The position numbers were made by a program, and so were the translations under genes. From a virus: a stretch of 64,000 nucleotides of DNA. The stretch lies in IMG/VR virus record IMGVR_UViG_3300022200_000019, positions 1-64,000 of that record, one strand, 5' to 3'. The notes beneath the pieces are model-generated. The model searched no databases, was not told where the DNA came from, and worked only from the letters and a program-made list of their open reading frames with translations. This document shows, piece by piece, positions 1 to 64,000 of the stretch (positions within the stretch are counted from its first letter, which is position 1; every line of letters begins with the position of its first letter).

Positions 1-35
1 ACATCATCAGCATTAAAAAGTTGGCGGGGCTTTAA
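1..35 (+). CDS. C-terminal end of an upstream gene (partial)
   Basis: One frame is open from the window edge and stops with TAA at 33-35, giving a tail that reads IISIKKLAGL. This resembles the KRLAGM-type tail of the 1229-residue protein ending at 49662. In T4-like phages the gene before the capsid gene is normally the prohead core/scaffold gene (gp22), so it could be the end of that gene. This rests on position and about ten residues only. Confidence 0.35.
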   Translation, partial: IISIKKLAGL

Positions 36-64
36 TCTAAGTTGCAATTTGGAGATTATATAAA

Positions 65-1255
65 ATGTCACAAGAACTATTAGAAAGCCGTTGGAGCGAG
101 ACCAAAGAAGCCCTACTAGAAGGCCTAGCTGGTTCTCGCCGCAACACCATGGCAGCAGTATTAGAAAATACTCGCGGCCATTTAACAGAAAGTGCAACCG
201 CAGGTGCAACCGCATCTGGTAACGTTGCTACACTTAACCGTGTAATTTTACCAGTTATCCGCCGTGTAATGCCAACCGTTATTGCTAACGAAATTGTTGG
301 TGTTCAGCCAATGACTGGTCCAGTAGGTCAGATCCACACTCTACGTGTGCGTTACGCTACTACAATGAACGACACTTCAGGTACTAACACTGATACCACA
401 GCAGGCGAAGAAGCTCTAAGCCCATTCAAGATTGCTACTGCATATTCTGCTGGTACTGGTGCTACCCAAGCTGATTACCGTGGTGGTCCAACAGCTACTC
501 TAGAAGGTACTGGCGGCCGTTCAATCAGCGTACAAATTCTAAAGCAAACAGTCGAAGCTCGTACACGTAAGTTACAAGCTCGCTGGACTTTCGAAGCTGC
601 ACAAGATGCACAAGCAATGCATGGTCTAGATGTTGAAGCAGAAATCATGGCTGCACTAGCTCAAGAAATCACTGCTGAAATCGACCAGGAAATCCTATAC
701 AGCCTACGTTCATTAGCTGCACAGGACTTCACATACAACCAAGCCACTGTTAGTGGTACTGCAACTTTCGTTGGTGATGAGCACGCAGCTCTAGCAGTTC
801 TAATGAACCGTGCTGCTAACCAAATCGCTCAACGTACACGTCGCGGTGCTGGTAACTGGGCAGTTGTAAGCCCAGCAGCACTAACTGTTCTACAGAGTGC
901 TACTACTTCAGCATTTGCTCGTACTACTGAAGGTGCTTTTGAAGCTCCGACTAACACTAAGTTTGTTGGTACACTAAACAGCGCAATGAAGGTATACGTT
1001 GACAGCTATGCTAGCGACACCCAAGCTGTACTAGTTGGCTATAAAGGTTCTTCAGAAGCAGACGCAGCAGCGTTCTACTGCCCATACATTCCATTGATGA
1101 GCAGCGGCGTTGTACTAGATCCACAAAACTTCGAACCAGTTGTGAGCTTCATGACTCGTTACGGATATGTTGAACTAAGCAACACTGCTTCTTCGCTAGG
1201 TAACGCAGGCGACTACGTCAGCGAAATCGGCGTAAGCAACCTATCGTTCAGCTAA
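65..1255 (+). CDS. 23: Major capsid protein, T4 gp23 family
   Basis: This is the main shell protein of the head. At 396 residues it is shorter than T4 gp23 (521) and near the size usual in marine T4-like phages. The N-terminal region is helical and charged, and contains HLTE followed by SATAG near residue 42. That fits the (L/I)-x-E cleavage rule of the T4 prohead protease, so residues 1-42 are probably a removed propeptide. The segment after it (NRVILPVIRRVMPTVIANE) is the conserved gp23 start of the mature protein. A GGAG ribosome-binding site lies at 52-55. A strong terminator follows directly, so the gene ends its own transcription unit. Family assignment is secure; the cleavage site is inferred. 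Confidence 0.96.
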   Translation: MSQELLESRWSETKEALLEGLAGSRRNTMAAVLENTRGHLTESATAGATASGNVATLNRVILPVIRRVMPTVIANEIVGVQPMTGPVGQIHTLRVRYATTMNDTSGTNTDTTAGEEALSPFKIATAYSAGTGATQADYRGGPTATLEGTGGRSISVQILKQTVEARTRKLQARWTFEAAQDAQAMHGLDVEAEIMAALAQEITAEIDQEILYSLRSLAAQDFTYNQATVSGTATFVGDEHAALAVLMNRAANQIAQRTRRGAGNWAVVSPAALTVLQSATTSAFARTTEGAFEAPTNTKFVGTLNSAMKVYVDSYASDTQAVLVGYKGSSEADAAAFYCPYIPLMSSGVVLDPQNFEPVVSFMTRYGYVELSNTASSLGNAGDYVSEIGVSNLSFS

Positions 1256-1274
1256 TAGTTTTACTATTACTAAC

Positions 1275-1300
1275 AAAAAAGCCCCGCAAGGGGCTTTTTT
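1275..1300 (+). terminator. Intrinsic terminator after gp23
   Basis: A perfect GC-rich stem (GCCCC/GGGGC with a GCAA-type loop) is flanked by six A on the left and six T on the right. It sits 20 nt after the capsid stop codon. Confidence 0.95.
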
Positions 1301-1313
1301 ATTGAGTGTACAT

Positions 1314-1321
1314 CATAAATA
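1314..1321 (+). promoter_or_regulatory. T4-type late promoter (CATAAATA)
   Basis: CATAAATA matches the T4 late consensus TATAAATA at 7 of 8 positions. It follows the gp23 terminator and restarts transcription for the gene at 1394, with a leader of about 65 nt. Confidence 0.75.
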
Positions 1322-1393
1322 ATATTGTTCATAGTAACTTATGCAGTTTTGCCACTGCGTATGGCCTAGAACGTCACATTAAGGAGAAAACAA

Positions 1394-2029
1394 ATGGCAA
1401 GAGCATTAAAAACACAAAAAACCAACACAGTTGATTCTGGTTTTCCATGGGTTGATCTGTACAATATTGGCGTAGTTGGTGGTAACACTGCATTAACTGG
1501 TGCACAAATCAAAACTCGCGTTAAAATTGGTTCTGCTTCTGAAGCAGACGGTTACATTATTCGTCAGAAAGGTGCCAAGAAGTTTTTGGTAACTGACGCC
1601 GCTAGCGTAAGTGCTGGTAGCTTTGTTGTCGGCCAATCATATATCGTTTTGACAGCAGGCAATACTGATTTCCAGGCAATTGGCGCTGATGCATCCTATG
1701 CAGCAGGTACAATTTTTACTGCAACTGGCGCTGGTACTGGTACTGGCACAGCAGCTCGCGTGGGCACATGTGTGCTGAGCGATCTGGCAGATGGTAGCTT
1801 GACCGCAGATACCATGACTGTGTCTGTTATTGAAACAGATTCAGGTGTAATTCGTCTGGCACGTATCAGCAACAAATGGGGCGTCGGCTTCGATGGTGTA
1901 CAACGTGCATTATCATTCACTGACTTTGCTGATTCATCCGTGGGCACACAAGCTGAAACTATTAAATCAGGTACCAAAGATCTGTACGTGGAAATCGTTC
2001 AGGTTGATAACGATTATACCTGGGGTTAA
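1394..2029 (+). CDS. Small virion structural protein next to gp23
   Basis: This 211-residue protein is probably a head or fibre-associated structural protein. It has no signal peptide or membrane segment. Residues about 73-122 (SFVVGQSYIVLTAGNTDF through TATGAGTGTGTAARV) form a Gly/Thr-rich module of a type that recurs in tail fibres of marine phages. Here it interrupts an otherwise unrelated small protein and looks like an inserted domain. The start is set by AAGGAG at 1381-1386. The gene is monocistronic, with its own late promoter and a downstream terminator. The capsid-adjacent position suggests a head role, but I do not recognise an exact family. Confidence 0.75.
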   Translation: MARALKTQKTNTVDSGFPWVDLYNIGVVGGNTALTGAQIKTRVKIGSASEADGYIIRQKGAKKFLVTDAASVSAGSFVVGQSYIVLTAGNTDFQAIGADASYAAGTIFTATGAGTGTGTAARVGTCVLSDLADGSLTADTMTVSVIETDSGVIRLARISNKWGVGFDGVQRALSFTDFADSSVGTQAETIKSGTKDLYVEIVQVDNDYTWG

Positions 2030-2068
2030 TATTTAATTAACGTTAAGATAATTTTACTTGACTAATAT

Positions 2069-2102
2069 CCCTCTAAGATACATACACTTAGAGGGATTTT
2101 TT
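2069..2102 (+). terminator. Terminator whose 3' arm is also a ribosome-binding site
   Basis: A perfect 9-bp stem (CCCTCTAAG, 2069-2077, with CTTAGAGGG, 2087-2095) is followed by ATTTTTT and then directly by ATG at 2103. The 3' arm contains AGAGGG, the only Shine-Dalgarno-like element for the next gene. Confidence 0.8.
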
Positions 2103-2678
2103 ATGACTGCATTTGTGCTTGGCAACGGCGTTAGCCGAAAAGGGATTAATTTATACAAACTGGAAAATCACGGTGATATCTACGGATGCAATGCTCTGTA
2201 TCGTGAGTTTACACCAACTGTGTTAGTAGCAACTGATCCAGGAATTAGTCGTGCAATTCAGGAATCTGGATACGCACAAAATAACAGATTTTATACACGT
2301 CGACCATTTTCAGACAGTGGCGCACACGCATTGGATGCCAAATACAAAGGCATGAGCAGTGGCCCCAACGCTGTTAATCTGGCTGTGAAAGACAGCCACA
2401 AACAGATATTTTTGTTGGGATTTGATTTTGGCAGTGTTAATGGCTTGTTTAACAATGTTTACGCAGACACCGAATTCTATAAAAAATCCACAGATAAGCC
2501 CACATTTGGTGGAAATTGGATGAATCAGATCAAACAAATCATGCACGAAAATCCAGACGTAATTTTTACCAGAGTGGTCAATGGTTACAGTCAACAATTT
2601 AACATTGATTGGAAGAGTTGCCGAAATTACACCGAGATACCAGTGGACCAGTTTCAGGATGAGTATAAATACACATAA
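2103..2678 (+). CDS. DUF115-like protein (glycosyltransferase-like), copy 1
   Basis: A 191-residue protein that I place in the DUF115/MAF-like group on pattern. It opens with a nucleotide-binding-like GNGVSRKGINLYKL, then IYGCNALY, then a SGPNAVNLA segment, and ends with a hydrophobic strand before GFDFGS (IFLLGFDF). Members of this group act on or near glycan transfer, or on pyrophosphoryl transfer; the substrate here is unknown. The frame is open from a TTG at 2058, but that would place the terminator stem inside the gene, so ATG 2103 is chosen. A related gene lies at 23871, and the pair brackets the fibre locus. Confidence 0.65.
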   Translation: MTAFVLGNGVSRKGINLYKLENHGDIYGCNALYREFTPTVLVATDPGISRAIQESGYAQNNRFYTRRPFSDSGAHALDAKYKGMSSGPNAVNLAVKDSHKQIFLLGFDFGSVNGLFNNVYADTEFYKKSTDKPTFGGNWMNQIKQIMHENPDVIFTRVVNGYSQQFNIDWKSCRNYTEIPVDQFQDEYKYT

Positions 2679-2690
2679 AGGAACTAATCT

Positions 2691-3386
2691 ATGTCGCTCA
2701 CAGTTAAACGTATCACTGGTGATTATGAAATTCAGACAGTTAATCTGGCTGGTAGTACTGAAAACCAGATTATATTTACAACAGACCAAGTGTTAATTCG
2801 CGGTGATTTACAAGTTACTGGAGATTATAACACAACGACAGTTACTGAAAGTAACCTTTCACTAAAAGACAGATTTATTTTACTTAATGAAGGTGAAACA
2901 GGATCAGGTGTAAGTGCTGGAACATATTCAGGCATTGAAGTTGACCGTGGCAGTTTGGATAAATCTGTTTTTTATTTTAATGAAACCACAGACAAATGGG
3001 TTATTGGCACGGTTAACACATCAACTGGTACTGTAACTGAAATTGGCGATGTATTGACTACTGGTGCTGGTGGCGGGTTAACAGATGTAGTTGATGATAT
3101 TACTCCACAACTGGGTGGTGATTTAGATGTTAACAGTCAATCAATTGTTTCGGTATCTAACGGCGACATTGTGCTTGCTCCAGATGGTACCGGTACTGTC
3201 AAGATTGAAAGCACAGAACTAGCATTTGATAAACTAGCAAGCGATCCAACCGCACAAGCAGATTATAACTTGCTGTACCACAAAACAGAAGGTTCTGGCG
3301 GAACTGGTTTATATTTTAAAACGAGTTCAACTGCCGACGAACTTGTATCAAAAGCAAAAGCAATCGTTTACGGTATTATTTTTTAA
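2691..3386 (+). CDS. Fibre/structural protein with repeated beta module
   Basis: A 231-residue protein of Thr/Gly/Asn-rich beta character. Residues about 37-105 carry the module TTTVTESNLSLKDRFILLNE, then GIEVDRG, then FYFNETTDKWVIG. The same module recurs in the giant fibre and in the fibres at 20744 and 21670 as TVNST...DDPI, ERG, WDES.DKF. This marks it as a component of the same fibre or adhesin apparatus. The C-terminal third contains TPQLGGDLDVNSQSI, a segment common in phage fibres. AAAGGA precedes the ATG. It starts a tightly spaced run of genes to 13371. Its precise place in the virion is unknown. Confidence 0.7.
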   Translation: MSLTVKRITGDYEIQTVNLAGSTENQIIFTTDQVLIRGDLQVTGDYNTTTVTESNLSLKDRFILLNEGETGSGVSAGTYSGIEVDRGSLDKSVFYFNETTDKWVIGTVNTSTGTVTEIGDVLTTGAGGGLTDVVDDITPQLGGDLDVNSQSIVSVSNGDIVLAPDGTGTVKIESTELAFDKLASDPTAQADYNLLYHKTEGSGGTGLYFKTSSTADELVSKAKAIVYGIIF

Positions 3387-3396
3387 GGATTAAACA

Positions 3397-3714
3397 ATGG
3401 CAATAACAACAGCAACAGTAGCACAAACTACCCCAGCCGCAGTTTACACAAGCAGCGGTAATACTGCTGTAACATGGGCAACATTTACAAATTATATTGG
3501 TTCAGCGGCAACCTTAACACTACATATTGTTCCAAATGGTGGCAGCGCAACAGATCAAAACATGATTTTAGACGCAGAATCTATTGTAGCAGGTGATACA
3601 TTAAATTTGTATACAGCCGGCGAAAAGATTTTACTTGAAAGCGGCGATGCAATTTATGCTGCTTCAGATACCGCTACCGCAGTTAACGCAGTTTTTAGCT
3701 ATACGAGTATCTAA
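3397..3714 (+). CDS. Small beta-rich virion protein
   Basis: A 105-residue protein made almost wholly of short beta-strand patterns rich in Thr, Ala and Ser, with few charges and no Cys. It resembles the small beta-sandwich proteins found beside fibre genes in marine T4-like phages, which are probably fibre or baseplate decorations. The start is supported by AAGGAT 8 nt upstream. It lies 10 nt after the previous gene and 5 nt before the next, so it is co-transcribed with the fibre genes. Function is inferred from position and composition only. Confidence 0.6.
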   Translation: MAITTATVAQTTPAAVYTSSGNTAVTWATFTNYIGSAATLTLHIVPNGGSATDQNMILDAESIVAGDTLNLYTAGEKILLESGDAIYAASDTATAVNAVFSYTSI

Positions 3715-3719
3715 TTAAC

Positions 3720-4136
3720 GTGCCAATTGGACAGTTTCTCAAAAATAGACGAACTGGTAACTCTAGACAGGTTGTAATTCCGTCTGGGCCTGGTTCTGAC
3801 AGACCAGATGAACCTATTTTTGGTAGTTTTAGATTTAATACAACAGCAGGTACACTAGAAGTATTTGACGGGAGTGCCTTTAAGTTGCTTGCTGTTGAAG
3901 GATTAACAAATGTTGTAGTTGACGACTTTACAGGTGATGGATCAACAGTAGTGTTTGGATCAATGACAAATACTGTAACCAGCGCAACAGATGTTCTAGT
4001 ATTTGTTGGCGGCGTGTATCAAATACCAACTACAAATTACACAGTTGACGGTAGTTACGATATTACGTTTACTACTGCTATTCCAAATAGTGTGCCAATT
4101 AACATTATTCATAACTTGAACTCAACGACGGTATAA
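3720..4136 (+). CDS. Small fibre protein with RFNT/GDGST module pair
   Basis: A 138-residue protein with a GTG start 5 nt after the previous stop. Residues about 35-58 (GSFRFNTTAGTLEVFDGS) are followed by a second module from about residue 70 (FTGDGSTVVFGS through LVFVGGVYQIPTTNYTVDG). The same pair, in the same order, occurs in the protein at 6690 (near residues 222-325) and in the giant fibre (near 1528-1630). The pair is a known building block of phage fibres and adhesins. This gene is essentially that pair on its own. It overlaps nothing and is 1 nt from the next gene. Confidence 0.65.
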   Translation: MPIGQFLKNRRTGNSRQVVIPSGPGSDRPDEPIFGSFRFNTTAGTLEVFDGSAFKLLAVEGLTNVVVDDFTGDGSTVVFGSMTNTVTSATDVLVFVGGVYQIPTTNYTVDGSYDITFTTAIPNSVPINIIHNLNSTTV

Positions 4137-4137
4137 T

Positions 4138-6690
4138 ATGGCTATTAATAGAATTACCGCAGCAATGCTAGGCACTACAAACTTAGAACAAAGTGACTAC
4201 ATTCTAGCGACTGACGGCAGCGGTAATTTATACTGGACTGATGTAGGTTCTGTGTCAACAGGACACGACATTACGCTAGGAGATCCATCAGATACGTCTC
4301 TATTCCCTCCAGGAGCAATTAATAATTGGCAAAATTCAACAGTTGTTACGGATGCAATCGACGACTTAAATGAATTAGCAGCAAACATAATAAACAATAC
4401 TGCTGTTGCTAATGTTGATTTTACTGCAAGTCCGACAGCAGGCGGTGCAGGAACAGCAGTTACATTAACTATTACGGCTAATGGCAATCCAGACAGATAT
4501 ACAATTAACTGGGGTGATGGAACTACAACAACCGGAACTGCTAACAGCACACCAACACATACATATTCGTCAAATGCCGGATCACCGTATGCTGTAACTG
4601 TTACAGCATATAATTCAAATGGAACTGGTACAGGAAGTTCTGTAAGTAAAGAACGTGATGATTATGTTATTATTTACACGGCAGATCCTGTAGTGAGTTA
4701 TGATTTTTATAGAACTCCTACGGGTGGCACAGCACTAAGTGGAAACAATTTATATGTTATCGAAGGCGAAAGTCTATACCTTGATAACAACACAACTAAT
4801 ATTGGTGCTGCTACCGTTGATTATTCAATGGCATGGGGTGACAGCAGCGCAGATTCTAGTATTGTTTCTGATTCTGCTGCTGGTGGCACAGCAGGCGCAC
4901 GCTTACAACATACATGGGGAGCAGGAACTAGTTCAGGTAACGGAAAAGACACTACACAATTAACATTAAACAGCCACAACACCGCAGATCCTGCTGTAAT
5001 ACCTACTAGTAACACAGTACGTTTAAAAGTATACGCAAGCAATCCAACTGCTCCGTATGGTTTAACGGAAACTTCAATTGGATATTCAGGATCTGTTGGG
5101 ATTAATCCAAGATTGGCAGTAGGATTCACTGATAATACATCTGTTGCAATATATTCAGCAGGCGATGATGTTAATCGTACAGTAGCGACTACTGGTGATA
5201 TTGAATCTACTGTGACAACATCGTATACATACAATCCAGAATCTGGAACATTGAGTGCTAAAGTTAATGGAAATACAGATGGCTCAGTTATATTATCAGC
5301 ATCATTAACACCAGTTACCAACACGAGTCTTGTTATCACAGAAGTTGCTGATTATAACCTGTTAGATAGTTACGGAAATAGTGTATCGTTTGATAATAGC
5401 ATTTACTATCCAGGTGCATTTTCTGGATTCAAAGCAAAAGTATCAAAAACCGCTAGTAGCATTTCAGTTGGTGTGAACAGTTTTCAAATAACACACTCAG
5501 CAGGCGAGTCAACAGATCCTGTTGGGTTTGTTAAAGATGACTTAACAGCAATACCTACTGTAGATATTAGCAATGCTACATTAACAGAAAATGTCAGTGG
5601 GACTTATCGATATATTTCAGGAATCCCGTATTATAATAGTGGAAGTCCTAGTTTAACATTATCGGGTATTTTAATTTCAAACTTAGTTGGACAATGCTAC
5701 ACTAACCAAGCAAGTATTGTTGAAGTTAATGATGGAACTAATCAAGAAGGTACATCGGCAAACGCTGTTGTTGAGTCTTTTTACAGTTATGCAAATATTG
5801 ACGGTGCAACGACTATGCTATCAGGAGGTATTCCAAAGGTTAACATTGGAACTTCAACACCATATGCTATCGGTAACTTAACAATACCCATTACGTCAAG
5901 TACAGTTAGAACAGTAAGTCGTGTTAAAGTGTTAGCAAAAAATGTTAACGGAACAACTGATTACACTGACGATTTAGCGGTTAATGTACAAGTTCATAAA
6001 TCATCACAATCAGGCGTTAACGAGATCTCTATCCCTGTATCAGTTGACTTAGGTAACGGAGTATATGTAGATAACGGTGTACGAATTTTTGATTTCAACG
6101 CTGCTAGTACCAACACACCAGCGGTTAGTAACGCTATAAATTATTATACGAATAATGTGTATACTGAACTAAGTGATCCGGGCGTTGCTGGAACTAAAGA
6201 AGCAACTGTTAGACTTGGAGTACTAAAGCATGACACTACGGACTATAGCACAAATTATTTACCAGTAGGTCCGGATAGAAGTGCAGATACAGGAACACAA
6301 TATTTTACATTTGCTTTCCGTAGACAAGCAGTAGCGAACTTTTCGGTAAGAATCGTATCGTCCACTGGCATTTCGGGATGCTGGATTGCTGCACCTAATA
6401 CTGCAATCGATAATACATCGACGCTAAACGGATGGTTAGATTGTAGCACACAATATGCTGGTTCAGGAATTCCTGGTGCTGACACAAATAGTGGCGGTAA
6501 TGGTAGCAATGGCTGTGCTTTAACTGGAGCAGATAGAATTATTGCTGGCAGTAGTTTAAATACCTACTACACAATGACATTAGGAACAGAAAACATGAGC
6601 AACTCTACAGGTAACGTAGTTCTTGTTCGTATTGCGTTGAGTAGCGGAGAAAGCATTACCGCTTTAGAAGTAGCAGAGGGTAACAATTAA
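4138..6690 (+). CDS. Large adhesin/fibre protein with PKD-like domain
   Basis: An 850-residue, cysteine-poor, Thr/Ser/Asn-rich protein. The N-terminal section (1-60) includes the fibre-type segment SDYILATDGSGNLYWTDVG. Residues about 95-180 form a PKD-like beta-sandwich, with INWGDGTTTTGTANSTPTHTY as the typical WGDG...H.Y signature. A second, weaker WGDSSADSS copy follows near 231. PKD domains in phage fibres are glycan or protein adhesion folds. The remainder has no recognised motif. Its stop overlaps the next ATG by 1 nt, which suggests coupled translation. It is probably a receptor-binding or fibre-shaft component. Confidence 0.7.
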   Translation: MAINRITAAMLGTTNLEQSDYILATDGSGNLYWTDVGSVSTGHDITLGDPSDTSLFPPGAINNWQNSTVVTDAIDDLNELAANIINNTAVANVDFTASPTAGGAGTAVTLTITANGNPDRYTINWGDGTTTTGTANSTPTHTYSSNAGSPYAVTVTAYNSNGTGTGSSVSKERDDYVIIYTADPVVSYDFYRTPTGGTALSGNNLYVIEGESLYLDNNTTNIGAATVDYSMAWGDSSADSSIVSDSAAGGTAGARLQHTWGAGTSSGNGKDTTQLTLNSHNTADPAVIPTSNTVRLKVYASNPTAPYGLTETSIGYSGSVGINPRLAVGFTDNTSVAIYSAGDDVNRTVATTGDIESTVTTSYTYNPESGTLSAKVNGNTDGSVILSASLTPVTNTSLVITEVADYNLLDSYGNSVSFDNSIYYPGAFSGFKAKVSKTASSISVGVNSFQITHSAGESTDPVGFVKDDLTAIPTVDISNATLTENVSGTYRYISGIPYYNSGSPSLTLSGILISNLVGQCYTNQASIVEVNDGTNQEGTSANAVVESFYSYANIDGATTMLSGGIPKVNIGTSTPYAIGNLTIPITSSTVRTVSRVKVLAKNVNGTTDYTDDLAVNVQVHKSSQSGVNEISIPVSVDLGNGVYVDNGVRIFDFNAASTNTPAVSNAINYYTNNVYTELSDPGVAGTKEATVRLGVLKHDTTDYSTNYLPVGPDRSADTGTQYFTFAFRRQAVANFSVRIVSSTGISGCWIAAPNTAIDNTSTLNGWLDCSTQYAGSGIPGADTNSGGNGSNGCALTGADRIIAGSSLNTYYTMTLGTENMSNSTGNVVLVRIALSSGESITALEVAEGNN

Positions 6691-9600
6691 TGGCAATTTC
6701 AGACAACCAAAAAGTTGACTATTTGTGGAAAAAGTTAGGTTACTCTGCTACAAAGACAGATACTAATGCTAACAAACTTGGTCCAAACGAAGCTATTCCA
6801 TCACCGTTGTTATTACGCGGTGACAATGTATGGGCAAATTCTGCTGACATTCCAACAGTTATGCCAGCAAGCTCAGCCGGTGTTGTTACTGTATATCCAA
6901 CAAGTGCACCACAAGAATGCACAATGGATAACACAGCAACAACAAACAGAACATGGAAAACTGGTTTAATAGATTGGATCCCGCCGGAGTTTGGATCTAC
7001 ATATCAAGTAAAAGTTTATATTTACACTAGTGGAGATGCAGCAAACGCAGCCGCTAGTGGTACACAAGTGTTTGCAACGGGTTCAGGAAATAATGATGAG
7101 TGGTTCTTTGACTATCAGTCGGGTGTTTTACATTTTATTGGCAGTAGCCTTCCTAACGGTGTTAGTTTTACAGGCAAATCAGTATACGTGTCTGGATCTC
7201 GTTACACTGGCGACAAAGGTGTAAGTTTAACTGGCGATTTTGTTTTTACGAATAATGAAATATCATTAGACCCAGACAATATTATTGTACTAGATACAAC
7301 AACTGGCTTAGTTATACCTACTGGTTCTAGTTTGCAACGTCCTGCTTCTGCTCCAGTAGGTACAATAAGATTTAATACCAATAACGGAAGTCATGAATAT
7401 TGGGACGGAACAGATTGGGTTATACTAAATGATCCGTTAGCAGGATTTGCGGTACAGGAAATTACAGGAGACGGGTCAACTACTAGCTTTACTCTTGACG
7501 CTGAAGTAAATAATGCATCAACTCTTGTAGTAACAATTGGCGGTGTGGTTCAAACCCCAGGACAAGGTTACACTTTAAGCGGTACAACAACTATTGTGTT
7601 TGCAGAAGCTCCGATTGCAACGGACGAAGTTGCTATCCGATTCTTTGGTAGTACTAGAAATGTTTATGTATCAGCATTGTTAAGTCCAAACTGGACTACG
7701 GAAGTTGCTGCAAACGACGCTAACGTTGCAATTAATATTAATAGCAGCAGTATTCTAACTGTTTCAGAAACTGAGACTACACTTGTTGGTGATTTCCTTC
7801 CGGCAGTAAACGAAGTATATGATCTTGGTAGTAGCACGTATAAGTGGAAAGATTTACACCTATCGGGAAATTCGATCTACCTAGGCGATCTAATATTAAA
7901 AGATAATGGCGACGGCACCTTTGGAATTTATAACAATAGCGATGGTTCCGAAGCGTCGATTACTATTACATCTGAAGATGCAGAAAAATGGACTACAGCT
8001 AGAACAATTACTGTCGATGGCGCAGTTACTGGTAGTGTTACACTCGACGGCAGCAGCAATGTTACATTAACAACAACATTAAATTTATCTGGAGCACCTA
8101 CTGCCCCAACAGCAACCGCAGGAACAAATACAACACAAATTGCAACAACGGCGTTTGTAACAACTGCGGTAGACACAGCAATTACAAATCTATTAGATGA
8201 TGCACCAGGTGTGTTAGACACATTAAATGAGTTAGCAGCAGCAATTGGTGACGATGCTAACTTTATAGGAACAATTAACGACAATATTGACTCTAAACTA
8301 AGTTTATCCGGCGGCACAATGACCGGCAACATTGATATGGGGTCTCATAGTTTAACTGGATTACCAGCACCGTTGTCATCAACAGACGCTGCAACTAAAT
8401 CATATGTGGATGCTGCACTATCCAGTACATTGTCAAGCGGTGAGATTGTTCTAGGTACAAATACCACTGGTAACTTCGTTTCAGTTATTACAGCCGGCGA
8501 AGGCATTGACGTTAGCGGAACATCGGGCGTATCGGCAGAAGTTGTTATTTCTGCCGAAGATGCAACAGCAACAAACAAAGGTATTGCAAGTTTTAACGTA
8601 AGCGATTTTACTGTTACTGACGGTAATGTAACTCTAGTTGAAGATAGATTATATGACTTAGTTGGTGAAGTATTCACCGGAAACTCAGTTGAAGGCATTA
8701 TTACTACATTCAATGATGCAACTGAAAAAGTTGACATATCGGTAACTGACTTTGATATTACACTAACAGGCGACATAACTGGTTCTACTTCTGTAACAAA
8801 TTTTGGGTCAAACATTGTAATCAACACAACATCAAACGCAATCGTTGGTATTACAGTACAAGATGATTATGTTGATTTAGGTGATTCTGGAACAGTTAAT
8901 ACGCTAAGTTTTAACGGTGACAACATTACACTTGTTCGTTCAGGTAATACTGTTACTGTTGAAGTAGATGCTGGTTTAACTGAATCAGATGTTCGAGACA
9001 CAATAGGTAATACTGTTAAAGGAACTATTCGAGATCCGGACACTGAAGTTGAAACTGAGTCAGGTATTACTGTAAATTATGATTACGAAAACAATACTGT
9101 TGAATTAGGTGTTAGAGAATTTGACATTACGCTAGTTGGTGACATCACAGGTTCAGGTACTGTATCAAGACTGCAAGACGTAACAATTACTACAGTTGCT
9201 GACTTTATTGCTGGTATTACGGTACAAGATGATAACGTTGATCTTGGGTCTGCTGGAACTGTTAACACTTTAAGTTTTGACGGTAGTAATATTGTTGCTA
9301 CACGCAATGGCGACAAAGTTAATATTAGTATTCCAACTGGGTTAACTGAAGATGACGTTCGCGACACAATCGGTGCAACTGTTAAAGGAACAGTTAGAGA
9401 CCCAGAAACAGCACTTGAAACTGAAACTGGTATTACTGTAAACTATAACTCGGAAAATAATACAGTTGAATTAGGCGTTAGAGAATTTGATATTAACTTA
9501 TCAGGAGCGGTAACCGGTAGTGCAACAGTATCAAGATTACAAGATGTAACTATTATTACAGATACTGATGCAATTGAAGGCTTAACTGTTACTAAGAACA

Positions 9601-10484
9601 GTACAGCAGTTGGATCAATAGAGCAAATTAAATCTCTAAATTTCGTTGGTGCTAACTTAGAAGTAGGAGTTAGCAATACAGATTCATCTGTACTTGACAT
9701 TGCGGTTACTGGTATTGTTGACGAAAACTCAATTGTAGATATCATTAGACCTAAACTTGCTGGTGACCACGACGGTGTAACTGTAACATACGATAATTAT
9801 AACCGCGTTTTTGATATTGCAGTTGATCCAATTACTGTAACGCTTGCTGGTGCAGTTACTGGATCTGGTACAATTACTTTTGATGGTTCGGGAACAGACA
9901 GTACACTAAACATTAATACAGCACTTGGTGGCGGAACTGCTGAAATTAGTGTTTCCGACGAATATGAAACACAAGGTACTGTATCGTCAATTAACTTTGT
10001 AGGTGGCGGCATTACTACAGCAGTAAGTTTAGATGGAACAACAGCAACAGTTTACGTTCCAAACTCACCTGCTAATGAACCGTTCCTAACAGTTGAAGCA
10101 GGAAGTGAAAATGTTCCTAATGCAAGACGTTTAGTAGCAGGCACTGGCATTAGTATTACAGATGGTGGAGCTGGTAGAACATTAACAATTAGTGCTGCAA
10201 GCGACGCAATTTTAGCAAGAAGCCAAATAGCACAAGATGACACACTAGTTGGACAACAAATTGAACTGAATTTTAAAGGTAGTCGGTTTGTACAGCCAGT
10301 TATTGAAGATGACGGCGACAATGATAGAATAAATATAACTATCTACGATATTAAGGAATATTGGTTTAGATCTGATTTTGATTGTGGTTATCTAACTGAT
10401 GATGAAGGTGCTATATTAAATATGGGCAATGATCTAAAGAAAGGTATCTTTGAAACTAAACCAGATCTAGGTTCGATATCATAA
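6690..10484 (+). CDS. Long tail fibre protein with about 122-residue tandem repeats
   Basis: A 1264-residue fibre protein. The N-terminus (about 1-180) is distinct and includes a WFFDYQSGVLHFIG segment. Near residues 222-325 lies the RFNT/GDGST module pair. Next comes YDLGSSTYKWKDLHLSG, a fibre segment that recurs in the giant fibre as YNLGSSSAKWNNVYG. A GLPAPLSSTDAATKSYVDAAL motif follows, typical of phage fibres. The rest is built from tandem beta repeats carrying DVRDTIG, ESGITVNY, NNTVELGVREFDI and GSGTVSRLQDVTI, with a period of 122-123 residues. It overlaps the preceding stop by 1 nt. It probably forms an elongated trimeric shaft. Confidence 0.8.
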   Translation: MAISDNQKVDYLWKKLGYSATKTDTNANKLGPNEAIPSPLLLRGDNVWANSADIPTVMPASSAGVVTVYPTSAPQECTMDNTATTNRTWKTGLIDWIPPEFGSTYQVKVYIYTSGDAANAAASGTQVFATGSGNNDEWFFDYQSGVLHFIGSSLPNGVSFTGKSVYVSGSRYTGDKGVSLTGDFVFTNNEISLDPDNIIVLDTTTGLVIPTGSSLQRPASAPVGTIRFNTNNGSHEYWDGTDWVILNDPLAGFAVQEITGDGSTTSFTLDAEVNNASTLVVTIGGVVQTPGQGYTLSGTTTIVFAEAPIATDEVAIRFFGSTRNVYVSALLSPNWTTEVAANDANVAININSSSILTVSETETTLVGDFLPAVNEVYDLGSSTYKWKDLHLSGNSIYLGDLILKDNGDGTFGIYNNSDGSEASITITSEDAEKWTTARTITVDGAVTGSVTLDGSSNVTLTTTLNLSGAPTAPTATAGTNTTQIATTAFVTTAVDTAITNLLDDAPGVLDTLNELAAAIGDDANFIGTINDNIDSKLSLSGGTMTGNIDMGSHSLTGLPAPLSSTDAATKSYVDAALSSTLSSGEIVLGTNTTGNFVSVITAGEGIDVSGTSGVSAEVVISAEDATATNKGIASFNVSDFTVTDGNVTLVEDRLYDLVGEVFTGNSVEGIITTFNDATEKVDISVTDFDITLTGDITGSTSVTNFGSNIVINTTSNAIVGITVQDDYVDLGDSGTVNTLSFNGDNITLVRSGNTVTVEVDAGLTESDVRDTIGNTVKGTIRDPDTEVETESGITVNYDYENNTVELGVREFDITLVGDITGSGTVSRLQDVTITTVADFIAGITVQDDNVDLGSAGTVNTLSFDGSNIVATRNGDKVNISIPTGLTEDDVRDTIGATVKGTVRDPETALETETGITVNYNSENNTVELGVREFDINLSGAVTGSATVSRLQDVTIITDTDAIEGLTVTKNSTAVGSIEQIKSLNFVGANLEVGVSNTDSSVLDIAVTGIVDENSIVDIIRPKLAGDHDGVTVTYDNYNRVFDIAVDPITVTLAGAVTGSGTITFDGSGTDSTLNINTALGGGTAEISVSDEYETQGTVSSINFVGGGITTAVSLDGTTATVYVPNSPANEPFLTVEAGSENVPNARRLVAGTGISITDGGAGRTLTISAASDAILARSQIAQDDTLVGQQIELNFKGSRFVQPVIEDDGDNDRINITIYDIKEYWFRSDFDCGYLTDDEGAILNMGNDLKKGIFETKPDLGSIS
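8751..9830 (+). repeat. About 366-nt tandem repeats inside the fibre gene
   Basis: The phrase encoding FDI(T/N)L begins at 8751, 9120 and 9486, spacings of 369 and 366 nt, with a degenerate further unit near 9822. The repeats are in frame. Their protein copies are more alike than the DNA, which shows that they are old and functionally constrained. Confidence 0.8.
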
Positions 10485-10494
10485 CAGGATTAAC

Positions 10495-13371
10495 ATGGCA
10501 AGTCAATTACAATTTAGAAGAGGCACAGATTTAGAGCATGATGCGTTTACTGGTGCAGAAGCTGAAATTACAGTAAACACAACTAATAAAAGTGCTCATG
10601 TACACGATGGCGTAACAGCCGGTGGTATTGAACTAGCTCGTGCCGATTTAAATAATATCGATGATGCTACATTCTTAGCAAAAGCAGTAGCAGCAGGTGT
10701 CGAAGCAAGTGGTAGCGGATCCGCAACAGCAACCGTTACTAATATTACAAATGCAAATCCTGCTGTTGTAACCACATTGACTGCCCATGATTTTGCGGAA
10801 AACGCACAAGTAACATTTGTAGATGTTACTGGTATGACCGAAGTCAACGGTGTTGCGTTTTATATTGATGTACTGACTGCGACAACATTTGCGTTATACA
10901 CTGATGTAACATTATCAACAACATATAATGCAATTGCAAACAATTCATATTCTAGTGGAGGCACGGCTACTGCCAGTGCGCCAATTGGTGCCCCATCTAC
11001 AGCAGCATATGTTACTGTAGGTAACAATTCTACATTACCGAACGAGCGAGCATTAACTGCTGGTAACGGTATTACTATTACTGACGGCGGTGCCGGCGGC
11101 GGAATTAGTGTTGCTGCTAAACTTTCAGCAACTGTTCCAAGTAATTTAGGTTCAGCAGCCGCAGGCGTTTCGACTAACATTGCTCGTGCCGATCACGTAC
11201 ATGCTATGCCATCTGCTAGCGACGTAGGGGCTGTACCAACTGCCAGAACCGTTTCGGCAGGATCGGGTTTAAGCGGCGGAGGCGCATTAAGTTCAAACAT
11301 TACTTTAGCGTTAGACGCAGATATTGGTGATTTGGGCGATGTTACTATAACTTCGGCAGCCAATGGCGACATTTTAATTTATAACTCAGCAACTTCCGCC
11401 TGGGAAAATAGTTCAGCACTTGCTCGATTAACAGTTGAAAGTGCCGATTCTACAGTAGGTACAGCATTGGCTATCACTACGTTGAACTTTACCGGTACCG
11501 CAGTCACAGATGGCTCTGTTGTAGTATCTGCCGAAGCAGGCAATAACTCTCAAGTAAATGTTAATATTCCTCGCATTTATACAGAAGAACAAATTCAAGA
11601 TATTGTCGGCGCAATGGTATCAGGCAATACCGAAAGCGGTGTTACTGTAACATACGATGATGCTAGTGGTAAACTAAATTTTGGAAATGACTCATTTGAT
11701 TTGTCATTATCCGGAGATGTTCAAGGTACTGCAACAATTGACCATACTGGTAATGTATCAATGACTACTACTATTTCTGCAGATTCTGTTGCTCTTGGAA
11801 CAGACACAACAGGCAATTATGTGTCAACACTAACTGCTGGTACTGGACTAAGTTTAACAAATGCCGCAGCTGGCGCAGAAGGCGCACAGTATACTATCGC
11901 ATTAAATTTAGATGGTAATACTAGCTTATCTGAATTTGTTGCTGATACTGTTGGTAGTATGGTTACATCTAATACAGAATCTGGAATTAGTGTAACTTAT
12001 CAAGATACTGATAATACATTAGACTTTGATGTTGCTGATTTTACTATTACCTTAACTGGTGATGTTACTGGTACCGGAACAGTTACTAATTTAGGTAACG
12101 TATCGTTTGCAACACAAGTAGCCAATGATTCAATTGCACTAGGTACAAAAACTACTGGTAACTACGTTGCTACATTAACAGCAGGCTCTGGAGTTTCTAT
12201 AACAAATGGTGCCGCTGGTCTAGAAGGATCAGCGTATACAATTGCGCTAGATTTAGGCGGCGCTAGTGGTCTTGATGAATATATTTCCGATACTATCGGT
12301 ACAATGGTTACATCTAACACTGAATCAGGAATTAGTGTAACTTACCAAGACGCTGATAATACATTAGATTTTGACGTTGCTGACTTTACTATTACCTTAG
12401 GTGGTGACTTATCGGGCAATGTTACTATTACTAATTTAGCTAGTGCTACGCTTACTGCTCAAATTGCGGCTGATGCAGTAGAACTAGGTACTAATACTAC
12501 TGGTAACTATGTTAAATCTATTTCAAACGGATCGTATATTACTGGCGCAGGAGCATCTGAAGGTGCAGAAATTACACTAGCAGTTGATGCTACTTCTGCT
12601 AACACAGCAAGTAAAATTGTTGCACGTGATGCATCAGGAAACTTTAGTGCTGGAACTATTACTGCAAACTTAACAGGGACAGCAACATTAGTTAACTGTA
12701 CAGCAAATAATACAACCAATGAATCTGTTTACATTGCGTTTGTTGACGGTGCAACTGGTTCGCAAGGCATTGAAACGGACACGAATTTAGTATATAACCC
12801 AAGCACTAATACATTAACTGTTGACAATTTTGCAGGTACAGCAACGTTAGTTAACTGTACGGCAAACAATACAGCTAATGAAACAACCTATATTACTTTT
12901 GTTGATGGTGCAACTGGCTCACAAGGGTTAGAAACTGACACTGGATTAACATATAATCCAAGCACAGGATCATTAACAGCAACCGAATTTAACGGTACTG
13001 CAACATCTGCAGAGTATGCTGACTTAGCAGAAAGATACTTAGCAGATGACAATTATCAAGCAGGCACAGTTATTGCAGTCGGAGGCGAAGCAGAAGTTAC
13101 AGCAGCACACGCAGGTATCGCACATTCAGTACTAGGTGTCGTTTCAGAGAATCCTGCTTACTTAATGAATAGCACCTTAGAAAATGGCCTAGCTATTGCG
13201 CTTAAAGGACGTGTAAAAGTATTGGTGTTAGGCGAGGTAAATAAAGGTGATAGACTAGTACCATCGACTAGTGCAGGCTATGCTGTTGCTAATAACGACC
13301 GTAATGCTTGGTCATTTGCCATAGCACTAGAAAACAGCTCTACAGGCATTGTAGAAGCAGTTATACTTTAG
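10495..13371 (+). CDS. Tail fibre with Mtd-like N-terminus and conserved C-terminal domain
   Basis: A 958-residue fibre. Residues 1-48 (LQFRRGTDLEHDAFTGAEAE and VHDGVTAGGIEL) match the major-tropism-determinant N-terminal domain, a virion-attachment module. The middle holds repeats of about 115 residues with TESGISVTYQD and DFDVADFTITL. The last 130 residues, from about 830 (AEYADLAERYLADDNYQAGT, GVVSENPAYLMNS, KGDRL), are shared with the fibres ending at 20635 and 23874. They resemble the peptidase G2/IMC-type C-terminal domain that caps or trims fibres. Autocleavage is possible but not shown. AGGATTAAC precedes the ATG. A weak hairpin follows the gene. Confidence 0.8.
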   Translation: MASQLQFRRGTDLEHDAFTGAEAEITVNTTNKSAHVHDGVTAGGIELARADLNNIDDATFLAKAVAAGVEASGSGSATATVTNITNANPAVVTTLTAHDFAENAQVTFVDVTGMTEVNGVAFYIDVLTATTFALYTDVTLSTTYNAIANNSYSSGGTATASAPIGAPSTAAYVTVGNNSTLPNERALTAGNGITITDGGAGGGISVAAKLSATVPSNLGSAAAGVSTNIARADHVHAMPSASDVGAVPTARTVSAGSGLSGGGALSSNITLALDADIGDLGDVTITSAANGDILIYNSATSAWENSSALARLTVESADSTVGTALAITTLNFTGTAVTDGSVVVSAEAGNNSQVNVNIPRIYTEEQIQDIVGAMVSGNTESGVTVTYDDASGKLNFGNDSFDLSLSGDVQGTATIDHTGNVSMTTTISADSVALGTDTTGNYVSTLTAGTGLSLTNAAAGAEGAQYTIALNLDGNTSLSEFVADTVGSMVTSNTESGISVTYQDTDNTLDFDVADFTITLTGDVTGTGTVTNLGNVSFATQVANDSIALGTKTTGNYVATLTAGSGVSITNGAAGLEGSAYTIALDLGGASGLDEYISDTIGTMVTSNTESGISVTYQDADNTLDFDVADFTITLGGDLSGNVTITNLASATLTAQIAADAVELGTNTTGNYVKSISNGSYITGAGASEGAEITLAVDATSANTASKIVARDASGNFSAGTITANLTGTATLVNCTANNTTNESVYIAFVDGATGSQGIETDTNLVYNPSTNTLTVDNFAGTATLVNCTANNTANETTYITFVDGATGSQGLETDTGLTYNPSTGSLTATEFNGTATSAEYADLAERYLADDNYQAGTVIAVGGEAEVTAAHAGIAHSVLGVVSENPAYLMNSTLENGLAIALKGRVKVLVLGEVNKGDRLVPSTSAGYAVANNDRNAWSFAIALENSSTGIVEAVIL
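11960..12402 (+). repeat. Pair of about 345-nt in-frame repeats
   Basis: The stretch beginning GGTTACATCTAA near 11961 recurs near 12307, with about 95 nt that differ at only a few, mostly synonymous, positions. Both copies encode MVTSNTESGISVTYQD and DFDVADFTITL. A more diverged copy lies upstream near 11615. Confidence 0.75.
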
Positions 13372-13386
13372 TAAAATACTCAATTA

Positions 13387-13419
13387 CCTTATTAAAAATA
13401 AGGGCTTACACCTTTTTTA
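13387..13419 (+). terminator. Weak terminator-like hairpin
   Basis: CCTTATT/AATAAGG forms a 7-bp AT-rich stem, but the T-run starts about 9 nt later. It lies between two fibre genes and just before a late promoter. It could reduce read-through, but it is weak. Confidence 0.4.
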
Positions 13420-13431
13420 TCTCCTTTTTAC

Positions 13432-13439
13432 GATAAATA
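13432..13439 (+). promoter_or_regulatory. T4-type late promoter (GATAAATA)
   Basis: GATAAATA lies 41 nt before the giant fibre ATG, which also has an AGGGG ribosome-binding site at about 13467. Confidence 0.75.
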
Positions 13440-13480
13440 CTTTTGCTTTAATTAAGGCAATCTATAGGGGATAATACAAC

Positions 13481-16400
13481 ATGGCTATTACACGTATTAA
13501 GAATAACCAGATTACCGACCTAACGATCACCGCGGCAAAACTTGCCAACAATACGATCACAGCAGGTAAACTGGAAGACAACTTAACTTATGGATCTAAC
13601 TTAACAATTACTGGTAATTTAACAGTTAACGGTGCTTCAACTACCGTTAACTCAACTACCGTTGCTGTTGACGATCCTATTTTGCTTTTAGCTCCTGATC
13701 AAGCCGGCGCAGGCGCCTTAGATATTGGTTTCATCGGTGAACGTGGAACTGATACAAACGTCGCGTTTGTTTGGGACGAAAGTGCAGACAAGTTTGTAGC
13801 TGCTCTAACTTCAAGTGCAGATTCAAGCTCAACAATCACAGTCAGCAGCTATGCTGATATGCAAGTTAACGATTTAGACTTAGCAGCATTAACTGCTACT
13901 GGTAACGCTTCAATTGGTGGTACACTAGGCGTAACTGGCGCAACTACACTAACTGGCGCATTAGCTGCTAACGGTGGTATTACTGTTGACACATCAAACT
14001 TTACTGTTGACGGTTCAACTGGTGCTGTTACTACAGCGTCAACTATCACTGCTACTGGTGCTATTTCTTCAAGCGCAGGCGTTTCTGGTACAACTGGTAC
14101 ATTCAGCAGCAACGTTTCAGCAGGTGGCACACTAGCTTCAACTGGTGATTTTAGTGTTAACACTAATAAGTTTACTGTAGCTTCTGCTTCAGGCAACACT
14201 AGCATTGCTGGTACACTAGGTGTAACTGGTAATACAACAATTGGCGGTACACTAGGCATCACTGGCGAAACTACACTAGCTTCTGCTATTGTTAGTGATT
14301 TAACTGCTGGACGTGTTGTACTAGCTGGTACAGCAGGTGCTCTAGAAGATAACAACAACCTACAATTTGATGGATCAGAGCTAGGCATTACTGGTTCTAT
14401 TGACGTTTCATCTAACGTTGTTATTGGTGGTAACTTAACTGTTAACGGTACAACTACTACTGTTAACTCAACTGTTGTTACAATTGATGACACAATCTTC
14501 ACACTAGGTGGTGATTCAGCTCCAGCTAGCGATGACGATAAAGACCGTGGTATTTCATTCCACTGGCACAACGGCACAGCAGCTAAGTACGGCTTCTTTG
14601 GTTATGATGACTCACTAGGTGAGTTTGTATTCATCCAAGACGGTTCAGAAACTGCTGGTGTAATGTCAGCTTCATCTGGACTAGGTAGTGCTGCTTTTGG
14701 TAGCATGCGTGTTACAGACCTAACAAATGGTCGTGTACTACTAGCTGGTGCTTCTGGTGAAATTGCTGATTCAGGTAACTTAACATTTAATGGTTCTGCA
14801 TTATCTGTTACTGGTACTGCTACAATTTCTAGCAATGCTACAGTTAACGGCAACTTAGACGTTAACGGCGCAACCACAATGGGTAACCTAACTATTGACG
14901 GTACTTCAACTGTTGATATGGGTGCTAACCGTGTTACTAATGTTGCGACTCCGACTGCAACAAGCGATGCAGCTACTAAAGCATATGTTGACCAAGAAGT
15001 TAGTGCTGGTGGTTCTGTTCTAAAGATTTCTGGCGATACTGGAACTGATAGCGTAACTACTGGTGCTGCTAATGACACATTAGCGTTCTCAGGTACTGCT
15101 AACGAAATTGTAACTGCTGTTACTGATAACACCGTTACAGTCAGCTTACCAGATAATGTTACAATTGGTAACAACCTATCTGTTACTACTGACGCTTCAG
15201 TTAGCGGCGCATTGACTGTTACTGGTGCTACTACAGCATCTACAATTGATGCTTCGGGCGCAGTTGGTGTTGATGGTAACTTTGATGTTAATACTAACAA
15301 GTTTACTGTTGCTGCTGCTACAGGTAACACAACAGTTGCTGGTACACTAGGCGTAACTGGTGCTACTACAATGAGTTCTGTTACTACAACTGGTAACGTA
15401 ACTGTTGGTGGTAACTTAACAGTTTCTGGTACAACAACCACAGTTAACTCAACAACTGTTACAGTTGACGATCCAATCTTCACCCTAGGCGGCGACACAG
15501 CTCCTGCTTCGGATGATAACAAGGACCGTGGTATTGAGTTTAACTACCACAATGGCACAGCCGCTAAGGTTGGCTTCTTTGGTTGGGACGACAGCGCAGG
15601 TGAATTTGTATTCATTTCTGACGCAACTAACGTTGCAGAAGTAATGTCAGGTAGCTTAGGTAATGCTGCTTTTGGTTCAGCTCGTGTTGACGATCTAACA
15701 CAAAACCGTTTAGTAATTGTTGGTGCTTCAGGTGAACTAGCAGACAACAGTAACTTAACTTACTCAAGCGATCGTTTAACTGTTGCTGGTACCAATGGTA
15801 TTAGTGTTTCTAACGCAGCAATCCTATCAGGTAACACTGAAGTAGGTGGTACTTTCCAAGTTACTGGTGCTACATCATTAAATGGTAATGTAACACTAGG
15901 CGACGCAGGTGCTGACGCTGTTACTGTTACTGGTACTGCTACATTTGCTCAGCCAGCTGATTTTGACGGTGGTTTCACTGTTGCTGGTTCGCAAACAATT
16001 AACGTAGGTTCTAACCGCATCCAAGCTGTTGCTACTCCAAGTGCTGGCACTGACGCAGTTAACAAATCATACGTTGATAACCTACTAAGTGCAGGTTTTG
16101 ACATTAGCGACGGTACTGACAGCCAAACAATTTCACAAGGAGATACCTTTATTATTAACGGTACTCCAAGCGAGGTTAACGTTGCTGTAAGTGCTACTGA
16201 TACACTAACAATTGGCCTACCAGACAGCGTTACTATTAGCGACGCATTAACTGTTACTGGTGCTGCTACTGTTGGTACAACACTAGGCGTAACTGGTGCT
16301 ACTACACTAAGCTCAACTTTAGCTGCTGGTAACACTACTATTACTGGTACACTAAGCACTTCTGGTGCTGCTACACTAAACTCAGCATCTGTTACTAACA

Positions 16401-19400
16401 ATGCTACAGTTGGTGGTACACTAGGTGTAACTGGTGCTACAGGTATTGATGGCAACTTTGACATTAACACTAACAAGTTTACAGTCAACGCTACTTCAGG
16501 TAACACAGCGATTGCTGGTACATTAGGTGTAACTGGTGCTACTACATTAAGCAGCACATTAGGTGTAACTGGTAATACAACAGTTGGTGGTACATTAGGT
16601 GTAACTGGCGAATCAACATTAGCTTCAGCTACAGTATCAGATCTAACTGCTGGACGTGTTGTACTAGCTGGCACAGCAGGTGCAATTGAAGACTCAGGTA
16701 ACTTAACATTCAATGGTACTGAACTAGGTGTTACTGGTACATTAGATGTTTCTTCGGACGCATCAGTAGGCGGTAACCTAAGCGTTACAGGTAATACTAC
16801 AATTAGTGGTAACCTAACAGTTTCTGGTACAACTACTACTGTTAACTCAACCGTTGTTGAAGTTGCTGACCCAATTATGACAATTGGTGATGATGCTTCA
16901 GATGATAACTTAGACCGTGGTCTAAAATTCAAATGGCATAACGGTACTGCTGCTAAGGCTGGCTTCTTTGGTTATGATGAGTCAACTGGCGAGTTTGTAT
17001 TCATCGAAGACGCAACTGATACAGCAAGTGTAATGAGTGGTTCACTAGGTGCTGCGGCATTTGGTACAATGCGTGTAGCTGATTTAACAGATAACCGCGT
17101 ACTATTAGCCGGTGCTTCGGGTGAAATTGAAGATTCAGGTAACTTGACATTTGACGGTTCTGCTTTAGCAGTAACTGGCACAGCATCGATTAGCAGCAAT
17201 GCAACAGTCGGTGGTACATTAGGTGTTACAGGTGAATCAACTCTGGCAAGTGCTACAGTATCCGATTTAACATCAGGTCGTGTTGTACTAGCTGGCACAG
17301 CCGGATCACTAGAAGATTCAGGTAACTTAACATTTAATGGTACACTACTTTCTGTAACTGGTAACGCTTCTACAAGCGGTAACATTACAGCAGGCGGTAC
17401 TTTAAGTGTAACTGGCACTTCAACATTCACTGGCGCTGTAACTGCTTCTAGCAATGCTACAGTCGGTGGCACTTTAGACGTAACTGGTGCTACATCATTA
17501 AGCAACACATTAACTGTTTCTGGTGCTACTGCGCTAAACGGTGGCTTAACAATGGACACCAACAAGTTTACTGTTGCTGACACAACTGGTAACGTTGCTA
17601 CTGCTGGTACATTAGATGTAACTGGTGCTACGACATTAACTGGTTTACTAACAGCTAACGGTGGTATTACTGCTGATTCTGGAGTATTCACAGTTGCTGA
17701 CACAACTGGTAATGTACACACAGGTGGCACATTAAATGCTGATGGCGCTGCTACACTAGGTTCAACACTAGGCGTTACAGGTGCTACTACATTAAGCAGC
17801 ACGTTAGCTGTAACTGGTGCTACAACACTAACAGGTGCTTTAACTGCTAATGGCACAGTAAGTTTAGACGATGCTGTTGTTATTAACGAAAGTGGTGCTG
17901 ATGTAGACTTCCGTGTTGAAGGCTCTACTAACGCTAACATGTTAATTGTTGACGCTGGTACAGACTCTGTATTAATTGGAACAGCTACTCCAGTAACTGA
18001 CGCTTCATTTGTAATTGGTACTACTGACTCGTTCATGCTACCAGTTGGTTCAAACGCAGAACGTCCAGCAACTGGTGTTCAAGGTATGTTCCGTTTCAAC
18101 AACATCTCAACCACTCCAGAATACTATGATGGTTCTAAGTGGACACAGATGTCAACTGAATTCACTGTTATTGCTTCAGAAACATTTAACGGTGACGGGG
18201 CAACTACTGCGTTTACACTACAAAGCAGTCAAACAACTGCTAGCACAATTGTTAGCATCAACGGTGTTGTTCAGCTACCAACTACAGCATACGCTGTAAG
18301 CGGCACTACATTAACATTTACTGAAGCTCCTGCTACAGGCGACGTTATTGAAGTACGTGAACTAACTACCACTGAAACTGTTGTTAGCCTATCTAACACA
18401 GCTGGTACAGCAACAATTGAATGCTCTGAAGCTAACAGCAACATCGCAGTTGATTGCGGTACAATGACTATTAATGGTAACTTAGTTGCTACTGGTAGCA
18501 TTACTGCTAACGGCGACCTAGCATTTGGTGACGCTAACACTGATAGCATTACATTTAACGCTGACGTTGCTTCAAGCATCCTTCCAGATGTTGACGCAAC
18601 TTATAACTTAGGTTCAAGCAGCGCCAAGTGGAACAATGTATATGGTGTGAATGTTACAGCAACAGGTACTACTACAGTAGCTGATCTAACTGTTGGCGCA
18701 GGCTCAACAATTAGCATGGGCAGCAACAAGATCACTGGCGTAGCAGCTCCAACTGCTTCAACTGACGCAGCTACTAAGGGTTATGTTGATGGTCTACTAA
18801 GTGCTGGTACTGACATTTTCTCAATGGCAGGCGATACTGGTACAGCAAGCACAATGCAAACAGGTGATACTATTACTATCTCAGGTGGTACTGGTTTATC
18901 TTCTGCTTCAACTGCTGATACAATCACAATCAACCTAGATAACAGTGGTGTAACTGCTGGTTCTTATGGTAGTTCAACTGCTATTCCAACCTTCACAGTT
19001 AACGCACAAGGTCAAATCACTGCTGCTGGTACAACATCGATTAGTTCAGACATGTCTATTGCAGCTGACGCAGGCACAGGTGGCCCAATTACAGTTGGCA
19101 CAGACACGTTTACTATCGCTGGTGGTACTAACGTTAATACTTCGGTATTTGGTGATACTATTACTGTTAACTTAGATGCTAGCCCAAGCGTTACTAACCT
19201 AACTGCTAGTGGTACAATCACTGGTGCGTTAAGCGGCAACGTAACTGGTAACGTTACAGGTAACTTAACTGGTAATGTAACATCAACTGGTACATCATCA
19301 TTTGGTACGGTATCAACTAGCGGTAATTTAACTGTTGGCGGTACGTTAAACTCAGACGACATTACAGCTTCAACTGTAACTGTTTCTGGTAACGCTACTA

Positions 19401-20635
19401 TTACTGGTAACTTAACAGTACAAGGTACTACAACTACTGTTAACTCTAACACAGTTAACATTGGTGACTCAATTATCACTCTAAACAGTGACGAAGCTGG
19501 TGCTCCGTCGCAAAACGGCGGCTTTGAAATTGAGCGTGGTACTTCAACTAATGTTAGCCTAGTATGGGATGAAACAAATGATAAGTGGACAGTAGGTTCA
19601 CAAACATTTGTTGCTTCAACATTTGAAGGTGCTTTAACTGGTAACGTAACTGGTAACGTAACTGGTAACGTAACTGGTTCTTCTGGTTCGTGTACTGGTA
19701 ACGCTACAACAGCATCAGCACTACAAACTGCACGCACTATCGCATTAAGTGGTGACGTAAGCGGTTCTGTTAGCTTTGATGGTTCAGCGAATGCTACTAT
19801 TACTGCTACTGTTGCTAACGACAGCCACACACACGCAAGTTCAACTATTAGCGACTTCTCAGAAGCCGTTCAAGACGTTGCTGGTGCTATGTGGTCAACT
19901 AACACTGAATCAGGTGTTAGTGTTGTTTACCAGGACATTGACGGTACACTAGACATTGATGTAAATGACTTTACAATTACATTAAGCGGTGACGTAACTG
20001 GTTCTGGTACAGTAACTAACCTAGGTAACGTTAGCATTACAACTACTGTTGCTGCTAACTCTGTTGCGCTAGGTACTGACACAACTGGTAACTATGTTGC
20101 TAGTGGTGCTACATCAGGTAACGGTATTAGCGGTTCAGTAAGCAGCGAAGGTGGTACATTTACTGTAACATCAAACGCTACTTCTGCTAACACAGCAAGT
20201 ACTATTGTATTCCGTGATGCTAGCGGCAACTTCTCAGCAGGTACTATTACTGGTACAGCTACTACAGCACAATACGCTGACTTGGCAGAAATTTACTCAG
20301 CAGACGCTGAAATTGAGCCAGGTACTGTTGTATGCTTTGGTGGTGACGCAGAAGTAACTACTTGTAACCACGATATGGATCGTAAGGTAGCAGGTGTTGT
20401 TTCTACTAACCCAGCATACTTAATGAACAGTGAAGCAGACGGTGTTGCTGTAGCACTAACAGGTCGTGTTCCTTGTAAGGTAACTGGCACAATCCGTAAG
20501 GGTGATATGCTAGTATCAGCAGGTAACGGCATGGCACGTGCTGAAGAGAATCCAGCTATGGGTTCGGTTATTGGTAAGGCACTAGAAAACAGCGAAGGTG
20601 ATAACATCATTGAAGTTGTTGTAGGTCGCTTATAA
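13481..20635 (+). CDS. Giant modular tail fibre/adhesin
   Basis: A 2384-residue protein, the longest in the window. The body is dozens of short beta repeats of the pattern T-L-x-V-T-G-x-T-T, as expected for a long trimeric beta shaft. Five larger modules of the type NLTVxGTTTTVNSTxVxxDDPI, DRG, WHNGTAA, GFFGxDxSxGEFVFI begin near 13613, 14429, 15410, 16808 and 19406. The first and last are an ERG/WDES variant. Three SDAATKAYVD-type segments separate blocks (near residues 500, 860 and 1765). The RFNT/GDGST pair lies near 1528-1630. The last 120 residues are the C-terminal domain shared with two other fibres. It has its own late promoter and terminator. Confidence 0.85.
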   Translation: MAITRIKNNQITDLTITAAKLANNTITAGKLEDNLTYGSNLTITGNLTVNGASTTVNSTTVAVDDPILLLAPDQAGAGALDIGFIGERGTDTNVAFVWDESADKFVAALTSSADSSSTITVSSYADMQVNDLDLAALTATGNASIGGTLGVTGATTLTGALAANGGITVDTSNFTVDGSTGAVTTASTITATGAISSSAGVSGTTGTFSSNVSAGGTLASTGDFSVNTNKFTVASASGNTSIAGTLGVTGNTTIGGTLGITGETTLASAIVSDLTAGRVVLAGTAGALEDNNNLQFDGSELGITGSIDVSSNVVIGGNLTVNGTTTTVNSTVVTIDDTIFTLGGDSAPASDDDKDRGISFHWHNGTAAKYGFFGYDDSLGEFVFIQDGSETAGVMSASSGLGSAAFGSMRVTDLTNGRVLLAGASGEIADSGNLTFNGSALSVTGTATISSNATVNGNLDVNGATTMGNLTIDGTSTVDMGANRVTNVATPTATSDAATKAYVDQEVSAGGSVLKISGDTGTDSVTTGAANDTLAFSGTANEIVTAVTDNTVTVSLPDNVTIGNNLSVTTDASVSGALTVTGATTASTIDASGAVGVDGNFDVNTNKFTVAAATGNTTVAGTLGVTGATTMSSVTTTGNVTVGGNLTVSGTTTTVNSTTVTVDDPIFTLGGDTAPASDDNKDRGIEFNYHNGTAAKVGFFGWDDSAGEFVFISDATNVAEVMSGSLGNAAFGSARVDDLTQNRLVIVGASGELADNSNLTYSSDRLTVAGTNGISVSNAAILSGNTEVGGTFQVTGATSLNGNVTLGDAGADAVTVTGTATFAQPADFDGGFTVAGSQTINVGSNRIQAVATPSAGTDAVNKSYVDNLLSAGFDISDGTDSQTISQGDTFIINGTPSEVNVAVSATDTLTIGLPDSVTISDALTVTGAATVGTTLGVTGATTLSSTLAAGNTTITGTLSTSGAATLNSASVTNNATVGGTLGVTGATGIDGNFDINTNKFTVNATSGNTAIAGTLGVTGATTLSSTLGVTGNTTVGGTLGVTGESTLASATVSDLTAGRVVLAGTAGAIEDSGNLTFNGTELGVTGTLDVSSDASVGGNLSVTGNTTISGNLTVSGTTTTVNSTVVEVADPIMTIGDDASDDNLDRGLKFKWHNGTAAKAGFFGYDESTGEFVFIEDATDTASVMSGSLGAAAFGTMRVADLTDNRVLLAGASGEIEDSGNLTFDGSALAVTGTASISSNATVGGTLGVTGESTLASATVSDLTSGRVVLAGTAGSLEDSGNLTFNGTLLSVTGNASTSGNITAGGTLSVTGTSTFTGAVTASSNATVGGTLDVTGATSLSNTLTVSGATALNGGLTMDTNKFTVADTTGNVATAGTLDVTGATTLTGLLTANGGITADSGVFTVADTTGNVHTGGTLNADGAATLGSTLGVTGATTLSSTLAVTGATTLTGALTANGTVSLDDAVVINESGADVDFRVEGSTNANMLIVDAGTDSVLIGTATPVTDASFVIGTTDSFMLPVGSNAERPATGVQGMFRFNNISTTPEYYDGSKWTQMSTEFTVIASETFNGDGATTAFTLQSSQTTASTIVSINGVVQLPTTAYAVSGTTLTFTEAPATGDVIEVRELTTTETVVSLSNTAGTATIECSEANSNIAVDCGTMTINGNLVATGSITANGDLAFGDANTDSITFNADVASSILPDVDATYNLGSSSAKWNNVYGVNVTATGTTTVADLTVGAGSTISMGSNKITGVAAPTASTDAATKGYVDGLLSAGTDIFSMAGDTGTASTMQTGDTITISGGTGLSSASTADTITINLDNSGVTAGSYGSSTAIPTFTVNAQGQITAAGTTSISSDMSIAADAGTGGPITVGTDTFTIAGGTNVNTSVFGDTITVNLDASPSVTNLTASGTITGALSGNVTGNVTGNLTGNVTSTGTSSFGTVSTSGNLTVGGTLNSDDITASTVTVSGNATITGNLTVQGTTTTVNSNTVNIGDSIITLNSDEAGAPSQNGGFEIERGTSTNVSLVWDETNDKWTVGSQTFVASTFEGALTGNVTGNVTGNVTGSSGSCTGNATTASALQTARTIALSGDVSGSVSFDGSANATITATVANDSHTHASSTISDFSEAVQDVAGAMWSTNTESGVSVVYQDIDGTLDIDVNDFTITLSGDVTGSGTVTNLGNVSITTTVAANSVALGTDTTGNYVASGATSGNGISGSVSSEGGTFTVTSNATSANTASTIVFRDASGNFSAGTITGTATTAQYADLAEIYSADAEIEPGTVVCFGGDAEVTTCNHDMDRKVAGVVSTNPAYLMNSEADGVAVALTGRVPCKVTGTIRKGDMLVSAGNGMARAEENPAMGSVIGKALENSEGDNIIEVVVGRL
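13613..19680 (+). repeat. Repeat array of the giant fibre
   Basis: The array contains a short repeat encoding GTLGVTGATTL-type units, with many near-identical DNA copies such as GGTGTAACTGGTGCTAC. It also has five long modules starting near 13613, 14429, 15410, 16808 and 19406. The number and spacing of modules is irregular, as expected from repeated in-frame duplication and loss. Confidence 0.85.
19640..19675 (+). repeat. Three exact 12-nt repeats (GGTAACGTAACT)
   Basis: Three perfect head-to-tail copies encode GNVT repeats just before GSSGSCTGNA. The same peptide at 23218-23253 uses a different 12-nt unit. Confidence 0.95.
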
Positions 20636-20655
20636 TCCTTTAGGGTTATAATACC

Positions 20656-20688
20656 AAAAAAGAAAGGGCGGAAACGCCCTTTCTTTTT
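20656..20688 (+). terminator. Intrinsic terminator after the giant fibre
   Basis: A 12-bp stem (AAAGAAAGGGCG with CGCCCTTTCTTT) closes a GAAA loop and is followed by more T. It lies 20 nt after the stop. Confidence 0.95.
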
Positions 20689-20714
20689 GACTAAAATTTC
20701 TAATCACATAACCA

Positions 20715-20722
20715 GATAAATA
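20715..20722 (+). promoter_or_regulatory. T4-type late promoter (GATAAATA)
   Basis: It lies between the giant-fibre terminator and the gene at 20744, with 21 nt between the element and the ATG. Confidence 0.7.
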
Positions 20723-20743
20723 TGTAAAAAGGTAAAGAATACA

Positions 20744-21643
20744 ATGGGCTTAACTAGACCAAGACTTGGACAATTCCAAACTACTACAACAGCATTCGAT
20801 GACGCTATTATTGTATTAAACAATAACGCTAGTAATGCTGATAATAATACAAAAGATATTGGTATTGTATTTGAACGTGGGGCTGACCAGAATCAGGTTT
20901 TTCTATGGGACGAGTCTGCTGACGAATTTATTTTAGCTAGTTCAAACGAACAAGGCTCAACGTCCGGCGATGTAACGTTAATCGGGTACGCAAATCTACA
21001 TATTAATAATCTAATTGCTGAAGGCAGTATTACAATGAAGGGTAATGTTGTCCTCGGTGACGCAGTTACCGATACAGTTACATTCAATGGAGCATATACA
21101 TTCCCTAGTGCTGACGGAAGTGCCAATCAAGTACTAGCAACAGACGGTGCTGGCAACTTGAGTTTTGTTAATGTAGCCACAACATTAGATGCTGTTACTA
21201 CCAACGGTGCCACAACAACAAACGCTATTAGCACTGGCGCTATTACTGTTAGCGGTAATATTGTTCCGAGCGCAAACGAAACATATAGCTTAGGTACTCC
21301 AACAAATAGATTCTCTACACTACACGTTGCTCAAAGCACAGTATATTTAGGCGAAACAGCACTTAGTATTGTAAGTGGAGAGTTATATGTAGATGGAAAT
21401 CCTGTCGCTGGCGCAGGTGACGCTTGGCCAGGATATGATGGCGATTATGATTTAGCAAAAGCACTAGCACAAACAACTTCCGAAACTCCGTTTGAGGAAG
21501 GCGGTGAAGATCCATTTGGTGTTGTACTAACACTTGTGTTTGACAACATGGACCCAGGTGGGCAAATTATTACATATGATTTAGCCGGCACATACGCAAG
21601 CGGCACAGCAACCGGAAGCCCTGAGGCTTACTTGGGCGCATAA
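20744..21643 (+). CDS. Fibre protein, short relative of the giant fibre
   Basis: A 299-residue protein. Residues 1-85 carry the module AFDDAIIVLNN, GIVFERGADQNQVFLWDESADEF, which recurs in the giant fibre and in the fibre at 21670. The middle holds the segment ATDGAGNLSFVNVATTLDAVT. Near residue 183, YSLGTPTNRFSTLHVAQSTV then YLGETAL is the same fibre segment as at 7820 and 18610. The last 60 residues are acidic and Gly-rich, with no match I recognise. The gene lacks the shared C-terminal domain. A late promoter precedes it. It is probably a fibre subunit or shaft part that pairs with its neighbours. Confidence 0.7.
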   Translation: MGLTRPRLGQFQTTTTAFDDAIIVLNNNASNADNNTKDIGIVFERGADQNQVFLWDESADEFILASSNEQGSTSGDVTLIGYANLHINNLIAEGSITMKGNVVLGDAVTDTVTFNGAYTFPSADGSANQVLATDGAGNLSFVNVATTLDAVTTNGATTTNAISTGAITVSGNIVPSANETYSLGTPTNRFSTLHVAQSTVYLGETALSIVSGELYVDGNPVAGAGDAWPGYDGDYDLAKALAQTTSETPFEEGGEDPFGVVLTLVFDNMDPGGQIITYDLAGTYASGTATGSPEAYLGA

Positions 21644-21646
21644 ATA
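21639..21646 (+). promoter_or_regulatory. Late promoter overlapping a stop codon (CATAAATA)
   Basis: The TAA at 21641-21643 that ends the preceding gene is part of CATAAATA. The next ATG is 24 nt after the element and has an AGGA-type ribosome-binding site. Confidence 0.7.
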
Positions 21647-21669
21647 TAGATATCAAACAGGATTAGGAA

Positions 21670-23874
21670 ATGCCTACAGTACTACAATTAAGACGTGGAA
21701 CAACCGCACAAAACAACGCTTTCACTGGCTCCGCTGGCGAGCTTACATTCAACACATCAACTGGTGCATTAAGAGCGCACGATGGAACAACAGCAGGCGG
21801 TGCTGAGATGCTCGTTAATACTGGTAGTAACGCAAATATTTCCCAATCAGTTACATTAACTGGTGCAGTCACTGGTTCGGGTACTATTACTAATCTTGGC
21901 GATTTAACTATTGCTACAACTGCTACAAATGACCCAACTATTACACTAGCAGGTGATTTAACTGGTAGTTGCACACTAACTAACTTAGGAAATGCTACAT
22001 TAACAGCAACTATTGCTGCTAACTCAGTAGCACTTGGCACTGATACTACTGGTAATTATATGTCTAACATTTCTGCTGGTACCGGAATTAGTGTAAGCCA
22101 CACACCAGGCGAAGGATCAACAGGAACTATAGCATTATCACATCTAGGGATTCAATCACTAAGTGATCCTCTAGCTGATAGGATTTTAATGTGGGACAGT
22201 AGCGCAGGCGCAAGTGCTTGGTTAACTGTCGGATCAAATCTAACATTATCAGGAACTACATTAAGTGCCGACACACAAGCACCTGTTGCTGGTACCGGGA
22301 TTAGCGTATCCGGAACAACAGTTTCGTTAGGAACATCAGGAGTAACTGCCGGGAGTTACGGTAGTTCAAGTGCTGTTCCTGTATTAACTGTTGACGCATA
22401 TGGACGTATCACTAGCGCAAGTACAGCAAGTATTACAACTGACTTATCCATTGCTAGCGACTTAGGCACTGGCACAATTAGTTTAGCTAGTGAAACAATG
22501 ACAGTTACAGGCGGCACTAACGCTAATACGAGCATTAGTGGGAACACAATTACAGTAAATGTTGATTCAAGCCCGAGTTTTGGCGGCAATGTTACTATTG
22601 CTGGTAACTTAACAGTAAACGGTACTGTAACCACAGTAGCTACAACAAATACAACAATTAGCGATAGCTTAATTGAATTAAATTCGGGCGCAGCTTCAAA
22701 CGCAAGCGACTTAGGTATTGTAATGGAACGTGGTTTAACTGGAGATAATGCATTTATTGGGTGGGACGAATCCGCTGATAAGTTTATTGTAGGTACAACA
22801 ACAGCAACAGGATCAAGTACAGGCGATTTAGTTATTACTGCTGCTAACCTAACTGTAGCAACTCCTGTTGCTAGCACAGACGCAGCGACCAAAGGATATG
22901 TTGATTCTGCTGTTTCAACAAGTCCTGTAATTACATTAGCAGGCGATTTATCAGGAAGTTGTACATTAACTAACCTAGGAAGTGCTACGTTAACAGCAAC
23001 AATCGCTGCCAACTCAGTAGCATTAGGTACTGATACAACTGGTAATTATGTAGCAGCAGGCGCCACATCTGGCAACGGTATTTCAGGATCTGTAAGCAGC
23101 GAAGGTGGCACGTTTACTGTAACGTCAAATGCCACTAACGCAAATACAGCGAGTACTATTGTATTCCGTGATGCGTCAGGTAATTTCTCAGCAGGTACTA
23201 TTAGTGCTAATTTAACAGGTAATGTTACAGGTAATGTTACAGGTAATGTTACAGGTAGTTCAGGCTCATGCACAGGAAATGCTGCTACAGCAACAAATGC
23301 AACTAATGCTGCAAACGTACAAGTTGATGCTGATAATCTTACAAATGCTACCCACTACATCACTTTCTCGGGTGCTGCAACTGGTAACAACCGTCTAAAC
23401 AGCGATACAGGGTTAACATATAACCCATCAACAAATACATTATCAACTAGTATTTTTTCTGGTACGTCAACAACAGCGAGATATGCTGACTTGGCTGAAA
23501 ATTACATAGCAGATGAAGCATATTCCGCTGGTACTGTTGTAGCATTTGGTGGTGATGCAGAAGTTACAGTTGCTAACACATTTGCTTCGCGCAACACAGC
23601 AGGTGTAGTATCAACTAATCCAGCACACTTAATGAATTCGGAGTTAACTGGAGACACAGTAGTAGCATTAGCACTAGCAGGACGTGTTCCGTGTCGTGTA
23701 GTTGGTGTAGTACGTAAAGGCGACTTAATGGTTGCTTCAAATACTCCGGGGTGTGCTATAGCATGGGGAGAAGAATTACGCGATCCGCCAGCAGGCTCTA
23801 TTATTGGCAAAGCACTTGAAGATAAATCAGGTCAAGGTGAAGGAATTATCGAAGTAGTTGTTGGTGTACGATGA
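21670..23874 (+). CDS. Tail fibre with Mtd-like N-terminus and shared C-terminal domain
   Basis: A 734-residue fibre organised like the one at 10495. Residues 1-45 (LQLRRGTTAQNNAFTGSAGE, AHDGTTAGGAEM) are the Mtd-type N-terminal attachment domain. Beta repeats follow, with one ERG/WDES module near residues 315-380 and an SDAATKGYVDSAV segment near 405. The run ATSGNGISGSVSSEGGTF to NFSAGTI near 460-510 is almost identical to the giant fibre near residue 2206. The last 120 residues are the conserved C-terminal domain (ARYADLAENY, GVVSTNPAHLMNS, RKGDLMV). The stop overlaps the next start (ATGA). Confidence 0.8.
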   Translation: MPTVLQLRRGTTAQNNAFTGSAGELTFNTSTGALRAHDGTTAGGAEMLVNTGSNANISQSVTLTGAVTGSGTITNLGDLTIATTATNDPTITLAGDLTGSCTLTNLGNATLTATIAANSVALGTDTTGNYMSNISAGTGISVSHTPGEGSTGTIALSHLGIQSLSDPLADRILMWDSSAGASAWLTVGSNLTLSGTTLSADTQAPVAGTGISVSGTTVSLGTSGVTAGSYGSSSAVPVLTVDAYGRITSASTASITTDLSIASDLGTGTISLASETMTVTGGTNANTSISGNTITVNVDSSPSFGGNVTIAGNLTVNGTVTTVATTNTTISDSLIELNSGAASNASDLGIVMERGLTGDNAFIGWDESADKFIVGTTTATGSSTGDLVITAANLTVATPVASTDAATKGYVDSAVSTSPVITLAGDLSGSCTLTNLGSATLTATIAANSVALGTDTTGNYVAAGATSGNGISGSVSSEGGTFTVTSNATNANTASTIVFRDASGNFSAGTISANLTGNVTGNVTGNVTGSSGSCTGNAATATNATNAANVQVDADNLTNATHYITFSGAATGNNRLNSDTGLTYNPSTNTLSTSIFSGTSTTARYADLAENYIADEAYSAGTVVAFGGDAEVTVANTFASRNTAGVVSTNPAHLMNSELTGDTVVALALAGRVPCRVVGVVRKGDLMVASNTPGCAIAWGEELRDPPAGSIIGKALEDKSGQGEGIIEVVVGVR
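23218..23253 (+). repeat. Three exact 12-nt repeats (GGTAATGTTACA)
   Basis: Three perfect tandem copies encode GNVT repeats before GSSGSCTGNA. The peptide matches the one encoded at 19640-19675 but uses different synonymous codons. Confidence 0.95.
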
Positions 23875-24542
23875 TTGAAGAACAGTACAGAACAGAGTAC
23901 GAAGGCGAATTTGTAGTAACTGGTATTCACTACAAAAACGGTAAAAAAGAACAAACACGTGAGTGGATCGATAATCCACTTGAACTCAAATCAATTTCTG
24001 GACGTGCAGTATGCGTTAGTGACGGATTAACGGTTGATGATTTTAACTTGTCAAGATTAATGGCACGTCACGGACTGTTAAACACATTAGCACTACACGT
24101 ATACGGAACCAATAAATTATATCAAAAATTCCACCCAAACTTTCACGTAACGTTTGACAAAGAAGACTTAGAAGATTTAGTAGCACAAAACTTAACAGAA
24201 GAAATAATGGTATATACTAATACCAGCAACTGTTTAAAATACCCTGGTGAGTTCTTTATTATCCCTTATGGTATTAAAAGTACAAGCGAAGCGATTGCTG
24301 CTTGGTTAGCATGCTTTGATGGGCATAAAGAAATTTATCTATTAGGATACGATCAATACACTAGAGATTCTACGCGACGCACTAAGCTAATTGACTCTGT
24401 TGAACGAGTTATTAAAGCGTATAGTTCAACTAAGTTTATTCATGTTATTAGAAGCGGTGAAACACCCGATGAATGGCGTCAGCACCTAAATGTAAAAACA
24501 ATGACTAGACCGGAATTTATTAGTCATTGCGATATTTCATAA
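23871..24542 (+). CDS. DUF115-like protein, copy 2
   Basis: A 223-residue protein. After an N-terminal extension, residues about 45-75 read GRAVCVSDGLTVDDFNLSRL. The second half has a STSEAIAAWLACF helix followed by KEIYLLGYDQYT. This matches the order SGPNAVNLA...KQIFLLGFDFGS of the gene at 2103, so I treat the two as distant paralogues in the DUF115/MAF-like group. The GNG motif of copy 1 is replaced by VSD. It is translationally coupled to the upstream fibre (ATGA overlap) and converges on the Nudix gene with a 19-nt overlap. A role in modifying or assembling fibres is inferred from position. Confidence 0.5.
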   Translation: MIEEQYRTEYEGEFVVTGIHYKNGKKEQTREWIDNPLELKSISGRAVCVSDGLTVDDFNLSRLMARHGLLNTLALHVYGTNKLYQKFHPNFHVTFDKEDLEDLVAQNLTEEIMVYTNTSNCLKYPGEFFIIPYGIKSTSEAIAAWLACFDGHKEIYLLGYDQYTRDSTRRTKLIDSVERVIKAYSSTKFIHVIRSGETPDEWRQHLNVKTMTRPEFISHCDIS

Positions 24543-24970
24543 CTGTACAATTTTTCCACAGTTTCGATTTTATTATAGATATCTTCGATATTAATAGTAG
24601 CCCAAAGTCCCGGATGTAGAGGCTTTGGAATAATTCCTTTGTCAATCCACGAATATCCTAAGTGTTCGTCGTTGAGTTTTGGAATAAATTCGTCTGTTAC
24701 TAAGCAAAAGAATGTGTGGTATATAAAATGATTATTAGGTCCTGTAAACTGTTCAATAGGAACAAGTTTAATATACTCTGGTAAACTGCCCATTTCTTCA
24801 GAGCATTCGCGAGTAATAGTATCTAATAATGCTTCGCCATTTTCAACCTTGCCGCCAGGTAACCCCCAATGATAAGGATGTTTAGGATCATTACGCATTA
24901 AGTACAAATAACGTTGTGTGTTATAGGCGTAGAACCAAATACCTACTGCGTTTAGATCACCAGTGACCAT
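24524..24970 (-). CDS. Nudix hydrolase
   Basis: A 148-residue protein with a complete Nudix box at about residues 40-61. GKVENGE, seven residues, then RECSEEMG fits G-x5-E-x7-RE-U-x-EE-x-G-U, so the metal-binding glutamates are intact. Such enzymes cleave X-linked nucleoside diphosphates, including oxidised dNTPs, ADP-ribose, dinucleoside polyphosphates and mRNA caps. The substrate cannot be told from the sequence. T4 also encodes a Nudix enzyme (NudE), but orthology is not established. The gene overlaps the gp15 stop by 19 nt and the DUF115-like gene at its 3' end by 19 nt. It is probably expressed from the gp14-gp15 transcript. Confidence 0.88.
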   Translation of the reverse strand: MVTGDLNAVGIWFYAYNTQRYLYLMRNDPKHPYHWGLPGGKVENGEALLDTITRECSEEMGSLPEYIKLVPIEQFTGPNNHFIYHTFFCLVTDEFIPKLNDEHLGYSWIDKGIIPKPLHPGLWATINIEDIYNKIETVEKLYSYEISQ

Positions 24971-26370
24971 TTGCCTCCCTGATACAACCCTTCATAACTG
25001 CGTACCCACACAGAACCATCCCATTTATATTGTAAACTGGTGGTCAAATTGGTAACATATTCTATTGATGCAGTAGTACTAGCATCAAAAACTACTGACC
25101 ATTGTGATCCGTTGTATTCAATGATATCATTGATGCCAGCAATTAATTCCTGATCATCTGTGCTTTTCCATGCTTGTGCCATGGGTGGAACAGTGGATCT
25201 ATCGTCAGAATCAGCACCATAACCAATGCTGTCTGTTAACAAATATCTCTGACCAACTGTGGCTACTGGCAGTTCTGCACCAGGGCCACTACGTTGTGGA
25301 TCGATGACAGCGTTAACTGGGGCTAGTGTGTTTGCAGGAAGCGTATCTTCGTCAACTGTGAACAGCATAATGCGATCATCAGTTGGATGATAAGCAACAG
25401 TACCTACAATCTCAATATCGTTAGTGTCATTTTCTAACCGAATTTGACTAATACCATCGCGTAACTTACCGTATTCTTCAACAACAGCGTGCCATAATAT
25501 AATGCTGTCGTCTTGCGTACTTAAACTTCCTAAATCTGTATTTGCTTCGTCTACGGCACTTGATTTTAGTACTTGCAATTGATTACCAATTAACAATACT
25601 TGATACCCATGCGGAGTAACTTGCAAACGAGTACCTAATAACAAATCATCGTTTTCTAATATGCTATTAGTATTACCGTTAGCATCAAATACACTGGCAA
25701 TGACTTTGTGAATAACACCAAGTTTAGTAACTTTAGCAGGCATACTGATCCATATTGGAAGAGTAAACGTTAGCGTCATAATATCAATTGGTTCATCATT
25801 GCCAACCGGAACGGTACGAGATGTATAGTTAATATCGTTAAGTTCAACAACAGTTAAACTAGTCCAATCAATATAATTATCAGTGCTTTGTATTTCTAAA
25901 CTTGGATTGAACATTGGAGAAATTTGTTCAAACAACTGCCATTTTTGATTTGTGTTTGTGGTCCAAATGTCTAACTTGATAGTTACATCATATGGAACTG
26001 GCATATGACGTTTAACAGTAAACGCATTGCCTTGCGTAGTTTCATAAGTTTCTGTGTCTGCATCCCAAGAACGCTGACGATAACTACGTGTGTCTACATG
26101 ATATGGTTCTTGCACACGTTCTCTTGCGTATTTTAATCCACTTACATAAAAACTCATCATCGGCGCACTAGGCATTGAATTAGCACTATTGTTTTGAATA
26201 ATGTTCTGAGCTTGGCGAGAAGCATCACCATAACGAATAGGAACTGTTAAGTAGGTTGGATTACCTGAGTCATCTTTGCCGTACTCTACTTGGAATCCCG
26301 AGAAGATTCTTGTAAATTGTAGCAAAAATCTACGTAATTGTTCGTCGTAGAAGAAATCAACTTGTGCCAT
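24952..26370 (-). CDS. 15: Tail sheath stabiliser/tail terminator, gp15 family
   Basis: A 472-residue protein. The N-terminal half fits the gp15 family: FFYDEQLRRFLLQFTRIFSG at 6-25, then VPIRYGD, PMMSFYVSGL, and the HMPVPYDVTIKLDIWTTNTN strand region. gp15 caps the finished tail and joins it to the neck. T4 gp15 has 272 residues. Here the C-terminal 200 residues are extra and end in beta motifs (VGQRYLLTDSIG, QWSVVFDA, KWDGSVWVRS) resembling small carbohydrate-associated or DUF2793-like modules. A similar motif ends the neighbouring gp14. The start ATG overlaps the gp14 stop by 1 nt, so the two are probably translated as a pair. Confidence 0.85.
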   Translation of the reverse strand: MAQVDFFYDEQLRRFLLQFTRIFSGFQVEYGKDDSGNPTYLTVPIRYGDASRQAQNIIQNNSANSMPSAPMMSFYVSGLKYARERVQEPYHVDTRSYRQRSWDADTETYETTQGNAFTVKRHMPVPYDVTIKLDIWTTNTNQKWQLFEQISPMFNPSLEIQSTDNYIDWTSLTVVELNDINYTSRTVPVGNDEPIDIMTLTFTLPIWISMPAKVTKLGVIHKVIASVFDANGNTNSILENDDLLLGTRLQVTPHGYQVLLIGNQLQVLKSSAVDEANTDLGSLSTQDDSIILWHAVVEEYGKLRDGISQIRLENDTNDIEIVGTVAYHPTDDRIMLFTVDEDTLPANTLAPVNAVIDPQRSGPGAELPVATVGQRYLLTDSIGYGADSDDRSTVPPMAQAWKSTDDQELIAGINDIIEYNGSQWSVVFDASTTASIEYVTNLTTSLQYKWDGSVWVRSYEGLYQGGKWSLVI

Positions 26371-27569
26371 TAGTTATCCGCCTCTGGTCGTAGCAAATCG
26401 CTTAGACTTTGTTTGCTTGGAATATTACCACGATCAGTTGTAGCTACTGTAGCATTGTTATTAACAAATGAACTACGTTGCGTAGTATTGTCATTGTTTA
26501 AGTAACTCATTTCAGTTCTTACATTATCTTCTACTTTCACCCAACGTGCTCCGTCATATCTAAATAATCTATTTGGATGATAATCCAAACGTAAACAATA
26601 GTCACCACTTCTTGCGTTAATTGGAAAACTAACTCCTGGTGTAACAGGCAAACCGTTTGGTGGCATTGTGTTGCCAGTTAAGTATCCAACCAGATATCCA
26701 TCAGATGTTGGGGACACCAAACTGCGGTCTGCTCTGACTGCACCCAGGTCTGCTGTTAACAATGAATTATCAGCACTGATACCTGTGCCATCCTCGGGTT
26801 CACCGTCGCTGCCATAAGGAGCAACATAAAACTTACTAACATCATATCCTGCTAGCGGAACTTCTACTTCTGCTTGGGCAAGAATTGCATCATTGATATC
26901 TTTGTTCTTATTGTATGTAGTTAGGTAATCGGTAAGGTCGCCAGTTTCGTTGCCCTTCTCATTGGTGTAGCCATCTAAAATATCTTTGTATTCTTGTGCG
27001 CCCACCATTGGAACTGCTTTAACACGCCAAATGTGCGGCATCCAGGTTTTACTAAAGCCTTCACTAGCAAATGATGCATCCTGAATAACATAAAATTTTG
27101 GCATTCCAATTGGAATATTGGAATCCAGTGGATGAAAATCTTTTAAATTGGGAACCTCAATAACATCGCCTGACATTAGTTTACGACCAACAGTATCAAT
27201 CATATCATTATAATGAAATGTTACAAAGATAGTATCGTTTTGAATGAATAATCCAAACTGACTTAGGTTAAAGTCAATGTCCTGTACATTGTACACACCC
27301 CGCAACCGATAAATAGATTCATCATAATCACGATCTCTGTTTTCCAGTGTAAACAAATCCTCAATAAACAATGGGTCGGTTTCTGAATACACAGGTCTGG
27401 TAACATCATAATTACTGGATTCTGATGAATAATCACCAGACACCTTTGGGCCCAGATACTTATGAATATAAATATCAAGTCCACCAACTGTATACTGCTC
27501 TGAGATCACACTGTCTAGATACTTGTAATCGTTGCGTTTTTCAGGAGACCATAAACTTAATCTTGGCAT
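26370..27569 (-). CDS. 14: Neck protein, gp14 family
   Basis: A 399-residue protein. It reads as the long marine form of gp14 (T4: 256 residues), with YTVGGLDIYIHKYLGP near 28, ETDPLFIEDLFTLENRDRDYD near 61, and SQFGLFIQNDTIFVTFH near 106. The segment from PIGMPKFYVIQDASFASEGF to WRVKAVPM (about 150-190) is also typical. gp14 and gp13 form the neck ring where tail meets head. The C-terminal 100 residues add GDYCLRLDYHPNRLFRYDG and WVKVEDNVRTEMSYLNN. The gene heads a three-gene minus-strand unit. The late promoter at 27642-27649 gives a leader of about 65 nt, and no clear Shine-Dalgarno is visible before the ATG. Confidence 0.87.
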   Translation of the reverse strand: MPRLSLWSPEKRNDYKYLDSVISEQYTVGGLDIYIHKYLGPKVSGDYSSESSNYDVTRPVYSETDPLFIEDLFTLENRDRDYDESIYRLRGVYNVQDIDFNLSQFGLFIQNDTIFVTFHYNDMIDTVGRKLMSGDVIEVPNLKDFHPLDSNIPIGMPKFYVIQDASFASEGFSKTWMPHIWRVKAVPMVGAQEYKDILDGYTNEKGNETGDLTDYLTTYNKNKDINDAILAQAEVEVPLAGYDVSKFYVAPYGSDGEPEDGTGISADNSLLTADLGAVRADRSLVSPTSDGYLVGYLTGNTMPPNGLPVTPGVSFPINARSGDYCLRLDYHPNRLFRYDGARWVKVEDNVRTEMSYLNNDNTTQRSSFVNNNATVATTDRGNIPSKQSLSDLLRPEADN

Positions 27570-27641
27570 ATTAAATAATCTTTATATGTTGTAATTTAAC
27601 CACAATAAGTACATTTTATGAACTCACGGCAAATTTTTATG

Positions 27642-27649
27642 TATTTATC
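27642..27649 (-). promoter_or_regulatory. Late promoter for gp14-gp15-Nudix (GATAAATA)
   Basis: It reads GATAAATA on the minus strand, 73 nt before the gp14 ATG. Only 13 nt separate it from the divergent sigma-70 promoter. Confidence 0.65.
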
Positions 27650-27662
27650 CGCTTTGACTAGG

Positions 27663-27691
27663 TTGACAACATTGGTTCAGGGCTCTATAAT
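27663..27691 (+). promoter_or_regulatory. Consensus sigma-70-type early promoter
   Basis: TTGACA (27663-27668), a 17-nt spacer and TATAAT (27686-27691) form a perfect bacterial consensus. A start near 27698 leaves a 23-nt leader with a GGAG ribosome-binding site at 27711-27714, in the loop of a small CTAAC/GTTAG hairpin. Confidence 0.92.
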
Positions 27692-27720
27692 AAGCAGATA
27701 CTAACAAATAGGAGTTAGCA

Positions 27721-28845
27721 ATGGCCCGTAAGCCTCAAAGCAACAAAATCAAGGCAGCAGCCGCAGAAGCCAAATATGTAGGACAAGAGCCTACTTGGGC
27801 AGAACAGCCTGCTGAAGAAAGTCGCACATCAGCATTAGTTACTGCTATGAACTGGTACAACTATACTTGTGATAGCAAACAAGCCAAGCAAATGATGCTG
27901 GATTACTTCAAAGAGCAAGGCAAAGCCGATGCTTATAAAGTGATTAAAGGCACCGCAGATGCGAAGCTCACTAACACAGTGGGTTGGTTGTGTCGTATGA
28001 GCAATCAAGGGCTAGAGCTTAACGAAAACGAAGTTGAACGCATCAATTTTGAAGTGGAACGTCACGTAAACGATGCTCCGGAAGTTGAAGAAACAAAGGA
28101 AGAAGCAAAGCCCAAAGGTCCCACTATTCAGGAACGTATGCTTGAAAAGGCAAACGAAGCAGCAGGCGAGCTCGAAGGGCTACTAGACAACTTTATTCTC
28201 AATGGATGTAAGCCAGTTAAGGGCGAAAATCCTATTGATGTACTAAAAGTTGCTAACATCCTGCCGCAGCATATTTCAGTAATCACTGATATATGGGAAG
28301 CAAAGCTCGCTGAATTCCGTGCAGCACACGACGGTGACGAAGAAGTTGTTGAGTACTATGCTAATTACGGTAAGATTGAACTGCGCAACCTTGTAAAGTT
28401 TGCCGAACAAGTAATCGCTGACGCACTGAGTTATGTACAGTTTAAGAAGGTTGCCAAGACTCCGCGCCGTAAAAAGCCAGTTCCGCCTGAGAAAGTAGTA
28501 GCAAAACTCAAATATATGAAGGAATTTGGTGATATCAAGTCAGAGAAGCCTGTGAAAATTCTTGGTGCTAAGGAAATGTTTGTGTACAACACTAAGAATC
28601 GCAAGCTACAATACTATGTAGCAGACCAGCACTCAGGTGGGTTATACGTGAAGAACAATGCTATTATTGGTTATGACCCGACTCAAAGCGTTATGAAGAC
28701 GCTTCGTAAACCAGATGAGCAGATTAAAGAGCTTACAAAAGCAAGTAAACCTAACAGCCGTAAGTTCTTCAAAGATATTAAAGCAGTAGAATCTAAACTA
28801 AATGGACGTTTCAATGGGAACCTTGTTATCATTCGAATCCACTAA
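27721..28845 (+). CDS. Early protein of unknown function
   Basis: A 374-residue soluble, charged protein. The N-terminus (MARKPQSNKIKAAAAEAKYV) is basic. Residues 35-115 are helical, with ALVTAMNWYNYTCDSKQAKQ. An acidic/Pro linker follows near 117-133 (EVEETKEEAKPKGP), then a helical central part, and a C-terminal domain beginning near KVAKTPRRKKPVPPEKVVAK with strands such as KEMFVYNTKNRKLQYYV. I recognise the overall type from other marine T4-like phages but know no function. A perfect sigma-70 promoter and GGAG site imply strong early expression, unlike the late neck genes on both sides. A role in host takeover or nucleic-acid metabolism is possible but unproven. Confidence 0.8.
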   Translation: MARKPQSNKIKAAAAEAKYVGQEPTWAEQPAEESRTSALVTAMNWYNYTCDSKQAKQMMLDYFKEQGKADAYKVIKGTADAKLTNTVGWLCRMSNQGLELNENEVERINFEVERHVNDAPEVEETKEEAKPKGPTIQERMLEKANEAAGELEGLLDNFILNGCKPVKGENPIDVLKVANILPQHISVITDIWEAKLAEFRAAHDGDEEVVEYYANYGKIELRNLVKFAEQVIADALSYVQFKKVAKTPRRKKPVPPEKVVAKLKYMKEFGDIKSEKPVKILGAKEMFVYNTKNRKLQYYVADQHSGGLYVKNNAIIGYDPTQSVMKTLRKPDEQIKELTKASKPNSRKFFKDIKAVESKLNGRFNGNLVIIRIH

Positions 28846-29620
28846 TCCAATAATTGTATTTTATCCAACATTTGCTGGTGGAAAATTTATAGGAAACTGT
28901 CTATCTTTGAGCAAAAATGTTCTGCCAATGAAAAAAGATTGTGCTCTGTATCTTATGGAACATCCAACAGATTACTTGTATCGTTTAAAATGTATTATGC
29001 AAACAATACCTCCTAAAGATAATATGGATCAATGGAGGGATGGAATCGAATTTGGTGATACTGAATTTTATGGAATAGATTTTTTAGATCGTTGGCTATC
29101 TGGCAAGTTAGATAATACACATATTTTAAATAATCTTTTAAAGAAAGAGTTTAATTTTCTTATTACAGCACATGGAAATGGACATGGCTTGTCCCAAGTT
29201 GCAAAAATATTACAAAATAGCACAATTTTAATTTTATATAACTATCAAGATTTTTATAATATTTCTCTTTCGCTAAAAGGAGGTAATTTAAGTATTGATT
29301 ATTTAGGTAATTATAGAAAAGAAAAATACGAAGACGTGCTAGCTGGGCCTTCGTGGCCGTCCTGGAGTGAATTTAACAAATCATTATTTAATGTGCAATT
29401 TCTTAGCAAAAGTTATGATCATGTTAAGCAAGAAATTGACTATTTCTATGGAGGCGGAAACATTAAAAACAAAATTGTTGGATTTGATATGTCAACAATT
29501 TTTGATCAACAGTTATTTCTGAAAGAAATGCAATTATTATACACTAATATGGGGTATGATGATTTTAATGAAAAGATATTAAAAATTTTCTGGGAATCTT
29601 ACATAGCCCTTCATACTTAA
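28802..29620 (+). CDS. P-loop-like accessory protein (possible sulfotransferase type)
   Basis: A 272-residue protein. Near the N-terminus a hydrophobic strand leads into a glycine-rich turn, PIIVFYPTFAGGKFIGNCLS (about 15-34). That resembles the phosphosulfate-binding loop of sulfotransferase-like proteins but is not a strict Walker A. Later segments (NFLITAHGNGHG, STILILYNYQDFYN) keep an alternating strand/helix pattern. The gene at 30914 has the same opening (KIVLVWPPSLGGSWVSHTIH). Its start overlaps the previous gene by 44 nt; ATG 28814 is an alternative. Base composition is noticeably more AT-rich than the genes on either side, so it looks like an insertion between an early gene and gp13. 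Confidence 0.55.
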   Translation: MDVSMGTLLSFESTNPIIVFYPTFAGGKFIGNCLSLSKNVLPMKKDCALYLMEHPTDYLYRLKCIMQTIPPKDNMDQWRDGIEFGDTEFYGIDFLDRWLSGKLDNTHILNNLLKKEFNFLITAHGNGHGLSQVAKILQNSTILILYNYQDFYNISLSLKGGNLSIDYLGNYRKEKYEDVLAGPSWPSWSEFNKSLFNVQFLSKSYDHVKQEIDYFYGGGNIKNKIVGFDMSTIFDQQLFLKEMQLLYTNMGYDDFNEKILKIFWESYIALHT

Positions 29621-29625
29621 TTTGC

Positions 29626-29633
29626 ACTAAATA
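29626..29633 (+). promoter_or_regulatory. T4-type late promoter (ACTAAATA)
   Basis: It lies in the short gap before gp13, 24 nt from the ATG, and is followed by AAGGA. Confidence 0.65.
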
Positions 29634-29657
29634 GTGTAATAAGGATGGACAGGACAT

Positions 29658-30410
29658 ATGAGTTTAGATTCTCTAAAGCAAGATCTCTTTAAATACGTTG
29701 GATTAAGATTAGGCGATGGCATTATCGACATCGAACTTGATCCAGAACATTATGAGATCGCTTACCAAGAAGCACTTGGTATTTTTAGACAACGATCGCA
29801 GGCTAGCACGGAAGAAAGCTATGCGTTTTTAACACTCCAGGAAGGACAGGATACTTACACACTACCACAAGAGGTAACACATGTCCGTCAAATTTTCAGA
29901 CGTACTCTGGGGGACGCTACTGGCCCTTATAGTACTAGCTTTGACCCATTTAGCCAGGCTACTCTTAACGTCTACCTTCTAAACTACACTTATGCAGGTG
30001 GTTTAGCTACCTTTGAAATGTATTCACAGTACGTTGAACTTGCAATGCGTATGTTTGGCGGGTTTATGAACTACACATTCAATCCTGTAACAAAACAACT
30101 TCGTGTTGTGCGCGACCCAAAAGGCACAGGTGAAGAAATTCTACTTTGGGTATACAATGCTAAACCAGAAGTAACATTGCTACAAGACTATCAAACATCA
30201 CAGTGGATCAAGGACTATACTACTGCTGCCGCTAAAGTTATTATTGGGCAAGCACGTGAAAAATTTGCTAGTATTGCTGGTCCACAAGGTGGCTCTGCAT
30301 TAAATGGTTCTCAAATGAAGCAAGAAGGTATGTCCGAAAAGCAAGCATTGCTTGATGATTTGCGCAATTATGTAGATGGTTCACAACCAATTACATTCGT
30401 AATAGGATAA
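29658..30410 (+). CDS. 13: Neck protein, gp13 family
   Basis: A 250-residue protein. It matches the marine gp13 form, with LFKYVGLRLGDGIIDIELDP near 10-29, then YQEALGIFRQRSQASTEESY. The conserved TLQEGQDTYTLPQEVTHVRQ strand region and RMFGGFMNYTFNPVTKQLRV near 130-150 follow. gp13 forms the head-proximal neck ring that joins the portal to the tail. T4 gp13 has 309 residues. A late promoter and the following gene 4 nt away make it the start of a short late unit. gp14, its partner, is on the opposite strand 2 kb upstream. Confidence 0.92.
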   Translation: MSLDSLKQDLFKYVGLRLGDGIIDIELDPEHYEIAYQEALGIFRQRSQASTEESYAFLTLQEGQDTYTLPQEVTHVRQIFRRTLGDATGPYSTSFDPFSQATLNVYLLNYTYAGGLATFEMYSQYVELAMRMFGGFMNYTFNPVTKQLRVVRDPKGTGEEILLWVYNAKPEVTLLQDYQTSQWIKDYTTAAAKVIIGQAREKFASIAGPQGGSALNGSQMKQEGMSEKQALLDDLRNYVDGSQPITFVIG

Positions 30411-30414
30411 TAAG

Positions 30415-30882
30415 ATGCGAGCAGGCGAATTTATTCCTAAAGACGAACCGGATATATTAATTCGTATGCGCGATTTAATAAAGCGTATACAAACGATTAA
30501 AAATCCAGAACTAAAGGATAAACTACTACAACTAACTGCGTCTGTTAGAACTATGTCCGATATCGACATGATAGACAGCGCATTGTACAAGTTTGGCGTA
30601 AAAGAACTTAACGAACACGAAATGGTTTGGAGTCGTTCTAAAACTACAACACGCGGTGGTAAAGCAAAACTAAAATGGCGTTGTACTTCTGGCAAGCGTA
30701 AAGGACGTATTGTTCCTTCTGTTTCAGATTGCGACAAGCCAATTGACGTAGCCAAGCGTGAAAAAATGAAGCGCACAAGAGCGCAAACTTACAAACAACA
30801 AGCCCGCAGAAGCGAGCGTTCGAAACGTATTAACACAGCAAGCAGACTGATTCGTGCTTTAAATAAAGCACGCAAAGGTTGA
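30415..30882 (+). CDS. Basic protein of T4-like phages, unknown role
   Basis: A 155-residue, strongly basic protein. The first 70 residues form helices with RMRDLIKRIQTIKNPELKDK. The second half holds KLKWRCTSGKRKGRIVPSVS and a Lys/Arg-rich tail (KRTRAQTYKQQARRSERSKR). The WRCTSG-x-RKGRIV...C arrangement recurs in marine T4-like phages, often near terminase or neck genes. It looks like a DNA- or RNA-binding or DNA-packaging accessory, but this is inference. The start lies 4 nt after gp13. Its TGA stop forms part of the -35 box of the next promoter. Confidence 0.7.
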   Translation: MRAGEFIPKDEPDILIRMRDLIKRIQTIKNPELKDKLLQLTASVRTMSDIDMIDSALYKFGVKELNEHEMVWSRSKTTTRGGKAKLKWRCTSGKRKGRIVPSVSDCDKPIDVAKREKMKRTRAQTYKQQARRSERSKRINTASRLIRALNKARKG

Positions 30883-30907
30883 CAACTACTTAACACTCTA
30901 CTATAAT
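30879..30907 (+). promoter_or_regulatory. Consensus sigma-70-type early promoter overlapping a stop codon
   Basis: TTGACA (30879-30884), a 17-nt spacer and TATAAT (30902-30907) match the consensus exactly. The TGA that ends the previous gene lies inside TTGACA. The predicted start near 30914 coincides with the GTG start codon of the next gene. Confidence 0.9.
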
Positions 30908-30913
30908 ACCAGT

Positions 30914-31675
30914 GTGAACACAGATAAAAAAATTGTTCTTGTTTGGCCACCTAGTCTTGGCGGAAGCTGGGTTAGCCACACAATACACAAAATGCAAGAT
31001 GACAACAATACTGCATTCGATCAAGACAGTTATCATATGCGTATTTTTGATTCTGCTCCTAGGGAAAAAGGACTAAGCTGTGCGCATTATTATAATGCAA
31101 CACATAAGTTAGAGGTTCAAAGTATTCACAAGAATAACATCCTAAAAGTTTTATCAACACCGTATCCTTTTAATCACTATATTAATAAGGCACATAAAAT
31201 TGTTTTAAATGCCGAAATTTTAGATTATAATGTGTGCGACAAAACGTTAATAGAACAGTTCCACGAGCTTACTGACCATGCCTGGTACATATTAGATGAT
31301 GAATTTTATAAAGAAACATACTATCAAAACTACGACGTTGACTATCAACTAATTTTTACTAATCCTGTGGAATTTTTTGATACTATTTTTGAGTGGTACG
31401 CAGATCATAATATTCCCATTAAAAAAGATTATTCTATAATTGATACGATGGTTAATCAGTATAAACAAACATTATTGAACCCAACCGAGATATACGCAAA
31501 TTACCAAAATTTAATATGGCTTGCGTGGTGTCATGCTATATGTCTGCGTGATAGCATTGTTATAGATATAAACATTGACAACTCATGTACTTTATCGCAG
31601 ATATCAGATATTTTTAAGCTGCGTAGCGAATATTTTGAACAACAAACCAAAGATTTAATTTTTTATTGGGATTAA
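30914..31675 (+). CDS. P-loop-like accessory protein, relative of the gene at 28802
   Basis: A 253-residue protein starting with GTG. The opening KIVLVWPPSLGGSWVSHTIH (residues 6-25) matches in layout the PIIVFYPTFAGGKFIGN opening of the gene at 28802. The body is rich in Tyr, Asn, Ile and Asp and strongly AT-coded. A sulfotransferase-like fold is possible, but I see no certain catalytic motif. The consensus promoter just upstream would start transcription at or next to the GTG, leaving no leader. The following exonuclease gene begins 2 nt after its stop, so both are probably early. Confidence 0.6.
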   Translation: MNTDKKIVLVWPPSLGGSWVSHTIHKMQDDNNTAFDQDSYHMRIFDSAPREKGLSCAHYYNATHKLEVQSIHKNNILKVLSTPYPFNHYINKAHKIVLNAEILDYNVCDKTLIEQFHELTDHAWYILDDEFYKETYYQNYDVDYQLIFTNPVEFFDTIFEWYADHNIPIKKDYSIIDTMVNQYKQTLLNPTEIYANYQNLIWLAWCHAICLRDSIVIDINIDNSCTLSQISDIFKLRSEYFEQQTKDLIFYWD

Positions 31676-31677
31676 TT

Positions 31678-32199
31678 GTGGACTTAATGCTGGATATTGA
31701 AACTCTAGGTTCTGCACCTGACTCTGTGATTCTTACGATCGCGGCGTGTGCTTTTGATCCATTTTCCGGAACCATCTACGATAAGCATGCAATGTACCGT
31801 CGTATTGATACTGAATGTCAGGACGATAGAAGTATTGATGATCTAACTGTTGAATGGTGGGCAAAACAAAGTTTAGAAGCACAAGAAGAAGCGTTTGGAG
31901 AGCATGATCGTATTCCACTAGAAGATGCCCTTCAGGAACTCAGCAATTTGATCTGGAAATCAAATATTACCTGGGCCAATGGTATATCGTTTGATATTAC
32001 TATTTTGGAAAACGCATTCAAGAGTTATGGGATGCGATTGCCCTGGCAGTACTATAATGTTCTGGATGCCAGAACAGTCTATCGAATGAACCCAGATCAT
32101 GAACGTCTGGGAAACAGTCACCATGCATTCGAGGATGTTATTTTACAGATTAGTTTATTGCAACGTACTTTTAAAAAACTGGGTATCAAAAATCTCTGA
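31678..32199 (+). CDS. dexA: DexA-like 3'-5' exonuclease (DEDD family)
   Basis: A 173-residue exonuclease of the DnaQ/RNase T superfamily. Exo I is LMLDIETLG (D6, E8). Exo II is in NGISFDITIL, with the catalytic Asp near residue 103. Exo III is HHAFEDVIL, giving the DEDDh order with His and Asp five residues apart. The segment SIDDLTVEWWAKQSLEAQEE resembles STIEWWKNQSPEARK of T4 DexA. T4 DexA is 227 residues. The enzyme degrades single-stranded DNA from the 3' end; an RNA substrate is also possible. An open TTG at 31666 lies inside the preceding gene, so GTG 31678 is preferred. The 3' end overlaps the convergent zinc-ribbon gene by 14 nt. Confidence 0.85.
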   Translation: MDLMLDIETLGSAPDSVILTIAACAFDPFSGTIYDKHAMYRRIDTECQDDRSIDDLTVEWWAKQSLEAQEEAFGEHDRIPLEDALQELSNLIWKSNITWANGISFDITILENAFKSYGMRLPWQYYNVLDARTVYRMNPDHERLGNSHHAFEDVILQISLLQRTFKKLGIKNL

Positions 32200-32533
32200 T
32201 CAGATCCCCTTGTTTCCAGGGCGATTCGCTCTTATCAATTTCCACAACACAATTTAAACAAACACTACGCAGATTTGTGATTGTAGCATCGTTTAAATCG
32301 CCGTTGATATGAAACACCACAGTTTGTGATGCATACTTGGCCTTGAATCCACACAAGTCACAGGTTAATTTTTTCTGATATCCTGTTTGTTTCCATCTGG
32401 GCACAAACGGTTTTTTTCTTTTCCCCTGGCGATGACATGCTCCACACTTGGATCGATAGTGTGGTACTCCATCTTTGTGGTAATTTACAGCACATACCTG
32501 CTTTCCACACACTGAACACATGGGTCTTTTCAT
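32186..32533 (-). CDS. Zinc-ribbon/HNH-like protein
   Basis: A 115-residue basic protein with two Cys pairs, CSVCG and CGACH, near the start. A second set, CDLCG and CLNC, flanks FHINGDLNDATITNLRSVC. The H-x-N-G-x4-N-x3-N-L-R-x-V-C-x-x-C layout is that of small HNH nucleases, so it may be a homing or processing endonuclease. The catalytic His pair is incomplete. The frame is open from ATG 32548, but that codon is inside the late promoter. CTAAATA (32545-32539) sits exactly 5 nt before ATG 32533, as in four other units here, so I choose 32533. The transcript would be leaderless. Confidence 0.7.
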   Translation of the reverse strand: MKRPMCSVCGKQVCAVNYHKDGVPHYRSKCGACHRQGKRKKPFVPRWKQTGYQKKLTCDLCGFKAKYASQTVVFHINGDLNDATITNLRSVCLNCVVEIDKSESPWKQGDLIRDF

Positions 32534-32538
32534 GTGTT

Positions 32539-32546
32539 TATTTAGC
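32539..32546 (-). promoter_or_regulatory. Late promoter 5 nt before a start codon (GCTAAATA)
   Basis: Minus strand GCTAAATA, then AACAC, then ATG at 32533. No Shine-Dalgarno is possible in the remaining space. Confidence 0.65.
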
Positions 32547-32594
32547 ATAAGGCCTTTGCAAAGCCTTGGTAACCGTGCTTTTTACAGTGTATTC

Positions 32595-32602
32595 AATAAA
32601 TA
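32595..32602 (+). promoter_or_regulatory. Late promoter of the sheath gene (AATAAATA)
   Basis: AATAAATA lies 34 nt before ATG 32637, with a TGAGGA ribosome-binding site between. Confidence 0.75.
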
Positions 32603-32636
32603 GATATAACAACAATTTATTGTGAGGACAAACAAA

Positions 32637-35600
32637 ATGGCATTAATTTCTCCAGGCGTTGAAGTTTCGATTGTCGATGAAAGCGCATACCGTTCATCTG
32701 CTACAAACAGCGTTCCTTTTATTCTAATTGCTACAGCACAGAATAAAGTTAACGCAGCAGGCACAGGTGTTGCTGCTGGTACACTTGCTTCAAATGCTAA
32801 CGCTACTTATTTAATTTCAAGCCAACGAGAGCTTGTAAACACTTTTGGTAATCCGTTCTTCTATAACACTACCTCTGGTACACCAATCAATGGTTATGAA
32901 CTAAACGAATATGGATTATTGGCAGCATACTCAGTACTGGGAGTCAGCAACCGTGCATATGTACAGCGTGTTGATGTTGATTTGGCTGAATTGGCTGCTA
33001 GTTTAACTCGTCCAACTGGTGCGCCATCGACTGGAACTTGGTGGTTAGACACTACCGAAAGCACGTGGGGGATTTTTGAATGGAATGCAACTACTAATAC
33101 ATTTGCAAACAAAACTCCAATTGTAATTACCAATACATCTGATCTTACCGCAGGGGTTCCTAATTCCAGCATTGGAACAGTAGGATCGTACGCAGTAGTA
33201 GCTACTAATGTGAACAATCCAGTATACTATAAAAATATCAGCAACAATTGGGTGTTGGTTGGCAGTGATGATTGGAAAAATAGTGTTCCAGCAGTTAGCG
33301 GATCAACCGCTTCACCATCACTTGTGGCAGGTGAAACAGTTACACTTAACGGAACCACAGTTACATTAAGTGGCACAACTGTATCAAGTTTTGCAAGTGA
33401 TATTAACAGTGCTGGTATTTCTGGCATCACAGCAGCAGTAGTTAGTAATAAACTTGTGATTTATGTGGCAGATTTATATGTAACTGGTACAGAAAGTGAC
33501 AGTTCTGAAGATCACAGCGTAGTATTAGCCGATACGTCAGGAACCCCATTTGCAGATTGTGGTATCACTGTTGGCACATACAATGCACCAACATTGCAGT
33601 ACAGCACGCACGCAGTAATCCCACGTTGGAGAAGTTCAGATACTACTCCTAGACCTACTGGAAGTGTTTGGGCTAAAACCACAAATGTTAACAGCGGTGC
33701 AAATTTAAGTGTTAAGAGATATGATGCTACAGTTGGTACTTTTGTGAGCCAAAGCGTACCATTGTATGCAAATGATGCTGCTGCAAACTATGCATTAGAT
33801 GCTAGTGGCGGCGGTACAAACATCTCTGCAAACAGCACTTATGCAGAATATGATGTAACAAACAACAACAGTGCGCTAGTTAAAATTTATCAGCGCCAAG
33901 CAAGTGGAAACACAGTTGTTACTGGTAGCAGCACTAGTCCCACGTTTACTAATGGTGAAACATTTAGAATTAGTGCAAGCGTTGCGGGCAGTACTAGTAT
34001 GAGTACTCCTGTGTTAGCAACACTTGGTGGAACCACTGCATCTGATTTTGTCGCGGCAGTGTTAGCAGCTAATGTAGCTAACGTAACAGCAACGGTGTTA
34101 ACTTCAGGAGCAGTTAGAATTACCCATACACAAGGTGGTGTAATCCATCTGTGGGAAGAGTCAGGAACACCTGTTGCTGATGCTGGCATCACAACCAGTG
34201 TTGACGGGGTTCGTGTTCTGTATGAAGATGGTACCAATGTAGGATTGGTACTAAGCAATTGGGTTCCTCTGGAAAACCCAGATGGCACAGCATACTCTGC
34301 TAATAGCACAGCACCAGGACAAGATCCAACAGACGGCACTTACTGGTATTACAGTGCTATTGATGAAGTGGACATCATGATCAACGACAATGGTTCTTGG
34401 AAGGGTTATTTAAATGTAACCAACGATGTTCGTGGATTTGATTTATCTAATACCGATAGTTATGGCCCACAAGTCAGCGCAACAGCACCAACCACGCAAA
34501 GCACGGCTAGTGGTGGTGGAGCACTTGAATATGGTGATTTGTGGATTGACACATCAGATTTAGAAAATTATCCGTTAATTAAACGTTGGGAAAACGTCGA
34601 TGGATTAGATCAATGGGTATTAATTGACAATACAGATCAAACCACAAGCAATGGTGTTATATTTGCAGATGCACGCTGGGCAGCAAATGGGTCAACTGAT
34701 CCTGTAACTGATAGCATTCCAGATATTGCTGCAACATTATTGTCTAGTAATTATGTTGATATTGATTGTCCAAGCGCAGCATTGTATCCAGATGGAACAC
34801 TATTGTTCAATACTCGCCGTTCAGGTTATAATGTTAAAGCATTTAGATCAAACTACTTTAATTCAACTGATTTCCCAAATGATGCGTTGCCAACCATCAA
34901 GGATGCCTGGGTAACTGCTAGCGGAAACAAAAATGATGGCAGCCCGTACATGGGCCGTCAAGCACAACGTAGTATTATTATCGAAGCGATGAGAAGTGGA
35001 ATTGACTCAAATACTGAGATCCGTGAAGAACAGAGAGCGTTTAATCTAATTTCTGCACCAGGGTATCCTGAGCTGATTTCAAACATGGTGGCATTAAACA
35101 ATGACAGAAACAATACTGCTTTTGTTGTTGGTGATACCCCACTTCGCTTAGATGATAGTGGAAGTAGCTTAATTGGTTGGGCCACCAATAACGGTGGTGA
35201 AGGTGTTAGCACTGCTGATGGACTAGCAAATAATGATCCATATCTGGGTGTTTTCTACCCAAGTGGACAAACAAATGATCTGAGTGGTAACACAGTAGTA
35301 GTGCCTGCAAGTCATATGATGATTCGCACAATTGTACGCAATGACGAGATTGGTTATCCATGGTTAGCACCGGCTGGTGTACGACGCGGTACAATTGATA
35401 ATGTCAACGCACTAGGATATGTAAATGCACAGACTGGCGCATTTGTACAAATTGCAAACCGCAACAGTGTCCGCGATACACTTTACGAAAATAACGTTAA
35501 CCCGTTAACCTTTATTCCTGGATCGGGATTGGTTAACTATGGTAACAAGACCACACAAAGCGGAACAGCGTTGGATCGTATTAATGTAGCTCGATTGGTT

Positions 35601-35894
35601 GCATTTGTTCGTCAACAGGTTGAATCAATTGGTAAAGGATATATTTTCGAACCAAATGATAAAATTACACGTGACGAAATCAAGAATCAGATCGAAGGTT
35701 TGATGAACGATCTAGTTGCAAAACGTGGTATTTACGATTACCTGGTTGTGTGTGATGAATCAAATAACACACCGAGCAGAATCGATCGTAATGAACTTTA
35801 CGTGGACATTGCTATCGAGCCAGTTAAAGCCGTGGAATTTGTGTACATTCCAGTACGCATCAAGAACACTGGCGAGATTTCAGCAGGTTTATAA
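32637..35894 (+). CDS. 18: Tail sheath protein, gp18 family, enlarged
   Basis: This is the contractile sheath subunit of 1085 residues; T4 gp18 has 659. The conserved N-terminus (MALISPGVEVSIVDESAYRS) and the C-terminal sheath domain (RINVARLVAFVRQQVESIGKG, YIFEPNDKITRDEIKNQIEG, PVKAVEFVYIPVRI) are intact. The extra length lies in the middle (about 130-650). It contains two related blocks that start TASPSLVAGETVTLNG and TSPTFTNGETFRIS and end in FADCGITVGTY and VADAGITTSVD. These probably form surface domains on the outside of the sheath. GTG 32622 is in frame, but ATG 32637 has the ribosome-binding site. A terminator follows. Confidence 0.95.
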   Translation: MALISPGVEVSIVDESAYRSSATNSVPFILIATAQNKVNAAGTGVAAGTLASNANATYLISSQRELVNTFGNPFFYNTTSGTPINGYELNEYGLLAAYSVLGVSNRAYVQRVDVDLAELAASLTRPTGAPSTGTWWLDTTESTWGIFEWNATTNTFANKTPIVITNTSDLTAGVPNSSIGTVGSYAVVATNVNNPVYYKNISNNWVLVGSDDWKNSVPAVSGSTASPSLVAGETVTLNGTTVTLSGTTVSSFASDINSAGISGITAAVVSNKLVIYVADLYVTGTESDSSEDHSVVLADTSGTPFADCGITVGTYNAPTLQYSTHAVIPRWRSSDTTPRPTGSVWAKTTNVNSGANLSVKRYDATVGTFVSQSVPLYANDAAANYALDASGGGTNISANSTYAEYDVTNNNSALVKIYQRQASGNTVVTGSSTSPTFTNGETFRISASVAGSTSMSTPVLATLGGTTASDFVAAVLAANVANVTATVLTSGAVRITHTQGGVIHLWEESGTPVADAGITTSVDGVRVLYEDGTNVGLVLSNWVPLENPDGTAYSANSTAPGQDPTDGTYWYYSAIDEVDIMINDNGSWKGYLNVTNDVRGFDLSNTDSYGPQVSATAPTTQSTASGGGALEYGDLWIDTSDLENYPLIKRWENVDGLDQWVLIDNTDQTTSNGVIFADARWAANGSTDPVTDSIPDIAATLLSSNYVDIDCPSAALYPDGTLLFNTRRSGYNVKAFRSNYFNSTDFPNDALPTIKDAWVTASGNKNDGSPYMGRQAQRSIIIEAMRSGIDSNTEIREEQRAFNLISAPGYPELISNMVALNNDRNNTAFVVGDTPLRLDDSGSSLIGWATNNGGEGVSTADGLANNDPYLGVFYPSGQTNDLSGNTVVVPASHMMIRTIVRNDEIGYPWLAPAGVRRGTIDNVNALGYVNAQTGAFVQIANRNSVRDTLYENNVNPLTFIPGSGLVNYGNKTTQSGTALDRINVARLVAFVRQQVESIGKGYIFEPNDKITRDEIKNQIEGLMNDLVAKRGIYDYLVVCDESNNTPSRIDRNELYVDIAIEPVKAVEFVYIPVRIKNTGEISAGL

Positions 35895-35921
35895 TAGAAT
35901 AAATTATTATAATAACTTTAT

Positions 35922-35949
35922 AAGGGGCCTTAAATGGCCCCTTTTTTTT
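35922..35949 (+). terminator. Intrinsic terminator after gp18
   Basis: AAGGGGCC/GGCCCC with a TTAAAT loop is followed by eight T. Confidence 0.93.
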
Positions 35950-35963
35950 GTTTGGGTGATTTG

Positions 35964-35971
35964 CATAAATA
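35964..35971 (+). promoter_or_regulatory. Late promoter of the tube gene (CATAAATA)
   Basis: CATAAATA lies 31 nt before ATG 36003. AGGAG follows at 35990-35994. Confidence 0.78.
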
Positions 35972-36002
35972 ATAGCATATACTTTAATTAGGAGAAACAA
36001 AA

Positions 36003-36620
36003 ATGGCGGTTTCATCATTAACAAGAATGACAGTGCCTTTATCGAGCGATCAATCAAGCTCGACCCAAGGTCTATTAATGCCAAAACTAAAATATCGCTT
36101 TCGCGTTATTTTTGAAAACTTTGGTGTATCAACACCACGTACAGAATTAACAAAACAAGTAATTGACTTTGCTCGACCAAGCGTAAGTTTTGATGATATG
36201 ACAATTGATATCTACAACTCAAAAGTACGTTTAGCCGGTAAGCATACTTGGGATGACACTACAGTTAACTTACGTGACGATGCAGGCGGTAATGTGCAAA
36301 AACTAGTTGGCGAACAACTACAGAAACAATTTGACTTTATGGAAATGAGTTCAGCAAGTTCTGGTATTGATTACAAGTTCATTACACGTTGTGAAATCCT
36401 AGACGGCGGTAATGGTGCTAACGAACCAACTGTGTTAGAAACTTGGGAACTTTATGGTTGCTACTTAACCAGCGTTAACTATAACGATTTAGCATATAGC
36501 GAAAGTGCCCCGGTTACAATGGGCCTAAACATCCGCTTTGATAACGCACTACAAACTCCGCTAGAAACTGGATTAGGTGTAAACGTAGGACGCACACTGG
36601 GCACAGTAATCACTGGTTAA
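36003..36620 (+). CDS. 19: Tail tube protein, gp19 family
   Basis: The inner tube subunit, 205 residues (T4 gp19 has 163). Conserved blocks are MPKLKYRFRVIFENFG (26-41), QVIDFARPSVSFDDMTIDIY (55-74), GKHTWDDTTVNLRDD (81-95) and LETWELYGCYLTSVNYNDL. They follow the gp19/gpV-like tube fold. It has its own late promoter and a good AGGAG site, as expected for a very abundant virion protein. The next gene, 6 nt away, is a related tube-fold protein. Confidence 0.93.
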   Translation: MAVSSLTRMTVPLSSDQSSSTQGLLMPKLKYRFRVIFENFGVSTPRTELTKQVIDFARPSVSFDDMTIDIYNSKVRLAGKHTWDDTTVNLRDDAGGNVQKLVGEQLQKQFDFMEMSSASSGIDYKFITRCEILDGGNGANEPTVLETWELYGCYLTSVNYNDLAYSESAPVTMGLNIRFDNALQTPLETGLGVNVGRTLGTVITG

Positions 36621-36626
36621 TAACCC

Positions 36627-38021
36627 ATGTCATTTGGTAGTCAACTGAGCAGCATCTTTGGTGGATTCACCAAAGGATTATACCAAGGGCTGGTCGGTAC
36701 CGATACGGTCAAAGATTATAAACACGCTAGTAAGACGTTCTTGTCGGACGGCTATTCACTTGCGCCACAAACCAAATTTCTTTATCATGTTTATTTTAAT
36801 CTAAACACAGCACAAATAACTGGTTTAAGAAATTCCATGGGATCCGCCAAGGATCTCAGTCAATTGGGGATGATGGTCAAGACCGCTGAACTTCCGTCTT
36901 ATTCTATAGAAGTTGACACATTAAATCAGTACAATCGAAAGCGATATGTGCAACAAAAAATAACCTATAGACCAGTCACAATTTCATTTCATGATGACGG
37001 TAGTGATTTAATTCGTAGTATGTGGTATAACTATTATACCTATTATTTCTCAGACGCCAGACACAGTTATGATGGTATTAGCACAGGAAACAGCACTGGT
37101 AACCTGAGTAACGGGCCATTTGATTTTAATCGCAGAGACATCTATGATGATTTACGCAGCGTACATGAATGGGGGTACAATGCTGAAAGTGAGACTGGTG
37201 GTTATAAACCAAATTTCTTCAGAGATATCAGAATTTACGGATTAAACAGGGGCAACTTTGTGGAATACACTCTGATTAATCCGATTATCACTGATTGGAA
37301 TCACGATACTTTTGACTATGCCGATGGTGGTGGAACCATGACCAATCGAATGACACTGCAATATGAAACAGTTAAGTACCGTCGTGGAAAGATTGGAACG
37401 CCTGGTGACAGTGAAGTGCGTGGATGGGGCGACGATGCTAATTATGACAGCAGTCCAAGTAAACTGAGCCAGGGCGGAAGCACTACAAGCATCTTTGGTC
37501 AGGGCGGGTTACTGGATGCTGGTGCTAGTGTTATTTCTGATTTACAAAATGGAAACCCACTGGGTGCAATATTAACTGCTGGGCGGTCATATGAAACATT
37601 TAAAGATGCTGATCTAGGGAGCATATTAGCTGAAGAAGGCATACAACAAATCGTCACACAAGGCACAGTATTGGCGCAAAATCAGACCGTACAAAACAGT
37701 GTGTCAAATTTTATTTTTTCTAAACCAGATAGCAGCCTAACTGGATCAACACCACTGGGTAGTTCTACCACACAAAGCAATAGTGGATTTACTAGCGCAA
37801 CAAACTGGGTCAATCCAAATCTGTCTCCGCCGCCAGTAAACACAGGCGGATCGTTGTATGCATCGCAGCCAGTTGCAAAACCCTGGAAAAACCCAAATCT
37901 ACCAGTGTCTGATGCATCATTACGAGCGACATCGGTACCAGCCGACGTTTCCAGCAATGGTCAGGTTGCAAGTTATTCCATGCAAACTAATGCATCAGGA
38001 ACAACAAAACGGATTGATTAA
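36627..38021 (+). CDS. Tube-like baseplate protein (gp54/gp48-like candidate)
   Basis: A 464-residue protein whose first 270 residues follow the same pattern as the tail tube. KFLYHVYFNLN, VKTAELPSYSIEVDTLNQYN, YRPVTISFHDDG and VEYTLINPIITDWNHDTFDY correspond to the tube strands. From about 290 the sequence is Gly/Ser-rich and low-complexity, with likely flexible repeats (GSTTSIFGQGGL, TGSTPLGSSTTQ). In T4, gp48 and gp54 are tube-fold proteins that nucleate the tube on the baseplate, so this could be one of them. It could also be a second tube or tube-completion protein specific to marine phages. It is coupled closely to gp19. Confidence 0.65.
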   Translation: MSFGSQLSSIFGGFTKGLYQGLVGTDTVKDYKHASKTFLSDGYSLAPQTKFLYHVYFNLNTAQITGLRNSMGSAKDLSQLGMMVKTAELPSYSIEVDTLNQYNRKRYVQQKITYRPVTISFHDDGSDLIRSMWYNYYTYYFSDARHSYDGISTGNSTGNLSNGPFDFNRRDIYDDLRSVHEWGYNAESETGGYKPNFFRDIRIYGLNRGNFVEYTLINPIITDWNHDTFDYADGGGTMTNRMTLQYETVKYRRGKIGTPGDSEVRGWGDDANYDSSPSKLSQGGSTTSIFGQGGLLDAGASVISDLQNGNPLGAILTAGRSYETFKDADLGSILAEEGIQQIVTQGTVLAQNQTVQNSVSNFIFSKPDSSLTGSTPLGSSTTQSNSGFTSATNWVNPNLSPPPVNTGGSLYASQPVAKPWKNPNLPVSDASLRATSVPADVSSNGQVASYSMQTNASGTTKRID

Positions 38022-38023
38022 CG

Positions 38024-38380
38024 ATGTCAAGTATCAATGTACAAAAATCATCACAACAGACTAAAATTTATGACAAATATTATAATGTGGAGTTTGTGAT
38101 ATCCACACAAGAATATGACATTGTGTATGCATATTTTAAAAAAGTCATGAATGAAGATGAAGAAGTGGCTAAGAATTTTACAGCTAGCATCTTTAAGTTG
38201 TCAAAAGATACTGGTGTTAGTGCGCTAACTTATTTGGAAAATCTTAAAGGCCAAGACGCAGTTCAGCTAAGTTTAACCATGACATATTATTTAAATCAGG
38301 TTCGTTCAAATTCAACACTGCTGGGTGTTGGACAAATAATAACACCTAATTTTTATGCAGCACGCAATGTAGTGAGCTGA
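38024..38380 (+). CDS. Small tail-associated protein, unknown
   Basis: A 118-residue protein. It opens with a polar stretch (SSINVQKSSQQTKIYDKYYN), then YNVEFVISTQEYDIVYAYF, which looks like a mixed strand/helix core. A conserved-looking LTYLENLKGQDAVQLSLTMT helix follows. It lies 2 nt after the tube-like gene and 1 nt before gp4, so it belongs to the same late transcript. A baseplate, tail-completion or portal-adjacent role is likely from position. No family is recognised. Confidence 0.6.
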   Translation: MSSINVQKSSQQTKIYDKYYNVEFVISTQEYDIVYAYFKKVMNEDEEVAKNFTASIFKLSKDTGVSALTYLENLKGQDAVQLSLTMTYYLNQVRSNSTLLGVGQIITPNFYAARNVVS

Positions 38381-38381
38381 C

Positions 38382-38810
38382 ATGGCACGAACTAAATTCT
38401 CACAAGGAGTTTACGAAGTTCGCAATGCTAACAAGTATGTGGGCAAAGGCAAACCACGCTATCGCAGCAGTTGGGAACTTTCATTCATGCATTTTTGTGA
38501 CAATAATGAACATATTTTACAATGGGCAAGCGAAGCCATTAGTATTCCATATCGCAATCCACTAACCGGAAAAGCTACACAATATGTTCCAGACTTTTTT
38601 GTTTTGTATCGAACAAAAAACAACAAACAAGTAGCTGAACTAATTGAAATTAAGCCCAAAGCACAATCCATGATAACTGAAAAACAAAACGCCAATCAAC
38701 GTGCTGTGGTGGCAGTAAATCACGCCAAATGGGAAGCTGCACGTGCCTGGTGTAAACGAAATAAGTTGATTTTTCGTGTAATTACTGAAGACCAGATCTT
38801 CCACCGCTAA
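38382..38810 (+). CDS. 4: Head completion protein, gp4 family
   Basis: A 142-residue protein matching T4 gp4 (gp50/65) in size and sequence style: FSQGVYEVRNANKYVGKGKP, YRSSWELSFMHFCDNNEHIL, YVPDFFVLY and ELIEIKPKAQ. The E...PDF...EIKPK pattern is that of a PD-(D/E)XK-type nuclease fold, which agrees with the view that gp4 trims packaged DNA or prepares the head for neck joining. It ends 8 nt before gp16. Its TAA stop is part of the gp16 late promoter. Confidence 0.87.
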   Translation: MARTKFSQGVYEVRNANKYVGKGKPRYRSSWELSFMHFCDNNEHILQWASEAISIPYRNPLTGKATQYVPDFFVLYRTKNNKQVAELIEIKPKAQSMITEKQNANQRAVVAVNHAKWEAARAWCKRNKLIFRVITEDQIFHR

Positions 38811-38813
38811 ATA
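38806..38813 (+). promoter_or_regulatory. Late promoter 5 nt before gp16 start (GCTAAATA)
   Basis: GCTAAATA contains the gp4 stop (TAA at 38808-38810). TTTTC and then ATG 38819 follow, with no Shine-Dalgarno. Confidence 0.65.
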
Positions 38814-38818
38814 TTTTC

Positions 38819-39304
38819 ATGACTCGTAAACTCGAAGAACTTTTTGACTTGCCCTCAGCGTCTGCTGATGAAGAAGTAGACATTGTTAACGAACCTGAAG
38901 AATCATTTGGTGTTACACAAACATATGAAGGGTATAGCAATCTAGAAAAGATTGATGCTGCGCTGCCTGCTGTTAAAAATCTCGAAGCAAGCGACAAAGA
39001 AATGGATCAACTTGCTGAAACAGCGATGAAAACATATCAAGACTTAGTTGATTTGGGTATGAATGTTGAAGCACGCTTTAGTTCAGAAATCTTCAGTGTG
39101 GCAAGCTCATTACTTGGGCACGCTATAACTGCTAAAACTGCCAAAATGAACAAGAAACTTAAAATGATTGATCTGCAATTAAAGAAAGCAAAACTAGACG
39201 CAGACAGGGGCGATGCTGAAAGCGAGACAGCAAGTGGTCACGTATTAGATCGTAACGAACTTCTTGAAAAACTATTGAATCCAAATAAGAACAATGACGC
39301 ATAA
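38819..39304 (+). CDS. 16: Terminase small subunit, gp16 family
   Basis: A 161-residue protein. An acidic, disordered N-terminus (ELFDLPSASADEEVDIVNEP) is followed by long helices: NLEKIDAALPAVKNLEASDK, then RFSSEIFSVASSLLGHAITA, then KTAKMNKKLKMIDLQLKKAK. This matches the layout of T4 gp16 (164 residues), where a similar EVFATLMGQM...KLHKDMKDI coiled coil forms the ring that controls the gp17 motor. The late promoter is only 5 nt upstream and there is no Shine-Dalgarno, so the mRNA should be leaderless, unless the gene is read from the gp4 transcript. Confidence 0.82.
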   Translation: MTRKLEELFDLPSASADEEVDIVNEPEESFGVTQTYEGYSNLEKIDAALPAVKNLEASDKEMDQLAETAMKTYQDLVDLGMNVEARFSSEIFSVASSLLGHAITAKTAKMNKKLKMIDLQLKKAKLDADRGDAESETASGHVLDRNELLEKLLNPNKNNDA

Positions 39305-39307
39305 ATA
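39300..39307 (+). promoter_or_regulatory. Late promoter (CATAAATA) overlapping the gp16 stop
   Basis: CATAAATA includes the gp16 TAA at 39302-39304 and lies 23 nt before ATG 39331. Confidence 0.7.
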
Positions 39308-39308
39308 T

Positions 39309-39328
39309 ACTTAACTCAGGAGTTAAGT
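39309..39328 (+). promoter_or_regulatory. Hairpin that contains the ribosome-binding site
   Basis: ACTTAACT (39309-39316) pairs perfectly with AGTTAAGT (39321-39328) around a CAGG loop. The Shine-Dalgarno AGGAG lies in the loop and 3' arm, and ATG follows 2 nt later. The fold would hide the site. Confidence 0.6.
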
Positions 39329-39330
39329 AA

Positions 39331-39885
39331 ATGCGCTCGCTATCAGAATTTTTAACAGAATCAAAAAAATCATACACTTATCGTATTAAAATTGCAGGTG
39401 ATCTGCCCAAAGAACATGTGGATTCACTTAAAAAACTTTTTGCAAAGTTTGATATGACCAACATGAGTGATATTAAAAAAACACCAGTAATGAAATGTCC
39501 ATATGATTTCCCAGATATGGAAAACGAGTCAGTAAATATCATGGACGTTACTTTTGATTATCCAGCAAGTTCGCTACAATTACAGGAACTCATGCAGCCA
39601 TTGGGTATAAACCCAAATCGCGTCAAAATCATGAGTAATACCTTTGCAGATAGCATTGATATTGAAGCTGAATCAAAAGAACATGAAGGTGCCTTGCTTG
39701 ATGATGCAACGCTTCCTGAAACTACAGCAGAGCAAAAAGCGGCCGGCGAAGAATATGCCAAACCTGGCGAGCAACGTGCATCTGAAATGGAAACACGTGA
39801 ATATGAGTTCTCTGCTCCAAAAACACCTCGAGCTCAGACCACAAGTGATTTACCACAAGGCACAAAAAGCCCCATGGGGAGTTAA
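39331..39885 (+). CDS. Virion-type protein with SEFLTES leader, unknown
   Basis: A 184-residue protein starting MRSLSEFLTESKKSYTYRIK. This type of short amphipathic N-terminal leader, ending in L-T-E, recurs in T4-like marine phage proteins. It fits the (L/I)-x-E cleavage rule of the prohead protease, so the protein may be packaged in the head and cut. The centre (VKIMSNTFADSIDIEAESKE) and the acidic, Ala/Glu-rich C-terminus look disordered. The gene follows gp16 and has its own late promoter and a ribosome-binding site in a hairpin. Function is unknown. Confidence 0.65.
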   Translation: MRSLSEFLTESKKSYTYRIKIAGDLPKEHVDSLKKLFAKFDMTNMSDIKKTPVMKCPYDFPDMENESVNIMDVTFDYPASSLQLQELMQPLGINPNRVKIMSNTFADSIDIEAESKEHEGALLDDATLPETTAEQKAAGEEYAKPGEQRASEMETREYEFSAPKTPRAQTTSDLPQGTKSPMGS

Positions 39886-39890
39886 TTACA

Positions 39891-41105
39891 ATGGATTTAT
39901 ATAACATCATGGAAAACATCAGAAGAGTAATGGAGGCTCCTGACGAATATTGCAAACGCCGTATGAATCATGTGCCCTTGCCAATTGATGAATATAAGTA
40001 TGATCCTATTCGCAAATACATGGAAACTCCTGTGCCAGAAGGCTCAAACCACTGGAAGCCAGATTGTGATAATTTAAAATGGGTCCCAGCAACAAAAGAA
40101 GCTTCTGATTGGTATTATGAAGCAGAAGAACACTTAGCCGCCAGAAGTGCAAAATTAAGGCACGGTATGTTAGCTAATCTCAAAAGCACAGAAAAATGGA
40201 GTGTGATGTATCTACAACTACTTGATGCAATTAATGAAAATCCTAAAGCTAGAAAATGGTATAATCAGTATGATGTTGGACAGATAATCGATATTATTAA
40301 ACGAACTGCGCAAGCTGTTGCTGAGATATATGTGCAGGCCTTGGAGAAAAAAGAAATCACCGGTGGTGAAGTGATAGAAGCACCTAACTATCGAGATTAT
40401 TGGGTGGCTGAGGAAGAATTACTAAATCAGATGCTAGAAGATCTAATGTTTGTTATACCATCTCCTGAAGATGTTGCGAGACAACATGGTAGTACTACAA
40501 AAAAACCTACCAAAAATGAAGATATAAATGAGACTGCCATTGTATTTTCTGATGCCAACGGACATCATTTAAAAAATGCTGATGGCGAAATAGTTCAGAG
40601 TTTTGATAAAACACCTGAAGGTTTGCGTGCAGCACGGAATGCCCTGTATGCAAACTATAATGTTTTAAGCATGGAAAAACCCAAGGAAAGCACCATGAAC
40701 GAATATGAAGAAAAATATAACAATGCTCTTAATGAGTCATTAACCATTAACACTACTGCTGGCACAGATCAATCAGACACAGTTAATGTTACAGCCACTG
40801 ATGAAGATGCACACACGCTGGTTGCCATTCTTAAAGCAGCAGGGTTGCCATACAAAGAACAAGAAGCCAGACTAATGGCAACAACACCATGCGGTGCAGA
40901 AATGGGCGAACAAGTTGAAGAAGAGTACGCCAATACTCCCAACAATGCAAATGATTACGCCAGCACAGATACCCTATTAAAAATTCAGGGAGGACTAAAC
41001 CGAGAAAAGAAACAGTTTAGACGCGAATACCCTGGTGACAATCCAATGGCTGTGACTGAAGAAAACTTGATGCGTGGTCTTTGGGACTTATATAAAAAGG
41101 TGTAA
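39891..41105 (+). CDS. Probable internal virion protein, unknown
   Basis: A 404-residue acidic protein. Residues 1-200 are helical, with KHLAAR-like and LKSTEKWSVMYLQLLDAINE segments. The middle carries VFSDANGHHLKNADGEIVQS. Residues about 285-320 (INTTAGTDQSDTVNVTATDE, then LVAILKAAGLPY) form a small strand/helix module that recurs in marine T4-like phage proteins (x-V-x-A-x-x-x-D-A-x-x-L-x-x-I-L-K-x-A-G-L). The C-terminus is AVTEENLMRGLWDLYKKV. It sits 5 nt after the previous gene and 2 nt before the next. A packaged or head-assembly role is inferred. Confidence 0.6.
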   Translation: MDLYNIMENIRRVMEAPDEYCKRRMNHVPLPIDEYKYDPIRKYMETPVPEGSNHWKPDCDNLKWVPATKEASDWYYEAEEHLAARSAKLRHGMLANLKSTEKWSVMYLQLLDAINENPKARKWYNQYDVGQIIDIIKRTAQAVAEIYVQALEKKEITGGEVIEAPNYRDYWVAEEELLNQMLEDLMFVIPSPEDVARQHGSTTKKPTKNEDINETAIVFSDANGHHLKNADGEIVQSFDKTPEGLRAARNALYANYNVLSMEKPKESTMNEYEEKYNNALNESLTINTTAGTDQSDTVNVTATDEDAHTLVAILKAAGLPYKEQEARLMATTPCGAEMGEQVEEEYANTPNNANDYASTDTLLKIQGGLNREKKQFRREYPGDNPMAVTEENLMRGLWDLYKKV

Positions 41106-41107
41106 AC

Positions 41108-41551
41108 ATGACAGAAGCAGACATTCTTAAAAGATATCAGGATATCATTTCCAGAGACTATATGCTAACTGAGAACCCATATAATGTTGTGGAGGGTTAT
41201 AACAACAAGCGTGAAGCACAAGCATATCTGGTTAAAGTATACAAAGAAAATGACTATGATATGCCTTATGATGAGTGGCTTGATGATATTCGTGCAGGAG
41301 GCTACTCACCTGCACTCACCAAAGCGGTTAATGCTATTGATACTATCAAAGAAGCCACAGATGAGAAGCGTTATTGGGTAACTGTTGGCATGATGATGTA
41401 TGCTGATAACGACGAAGCAATAGTTGAAAAAGCAGAAGCATTTGCGAGTGATCTTAGAGCAAAGCAAGATAATCGTGCTACTGTAATGAGTGTATATGAA
41501 AATCCGTTTGGTTCTTTGACAGATCGTAAAGTAATGGATAAAGGCGATTAA
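41108..41551 (+). CDS. Small protein, unknown
   Basis: A 147-residue protein. The first half is helical and Tyr-rich (LKRYQDIISRDYMLTENPYN, YLVKVYKENDYDMPYDEWLD). The second half begins EKRYWVTVGMMMYADNDEAI, a beta-alpha unit like those in small ACT- or ferredoxin-like domains. It overlaps the next gene by 1 nt (TAATG), so translation is coupled. No family is recognised. Confidence 0.6.
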   Translation: MTEADILKRYQDIISRDYMLTENPYNVVEGYNNKREAQAYLVKVYKENDYDMPYDEWLDDIRAGGYSPALTKAVNAIDTIKEATDEKRYWVTVGMMMYADNDEAIVEKAEAFASDLRAKQDNRATVMSVYENPFGSLTDRKVMDKGD

Positions 41552-42543
41552 TGAAAAAACTCGCTGATTACATTTTGAATTCACAAAAACCACGCATTAA
41601 TGATAGCGTGATTATCAACGTCAACAATGAATATGTAATCGAAAGCAAAGTCACAGATGTATCAGATCGTATTACCATTGTAATGGATGCTGCAACAAAA
41701 GAATTATTAAAGCATGCACAAGCAAACCCGGTTAATGAAGGATCTGTTGTAGACTTTGATCGAATTGGTCGTTATAGCGCATGGGGACGTGCATTATTAC
41801 AGGTATTGAAATACTCTAATAACCCTAAGATCATGGATAAACACACAACGGATAATGACGTTGTTCTTGTTATACGTGATAATATCTTAAATCAAATACT
41901 AGAAAAAGAGACAGACGGAAAAATTACTTCTAATCAGATTGCCATGTATGCAAAAGCAATTCCAGAATTAGATTATCAGTGGGCACCTAAAAACAAACAG
42001 CACGTAATCACAATGCCTCGTGATTTAAAACTAGTATCGTTATCAAAACCAGATAAAACCAATGAAAATGAATTAACATTTGAAAATAATACATGGCATT
42101 TGAATATCTGGACCAGCAAACCAGTTAGCAAGATTGTTTCTGAAATCAAGCAACAACTAAACAATGTTTTGTTAGAGACTAACCAAAGAGCACCCAAATC
42201 AGGAAAACGTGTGGGTAACATGCCATTAAATTATTGGGAAGCGAACCCCGGATCAGTATACACTGCTGACAAGTATTATGATATGTATCGTGCCAGCATG
42301 ATTATTGGACGGTTACCTGAAGATCCAGGTGATCTGGATGTATACAGTTGGATCAACAATGCGCCAATGATGGTTACATATACTCCTGAGGAGCTTGAAA
42401 TGGCTAAAACAGCATTTAAGTTTATGGGAATTCCAATGAGGACGCACGTACCCCCAGGCAGTGACGAACCAGATGCTGTAAATAAAGTGTCACCATTTAA
42501 ACCATTTAAAGGATATAAAGGCGCTCAGCGTCGTTCTAAATAA
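41551..42543 (+). CDS. Protein of unknown function in the structural cluster
   Basis: A 330-residue protein. The start MKKLADYILNSQKPRINDSV resembles the short leaders of neighbouring virion proteins. The middle includes KHVITMPRDLKLVSLSKPDK-like strands and a VSEIKQQLNNVLLETNQRAP helix. The C-terminal part has YYDMYRASMIIGRLPEDPGD then LDVYSWINNAPMMVTYTPEE, and ends in a basic tail. No motif I can name is present. It overlaps the previous gene by 1 nt. Its TAA stop is part of a late promoter (42535-42542) for the radical SAM gene. Confidence 0.6.
   Translation: MKKLADYILNSQKPRINDSVIINVNNEYVIESKVTDVSDRITIVMDAATKELLKHAQANPVNEGSVVDFDRIGRYSAWGRALLQVLKYSNNPKIMDKHTTDNDVVLVIRDNILNQILEKETDGKITSNQIAMYAKAIPELDYQWAPKNKQHVITMPRDLKLVSLSKPDKTNENELTFENNTWHLNIWTSKPVSKIVSEIKQQLNNVLLETNQRAPKSGKRVGNMPLNYWEANPGSVYTADKYYDMYRASMIIGRLPEDPGDLDVYSWINNAPMMVTYTPEELEMAKTAFKFMGIPMRTHVPPGSDEPDAVNKVSPFKPFKGYKGAQRRSK
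42535..42542 (+). promoter_or_regulatory. Late promoter close to a start codon (TCTAAATA)
   Basis: TCTAAATA overlaps the stop of the previous gene. The radical SAM ATG is 9 nt after the element and has no Shine-Dalgarno. Confidence 0.6.
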
Positions 42544-42551
42544 GTATTTGC

Positions 42552-43691
42552 ATGAGCAAAACCTACTGTGCTGCTCCCTGGCACGGCCTTCACATCAATT
42601 CATTCGGAAATGTAAAAACCTGCTGCGCAGGCGATCCTAACATATTTGGTGATCTAAATACACAGAGTATTCAAGATATTCTGTTTGGTGAAAAAATGCA
42701 AGAATTACGTGCTACTCTTAGAGAAGGTCGTATGCATGAGCAATACTGCTACAATTGTATTCAAGCAGAACGATATGGTCGTAGCGAAAGATACTGGCAC
42801 AACGAGGTAAGCAAAGACTTCGATTGTTCACAAGCAGAGTTAGATTACCACCGACCCGTTCTAGTTGATGTTCGCTGGAATATTACCTGCAATCAGAGTT
42901 GTAATTACTGTGGGGATAAATGTAGTTCAAAATGGGCAGCATTAAACGGTATTCCGTTTAAATCGCAGGTGCGTCCTTATTATCAACAAGTGCATGATTA
43001 TTTAGAGCAGTATCAGGTTTGGATGCGAGAGATAGCACTGGTCGGTGGTGAACCTTTGTTGTTACCAGAAAATGAGCGACTATTAGACATTGTGCCAGAT
43101 GGTGTTACTATTACTGTTATTACTAATTTTAGTGTAGAGCTATCCGATAATAAAATATTTGAAAAACTATCAAACCGCAAGAATGTTGGCTGGAGTTTGA
43201 GTTTTGACAACATAGGCAAACGTTATGAATATGTCAGATACGGTGGCAAATTTGCACAGCTAGAACGTAATATAGAATCACTCAAGCCTTTATTTAACCA
43301 AGGCCACTGGGCCGGTATTCATGCAGTATACAATTTATATAATTGCACACATCTAAATGAATTTACTGATTGGGCAAAAAGTCACAATCTATCAATACAA
43401 TGGCAAAGCCTATATCAACCAGAATGTCTAGATCCACTAAAGCACAACAATGAAGTTAGAAAGCTAGCACACACAGAACTCGAACAACTATTAAAAAGAA
43501 CAGATTTAACCGATAGCGAGCGCAACTTCTTTGAAACAGCACTAAATAATTTTAACAGTGCTGAAGAACAAGACGAGTCAGCAAAGCTCGCACAGCACGT
43601 AAATGATATAGAGACACTATATCACTCCGATAAAGCAGGCCAATTTCATAAGTTGTGGCCTGAACTGGTTTGTGCCTTAGGACCATTATAG
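42552..43691 (+). CDS. Radical SAM protein with N-terminal cysteine cluster, copy 1
   Basis: A 379-residue enzyme. The canonical C-x3-C-x2-C motif is CNQSCNYC (C113, C117, C120), which binds the SAM-cleaving 4Fe-4S cluster. EIALVGGEPLLLPE near residue 158 is the GGE motif that contacts SAM. Before the SAM domain, residues 6-69 contain C6-APW, C24-C25-AG, and Y-C-YN-C. This is a twitch/SPASM-like auxiliary cluster domain placed at the N-terminus instead of the usual C-terminus. Relatives in this class modify peptides or small molecules; the substrate here is unknown. The gene stands alone between virion genes and a terminator. A second copy of the architecture lies at 54134. Confidence 0.85.
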   Translation: MSKTYCAAPWHGLHINSFGNVKTCCAGDPNIFGDLNTQSIQDILFGEKMQELRATLREGRMHEQYCYNCIQAERYGRSERYWHNEVSKDFDCSQAELDYHRPVLVDVRWNITCNQSCNYCGDKCSSKWAALNGIPFKSQVRPYYQQVHDYLEQYQVWMREIALVGGEPLLLPENERLLDIVPDGVTITVITNFSVELSDNKIFEKLSNRKNVGWSLSFDNIGKRYEYVRYGGKFAQLERNIESLKPLFNQGHWAGIHAVYNLYNCTHLNEFTDWAKSHNLSIQWQSLYQPECLDPLKHNNEVRKLAHTELEQLLKRTDLTDSERNFFETALNNFNSAEEQDESAKLAQHVNDIETLYHSDKAGQFHKLWPELVCALGPL

Positions 43692-43773
43692 GCACGGCTT
43701 GTGGCAAAATCCACAGGCGTCTGGTGCTAGCTACCCAGAAGCAACTCTCGCTACCATTGCTTTTAAAGTGAGG
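43692..43773 (+). other. Intergenic stretch with possible RNA structure
   Basis: About 80 nt with small self-complementary segments (GTGG/CCAC and CTGG/CCAG around GCTAGCTAC) before the terminator. No tRNA fold, Shine-Dalgarno or open frame is visible. It may be a structured 3' UTR. Confidence 0.3.
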
Positions 43774-43796
43774 AGCCCGTGAAAACGGGCTTTTTT
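43774..43796 (+). terminator. Intrinsic terminator after the radical SAM gene
   Basis: AGCCCGT/ACGGGCT with a GAAA loop is followed by five T. It overlaps the stop codon of the convergent HNH gene. Confidence 0.92.
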
Positions 43797-44337
43797 ATCG
43801 CTGATTAACGACAATAGGATCTTGTTCTAGATTTAAATATTGCGCCCAGGAAGGGTGGTTAATGCGAAGTTGTGTTTTACGTATTGAATTTGCCAATTGA
43901 TAGTAGTCTGGTGTAAACGGAGCACGTTTAGGTTTAATCAATTTGTCGCTTTTGTCCCAATTGCATGGTTTACAAGCAGTTACACAATTATCCCATTCTG
44001 TTTTGCCGCCCATGCTTTTGGGAACAACATGATCAATGGTTAGTTGCGCTGGTACAAATGTGTCGCCGCAATATTGACACTGGAACATGTCACGAACATA
44101 CAGATTTGTTCTACTAAATGTTTTTGTTTTGCGTTTAGTATAACCGCTCTTTAGTGCAATTACACTAGGAACACGCATGACAGTTTTTTGGCTATGAACC
44201 GCCCAATCATCGTACCACTCTAGTACATGAACTTTTTCTAAAAACAAGAGTTTAACTGCTTGCTGCCAGTGAACAGCACTAAGTGGGATATAACTTAATG
44301 GTTGGTAATCTGGACCTAAAACTAATGTGTGAGCCAT
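43795..44337 (-). CDS. HNH endonuclease
   Basis: A 180-residue protein. Residues about 86-121 carry the HNH core: CQYCGD, then LTIDHVVPKSMGG with the catalytic His in IDHV, then W-D-N and CKPCN. Both Cys pairs are present, so this is the zinc-stabilised HNH type. Such enzymes cut or nick DNA. In many phages an HNH protein encoded next to the terminase helps packaging cleavage; homing activity is the other possibility. It is divergent from gp17. The start ATG lies 5 nt after one half of a palindromic late promoter, with no Shine-Dalgarno. Confidence 0.85.
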   Translation of the reverse strand: MAHTLVLGPDYQPLSYIPLSAVHWQQAVKLLFLEKVHVLEWYDDWAVHSQKTVMRVPSVIALKSGYTKRKTKTFSRTNLYVRDMFQCQYCGDTFVPAQLTIDHVVPKSMGGKTEWDNCVTACKPCNWDKSDKLIKPKRAPFTPDYYQLANSIRKTQLRINHPSWAQYLNLEQDPIVVNQR

Positions 44338-44341
44338 CGTT

Positions 44342-44357
44342 GTATTTAATTAAATAC
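44342..44357. promoter_or_regulatory. Palindromic divergent late promoter (GTATTTAATTAAATAC)
   Basis: A perfect 16-bp palindrome gives TTAAATA on each strand. The minus half is 5 nt from the HNH ATG. The plus half is 20 nt from the gp17 ATG and is followed by AAGG. Confidence 0.7.
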
Positions 44358-44376
44358 GTTATTAAGGTATCAGAAT

Positions 44377-45942
44377 ATGTCCAAGAGTCTTGACGGAGTA
44401 CTTACAAAACGTGCCCATATAAGGATGAATTATACTCCTGAACAAATACAGGAGTTTGCAAAATGTGCTGATCCAGTATCTGGCCCATTTTATTTCATGG
44501 ACAATTTTTTCCACATTCAGCATCCTACCAAGGGCAAGATGAACTATCATCCGTTTGAATATCAGAAACACCTGATCGACACCTATCATAATTACAGATT
44601 TAGTATTAGCCTGATGCCCAGACAAACTGGCAAAAGCACCAGCGCAGCGGGTTACTTGTTGTGGTACGGTATGTTTAAACCTGATTCGACTATTCTTATT
44701 GCTGCACACAAATACGCTGGAGCACAGGAAATTATGCAGCGTATTCGTTATGCGTATGAATTGTGTCCAGATCATATACGTGCAGGTGTAACTTCATACA
44801 ACAAGGGATCAATTGAGTTTGATAATGGATCGCGCATTGTGGCGCAAGCAACTACAGAAAATACTGGACGTGGTATGAGTATTACACTACTTTACGCAGA
44901 TGAATTTGCATTTGTGCGGCCTACTATTGCAAAAGAATTCTGGACTAGTATTTCACCAACACTTGCAACAGGCGGTAAGGCTATTATTACAAGTACGCCT
45001 AACTCGGACGAAGACCAATTTGCACTAATTTGGAAACAGGCAAATAAAACTGAGGATGAGTTTGGCAATGAAACAGAGCTGGGCATTAATGGGTTTCGTG
45101 CATACAGAGCTCACTGGAGTGAACATCCAGACAGAGACGAAAAATGGGCAGCAGAAGAACGTGGGCGCATTGGTGAAGAACGATTCCGACGCGAGCATGA
45201 ATGTGAATTCATTATCAACGATGAGACTCTTATTAATGCTACAACACTGGTAGATCTGGAAGGTACAGAACCAGTGCGCAAGACAGGACAAGTTCGCTGG
45301 TATGATGAAGTTAAGAAAAATCACATATATGTGGTTGCACTGGATCCCAGCCTGGGCACAGGAGGCGATCCTGCTGCAATACAAGTTTTTGATGCAAATA
45401 CCACTGTGCAGGTTGCAGAATGGAAACATAACAAAACACCTATTCCAACACAGATACGTATTCTCAACGATATTGTAAAAGCAATTTACGAAAAAACACA
45501 AGACGGTACGAGCATTTATTACTCAATTGAAAATAACACAATTGGCGAAGCAGCACTTATTAGTTTAGCAGAGTTTGGTGAAGACAACTTCCCAGGTATG
45601 ATGTTAAGTGAACCTAAATCAGCAGGAACAGGAAGACGTTTCCGCAAAGGATTTAATACTACTAACAAATCTAAAATTTCTGCCTGCGCTAAACTTAAAA
45701 ACTTAGTTGAAACTAAGAAAATGATAGTAAACAGCAAAAGTCTTATTTCTGAATTTAAGACGTTTGTAGCACATGGTACAAGTTATGCTGCTAAAATTGG
45801 CGAAACTGACGATTTAGTAATGGCAACTGTTCTTGCTGTGCGTATGATGCAAGTACTTCAAAACTATCATGCAGAACTTAACACACAAATTGCTGATTTT
45901 GGTGATGAAGAAATTCCCCCTATGCCATTTATAATGTTTTGA
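44377..45942 (+). CDS. 17: Terminase large subunit, gp17 family
   Basis: The packaging motor ATPase and nuclease, 521 residues (T4 gp17 has 610). The ATPase domain has an adenine-binding-like FEYQKHLID near 60, Walker A MPRQTGKST near 80-88, Walker B LLYADEF near 171-177 and ITSTPNS as the coupling motif. The RNase H-like nuclease domain has YVVALDPSLGTGGD with the first catalytic Asp, YSIENN with the Glu, and ETDDLVMATV with the last Asp pair. All key residues are present. It works with gp16 (38819) and the portal. Transcription comes from the palindromic late promoter. Confidence 0.97.
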   Translation: MSKSLDGVLTKRAHIRMNYTPEQIQEFAKCADPVSGPFYFMDNFFHIQHPTKGKMNYHPFEYQKHLIDTYHNYRFSISLMPRQTGKSTSAAGYLLWYGMFKPDSTILIAAHKYAGAQEIMQRIRYAYELCPDHIRAGVTSYNKGSIEFDNGSRIVAQATTENTGRGMSITLLYADEFAFVRPTIAKEFWTSISPTLATGGKAIITSTPNSDEDQFALIWKQANKTEDEFGNETELGINGFRAYRAHWSEHPDRDEKWAAEERGRIGEERFRREHECEFIINDETLINATTLVDLEGTEPVRKTGQVRWYDEVKKNHIYVVALDPSLGTGGDPAAIQVFDANTTVQVAEWKHNKTPIPTQIRILNDIVKAIYEKTQDGTSIYYSIENNTIGEAALISLAEFGEDNFPGMMLSEPKSAGTGRRFRKGFNTTNKSKISACAKLKNLVETKKMIVNSKSLISEFKTFVAHGTSYAAKIGETDDLVMATVLAVRMMQVLQNYHAELNTQIADFGDEEIPPMPFIMF

Positions 45943-45943
45943 A

Positions 45944-45951
45944 CATAAATA
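45944..45951 (+). promoter_or_regulatory. T4-type late promoter (CATAAATA)
   Basis: It begins 2 nt after the gp17 stop and lies 21 nt before ATG 45973. Confidence 0.72.
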
Positions 45952-45972
45952 CGACATTAACGCAGAAGAATT

Positions 45973-48900
45973 ATGGATAGCACAGCAACAAATCTCTTTA
46001 ATTTACTTGTAAGTCGCGATTACACAGTTAAAACGTTAACTAGTCAAGGTAAGCCAGAAGTTAATCCTGGCGATGCTGAAATGTTCTCGTTTGACTTTGA
46101 AACAGCTCGCAATAACTACGGAACAGTGGTTATTTTGCTGGATGACGAAAGTAATTTTGAAGTATATTATGGCGACAATGTTGGTAAAAACATGGAAGCC
46201 GAGGACAAAGATGCTTGGTACGATTTTTTAAATCAACTAAAAACATTCGCCACACGTAATTTATTAACCTTTACATTAAAGAATCTAAATAAGTTAAAAT
46301 ATAGCATGCAAGGTATGGCTGCTATTAACGAAGGTTTATTTGAAGGATGGAGCGGAACTAAACGCACTAGCTACAATGATAAACCAGGAACAACTCGCTT
46401 AAAAATTGTTCATAGTCGAGAACTAGGTGAAGGCGAACAGCGTTTTCGTAATATTGAAAAATTATACGTTGAAAATACCGAAGGCGAGCGTTTTAAGTTA
46501 CCATTTACTACCTTAGTAGGCGGACGTGCAATGGCTCGTCACGTTGCTGAAGGTGGTACACCATACGATGTGTTTGGACAACACATTACAGATATGGTGC
46601 GCGAGGCCAATATTCTAAGTAAATTTGTAAGAACAACACGAGCAATTACTGAAGATGATGCTGAACAATATGAAGTTGTTACAGCAGGGCGAGATCGCTA
46701 TCAAACAGTACGTAGTAGATTAAAGAGCCTGGCTGGAAAACGTAGATATCATGCATATAAAGAATCCTGGGATCCTGCTATACTAGAACAAGACAGTGCT
46801 ATCGTTGATGCACTCCGGGGATCATTTATTACAACATCTGTGCCAGCACAGATTGAAGAAGCACTTCCGTACATCGCACAAAACATTCAATCAACCGACA
46901 CCAAGGAATCAACTATGAAAGAATTTAATCAATTTGCCAATTGGGCAGAAACTGTAACTGAAGGCACCTGGGCTATTCCAGATGACGAAGCTAAAATTAA
47001 AAAATTAAAAGAAATTCTAGCAAAACCACTACCAGTTGGTGTTGACGCAATGAATGCTACCGGCGTTCTATATGATATTATTGGTGATGATGAATTGTTT
47101 GATAGTTTAGCAGCATTGGCAGAAGATGATCCAGAAGCAGATGCTCGTCCAGTAATTGAACATTGGCTTGAGATATATACCGATTCTTATCCGGGTTTAG
47201 AAGATTTAGCAGATCGTGTACTTGGTGGAAATGATGAATTGGAATTCGACGAGGCTGCGGATGTTGGTGCACGTGGAATGAACAAATATGGAATGAGTGC
47301 TATTAAAACAGCGCAAGGTTTCTTTGCACTATTAAATGGTAAGGTAGTAGCTGGTCCATTTGATAGTATTGAAGAACTAAAAGCATATCAAGAAGAAGAA
47401 TTAAACAAAGATGTTAACGAGCAATTAGACATCGATACAGGAAAAGAACAGCGTAAACAAGAACGTGATGCAATGTTAGAAATGAGTGCATGGCGTAAAC
47501 TAGCTGGCATGCAAGAAAAAGTTTATGAAGATTTTACTGCGTTCCAGGAACCAACCACTGTAAACGAAACACAATTTAGCGATACTCCATTGCGTGATCG
47601 AGAAGATTACCTAGAAAAAAGTAAAGCACTATATGATTTACTACGCGATCCAAGTTTATTTGATGACGAAGAAGCACAACAAGCAATCCAACAGCGCATT
47701 CTACGTTTAAATGACGAAGCACGTGAGATGGGATTAATTGAAATGTCCGAATCAGAATATGCTTCAAAATTAGAACAAGACATTTTAGAAGATTGGGGTT
47801 CGAGTGATTGGTCTGCTGCTGTTAAGATGTTTAAAGAATATCTAGATCAAGGCATGAGTATTATTGATGCAGCAGAGTGGGTTGTGGAACATTTTGAAGA
47901 TTATGGTGAAGACGGTGAACCAGCATTTACAGCACAACAACTGATTCATGTCGCCGCTGCTAGAGATCCTGAAATTGAAGAATTAGTTGCAGGTTTTTAT
48001 CGTTTATTTGCTGAACGTGATGTTAAAGAAGCAAACGCTAGCGATCTAGGCAAAGAAGGTGTTGATTGGTTTGCTCCTGCAGACACAGAACCATACGATC
48101 CAGAACGCGATGATCCACGTGATGATCCTAATTATGGTTTTGACCGCAAGCCAACTAAACCACAGCCAACAATTGCGCCAGGTGCAAAAAAGACACAAGA
48201 GGCTAACGCCGGTAAATTTGGCGCAGCAGACGGTAACGAAGAAGAAGCAGAACAAATCGTTCCCGGCGAAAACAACGCAGAAGTAGAAAAAATCGAAGAA
48301 GCACCAGGCGATGAACAATTGCCACCGGGGTATTCTCGTGTAGGTCCTAGAGGTGTTTTAGTAGGTCCGTCGGGTAATTTATCAAATTGGAGAGATCCAA
48401 ACATGGATCCAGACTACTGGGCCAGAGATAACATGACCAAGTACGACATGGATGCTGATAATGAATGGGATGAAATTGAGAACTGGTTAACTAGCGGTTC
48501 ATATAAGGCAGGCAACGATCTTCGTAGATCAATGATGCTTAAGAAGTACGGACTAGATCAAGGAGTCACTCCAGAAAAACTAGCAAAAGCAAGAGAGAAA
48601 GCAGATGCTATTAAAAAAGCAGCACAAGATAAAGAAGACAAATTTTATAAAGATATGGAAATTGCTCGTATCTTAGGACGCGATGCAGGTTCTACAGCAG
48701 ACTATGAAAGAAACCGTGCTGAAACAGAAAAAGAACTTGCTGGTATTAGAAAGAACGCTGGACTAGCTACTTCTATTAAAGCAACACCATTAAATACCTT
48801 AAACAAAGATGGTTCTAAAGGTTCTGTTAACGTAGGCCAAGGCTGGAGCGATCAGATGGACATTGATGATTTAGATCGTGTAAGTGCTAAGTACAGCACC

Positions 48901-49662
48901 AGTCCTTCTTCAGATCAAACCGCAGCATTAGCACACCAAGAGCGTGACTTTGCTCCAGGTAGCGATGAAGCGTGGGATCAATACGTAGCGAAGCACGGTA
49001 GCAAGAACAAAGTTCCAACTACCAGAAAGATGGGTATGGACGTAATGGATCTTGGGCTAAAAGGCGAAAGCAAAGAAGCTCAACAGAAAAAGGTTAGTGA
49101 AGCGGGTAAGCCAGATTTCTTAGACTTAGACAAGGACGGTGATAAAAAAGAGCCAATGAAGCAAGCTGCTCGAGACGCTGAAAAGAAAGGTGATAAAGAA
49201 CTCGATGAACGCTCGTTAACAAAAGGCGAGGAAAAGAAACGCGAAAAATATGTTAAGGGTATGAAGAAATCAAAAGCAGACTTCAAAAAGCGTTACGGTA
49301 AGCGTGGCGAAGAAGTAATGTACGCAACTGCTACCAAGATGGCAAAAGAAGGTGAAGGCGAAACTTCCGGAGGAACAAACGTGTACGGTAAAGGAATTTA
49401 TGAAAGTTTAACAGAACTTGAAAACGATTTAGACTTAGAGCTAGGTCATGGCATTACTGCTACTAGTCAGTTAGATAACAAACCGGTTGATTTAATTGAA
49501 CCGGAAGAAGTTGGCACAACTGATATTGCTGTAGTAGCACCAATTGAAGAACCTAAAGAAAAGAACTTAGGCGATAAGATCGCCGATAAAGGCGCAGAAC
49601 TAAGCGCACAAATTGATGCCGCACTAGCGGATATTAAACGATTAGCGGGAATGGGCAACTAA
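45973..49662 (+). CDS. Very large mosaic virion-associated protein, unknown
   Basis: A 1229-residue, strongly acidic protein. Residues 1-250 form an ordered domain (MFSFDFETARNNYGTVVILL, YVENTEGERFKLPFTTLVGG, RAMARHVAEGGTPYDVFGQH). The rest is a string of helical, low-complexity modules. The EFNQFANWAETVTEGTW segment near 316 resembles protease-cut leaders of other virion proteins, and YGMSAIKTAQGFFALLNGKV is a small beta unit. Near 1050-1120, DFLDLDKDGDKKEP is a calcium-loop-like segment followed by KREKYVKGMKKSKADFKKRY and EEVMYATATKMAKE. The tail ends DIKRLAGMGN. It probably acts in head assembly or is packaged internally, but no function is established. Confidence 0.75.
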   Translation: MDSTATNLFNLLVSRDYTVKTLTSQGKPEVNPGDAEMFSFDFETARNNYGTVVILLDDESNFEVYYGDNVGKNMEAEDKDAWYDFLNQLKTFATRNLLTFTLKNLNKLKYSMQGMAAINEGLFEGWSGTKRTSYNDKPGTTRLKIVHSRELGEGEQRFRNIEKLYVENTEGERFKLPFTTLVGGRAMARHVAEGGTPYDVFGQHITDMVREANILSKFVRTTRAITEDDAEQYEVVTAGRDRYQTVRSRLKSLAGKRRYHAYKESWDPAILEQDSAIVDALRGSFITTSVPAQIEEALPYIAQNIQSTDTKESTMKEFNQFANWAETVTEGTWAIPDDEAKIKKLKEILAKPLPVGVDAMNATGVLYDIIGDDELFDSLAALAEDDPEADARPVIEHWLEIYTDSYPGLEDLADRVLGGNDELEFDEAADVGARGMNKYGMSAIKTAQGFFALLNGKVVAGPFDSIEELKAYQEEELNKDVNEQLDIDTGKEQRKQERDAMLEMSAWRKLAGMQEKVYEDFTAFQEPTTVNETQFSDTPLRDREDYLEKSKALYDLLRDPSLFDDEEAQQAIQQRILRLNDEAREMGLIEMSESEYASKLEQDILEDWGSSDWSAAVKMFKEYLDQGMSIIDAAEWVVEHFEDYGEDGEPAFTAQQLIHVAAARDPEIEELVAGFYRLFAERDVKEANASDLGKEGVDWFAPADTEPYDPERDDPRDDPNYGFDRKPTKPQPTIAPGAKKTQEANAGKFGAADGNEEEAEQIVPGENNAEVEKIEEAPGDEQLPPGYSRVGPRGVLVGPSGNLSNWRDPNMDPDYWARDNMTKYDMDADNEWDEIENWLTSGSYKAGNDLRRSMMLKKYGLDQGVTPEKLAKAREKADAIKKAAQDKEDKFYKDMEIARILGRDAGSTADYERNRAETEKELAGIRKNAGLATSIKATPLNTLNKDGSKGSVNVGQGWSDQMDIDDLDRVSAKYSTSPSSDQTAALAHQERDFAPGSDEAWDQYVAKHGSKNKVPTTRKMGMDVMDLGLKGESKEAQQKKVSEAGKPDFLDLDKDGDKKEPMKQAARDAEKKGDKELDERSLTKGEEKKREKYVKGMKKSKADFKKRYGKRGEEVMYATATKMAKEGEGETSGGTNVYGKGIYESLTELENDLDLELGHGITATSQLDNKPVDLIEPEEVGTTDIAVVAPIEEPKEKNLGDKIADKGAELSAQIDAALADIKRLAGMGN

Positions 49663-49687
49663 GCTCAAGCGATATACGCTAAAACAC

Positions 49688-49711
49688 AACGGGCCCAATG
49701 GGCCCGTTTTT
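49688..49711 (+). terminator. Intrinsic terminator
   Basis: An 8-bp GC-rich stem (ACGGGCCC/GGGCCCGT, loop AAT) is followed by T residues. A late promoter begins 2 nt later. Confidence 0.93.
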
Positions 49712-49712
49712 C

Positions 49713-49720
49713 GTTAAATA
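49713..49720 (+). promoter_or_regulatory. Late promoter 5 nt before a start codon (GTTAAATA)
   Basis: GTTAAATA, ATTTT, then ATG 49726. The upstream terminator isolates the gene, so expression must start here, without a leader. Confidence 0.7.
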
Positions 49721-49725
49721 ATTTT

Positions 49726-50595
49726 ATGCATGCAGTAGCACTTATAAACTATCCAGGACATTTCTTATCAACACTGGGAACCATTAAAAATTTCCTGGAA
49801 ATAACCAAATGGCGACCGCCTTGGTATATTTTTGTAGATGATCTAGGACCACAGTGGGAAGCCTGGCCAGATTATCTAAACGATCTAAAATCAGCAATTG
49901 ATTTAAACTTTCCCAATCTAAATCCAACCTATATTTTATTCTCAGAATTTGAATTCCCCTATGTGTGGGATGGATGGTTAAGGCAGCAAATGGTAAAACT
50001 TAATCTGGATAGATTCTTACCAGGAGATCTTTGGTATGTAACAGACGGAGATGTTGTCTGTGAAAGGTTAATCAGCGCCAACGAAATACCATATAACTAT
50101 CAAACAACACATAATCCTCTTATTAACGCACAACAGTATACATATATTAAGCATATGCTAGGCATAGATGAAAAATTAAAATTACACAACGAAGATGTAT
50201 ATACACACCACATTCCAGTGCGTTGGGTTAGCCGAGATGATTTGCACGGACTTTACAGACATGTATCAGATACGGTGGGCAATGACGCAAATATTGCGCA
50301 TTTTAATCTAATGCGCGAAGAATGTATCATAGGTTATGGTCCAACATCCGAACATATGAGCATGACAGAATGGGACTTGCTAGAAACCTGGCGAATATTA
50401 ATAGATGGCCAAACATCCAATTTTCGATATTGGGTTATCGACGATGGCGCAGTGCCCAGACAAAACGTACCGGTTACACGCTTAAAGACATTTTTTGGCA
50501 CAGATCGGGACTTTTCTCAAGAATATTTTGAAAAACAAGGATTACAGGTGCCTACAGACGCATGGGAAAAGGTTTGTGAAATTTCTCGCACATAA
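49726..50595 (+). CDS. Glycosyltransferase-like protein (DUF6492-like)
   Basis: A 289-residue protein with a GT-A-like layout. The opening HAVALINYPGHFLSTLGTIK is the first strand/helix. A central LWYVTDGDVVCERLI (about 104-118) supplies the D-x-D metal/nucleotide-sugar motif. FPYVWDGWLRQQMVKLNLDR just before it is typical of the DUF6492 type. A later HNEDVYTHHIPVRWVSRDDL and the conserved GYGPTSEHMSMTEWDLLETW region follow. Donor and acceptor sugars are unknown. The gene is isolated by a terminator upstream and a new promoter downstream, and depends on the adjoining late promoter with no ribosome-binding site. Confidence 0.7.
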   Translation: MHAVALINYPGHFLSTLGTIKNFLEITKWRPPWYIFVDDLGPQWEAWPDYLNDLKSAIDLNFPNLNPTYILFSEFEFPYVWDGWLRQQMVKLNLDRFLPGDLWYVTDGDVVCERLISANEIPYNYQTTHNPLINAQQYTYIKHMLGIDEKLKLHNEDVYTHHIPVRWVSRDDLHGLYRHVSDTVGNDANIAHFNLMREECIIGYGPTSEHMSMTEWDLLETWRILIDGQTSNFRYWVIDDGAVPRQNVPVTRLKTFFGTDRDFSQEYFEKQGLQVPTDAWEKVCEISRT

Positions 50596-50610
50596 TTTAC
50601 CGTTTTCTAG

Positions 50611-50640
50611 TTGACTTACTAAATACTTTTGTGTTATACT
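50611..50640 (+). promoter_or_regulatory. Sigma-70-type promoter of gp32
   Basis: TTGACT (50611-50616), an 18-nt spacer and TATACT (50635-50640) give a near-consensus early promoter. Confidence 0.8.
50618..50625 (+). promoter_or_regulatory. Late promoter nested in the gp32 early promoter (ACTAAATA)
   Basis: ACTAAATA falls inside the spacer of the sigma-70 promoter, so the two would be mutually exclusive. Confidence 0.55.
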
Positions 50641-50738
50641 TACTTGGTAAGTGTAGCAATTTTTGTTTGTTTTAGTAAAAACATTCTAGGCATACACTTA
50701 GGCATAAGGTAAAAAACATAGGCATAAGGCATAAGGAG
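50638..50738 (+). promoter_or_regulatory. Leader of gp32 with four AGGCATA repeats
   Basis: A 6-bp hairpin (ACTTAC/GTAAGT) lies at the predicted 5' end. The leader is T/A-rich and ends with AGGCATA at 50688, 50700, 50720 and 50727. The last copy runs into AAGGAG (50733-50738). T4 gp32 represses its own translation by binding its leader, so this is a candidate operator. Confidence 0.5.
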
Positions 50739-50746
50739 ATAATACT

Positions 50747-51706
50747 ATGGCATCTTTAGCAGATATTCGTGCCCGACTAGCAGCACAAGAAAACAAGGCT
50801 AGTGGTTCAACTTTCCAAGGCGACAACGCCATTTATCCACACTGGAACATTGCAGAAGGCGAAACCGCAACTGTTCGCTTCCTTCCAGATGGTGACACAT
50901 CTAATCCGTTCTTTTGGGTTGAACGCCAAATGATTCGTTTGCCATTTAACGGCGTGGTAGGCGGAGATAACAAGCAGGTTGTTGTGTCAGTGCCCTGCGT
51001 AGAAATGTGGAACGAAACGTGTCCGATTTTGACAGAAGTTCGTGCTTGGTTCAAGGATCCTTCGCTAGAAGATATGGGTCGCAAATATTGGAAGAAGCGT
51101 AGTTACTTGTTCCAGGGTTTTGTACACACTAATCCAATGGAAGACGACAAGACACCTGAGAATCCAATTCGTCGGTTCATTATTTCACCGCAAATCTTTA
51201 CCACTATTAAGGCATCACTAATGGATCCTGATATGGAAGAATTGCCAACTGATTACAATAATGGACTTGACTTCCGCATTACTAAGACCACAAAGGGTGG
51301 TTATGCTGATTATTCAACTTCAAGTTGGGCTCGTAAGGAATCTGCACTTAATGCAGACGAAATGGAAGCGATTGAAAAGTATGGCTTATTTGATCTCAAA
51401 TCGTTCCTTCCTAACAAGCCGGGCGACATTGAGTTGAAGGTTATGGCCGAAATGTTTGAAGCATCGGTTGATGGCAAGGCATATGATCCGGATAAGTGGG
51501 GGTCTTATTTCAAACCAGCAGGCATGAACTTCGGTGATTCAGAAACAGCAGCACCCAAAGCAGCACCTGCGGCAGTTGAAGCACCGTTTGAAACTGCTCC
51601 ACAAGCAGCACCTGTAGTAGAACCTAAGGTAGAAGCAGCGCCAGCAGCGGGTGCAGACAAGGCACAAGACATCCTTGCTATGATCCGCGCACGGCAGTCC
51701 TCATAA
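50747..51706 (+). CDS. 32: Single-stranded DNA-binding protein, gp32 family
   Basis: A 319-residue protein (T4 gp32 has 301). The N-terminal SLADIRARLAAQENKASGST is the cooperative-binding region. The OB-fold core includes IYPHWNIAEGETATVRFLPD (about 28-47), FWVERQMIRLPFNGVVGG, and a Cys pair in VPCVEMWNETCPI that, with nearby residues, occupies the place of the T4 zinc site. DIKSGLDFRITKTTKGGYADY-like strands follow. The C-terminal 55 residues are Ala/Pro/Glu-rich with the last stretch ILAMIRARQSS, the interaction tail for replication and recombination partners. The gene has an early and an overlapping late promoter, a long leader and its own strong terminator. Confidence 0.95.
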   Translation: MASLADIRARLAAQENKASGSTFQGDNAIYPHWNIAEGETATVRFLPDGDTSNPFFWVERQMIRLPFNGVVGGDNKQVVVSVPCVEMWNETCPILTEVRAWFKDPSLEDMGRKYWKKRSYLFQGFVHTNPMEDDKTPENPIRRFIISPQIFTTIKASLMDPDMEELPTDYNNGLDFRITKTTKGGYADYSTSSWARKESALNADEMEAIEKYGLFDLKSFLPNKPGDIELKVMAEMFEASVDGKAYDPDKWGSYFKPAGMNFGDSETAAPKAAPAAVEAPFETAPQAAPVVEPKVEAAPAAGADKAQDILAMIRARQSS

Positions 51707-51720
51707 TTTAAGGGTACAAT

Positions 51721-51761
51721 ACTCAACACCCGAGGAAGACCTCGGGTGTTGAGTCCTTTTT
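51721..51761 (+). terminator. Very strong intrinsic terminator after gp32
   Basis: A 15-bp perfect stem (51721-51735 with 51740-51754, loop AAGA) is followed by CC and five T. Confidence 0.96.
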
Positions 51762-51794
51762 AATCCAGACTACTCTAGTAAAAATTTTTCATAT

Positions 51795-52730
51795 ATGATC
51801 ATTATCAACAATTACGGCAAGTTAATTGTAAAATCTAACAAATATCTCATAGGAGATCATCTTGGTGGTTTTGATCAAAATTTGCATTCGACTGTATTAG
51901 ATCAGGTTATTAGTTTAGCAATTGATAATAATATCGGCTCAATTTATACTGCGTATGTATTTCCTGATAATTTTAAAATAAAAAATATTAAATTCAAATA
52001 TTTAGAACGGTTAATTGGTGGTAACGGTTGGGAAGATCTCCGGAACTATAATATACATCCTGAAATTGAGTATAAGAATTTTATTTGTAGCTTTAATGGA
52101 TCAGATCATGTTAGCAGACAATTATTATCTTCTATACTAAACAACCAAGGTCATTTCAATCCAAAATACTCTAGTAAAAATTTTGCATATGATAACGATT
52201 GGGTAACATCTCATTTGGAAAACTTAAACTTAACAGATATTGAAATTCAATTATATTCTAGGTTTTTTGTTAATAACGATGAATTTAACAGCTCGGTATA
52301 TTCTTTTGGACACGTGCAATACGATCATAAAAACAATATCTATAATCTAGAAGATAAGTTAACAGGTAGTTTTTTACATATTGTAAGCGAATCAATGGCT
52401 ACAAGTTATTATCCGTTTGTAACTGAAAAATTTTTATATAGTATTGTGACACGAGGATTGTTTTTAGCATATGCGCACCCAGGCTGGCATGCACATATTG
52501 AAAAATATTATGGATTTAAATTATACAACACTATTTTTGATTACTCGTTTGATACAATAAAAAATCCAGTTAAACGTTTGATTAGATTAATAGAGACAGT
52601 ATCAAAATTTTCAACACTATCTGTAGATGATTGGAAAGATTTATATCATATGGAACAGGATAATATTGAATATAATTACGATCATTATTTTAGCGGTAGA
52701 TACAAAGAACATCTTGCACAATTTGAATAG
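51795..52730 (+). CDS. Glycosyltransferase-like protein (GT10-type C-terminus)
   Basis: A 311-residue, very AT-rich gene. The N-terminal half has no motif I can name. The C-terminal half reads LHIVSESMATSYYPFVTEKF, LAYAHPGWHAHIEKYYGFKL and FDYSFDTIKNPVKRLIRLIE. The order S-E-S...F-x-T-E-K...G-F...F-D-x-S-F-D is the donor-binding half of alpha-1,3-fucosyltransferase-like (GT10) proteins and of related phage proteins. A sugar-transfer role is likely; donor and acceptor are unknown. It is inserted between gp32 and uvsX. The composition differs from both neighbours, and no clear promoter or ribosome-binding site precedes it. Confidence 0.6.
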   Translation: MIIINNYGKLIVKSNKYLIGDHLGGFDQNLHSTVLDQVISLAIDNNIGSIYTAYVFPDNFKIKNIKFKYLERLIGGNGWEDLRNYNIHPEIEYKNFICSFNGSDHVSRQLLSSILNNQGHFNPKYSSKNFAYDNDWVTSHLENLNLTDIEIQLYSRFFVNNDEFNSSVYSFGHVQYDHKNNIYNLEDKLTGSFLHIVSESMATSYYPFVTEKFLYSIVTRGLFLAYAHPGWHAHIEKYYGFKLYNTIFDYSFDTIKNPVKRLIRLIETVSKFSTLSVDDWKDLYHMEQDNIEYNYDHYFSGRYKEHLAQFE

Positions 52731-52742
52731 ATCGTTTATAAT
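52714..52742 (+). promoter_or_regulatory. Sigma-70-type promoter of uvsX
   Basis: TTGCAC (52714-52719), a 17-nt spacer and TATAAT (52737-52742). The promoter overlaps the end of the preceding gene. AAAGGA follows before ATG 52765. Confidence 0.75.
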
Positions 52743-52764
52743 ATAATTTTTAAAAGGATAAATT

Positions 52765-53895
52765 ATGGCAAAACCATTTGACGTGAGCAAATTCCGCAAA
52801 GACATTACAAAAAGTATCGATGGACTTAGCATTGGTTTTAATGACCCAACTGATTGGGTATCTACAGGCAACTATGCCTTAAACTACCTTATCTCCGGTG
52901 ACTTCCACAGGGGTGTGCCAATGGGTAAGGTTACTGTGTTTGCAGGTGAATCGGGCGCAGGTAAATCATACTTTGTGTCTGGTAATATTGCTAAACATGC
53001 CCAACAACAGGGTATTTTTGTAGTAATGATTGACACAGAGAATGCACTCGACGAGCAATGGCTACACGCATTAGGTGTTGATACTAGTGAAGATAAACTA
53101 CTGAAACTTAGCATGAGCATGATCGATGATGTTGCTAAGACTATTTCGATGTTTATGAAGGATTATAAATCAATGCCTGAAGAAGAACGTCCTAAGGTAT
53201 TGTTTATTATTGACTCGCTAGGTATGTTGTTAACGCCAACTGATGTTGACCAGTTTGAAAAAGGTGATATGAAGGGTGATTTAGGCCGTAAGCCTAAGGC
53301 ACTTACTGCACTTGTGCGCAACACCGTAAACATGATTGGTGCTTACAACGTAGGTTTGGTAGCAACCAATCACACATACGCATCGCAAGATATGTTTGAT
53401 CCAGATGATAAAATTTCAGGTGGTCAAGGATTTATCTACGCATCGTCAATTGTAGTAGCAATGCGTAAACTAAAGCTCAAAGAAGACGAAGATGGTAATA
53501 AGACTTCTGACGTACATGGCATTCGCGCTGCATGTAAGGTTATGAAGACTCGCTACGCAAAACCATTTGAAGCAGTACAAGTTAAGATCCCGTATGAGAC
53601 TGGTATGAATCCATATTCTGGATTAGTCGATTTGGCTGAAAAGAAAGGTTTGTTAACCAAGTCTGGCAACCGTTTGCGTTTTGTAGAACGTAGTACGGGC
53701 GAAGAGGTACTTGCGTTTCGTAAAGCGTGGGAAAACAACGATGATGGAATTCTTGATAGACTCATGCAAGATTTTTCTTTTGTGGAAGAGCAGATAAGTA
53801 GCCAAGAAGCAAACATTACAGACAATGTCGCAGATCATGTTGTTGAAGAAGATGTTGCTGATTCACTAGGAGTACAAAAAGATTATGAGTCCTGA
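52765..53895 (+). CDS. uvsX: RecA-like recombinase UvsX
   Basis: A 376-residue strand-exchange ATPase (T4 UvsX has 391). Walker A is GESGAGKSY at 61-69. IDTENALDEQWLHALGVD near 95 carries the catalytic Glu. Walker B is VLFIIDSLGML near 149-159. GLVATNHTYASQDMFDPDDK holds the L2-type DNA-binding loop region. It forms filaments on gp32-coated ssDNA with the help of UvsY (55391) and drives recombination-dependent replication and repair. It has its own early promoter. The 3' end overlaps the small gene at 53885 by 11 nt. Confidence 0.96.
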   Translation: MAKPFDVSKFRKDITKSIDGLSIGFNDPTDWVSTGNYALNYLISGDFHRGVPMGKVTVFAGESGAGKSYFVSGNIAKHAQQQGIFVVMIDTENALDEQWLHALGVDTSEDKLLKLSMSMIDDVAKTISMFMKDYKSMPEEERPKVLFIIDSLGMLLTPTDVDQFEKGDMKGDLGRKPKALTALVRNTVNMIGAYNVGLVATNHTYASQDMFDPDDKISGGQGFIYASSIVVAMRKLKLKEDEDGNKTSDVHGIRAACKVMKTRYAKPFEAVQVKIPYETGMNPYSGLVDLAEKKGLLTKSGNRLRFVERSTGEEVLAFRKAWENNDDGILDRLMQDFSFVEEQISSQEANITDNVADHVVEEDVADSLGVQKDYES

Positions 53896-54127
53896 TATGG
53901 CTATGGAAATTTGGGAAGCATTACGCTCGCATATTAGCGGCGGCTTCCAACAAGCAGCTGATGATTTTGCAGCCGTGTTAATTGAAAACGGTATGAATGC
54001 CAGCGATATTGCTGCTGTTGCACAAGATAGTTATGTTATCAAAAGTCTTGCCGAATATGCTGATGAAGAATTGGTGTATGAAGAAGATGATAATGATGAT
54101 TATGAATTTTACGAAGACGACGGATAA
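53885..54127 (+). CDS. Small acidic protein after UvsX
   Basis: An 80-residue protein. Residues 1-55 form two or three helices (MEIWEALRSHISGGFQQAAD, FAAVLIENGMNASDIAAVAQ). The last 20 residues are almost all Asp, Glu and Tyr (EEDDNDDYEFYEDDG), like a DNA-mimic or partner-binding tail. It overlaps the uvsX stop by 11 nt, so it is translated from the same mRNA. The context suggests a recombination or replication accessory. No family is recognised. Confidence 0.65.
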   Translation: MSPDMAMEIWEALRSHISGGFQQAADDFAAVLIENGMNASDIAAVAQDSYVIKSLAEYADEELVYEEDDNDDYEFYEDDG

Positions 54128-54133
54128 TTATTA

Positions 54134-55381
54134 ATGGAAGAAAATCACTTCTTTCCAATAGCATCTAATACGGCATGTCAATTAAAATGGGTTTGGAATA
54201 CACTATATTTAAACTCGGGTAAAAGTTTTTCTTGTCATCGCACTGGTGGTACTATTCTTACAGAAGATAATTTTGATAATTTTCATAATACTTCAGTATT
54301 ACTTTCAGATAGAAAAAATATGCTCAACGGGAAGTGGCCTACACAAAGTTGTTCATATTGCCGACAGATCGAAGAACAAGGCGGTGTAAGTGATCGTATA
54401 CGCCAATGGTCGATACCGTATAAGGTTCCTCAAGAACTGGAAAAAAATCCAACTGCAATATCAGTTACTCCAACTGTACTAGAGGTATATTTTAGCAATG
54501 TTTGTAATATGGGGTGCCTGTACTGTACCTCGCAATTAAGTTCAGTTATTGAGGCCGAAAATACAAAATTTGGTGATTTTTTAAAAGGAACGGTTAAATT
54601 AGTTAATCATTCAAATCAATATCAAAAGTTACTACCGTTGTTTTGGAAATGGTTAGACAAGCACGGTCAAAACTTGTATAGATTAAACATTTTAGGAGGA
54701 GAGCCTTTTTTCCAACAAGAATTTAATACTTTACTTGAATATTTAACAGCTAACCCAATGCCAGAATGCGAACTCAACGTAGTAACAAATCTTAAAATTT
54801 CAAAGGTACAATTAGAAAAAATTGTACAGATATTTAGAACATTGCTTAAAAATAGGCATATAAGACGTGTTGATATCACATGCAGTATTGATTGCTGGGG
54901 CCCAGAACAAGAATATGTTAGATACGGAATGAATTTACAACAGTGGGAAGAAAATTTTAATTATTTGTTAACAAAAAAATGGCTAACATTAAATATCAAC
55001 CAAACAATATCACCATTAACAATTAAAACTATGCCTGAACTTTTAAGAAAACTGCGTAAGTGGAGACAAGAAAGAAAAATAGGTCATTGGTTTTCTGGAG
55101 TATCTCCGCAACCTGATTATTTAAAAGTTAATGTCCTCGGTGGCGATGTATTTGATCAAGACTTTAACGAAATTTTATACTTGATGCCAGATAATAACAA
55201 CGAAGATCGGTTAGCTAAAAAGTATATGGAAGGTATCTATAAAGAAACACATTCAACCGGTATAGTTCCTGATTTAGTTAATGATCTGTTCATTTTTCTT
55301 AATGAAAAAGATAGACGCAGAAATACAAATTGGCGAGATATCTTTCCTTGGTTAATTGACTTTGAAAATAAAATAAAATAA
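54134..55381 (+). CDS. Radical SAM protein with N-terminal cysteine cluster, copy 2
   Basis: A 415-residue enzyme. The C-x3-C-x2-C motif is CNMGCLYC (C124, C128, C131). LNILGGEPFFQQEF near 185 is the SAM-contacting GGE segment. As in the gene at 42552, extra cysteines lie before the SAM domain (C15, C34, C73, C76 in QSCSYC), where a twitch/SPASM-like auxiliary domain would be. The DITCSIDCWGPEQEYVRYGM segment matches SLSFDNIGKRYEYVRYGG of copy 1, so the two are related. The gene is AT-rich and inserted between uvsX and uvsY. Start and stop lie close to its neighbours with no promoter of its own. The substrate is unknown. Confidence 0.82.
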   Translation: MEENHFFPIASNTACQLKWVWNTLYLNSGKSFSCHRTGGTILTEDNFDNFHNTSVLLSDRKNMLNGKWPTQSCSYCRQIEEQGGVSDRIRQWSIPYKVPQELEKNPTAISVTPTVLEVYFSNVCNMGCLYCTSQLSSVIEAENTKFGDFLKGTVKLVNHSNQYQKLLPLFWKWLDKHGQNLYRLNILGGEPFFQQEFNTLLEYLTANPMPECELNVVTNLKISKVQLEKIVQIFRTLLKNRHIRRVDITCSIDCWGPEQEYVRYGMNLQQWEENFNYLLTKKWLTLNINQTISPLTIKTMPELLRKLRKWRQERKIGHWFSGVSPQPDYLKVNVLGGDVFDQDFNEILYLMPDNNNEDRLAKKYMEGIYKETHSTGIVPDLVNDLFIFLNEKDRRRNTNWRDIFPWLIDFENKIK

Positions 55382-55390
55382 AATATATAC

Positions 55391-55843
55391 ATGTGGTATA
55401 ACAAAGTAACACAAGATCTTTCTCAACTTCCTCAATTTATTGATTATTATAACGATGAATTGCAGGAAGCTAAACGAGAAGTTCGTATCGGCGGTAATGT
55501 AGAACAAAACATTAAGTTATTGCCCGGTGTTACAGAACATCGGTTTAATCAGCTTCAGGAAATTGAAGCAGTATTAAATTATCTCAATATTGAGCTACGC
55601 AAAATCAGACGCCGGCATTTTCAGAAGTATTTAGAAGGTTATGCACGAGCATTAACAAGTCGCGATGCTGAAAAGTATGTTGACGGCGAAGCTGAAGTAA
55701 TTGACATGGAAATGTTAATCAATGAGGTAGCATTATTGCGTAATCGTTGGTTAGGTATCATGAAAGGTCTCGAAACCAAGCAGTGGCAGATGGGACATAT
55801 TGTTAAACTTCGAACAGCTGGAATGGAGGACGTAAGTGTTTAA
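55391..55843 (+). CDS. uvsY: Recombination mediator UvsY
   Basis: A 150-residue, charged, mostly helical protein (T4 UvsY has 137). LPGVTEHRFNQLQEIEAVLN and ELRKIRRRHFQKYLEGYARA correspond to the basic helical DNA-binding part. VDGEAEVIDMEMLINEVALL then RNRWLGIMKGLETKQWQMGH matches the C-terminal region that drives UvsY hexamer formation in T4. UvsY loads UvsX on gp32-coated DNA. Its place downstream of uvsX, separated only by a small gene and the radical SAM insertion, agrees. The stop overlaps the next start by 8 nt. Confidence 0.82.
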   Translation: MWYNKVTQDLSQLPQFIDYYNDELQEAKREVRIGGNVEQNIKLLPGVTEHRFNQLQEIEAVLNYLNIELRKIRRRHFQKYLEGYARALTSRDAEKYVDGEAEVIDMEMLINEVALLRNRWLGIMKGLETKQWQMGHIVKLRTAGMEDVSV

Positions 55844-56591
55844 AAACGATCAAGAAGCACACGAGCATGCACTTGAAACATTAAATCTATTGTGGCAATA
55901 CAGTAGTTTTATGGAAAGCGTTGATACTTTAGCTGACATGGGTTGTGGCAACGGGTTTGATTTAGAATGGTGGGCTAATGCTTATATCTTAGATGATGAT
56001 GATAACGAAATTCCGTTAAACATTAAATGCACTGGTGTCGACTTAAAACCAGATTTGCCAATGGCAAAACAATATAAAAATGTTGTATATGAACGCAGAG
56101 ATTTTGAAACGTACTCGCTAAACAAAGAACAAAAAGGATTTGATGTTATTTGGTGCAATAACGCATTTCAATATGCAATCAATCCATTAGAAACACTTAG
56201 AACATGGTATGATTTAATGACCGACGGTGCTATGTTGTGTATAACAGTACCATCTACAACAGAAATTGAGTTTAATAGGCATAGAATTTCACAACATGAC
56301 TATTCATATTATCATTACACTCCTGTCAGTTTAATGCATATGCTGGCAGTCTCTGGGTTCGATTGTGCATTTATGAAAAAGGACGTTACTGAACCCTGGA
56401 TTAGAGCTGTGGTATACAAATCAGATATTAATCCAATGGATCCAAAAACTACCCGTTGGTATGATTTAGCAGAAACTGGGCTGCTTCCAGAAAGTGCTGT
56501 TAAGTGTATTAATTCTTATGGATATCTTAGACAACAAGATCTTGTACTTGAATGGTTAGACCGTAGTCTTCGCTGGCTTGGTGAAGATTAA
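55836..56591 (+). CDS. SAM-dependent methyltransferase
   Basis: A 251-residue class I methyltransferase. Motif I is LADMGCGNGFDLEWW near 32-46. Motif II has CTGVDLKPDLP near 66. FDVIWCNNAFQYAINPLETL near 105 is the motif IV region, followed by MLCITVPSTTEIEFNRHRIS. It resembles small-molecule or lipid/sugar methylases more than DNA methylases; no DPPY-type motif is present. The start is GTG 55836 with a good GGAGGA site at 55825-55830, overlapping the uvsY stop. It is the first gene of the glycan/methylation island but sits on the uvsX-uvsY transcript. Confidence 0.85.
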   Translation: MFKNDQEAHEHALETLNLLWQYSSFMESVDTLADMGCGNGFDLEWWANAYILDDDDNEIPLNIKCTGVDLKPDLPMAKQYKNVVYERRDFETYSLNKEQKGFDVIWCNNAFQYAINPLETLRTWYDLMTDGAMLCITVPSTTEIEFNRHRISQHDYSYYHYTPVSLMHMLAVSGFDCAFMKKDVTEPWIRAVVYKSDINPMDPKTTRWYDLAETGLLPESAVKCINSYGYLRQQDLVLEWLDRSLRWLGED

Positions 56592-56609
56592 ATCGTAAAC
56601 TACGCATAT

Positions 56610-56617
56610 AATAAATA
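56610..56617 (+). promoter_or_regulatory. Late promoter (AATAAATA) before the 186-nt leader
   Basis: AATAAATA overlaps a TATAAT hexamer (56607-56612). It lies 5 nt before ATG 56623, the same geometry as in four other units. Confidence 0.65.
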
Positions 56618-56637
56618 CTACAATGAAAATTGTAGTA
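56616..56637 (+). ncRNA. Perfect 9-bp hairpin with GAAA loop at the predicted transcript start
   Basis: TACTACAAT (56616-56624) pairs with ATTGTAGTA (56629-56637) around GAAA. It begins inside the late promoter. GGGGC/GCCC pairing follows near 56644-56656. This may be a regulatory leader, or only a promoter-proximal palindrome. Confidence 0.4.
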
Positions 56638-56703
56638 GTCACCGGGGCGTTAGCCCTATCTACAGAGAACATACCCGCTAGCTACAAGCAGCAAAAGCGT
56701 TAG
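56623..56703 (+). CDS. Possible 26-residue leaderless peptide
   Basis: An ATG exactly 5 nt after AATAAATA opens a 26-codon frame reading MKIVVVTGALALSTENIPAS then YKQQKR. It has a hydrophobic first half and a basic end. The promoter-to-ATG distance equals that of gp16, the HNH gene, the zinc-ribbon gene and the gene at 49726, which is the main support. It could be a leader peptide for the glycosyltransferase at 56804, or chance. A second short frame (56733-56807, 24 codons) overlaps the next start codon and is weaker. Confidence 0.35.
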   Translation: MKIVVVTGALALSTENIPASYKQQKR

Positions 56704-56803
56704 CGCATACTTAAATGTGAGCGTTAATACTGATGATTGTTTTGTTAGCGAAAGTAAGTGGATTGTACGGTAATCGCTGCAAAGAAAAAGATAAAGGAAG
56801 ATT

Positions 56804-57487
56804 ATGAAACCAATTCCTATTTTTATTGGGTACGACCCACGAGAAGCAATAGCATATCACACATGCGCTAATTCAATTATTAGACACGCAAGTAAACCAG
56901 TGTCAATTATTCCATTGGCATTGAACTTGTTTGATGATTATAAAGAAACGCACACGGACGGAAGCAATCACTTCATCTACAGTAGATTCCTTGTTCCGCA
57001 TTTAATGGATTATCAAGGATGGGCAATCTTTATGGACGGTGATATGATTGTGCGTGATGACATTGTTAAACTATGGGAATTACGTGAGATGGACAAAGAC
57101 GTAATGGTAGTTAAACATGATTACAAAACACGTATGGAAACAAAGTATCTTGGTGCTAAGAACGAAGACTATCCTCGCAAGAACTGGTCGAGCGTTATTC
57201 TTTGGAATTGTAATAGTCACCCTAATAGGATTTTAAAGCCAAAGTATATTCAAAATTCAACTGGCTCACACTTGCATCGTTTTAGCTGGATTAAAGACGA
57301 GCGGATAGGCGAACTGCCAGCAGAGTGGAATTGGCTTCCGGATGAATATGGAGAGAATCCAGATGCTAAATTGTTGCATTACACATTAGGTACACCAAGT
57401 TTTCACGAATTTGCCAATACACCAATGGGTAGTGAATGGCATCGTGAACGTATTTTAACCGAGTATTGCGAACAGCACGGTTTATGA
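56804..57487 (+). CDS. Glycosyltransferase, GT8-like
   Basis: A 227-residue GT-A enzyme. It opens IPIFIGYDPREAIAYHTCAN (4-23), the donor-binding start of GT8-like proteins. FIYSRFLVPHLMDYQGWAIF leads into MDGDMIVRDDI (about 76-86), whose D-x-D binds metal and nucleotide sugar. A C-terminal NWLPDEYGENPDAKLLHYTL supplies the metal-binding His region. It is a glycosyltransferase of unknown donor. A leader of about 185 nt precedes it. AAGGAAG gives the ribosome-binding site. The stop overlaps the next ATG (ATGA). Confidence 0.88.
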   Translation: MKPIPIFIGYDPREAIAYHTCANSIIRHASKPVSIIPLALNLFDDYKETHTDGSNHFIYSRFLVPHLMDYQGWAIFMDGDMIVRDDIVKLWELREMDKDVMVVKHDYKTRMETKYLGAKNEDYPRKNWSSVILWNCNSHPNRILKPKYIQNSTGSHLHRFSWIKDERIGELPAEWNWLPDEYGENPDAKLLHYTLGTPSFHEFANTPMGSEWHRERILTEYCEQHGL

Positions 57488-57981
57488 TCTTAAAAATTGA
57501 GTTTGGCTGCGGAGAAACTCCGCACAAAGAAGACTTTAAAACTTGCGATATACGAAATTTGCCAGGAATTGATTTTGTTTGCGCTGCATGGGATATTAAC
57601 AAGTATGTTCCTCCAAATTCAGTAAGTGAGATATATTCGAGACATTTCTTTGAACATTTAACGTTTACTCAAGGCCAAACAGTATTAGATGCCTGGTACG
57701 AAATCTTAATGTCAGGTGGCACAATCGAAATGAGCGTGCCTAACATGTTATATCACCTACATCAATGGATAGATTCTCGCAACGATCCTAAAAAGTTTGC
57801 TCATGCTCTTGCTGGGATATGGGGTTGGCAGCGCGGTGAATTCAACGACGTGTGGGATGTACACAAAAGTGGGTATGATGAACAATCTCTATACGAGTTA
57901 TTGAAAAATCATAAGTTTCAAAATATTGAAATCTGGACTTCAAAAAAATCTAAACATTTACATTGTAAATGTTCAAAATAA
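57484..57981 (+). CDS. Methyltransferase-like protein
   Basis: A 165-residue protein of the class I methyltransferase fold. It opens directly with ILKIEFGCGETPHKEDFKTC, a shortened motif I without the usual preceding helix. Then come CDIRNLPGIDFVCAAWDINK (motif II region), VSEIYSRHFFEHLTFTQGQT (motif IV), and SGGTIEMSVPNM. The H-F-F-E-H-L and S-G-G-x-I-x-x-S-V-P-N pattern is typical of sugar or capsule-linked methylases. ATG 57484 overlaps the previous stop and is preferred over the in-frame codon at 57466. The protein is short for the family and may work only in a complex. Confidence 0.8.
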   Translation: MILKIEFGCGETPHKEDFKTCDIRNLPGIDFVCAAWDINKYVPPNSVSEIYSRHFFEHLTFTQGQTVLDAWYEILMSGGTIEMSVPNMLYHLHQWIDSRNDPKKFAHALAGIWGWQRGEFNDVWDVHKSGYDEQSLYELLKNHKFQNIEIWTSKKSKHLHCKCSK

Positions 57982-57996
57982 TAAAAAGAAAATACA

Positions 57997-59112
57997 ATGT
58001 CTAATCTTAGATTTCAAGCAATTGATGGTGTTTTCAGGTCGCATGTTCCCTTGCCAGATATGGAGTGTGTTGAATTTGTAACCAATGAAAGATCATTGTC
58101 GGGACCAATACCTGATGTGTATTTGCAATACAACATCGGAGAGTCTAAATTTGCAAAACGCTTCCGTAATATTTACAGTAGAATATATCATAGCGGCAAG
58201 CCCTGGATAGTAGTTGAAGAGGCTGCATTTAGAAAAGGCACAAATTCAAAACTGCCGTATTACCGATGGAGTTGGTTTTCATACTATAATGATTCTGGTA
58301 TACATTATATGCCGGATAGCCCTGGCGATAGATGGGATCAAATCCAACAAGAAAACGGAATTGAGATTTTTCCCTGGGAGTCACGAGGAGATAATATACT
58401 GTTTATGATGCAGCGTCCTATGGATACTAGTCTGGCTCCAATGGAGCAGAAATACGGCACCTACGCCAAATTTGTCGAACACAGTTTACATAAAATACGA
58501 GCTAATACCGACAGACCTATACGTATTAGGATGCATCCGTTGCGATGGGTTCAACAGATGGCATTCTTGCAACCGATTTTAGATCAAATTAAAGATTGTA
58601 CCATTAGTGAGCATAGTATACGCATTGATGCCGACGGTGTAGCTAGTGGTGGTAATAGTTTGTATAAAGATTTTGATTCTGCTTGGGCTGTAGTAGGGGC
58701 TAATTCAAATAGTCTGACAGAAAGTGTATGTTATGGCATACCAACATGGACGTTAGATTCTAGTGCTATGGCCTGGCCAGTAGCGAATAAACATCTGCAT
58801 CTCATTGAATCTCCAAACTTTCCATGTCGGCAACAATGGTTAAACAATATGGGGTATACCCAATGGCGTGTAGATGAAATTAAACATGGCGATCCATTAG
58901 TGCATTTGATGCAATGGTATCCAAAAGTTGTTGAATTGCGCAAACAAAGAGTTGATTGGTTGATCATACAAGAAAAATTAAGATTTTACCATGACGCCTT
59001 AAATATGTTTTTGAACGATAATCATCCTTGGCCTATTAAGAAGGATTTTAAGGCACATATCGATACTGTTACTCGACGAATGTTAAAAAAATCTAATAAG
59101 AATAAACCATGA
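57997..59112 (+). CDS. KpsS-like GT-B protein, copy 1
   Basis: A 371-residue protein. The C-terminal half follows the capsule-export/KpsS-like pattern. NILFMMQRPMDTSL is a first Rossmann strand. KIRANTDRPIRIRMHPLRWV near 165-184 is followed by the turn SAWAVVGANSNSLTESVCYG and IPTWTLDSSAMAWPVANKHL near 229-269. The T-D-R-P-x-x-I-R-x-H-P and S-x-x-x-x-E-x-x-x-x-G-x-P elements are repeated in the next two genes and in the partial gene at 63495. Relatives bind nucleotide sugars, but activity and target are not known here. The N-terminal half (about 1-130) is less conserved. It overlaps the next gene by 4 nt. Confidence 0.72.
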   Translation: MSNLRFQAIDGVFRSHVPLPDMECVEFVTNERSLSGPIPDVYLQYNIGESKFAKRFRNIYSRIYHSGKPWIVVEEAAFRKGTNSKLPYYRWSWFSYYNDSGIHYMPDSPGDRWDQIQQENGIEIFPWESRGDNILFMMQRPMDTSLAPMEQKYGTYAKFVEHSLHKIRANTDRPIRIRMHPLRWVQQMAFLQPILDQIKDCTISEHSIRIDADGVASGGNSLYKDFDSAWAVVGANSNSLTESVCYGIPTWTLDSSAMAWPVANKHLHLIESPNFPCRQQWLNNMGYTQWRVDEIKHGDPLVHLMQWYPKVVELRKQRVDWLIIQEKLRFYHDALNMFLNDNHPWPIKKDFKAHIDTVTRRMLKKSNKNKP

Positions 59113-60524
59113 TATCAAACTTATCAAAAAATATAAAGCATCTTTGGCTAATTGAAATTGACGGCACCATATTAAAATATAATAGTTTATTACGCACCAA
59201 TGATAAGTTATTGCCAGGAGTCAAAGAGTTCTGGCAGAGCATTCCGTCAAACGATATTATTTTTTTACTCAGTACTAGACATGAGCAGTATCGAGATGAA
59301 ACATTGAATTTTTTATCTGAGCAAGGTCTGCGGTTTGATCATGCTATTTTTGGCCTTCCGCCGGGAGAGCGCATTTTAATCAGTAATATAAAGCCAAATG
59401 CTTTATTTAAAAATGCGTTAGCATTTGATGTTCTACGTAACGCAGGGTTCGATGACAACACGTTTGAATCTAATACTACGATAATAAGCCAAAAAGATCT
59501 TAAAAAATTAGCTAAAAAAGAAGCGCAAATTCAGAAAATGGAAGCATTGGCAGAACGTATTGAAAATGCTGAACAAAACATTGATATCGAAGACTTAAAT
59601 TATTCTAAAGAACATCGTAATTTGTTTAGTCATATTGTAGACTTTGTGAAAAATCCTAAAGACGTTGATGATTTAGAACTTATTATTAACAAATTAGAAA
59701 GTATGCATTCTGATATACAGTTAGTAGGATTAAGTGAACCAGAAGATGTAACAGCAAACGCAAGACGTAAAGGAATAACAGTGGACCCAATTGTAGAAAA
59801 TTTTGTACTAGGCGCCGCCGGGCGTATTGGCACATGGGATGGCGATGCTGACAACATTAATAATCCTATCGCATTGCGTAGTATTGCTAAACGCAAGCAA
59901 ATGAAGGCTTGTTTAGAAACCGGAAGAGATTTTTATTATATTGACACCGGTTATTTTGGTAATGGTAAAAGTAAAAAATATCATAGAGTTACACGTAATG
60001 CAATGCAGTGGTTAGGCGAAATTGAAGATCGCCCTAGCGATCGCTGGGAGGAAACTGGCGAAAAGTTAAAAAAACATACTCCAGGTAGTAAAATTTTACT
60101 CTGCCCGCCTAGCCAAAAAGCGTTAAAATACTGGGATATTGATCTCAGTGAATGGTTAGAAGAAACAATTAATAATATTAGAAACAACACTGATAGAGAA
60201 ATAATAATTAGAACTAAGCCAACCAGAACCGAGCGTATTACTACTAATACTATGGAACAGGCGCTTGCTGACGATGTACATTGTATGGTAACATTTAATA
60301 GCATCGCAGCCGTTGAGAGTTTAATGAATGGTAAACCAGTGTTTACAATGGGCCCTAATGCTGCGCATCATCTAAGTAACCAAGATTTATCTAATATCGA
60401 AAATCCTTTTATGCCTGATCAAGACCAAGTCTATAATCTGGTAAAATGCTTGGCATACCATCAATTTACTGTGCCTGAATTACGCAATGGGTTTGCTTGG
60501 GCAATGTTAAATGGAAAGGCATAA
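59109..60524 (+). CDS. Degenerate HAD domain fused to KpsS-like GT-B domain, copy 2
   Basis: A 471-residue fusion. Residues 10-115 look like a HAD phosphatase: LWLIEIDGTILKYNS, FLLSTRHEQYRDETLNFLSE and PPGERILISNIKP. The first D of D-x-D-G-T is replaced by Glu (E16), and the late acidic pair is missing, so phosphatase activity is unlikely. A charged coiled-coil-like linker follows (about 138-165). Residues from about 235 carry the KpsS-like domain: NNTDREIIIRTKPTRTERIT, VTFNSIAAVESLMNGKPVFT and LSNIENPFMPDQDQVYNLVK. It overlaps both neighbours or abuts them, so the three genes act as a unit. Confidence 0.72.
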   Translation: MISNLSKNIKHLWLIEIDGTILKYNSLLRTNDKLLPGVKEFWQSIPSNDIIFLLSTRHEQYRDETLNFLSEQGLRFDHAIFGLPPGERILISNIKPNALFKNALAFDVLRNAGFDDNTFESNTTIISQKDLKKLAKKEAQIQKMEALAERIENAEQNIDIEDLNYSKEHRNLFSHIVDFVKNPKDVDDLELIINKLESMHSDIQLVGLSEPEDVTANARRKGITVDPIVENFVLGAAGRIGTWDGDADNINNPIALRSIAKRKQMKACLETGRDFYYIDTGYFGNGKSKKYHRVTRNAMQWLGEIEDRPSDRWEETGEKLKKHTPGSKILLCPPSQKALKYWDIDLSEWLEETINNIRNNTDREIIIRTKPTRTERITTNTMEQALADDVHCMVTFNSIAAVESLMNGKPVFTMGPNAAHHLSNQDLSNIENPFMPDQDQVYNLVKCLAYHQFTVPELRNGFAWAMLNGKA

Positions 60525-61472
60525 ATGAACACAGTTGCAGTATATGTAAGCGGCGTTCCTGCTAAAACGAAACATACCGAAAAGCGAGAGCTATTGCATC
60601 GTTTTGGCCGAGGTGTTAAACGAGCTGGGGATAAATTAAAAATCGTTGACGGATTTCAGGTGTTAGATGCTGACATAGCGGTAATTCAGGGCTGGATCGG
60701 TATGAAAATTGGCGCACACTTAAAATTGCGTGAAACAGTAATTAATTATCAACGACAACGCGGTAAGCACACACTTGTTATTGATAGAAATTTATTTGGA
60801 TTTTTAAATCCAAATAACAGAGATCAATACTTGTGTTATAGTTTAGATGGCATTTTTCCAACAACTGGTTTTTATTTTAATACTCGTATTGACAAGCAAC
60901 GGTGGGAATCTATTAAACGTAATTACGGATTTACAGAACGTCCTTGGAAACAAGGAGATAATATTTTAATTACATTACAACGTAATCATGGGTGGAGTAT
61001 GGGACAGCAGCTTAGTGTTCAAGATTGGTTAAACAAAATTGTTCCCGAAATACGTCAATACACAGATCGACCAATTGTTATACGACCACATCCTGGCGAT
61101 GAGAAAACAATAAGAACACTTCGAATAACTGACAGGAATTGGAGATTTAGTAGCGAAGCGGATATCCGAGGAGATTTTGAGAATGCCTGGGCAACAGTAA
61201 CATATAACTCAAGCCCAGGAGCCGCTAGTTTAATTTGGGGTGTTCCAGCTTTTGTAACAGATCCTGAACCAGAAAGAAGTCAATCTTATCCATGGGCAAG
61301 TGCTGATTTGTCAACCATTGCGCAACCTTATATGCCAGACCGCAGACAATTTTATAATATAATTAGCCAGAGTCATTTTAATAACAACGAAATCGAATCA
61401 GGAGAAGCGTGGGCATTTATGAGGGAGAGATTAGCCGATGCTCCTAAAACACCAATCACTCCAATTCGTTAA
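60525..61472 (+). CDS. KpsS-like GT-B protein, copy 3
   Basis: A 315-residue protein, the most compact full copy. Key segments are NILITLQRNHGWSMG, IRQYTDRPIVIRPHPGDEKT (about 179-198), FENAWATVTYNSSPGAASLI, WGVPAFVTDPEPERSQSYPW and YMPDRRQFYNIISQSHFN. The order and spacing match copies 1 and 2. The ATG follows directly on the previous stop (TAAATG), so it is coupled. The first 40 residues (AVYVSGVPAKTKHTEKRELL) contain a short glycine-poor strand not seen in the others. A convergent gene begins 4 nt after the stop, and no terminator is visible between them. Confidence 0.74.
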   Translation: MNTVAVYVSGVPAKTKHTEKRELLHRFGRGVKRAGDKLKIVDGFQVLDADIAVIQGWIGMKIGAHLKLRETVINYQRQRGKHTLVIDRNLFGFLNPNNRDQYLCYSLDGIFPTTGFYFNTRIDKQRWESIKRNYGFTERPWKQGDNILITLQRNHGWSMGQQLSVQDWLNKIVPEIRQYTDRPIVIRPHPGDEKTIRTLRITDRNWRFSSEADIRGDFENAWATVTYNSSPGAASLIWGVPAFVTDPEPERSQSYPWASADLSTIAQPYMPDRRQFYNIISQSHFNNNEIESGEAWAFMRERLADAPKTPITPIR

Positions 61473-61475
61473 CTA

Positions 61476-62042
61476 TTAAATATATTTGGTGTTAACAAAA
61501 CATAGCCCGCTATTAAGTACCCAGGCTTTTTTCTTTTTCTTTAAATTCATAGTAGTTGCCTGTTTAACCTGGGCTGTTAGATCACTGTTAAATTCTAACC
61601 CATAATCACTGAAAGTTTTAATCCAATATTCTGCTGGTTTTAGATTAACGTGATGATATCCGTTTGGGTCTTGGCTATACGTCATTGTAACATATTTTGC
61701 TTGTTGAAATGCTGGCATGTACATGGGAACATATTCTTCATGTACATGCTCTACAAATTCGCAACTCCATGCTAAATCAAATTCTTCGTTAATTGGTGCT
61801 GGGCCTGAGGTAAAATCATGTAAGATAAATGACTCCGCAGGCGAACGGTTGATAGTGAAATCACCATCGACTCCAATAGCGTATAAATCCATTTCTTGAG
61901 CCAAATTTACCATTCCGCCTGGACCACAGCCGATGTCCAACATTGATTTAATGTTAAACGTAGATTTAAAAAATTCTAATGTACCAACATCTAAATGTGT
62001 TTTATTTTGATGCCCACCTAAATGTTTAGGAAGTTCTTTCAT
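61476..62042 (-). CDS. SAM-dependent methyltransferase
   Basis: A 188-residue class I methyltransferase. Motif I is SMLDIGCGPGGMVNLAQEMD (about 34-53). IGVDGDF supplies the motif II acid, and FDLAWSCEFVEHVHEEYVPM (about 87-106) is motif IV. A His-rich DPNGYHHVNLKPAEYWIKTF follows, a pattern common in methylases of sugar and O-antigen clusters. The C-terminal 40 residues are basic. The start overlaps the preceding methyltransferase gene by 17 nt. It is the third gene of a minus-strand unit. Confidence 0.86.
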   Translation of the reverse strand: MKELPKHLGGHQNKTHLDVGTLEFFKSTFNIKSMLDIGCGPGGMVNLAQEMDLYAIGVDGDFTINRSPAESFILHDFTSGPAPINEEFDLAWSCEFVEHVHEEYVPMYMPAFQQAKYVTMTYSQDPNGYHHVNLKPAEYWIKTFSDYGLEFNSDLTAQVKQATTMNLKKKKKAWVLNSGLCFVNTKYI

Positions 62043-62664
62043 TACAATACTTTATCCATTGGTCTTTAGTGATATCAAGATACCAAGCACGCAGTGGTTT
62101 TCCAACCTTCTCACCATTGGGTCGTTGATTTGAAAACCACGCAAATCCTTTCTCAAGTAACCATGATGTCGCCCACCGATCTCGTTTTGCAGTCCAGTTC
62201 ATTTTCATAAACACTCGATTAGTGTAATTAAAGATATCGTTTAAGAAATATTCCCAATCGCCTGCGTCTTTGTCAAATGCTCGGTCAAATTCGGTGCGAG
62301 TGGCAAAAATAATGTCATAGTGTTTTGGTAGATTCATCGGAGTTTGTGGATGAATCCATAATTCGTATCGATTAACACCTAATAAATCACAACATTCTTT
62401 AAATAATCCGTCTTGTACATCAGTACAATCGCATTCGATTCCTCGTTCACGCAAAATAGCAGCAAGGACGCCAATTCCTGCTCCTATATCTAGCGCAGTT
62501 TTAACATTATCAATTCCGCCGTTTCTACTGTTAGCATAGTCAACAACATGTTGTTTTTCTTCATAATACCAATCCCATTTACGTCCGTATTTTGCTCCTG
62601 ACTGATATTTGTCAACTTCAAAACATCTTTTGATAACCGCTTGTTTATAATCGTCAAGTGTCAT
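62026..62664 (-). CDS. SAM-dependent methyltransferase
   Basis: A 212-residue protein. Motif I is ALDIGAGIGVLAAILRERGI (about 57-76). CDCTDVQDGLFKECCDLLGV contains the motif II acid, and YDIIFATRTEFDRAFDKDAG is the motif IV region. The opening (YQSGAKYGRKWDWYYEEKQH) and the FATRTEFDR pattern are typical of phage-encoded methylases in similar islands. The late promoter at 62672-62679 leaves only 7 nt before the ATG, with no Shine-Dalgarno. The target is unknown. Confidence 0.8.
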   Translation of the reverse strand: MTLDDYKQAVIKRCFEVDKYQSGAKYGRKWDWYYEEKQHVVDYANSRNGGIDNVKTALDIGAGIGVLAAILRERGIECDCTDVQDGLFKECCDLLGVNRYELWIHPQTPMNLPKHYDIIFATRTEFDRAFDKDAGDWEYFLNDIFNYTNRVFMKMNWTAKRDRWATSWLLEKGFAWFSNQRPNGEKVGKPLRAWYLDITKDQWIKYCNERTS

Positions 62665-62671
62665 GATGACT

Positions 62672-62679
62672 TATTTATT
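62672..62679 (-). promoter_or_regulatory. Late promoter 7 nt before a start codon (AATAAATA)
   Basis: Minus strand AATAAATA includes the TAA stop (62677-62675) of the upstream gene. AGTCATC and ATG 62664 follow. Confidence 0.6.
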
Positions 62680-63481
62680 GCCAATAAGGTTCTGCTCGGT
62701 TGACCTTGAGATCTTTTGCCTTGCTACGACCAAGTTCTTTGCGTTTACCTTTTAAATGATCCAGATACGCACCCCACTCGGTATTAATGAGTGGATGCCC
62801 TTCACCACCGTCTAAATGTGCTGACCAATCCTGGTTGTGCATTTCAGGCATACGTCCTCGAACAATATCAAAAACATAACTATCATGCCACTCTTTAAGT
62901 GTAAAGATACCGTTTTCTGCATCTTCGTACATATGTTCAAAGTTTTCTAAAAACTTACTAGCATTTGCATGTTCTAAATTTATTGCGTATAAACCGCATT
63001 CGGTATACTTTTTGCCACGACCTAAATAACTCATATCATATTGTTCAGGAATCAAGCGTTTGATCGTCTGCATTGAAATTGGACTGTGGCAATAGTTATC
63101 GCCGTCCATCCATACAAGAATTCCATCCTTCACTTCTTCAGCACACGCAAAAATGGCATATACCTTGTGAGCAAATCTAATGGCATCCCATTTAAATGCT
63201 TTTTTGCCATCTTTGCGGTCTGTTCTTGAAGGATCGGTATCATTATGCCCAGTAGCACGAGGATCATTCTTCCAGCGTTCTTTAAACGCCACAAGTTTTG
63301 GACTTGCTGTATTTAAATTTCTAACAATCAAATTGGGTGCGCTTTCTGCAACATCAAAGCCTTCTGCGTACACATAGAGTGCAATTTCAGATGGCCAATT
63401 TTGGAGAAATGATTGAACCATACGCTTTCCATATAAGTCATATCCGTTTTTGTTAAATGTAGTAACTACTGTATATTGCAT
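62675..63481 (-). CDS. GT-A-type glycosyltransferase
   Basis: A 268-residue protein. The opening QYTVVTTFNKNGYDLYGKRM is a first Rossmann strand. DGKKAFKWDAIRFAHKVYAI near 90 precedes ILVWMDGDNYCHSPI (about 121-135), whose M-D-G-D is the D-x-D metal site. GLYAINLEHANASKFLENFE and the later LKEWHDSYVFDIVRGRMPEM give the acceptor side. The family occurs in phages and in bacterial surface-glycan loci. The ATG lies 6 nt after TATAAATA, the only perfect T4 late consensus in the window, with no ribosome-binding site. It heads a three-gene minus-strand unit. Confidence 0.85.
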   Translation of the reverse strand: MQYTVVTTFNKNGYDLYGKRMVQSFLQNWPSEIALYVYAEGFDVAESAPNLIVRNLNTASPKLVAFKERWKNDPRATGHNDTDPSRTDRKDGKKAFKWDAIRFAHKVYAIFACAEEVKDGILVWMDGDNYCHSPISMQTIKRLIPEQYDMSYLGRGKKYTECGLYAINLEHANASKFLENFEHMYEDAENGIFTLKEWHDSYVFDIVRGRMPEMHNQDWSAHLDGGEGHPLINTEWGAYLDHLKGKRKELGRSKAKDLKVNRAEPYWQ

Positions 63482-63487
63482 AATTAA

Positions 63488-63495
63488 TATTTATA
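63488..63495 (-). promoter_or_regulatory. Perfect late promoter TATAAATA, 6 nt before a start codon
   Basis: It reads TATAAATA on the minus strand and overlaps the first base of the divergent gene at 63495. Confidence 0.75.
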
Positions 63496-64000
63496 TGGCG
63501 CAAAAGAGCATAGCATACTTTCCAAAACAGGTCGCACTCAATGGTTCTGGTGTACTCAAAGATTTTTTAAAAGGTGCGATTAAACACGGAATAGTTCCTG
63601 TGGAAAATAGCATGGATGCTGATTATGCTGTGATATGGTCTGTGCTCTGGAACGGCAAGATGACTGCAAACCAGCGTGTATATGAGCATTACAGGCATTT
63701 CAATAAACCGGTATTTGTAATTGATGTGGGCGCACTGCATCGTGAAGTTACTTGGAAAGTGGCACTCAATAACATCAATGCACACGGTTACTATGGTCAT
63801 GAACTGAATTTAGATCCAGATCGTCCGAAAACTCTGGGAATTAGTTTACGAACTCAAACCCGCAACAACGGCAAAATTTTAATTGCCGCGCAGCACCGCA
63901 GGAGCCAACAAGTCAAAGATGTTAACATTGAACAATGGACCAATCAGATGTACAATAAAATTACATCAATTACTGATCGACCAGTGGTAATACGCCCACA
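63495..64000 (+). CDS. KpsS-like GT-B protein, copy 4 (3' end outside the window)
   Basis: An open frame of 168 codons from ATG 63495 runs off the window edge. It starts MAQKSIAYFPKQVALNGSGV, has NKPVFVIDVGALHREVTWKV near 75-94, and then KILIAAQHRRSQQVKDVNIE. It ends in SITDRPVVIRPH, which aligns with the TDRPIVIRPHP of copy 3. The G-x-x-x-K/R pattern at 120-150 corresponds to the QRN/QRP strand of the other copies. The rest of the nucleotide-sugar domain must lie beyond 64000. It is divergent from the gene at 62675 with only 13 nt between starts. Confidence 0.75.
   Translation, partial: MAQKSIAYFPKQVALNGSGVLKDFLKGAIKHGIVPVENSMDADYAVIWSVLWNGKMTANQRVYEHYRHFNKPVFVIDVGALHREVTWKVALNNINAHGYYGHELNLDPDRPKTLGISLRTQTRNNGKILIAAQHRRSQQVKDVNIEQWTNQMYNKITSITDRPVVIRP

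Follow-up and report, generated by a model that had tools for sequence, protein, structure and literature searches.

Three fibre arms with recombining shafts and position-locked, probably self-cleaving ends in a large aquatic bacterial virus

The fibre locus of a large aquatic bacterial virus encodes three arms that carry the same family of C-terminal domain, and comparison with relatives reveals that this domain stays with its gene position while the shafts in front of it are resized and exchanged in frame. We consider it likely, if short of certain, that the locus builds three trimeric arms: two of them would be split into chains docked from an adapter to an Mtd_N head, the position-locked ends would cut themselves off, and the shafts upstream would recombine in frame.

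Layout of the fibre locus

The window is the whole stretch of DNA analysed here, 64,000 nucleotides that form bases 1–64,000 of a 212,917-base virus record. The fibre genes lie amid tail and head genes, with the major head protein at 65–1255 and, downstream of the fibres, a tail-sheath/sheath-stabiliser-like gene, a 1090-aa tail sheath and a terminase. A megablast search with 24 kb against 50,697 cultured phage records gave no match, and the comparison is therefore based on IMG/VR contigs; most relatives are metagenome contigs, many of them partial, in which repeats are prone to misassembly. One relative (L009) is 100% identical to the window over 9,731 nt. The gene order itself is conserved among relatives. 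The arms comprise the following features, all on the + strand.

6690..10484, +, g6690, the 1264-aa proximal half of arm 1, without the C-terminal chaperone
10272..10481, +, adapter 'ad1', last 70 aa of g6690 (...DCGYLTDDEGAILNMG...ETKPDLGSIS); an Mtd_N-headed gene is next in 6/6 unique copies
10495..13371, +, g10495, the 958-aa distal half of arm 1, with an Mtd_N head, repeats and a chaperone domain
10510..10617, +, Mtd_N of g10495 (aa 6–41); PF18454, 40.1 bits, cut-off 26.3
13015..13368, +, Peptidase_G2-like C-terminal domain of arm 1, cleavage predicted 5' of the D codon at 13021; PF11962 18.1 bits, below the Pfam cut-off when taken alone
13481..20635, +, g13481, the one-piece giant fibre of arm 2 (2384 aa); phrog_697 structural protein, 2.6e-141
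19975..20255, +, shaft module of the giant, common to g21670; family D14, 77% over 281 nt with 22929–23209
20273..20632, +, Peptidase_G2-like C-terminal domain of arm 2, cleavage predicted 5' of the D codon at 20279; PF11962 31.8 bits (cut-off 25) and fold model
20744..21643, +, g20744, the 299-aa proximal half of arm 3, with an MGLTRP head; in 7 position-3 rows a head of this type is joined directly to the chaperone domain
21476..21640, +, adapter 'ad3', last 55 aa of g20744 (...ETPFEEGGEDPFGVVLTLVFDNMDPGG...); an Mtd_N-headed gene is next in 53/56 adapter-recruited copies
21670..23874, +, g21670, the 734-aa distal half of arm 3, with an Mtd_N head, a shaft and a chaperone domain
21685..21792, +, Mtd_N of g21670 (aa 6–41); PF18454, 39.5 bits
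21927..22066, +, direct repeat copy A, flanking the extra shaft of g21670; repeat family D3, matching copy B at 110/137
22917..23056, +, direct repeat copy B of g21670; one 990-nt repeat-to-repeat unit is absent from the 319-aa sibling form
22929..23209, +, shaft module of g21670, common to the giant; family D14
23482..23871, +, Peptidase_G2-like C-terminal domain of arm 3, cleavage predicted 5' of the D codon at 23488; located with the family profile, with no single-sequence Pfam hit

The first-pass annotation had named Mtd-like heads in g10495 and g21670, and both lie above the PF18454 cut-off; g6690 and g20744, which it had not named as partners, also belong to the arms. Its further claim, that internal modules recur in up to five genes, is borne out by blastp links (E<=1e-4, best 4e-70) that connect g6690, g10495, g13481, g20744 and g21670, with no hit from 20 x 5 residue-shuffled proteins.

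A C-terminal domain resembling the phi29 gp12 chaperone

The C-terminal domain of about 120 residues that had been read as common to g10495, g13481 and g21670 is confirmed, its profile matching only these three genes in the whole 213-kb record. The domain starts 118–130 residues from the protein end, and the g10495 and g13481 copies are 60% and 50% identical, respectively, to that of the third fibre. Domain profiles were built from 16 and from 91 copies. The Pfam family Peptidase_G2 (PF11962) matches 12 of the 16 copies (E up to 10) and 52 of the 91 (E up to 0.01); on the window copies alone it passes its cut-off only in the giant, and whole-protein Pfam scans of the fibre genes missed it. PDB sequence searches with one domain copy and with the 16-row profile returned no convincing relative; the relation to gp12 of phage phi29 was recognized through Pfam on family members and through the fold.

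The family profile scores 20.1 bits against the phi29 gp12 C-terminus, the best of 1000 shuffles reaching 6.5. An alignment-based structure prediction of the giant's domain (pLDDT 91.2) superposes on phi29 gp12 (3suc; VIA-align) with a Z-score of 14.8 and an r.m.s.d. of 2.0 Å over 109 aa, model residues 14–133 corresponding to 688–854, at a low structural-alignment identity of 18–20%; a single-sequence fold of the third fibre's end (pLDDT 36) was discarded. The alignment of the same model with 3gqh, a fragment of the gp12 C-terminus, starts at residue 692, opposite the D of YADLAE, and the motif as a whole falls on S691-D692..E695 of gp12. We take S691/D692 to be the gp12 cut site and D692 and E695 to be its catalytic residues. 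The equivalent D and E are kept in 170/170 complete unique copies, a count that carries selection in that its seeds were chosen by motif and its loci drawn by fibre-derived patterns. With the fold, these residues and the likeness to gp12, the end is probably made, used for trimerization and then cut off; that is, we read the domain as probably a Peptidase_G2-type self-cleaving chaperone, cut between A and D of YADLAE, rather than a tip.

The domain might instead be a permanent tip, or a decoration-like module on the virion, that binds receptors. Cement and head-fibre proteins of phages share its fold and head the Foldseek list, in which 3suc is found at rank 13, and the fold alone is therefore no proof of cleavage. 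We nevertheless regard a permanent module as rather improbable, given that the phi29 gp12 chaperone gives the best fitted alignment and that the D..E pair is invariant in the complete copies; strong conservation of the domain would also be unlike a receptor tip. Among cultured phages, tblastn finds the domain at <60% identity in 31 records, from Campylobacter, Pseudomonas, Agrobacterium and Sinorhizobium phages.

The reading as a self-cleaving chaperone places the arms close to the phi29 gp12 pre-neck appendage in fold, in C-terminal place, in the D692/E695 equivalents and in the predicted cut before D. They differ from it in that a single virus carries three paralogues of the domain, with predicted cleavage, each on a fibre whose shaft can be exchanged. 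Virions of phi29 lack the gp12 chaperone (PMC9863714). In Alteromonas phages A5/V22, transient chaperone caps likewise sit at fibre ends and modules are common to distant phages, although there the chaperone is a separate gene resembling the T5/K1F type, whereas here it is fused (PMC10579305).

Position of the domain and turnover of the shafts

Each unique domain was labelled by the gene that follows it and dropped if that marker lay >450 nt away, which left 82 rows (5 at position 1, 31 at position 2 and 46 at position 3). A tree of these domains requires five label changes, with a minimum of two and a shuffled mean of 29.3. Some of the extra changes look like gene loss between the giant and g23871 (L043, L046, L047 and L061), and in one exception the position-1 domains of L040 and L042 group with position 3 of L030, likely through a move of the end or of the whole gene. 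Among the 71 rows with >=90 residues upstream, the nearest neighbour sits at the same position for 68 domains versus 34 of the preceding 90-residue segments (shuffled means 31.1 and 30.6). When the alignment is cut into 15-residue bins, same-position neighbours number 52–66.7 of 71 all through the domain and 21.5–33.7 in the six bins before it; the bin right before the domain is at background (32.5, shuffled mean 31.0). The position signal steps at the predicted cut.

Leaving out the four loss rows gives 64–65 of 67 in the domain and 33–41 upstream, and barring same-locus neighbours gives 64–66 of 71 in the domain with a weak position signal in the shafts (41–45 of 71, shuffled mean 31). In 22 dereplicated rows the four parts of the domain score 12 (shuffled mean 10), 18, 16.5 and 16 and the upstream parts 8–9, so that after dereplication little position signal is left in the opening 30 residues of the domain; in a 12-row set the contrast between domain and shaft is weak and little position signal is left.

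This lock could come from plain linkage with no functional cause, the domain adjoining the label gene and its paralogues being too diverged to recombine. The label markers begin only a few to ~340 nt after the domain, and within a genome the C-terminal paralogues are 56–70% identical in nucleotides, compared with 80–100% for shaft windows. Against this, the signal keeps up across 120 residues and is at background just before them, and heads and whole shafts have been replaced with the domain staying behind. We give linkage a sizeable chance, if less than an even one. The possibility that the domains of one genome diverge in order to avoid each other found no support: those at positions 2 and 3 share 53.6% identity both within and between genomes (n = 20; 2615/5000 permutations), with no sign of active displacement. 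As a direct test of within-genome divergence, this comparison is neutral towards a role of the domains against mixing.

From these alignments, shuffling seems to stop at the predicted cleavage site. The first-pass annotation had taken the locus to be built for in-frame exchange of shafts and tips; the part concerning shafts holds, since shafts are exchanged and resized in frame, whereas interchangeable C-terminal ends find no support, the domain being locked to gene position without exchange within a genome and probably a cleaved chaperone rather than a tip.

The turnover of shafts is seen at the third fibre, which is 319 aa in the siblings L277, L025 and L014 and 734 aa in the window. Window segments 21622–22059 and 22930–23203 align to overlapping stretches of the 319-aa form, and this overlap places the length jump inside the direct repeat 21927–22066/22917–23056, whose copies lie 990 nt apart and in frame. 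Misassembly is a concern with such repeats, and the short forms recur: L014 and L025, from different samples, carry an identical 319-aa gene, and L011 and L012 an identical 355-aa gene. Siblings that share flanks have the g20744-type partner followed by a fibre of 734 aa (the window and L009), 319 aa or 355 aa (L011/L012). Arm 3 also occurs as the partner with a 77-aa gene holding Mtd_N only (L024), as a lone 194–205-aa head gene that ends in IDGGSY (L013, L016, L017 and L022) and as one fused 631-aa fibre (L026). Head types vary too, at positions 1 and 3. In L122 and L123, arm 1 is collinear over the length that the contigs cover, at 85% nucleotide identity. It had been proposed to look among related genomes for hybrid fibres and copy-number variants, and both module count and fibre state do differ between siblings with conserved flanks; fixed fibre order together with fixed module counts was not seen.

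Shaft material also appears to pass between positions. The giant of L016 is a natural hybrid, in which the stretch before the end resembles the third fibre of the window (score 0.74 over the preceding 90 residues). In L200, two paralogous shafts share a 71-nt identical run among 35 synonymous differences in 110 codons, likely a tract of recent exchange. Similarity between the shafts of positions 2 and 3 is higher inside a genome (0.43) than across genomes (0.20; n = 17), and none of 5000 permutations was as high. A block of 140 nt had been described as very close between the giant and the third fibre. It is real (20100–20236 versus 23054–23190, 107/137 nt, ungapped, against at most 77/137 in the third gene for 150 stretches drawn at random from the giant gene), and it is very close only as protein (43/45 residues). 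With 19 of its 45 codons differing synonymously, it represents a long-kept protein segment, and a recent DNA copy is ruled out.

At the far end of the range are forms with no shaft. Twenty-two of the 47 closed genes with Mtd_N plus chaperone recruited by the adapter at position 3 encode 185–189 aa, and in the five examined YAD[LVI]AE begins at about residue 53, right after the head; such genes resemble a cap that carries its own docking head. The position-3 gene therefore spans from no shaft to >1000 aa, and the 734 aa of the window represent a long form.

A dedicated switch, either retroelement diversification or an invertible segment, is scarcely credible as the source of this variation. Mtd_N does take its name from a retroelement-diversified protein; however, no RVT_1 (PF00078) match was found in the 212,917-base record, itself possibly incomplete, where 3 of 14 control genomes were positive, and just two poor inverted repeats of 30–32 nt were found.

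The contrast between moving shafts and fixed ends sets the locus apart from a known case of adhesin mosaicism. The paralogous adhesins TSP1/3/4 of one Kuttervirus phage also swap modules at a conserved junction; there it is the C-terminal receptor module that moves, whereas here the middle moves and the C-terminal domain stays (PMC8432352).

The adapter–Mtd_N joint and the proposed arms

The gene before an Mtd_N gene ends in a conserved adapter of ~50 residues and is without the chaperone. Among 44 position-3 rows with a visible start, most heads are Mtd_N (31 by motif, and L030 by eye) and seven are of the MxLTRP (g20744) type. A regular expression with DPxG was set aside as an adapter detector, as it sorted the rows incorrectly into 16 that have the adapter and 12 that do not; judged by eye, most of the latter have E or T in place of D. 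A profile took its place. Duplicates were removed before all pairing counts. With the profile, 45/45 unique adapters lie at the extreme C-terminus and 44/45 are followed by Mtd_N, counts that carry selection through loci drawn by fibre patterns; in the sole exception (L024) the next gene is the 77-aa Mtd_N-only gene, which falls under the 100-aa filter of the script. No ORF with both adapter and chaperone was found in these first loci.

Recruitment by the adapter alone avoids this selection. In 80 such loci with 56 unique adapters, Mtd_N is next in 53 (47 with the chaperone, three open and three without), including 36 of the 39 on previously unseen contigs; the remaining adapters belong to L335, L354 and L347, the first two of which look like near-copies. 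In the reverse direction the adapter precedes 57 of the 68 Mtd_N heads with room upstream, and since 22 of these 57 genes lack this chaperone, the pairing is independent of it. The arm-1 adapter belongs to a different family with the same behaviour in its six unique copies, and all seven loci that it recruited agree, although these are mostly the same contigs.

Fused arms complement the split ones. Of the genes that join a g20744-type head to the chaperone, all six with a visible upstream ORF have the giant directly upstream. At arm 1, the g6690 head MAISDNQKVDYLWKKLGY is fused to the position-1 chaperone domain in L026 and L042, in which both adapter and Mtd_N are absent. As the adapter precedes Mtd_N and fused fibres have neither, arms 1 and 3 are probably two-part fibres joined from adapter to Mtd_N.

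Adapter and Mtd_N might co-occur through inherited gene order alone, without contact, the order giant–g20744–third fibre–g23871 being widely conserved. Inherited order could account for part of the link. As the whole explanation we regard it as unlikely, in view of the joint absence of both halves from fused fibres and of the lack of any adapter-plus-chaperone ORF; moreover, an adapter of another family pairs with Mtd_N in arm 1, and L030/L031 carry at the arm-3 place both a head and an adapter of the arm-1 type, which is what matched parts would predict.

In the T4 long tail fibre (gp34–gp37), proximal and distal chains follow one another in series, and a similar serial arrangement is proposed here. 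Arm 2 would be a single giant chain (g13481). Arms 1 and 3 would consist of two chains each, a proximal rod (g6690 or g20744) that ends in the adapter and may be fixed to the virion by its own head, and a distal rod (g10495 or g21670) whose Mtd_N head, as co-occurrence and co-loss suggest, would plug onto that adapter. One Peptidase_G2-type domain per arm would trimerize the folding shaft and then, judging from fold and residues, cut itself at A|D. In the pattern seen among relatives, modules between the head and the cut site recombine in frame within and between genomes, through repeat-mediated deletion, expansion and exchange, and the probably self-cut domains remain at their own gene position. 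The data establish the anatomy, the fold of the giant's domain, the conserved D..E pair, the turnover of shafts, the position lock and the pairing of adapter with Mtd_N; cleavage, docking and assembly as trimers are inferred from them.

It is possible, and we hold this more tentatively than the arrangement itself, that the self-cut domains act as private assembly tags against mixed trimers, with Mtd_N and adapter as a general plug-and-socket by which a fibre can be encoded in a single gene or split over two, and at the extreme be reduced to a plug with its chaperone, a cap that has no shaft. If each arm has its own divergent trimerizing domain, removed after folding, near-identical shafts could recombine without forming mixed trimers, and recombination would be tolerated up to the cut site and not beyond it.

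A connecting role for Mtd_N agrees with the system that gave it its name. Mtd is located at the distal tips of tail fibres (PMC3240598), and in Bordetella phage BPP-1 its N-terminal β-prism presumably joins it to the fibre protein (PMC10743442). The likeness lies in a PF18454 head above cut-off in two genes; unlike in BPP-1, Pfam finds no further Mtd domain in these genes and no reverse transcriptase match in the record. Self-cut chaperones, Mtd_N heads and fibre mosaicism are each already known (PMC10684548, PMC8432352, PMC10579305). Within the open-access literature searched, as far as the texts were accessible, the boundary at the cut site, the adapter–Mtd_N rule with its split and fused states and the shaftless forms were not found.

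The locus offers a concrete rule for how shafts may be shuffled without loss of assembly, in that exchange appears to end at the predicted self-cleavage site. If this is true, sequence alone would suffice to divide fibre genes into plug, shaft and disposable end, the mature fibre ends of uncultured phages would become predictable, and the way in which paralogous fibres avoid mixed trimers could be tested with small purified proteins. It also suggests a function for the Mtd_N heads that are widespread in aquatic phage contigs, namely as a connector from fibre to fibre.

Fibre ends and additional domains

Among cultured phages, the C-terminal domain of the window fibres is also present in those of Campylobacter, Pseudomonas (PA5oct group), Agrobacterium and Sinorhizobium. 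Fibre genes with differing head types have an alternative short end, ...DGG[ST]Y, which was found in arm 3 of the related loci L013, L016, L017, L022 and L024, and in the gene preceding the position-3 (arm-3) fibre in L043, L046 and L047; it looks as if it were a further terminator module. Three adapters, the C-terminal segments of proximal fibre genes usually followed by an Mtd_N-headed gene, lacked a downstream Mtd_N gene despite sufficient room (L335, L354 and L347). Additional domains were matched in two window genes.

10495-13371: g10495, distal half of arm 1; E1_FCCH-like stretch (37.2 bits, cut-off 29.5)
4138-6690: g4138; PKD domain, score near the cut-off

Tail sheath and a gene between tail genes

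32622-35894: tail sheath, 1090 aa (phrog_10581)
L270 7696-8295: 199-aa gene starting MLIYIITNKENNKVYVGQT, flanked by conserved tail genes

The sheath compares with 496 positions in the general sheath family, phrog_23. The L270 product, by its motif, is a putative GIY-YIG homing endonuclease.

Genes bordering the fibre locus

The fibre locus is bordered by two genes resembling glycosyltransferase-type proteins.

2058-2678: glycosyltransferase-like gene (phrog_30607, 2e-30), also weakly matching phrog_4603 alpha-2,3-sialyltransferase
23871-24542: glycosyltransferase-like gene (phrog_30607, weak match, 0.0017)

Both genes might serve in fibre decoration.
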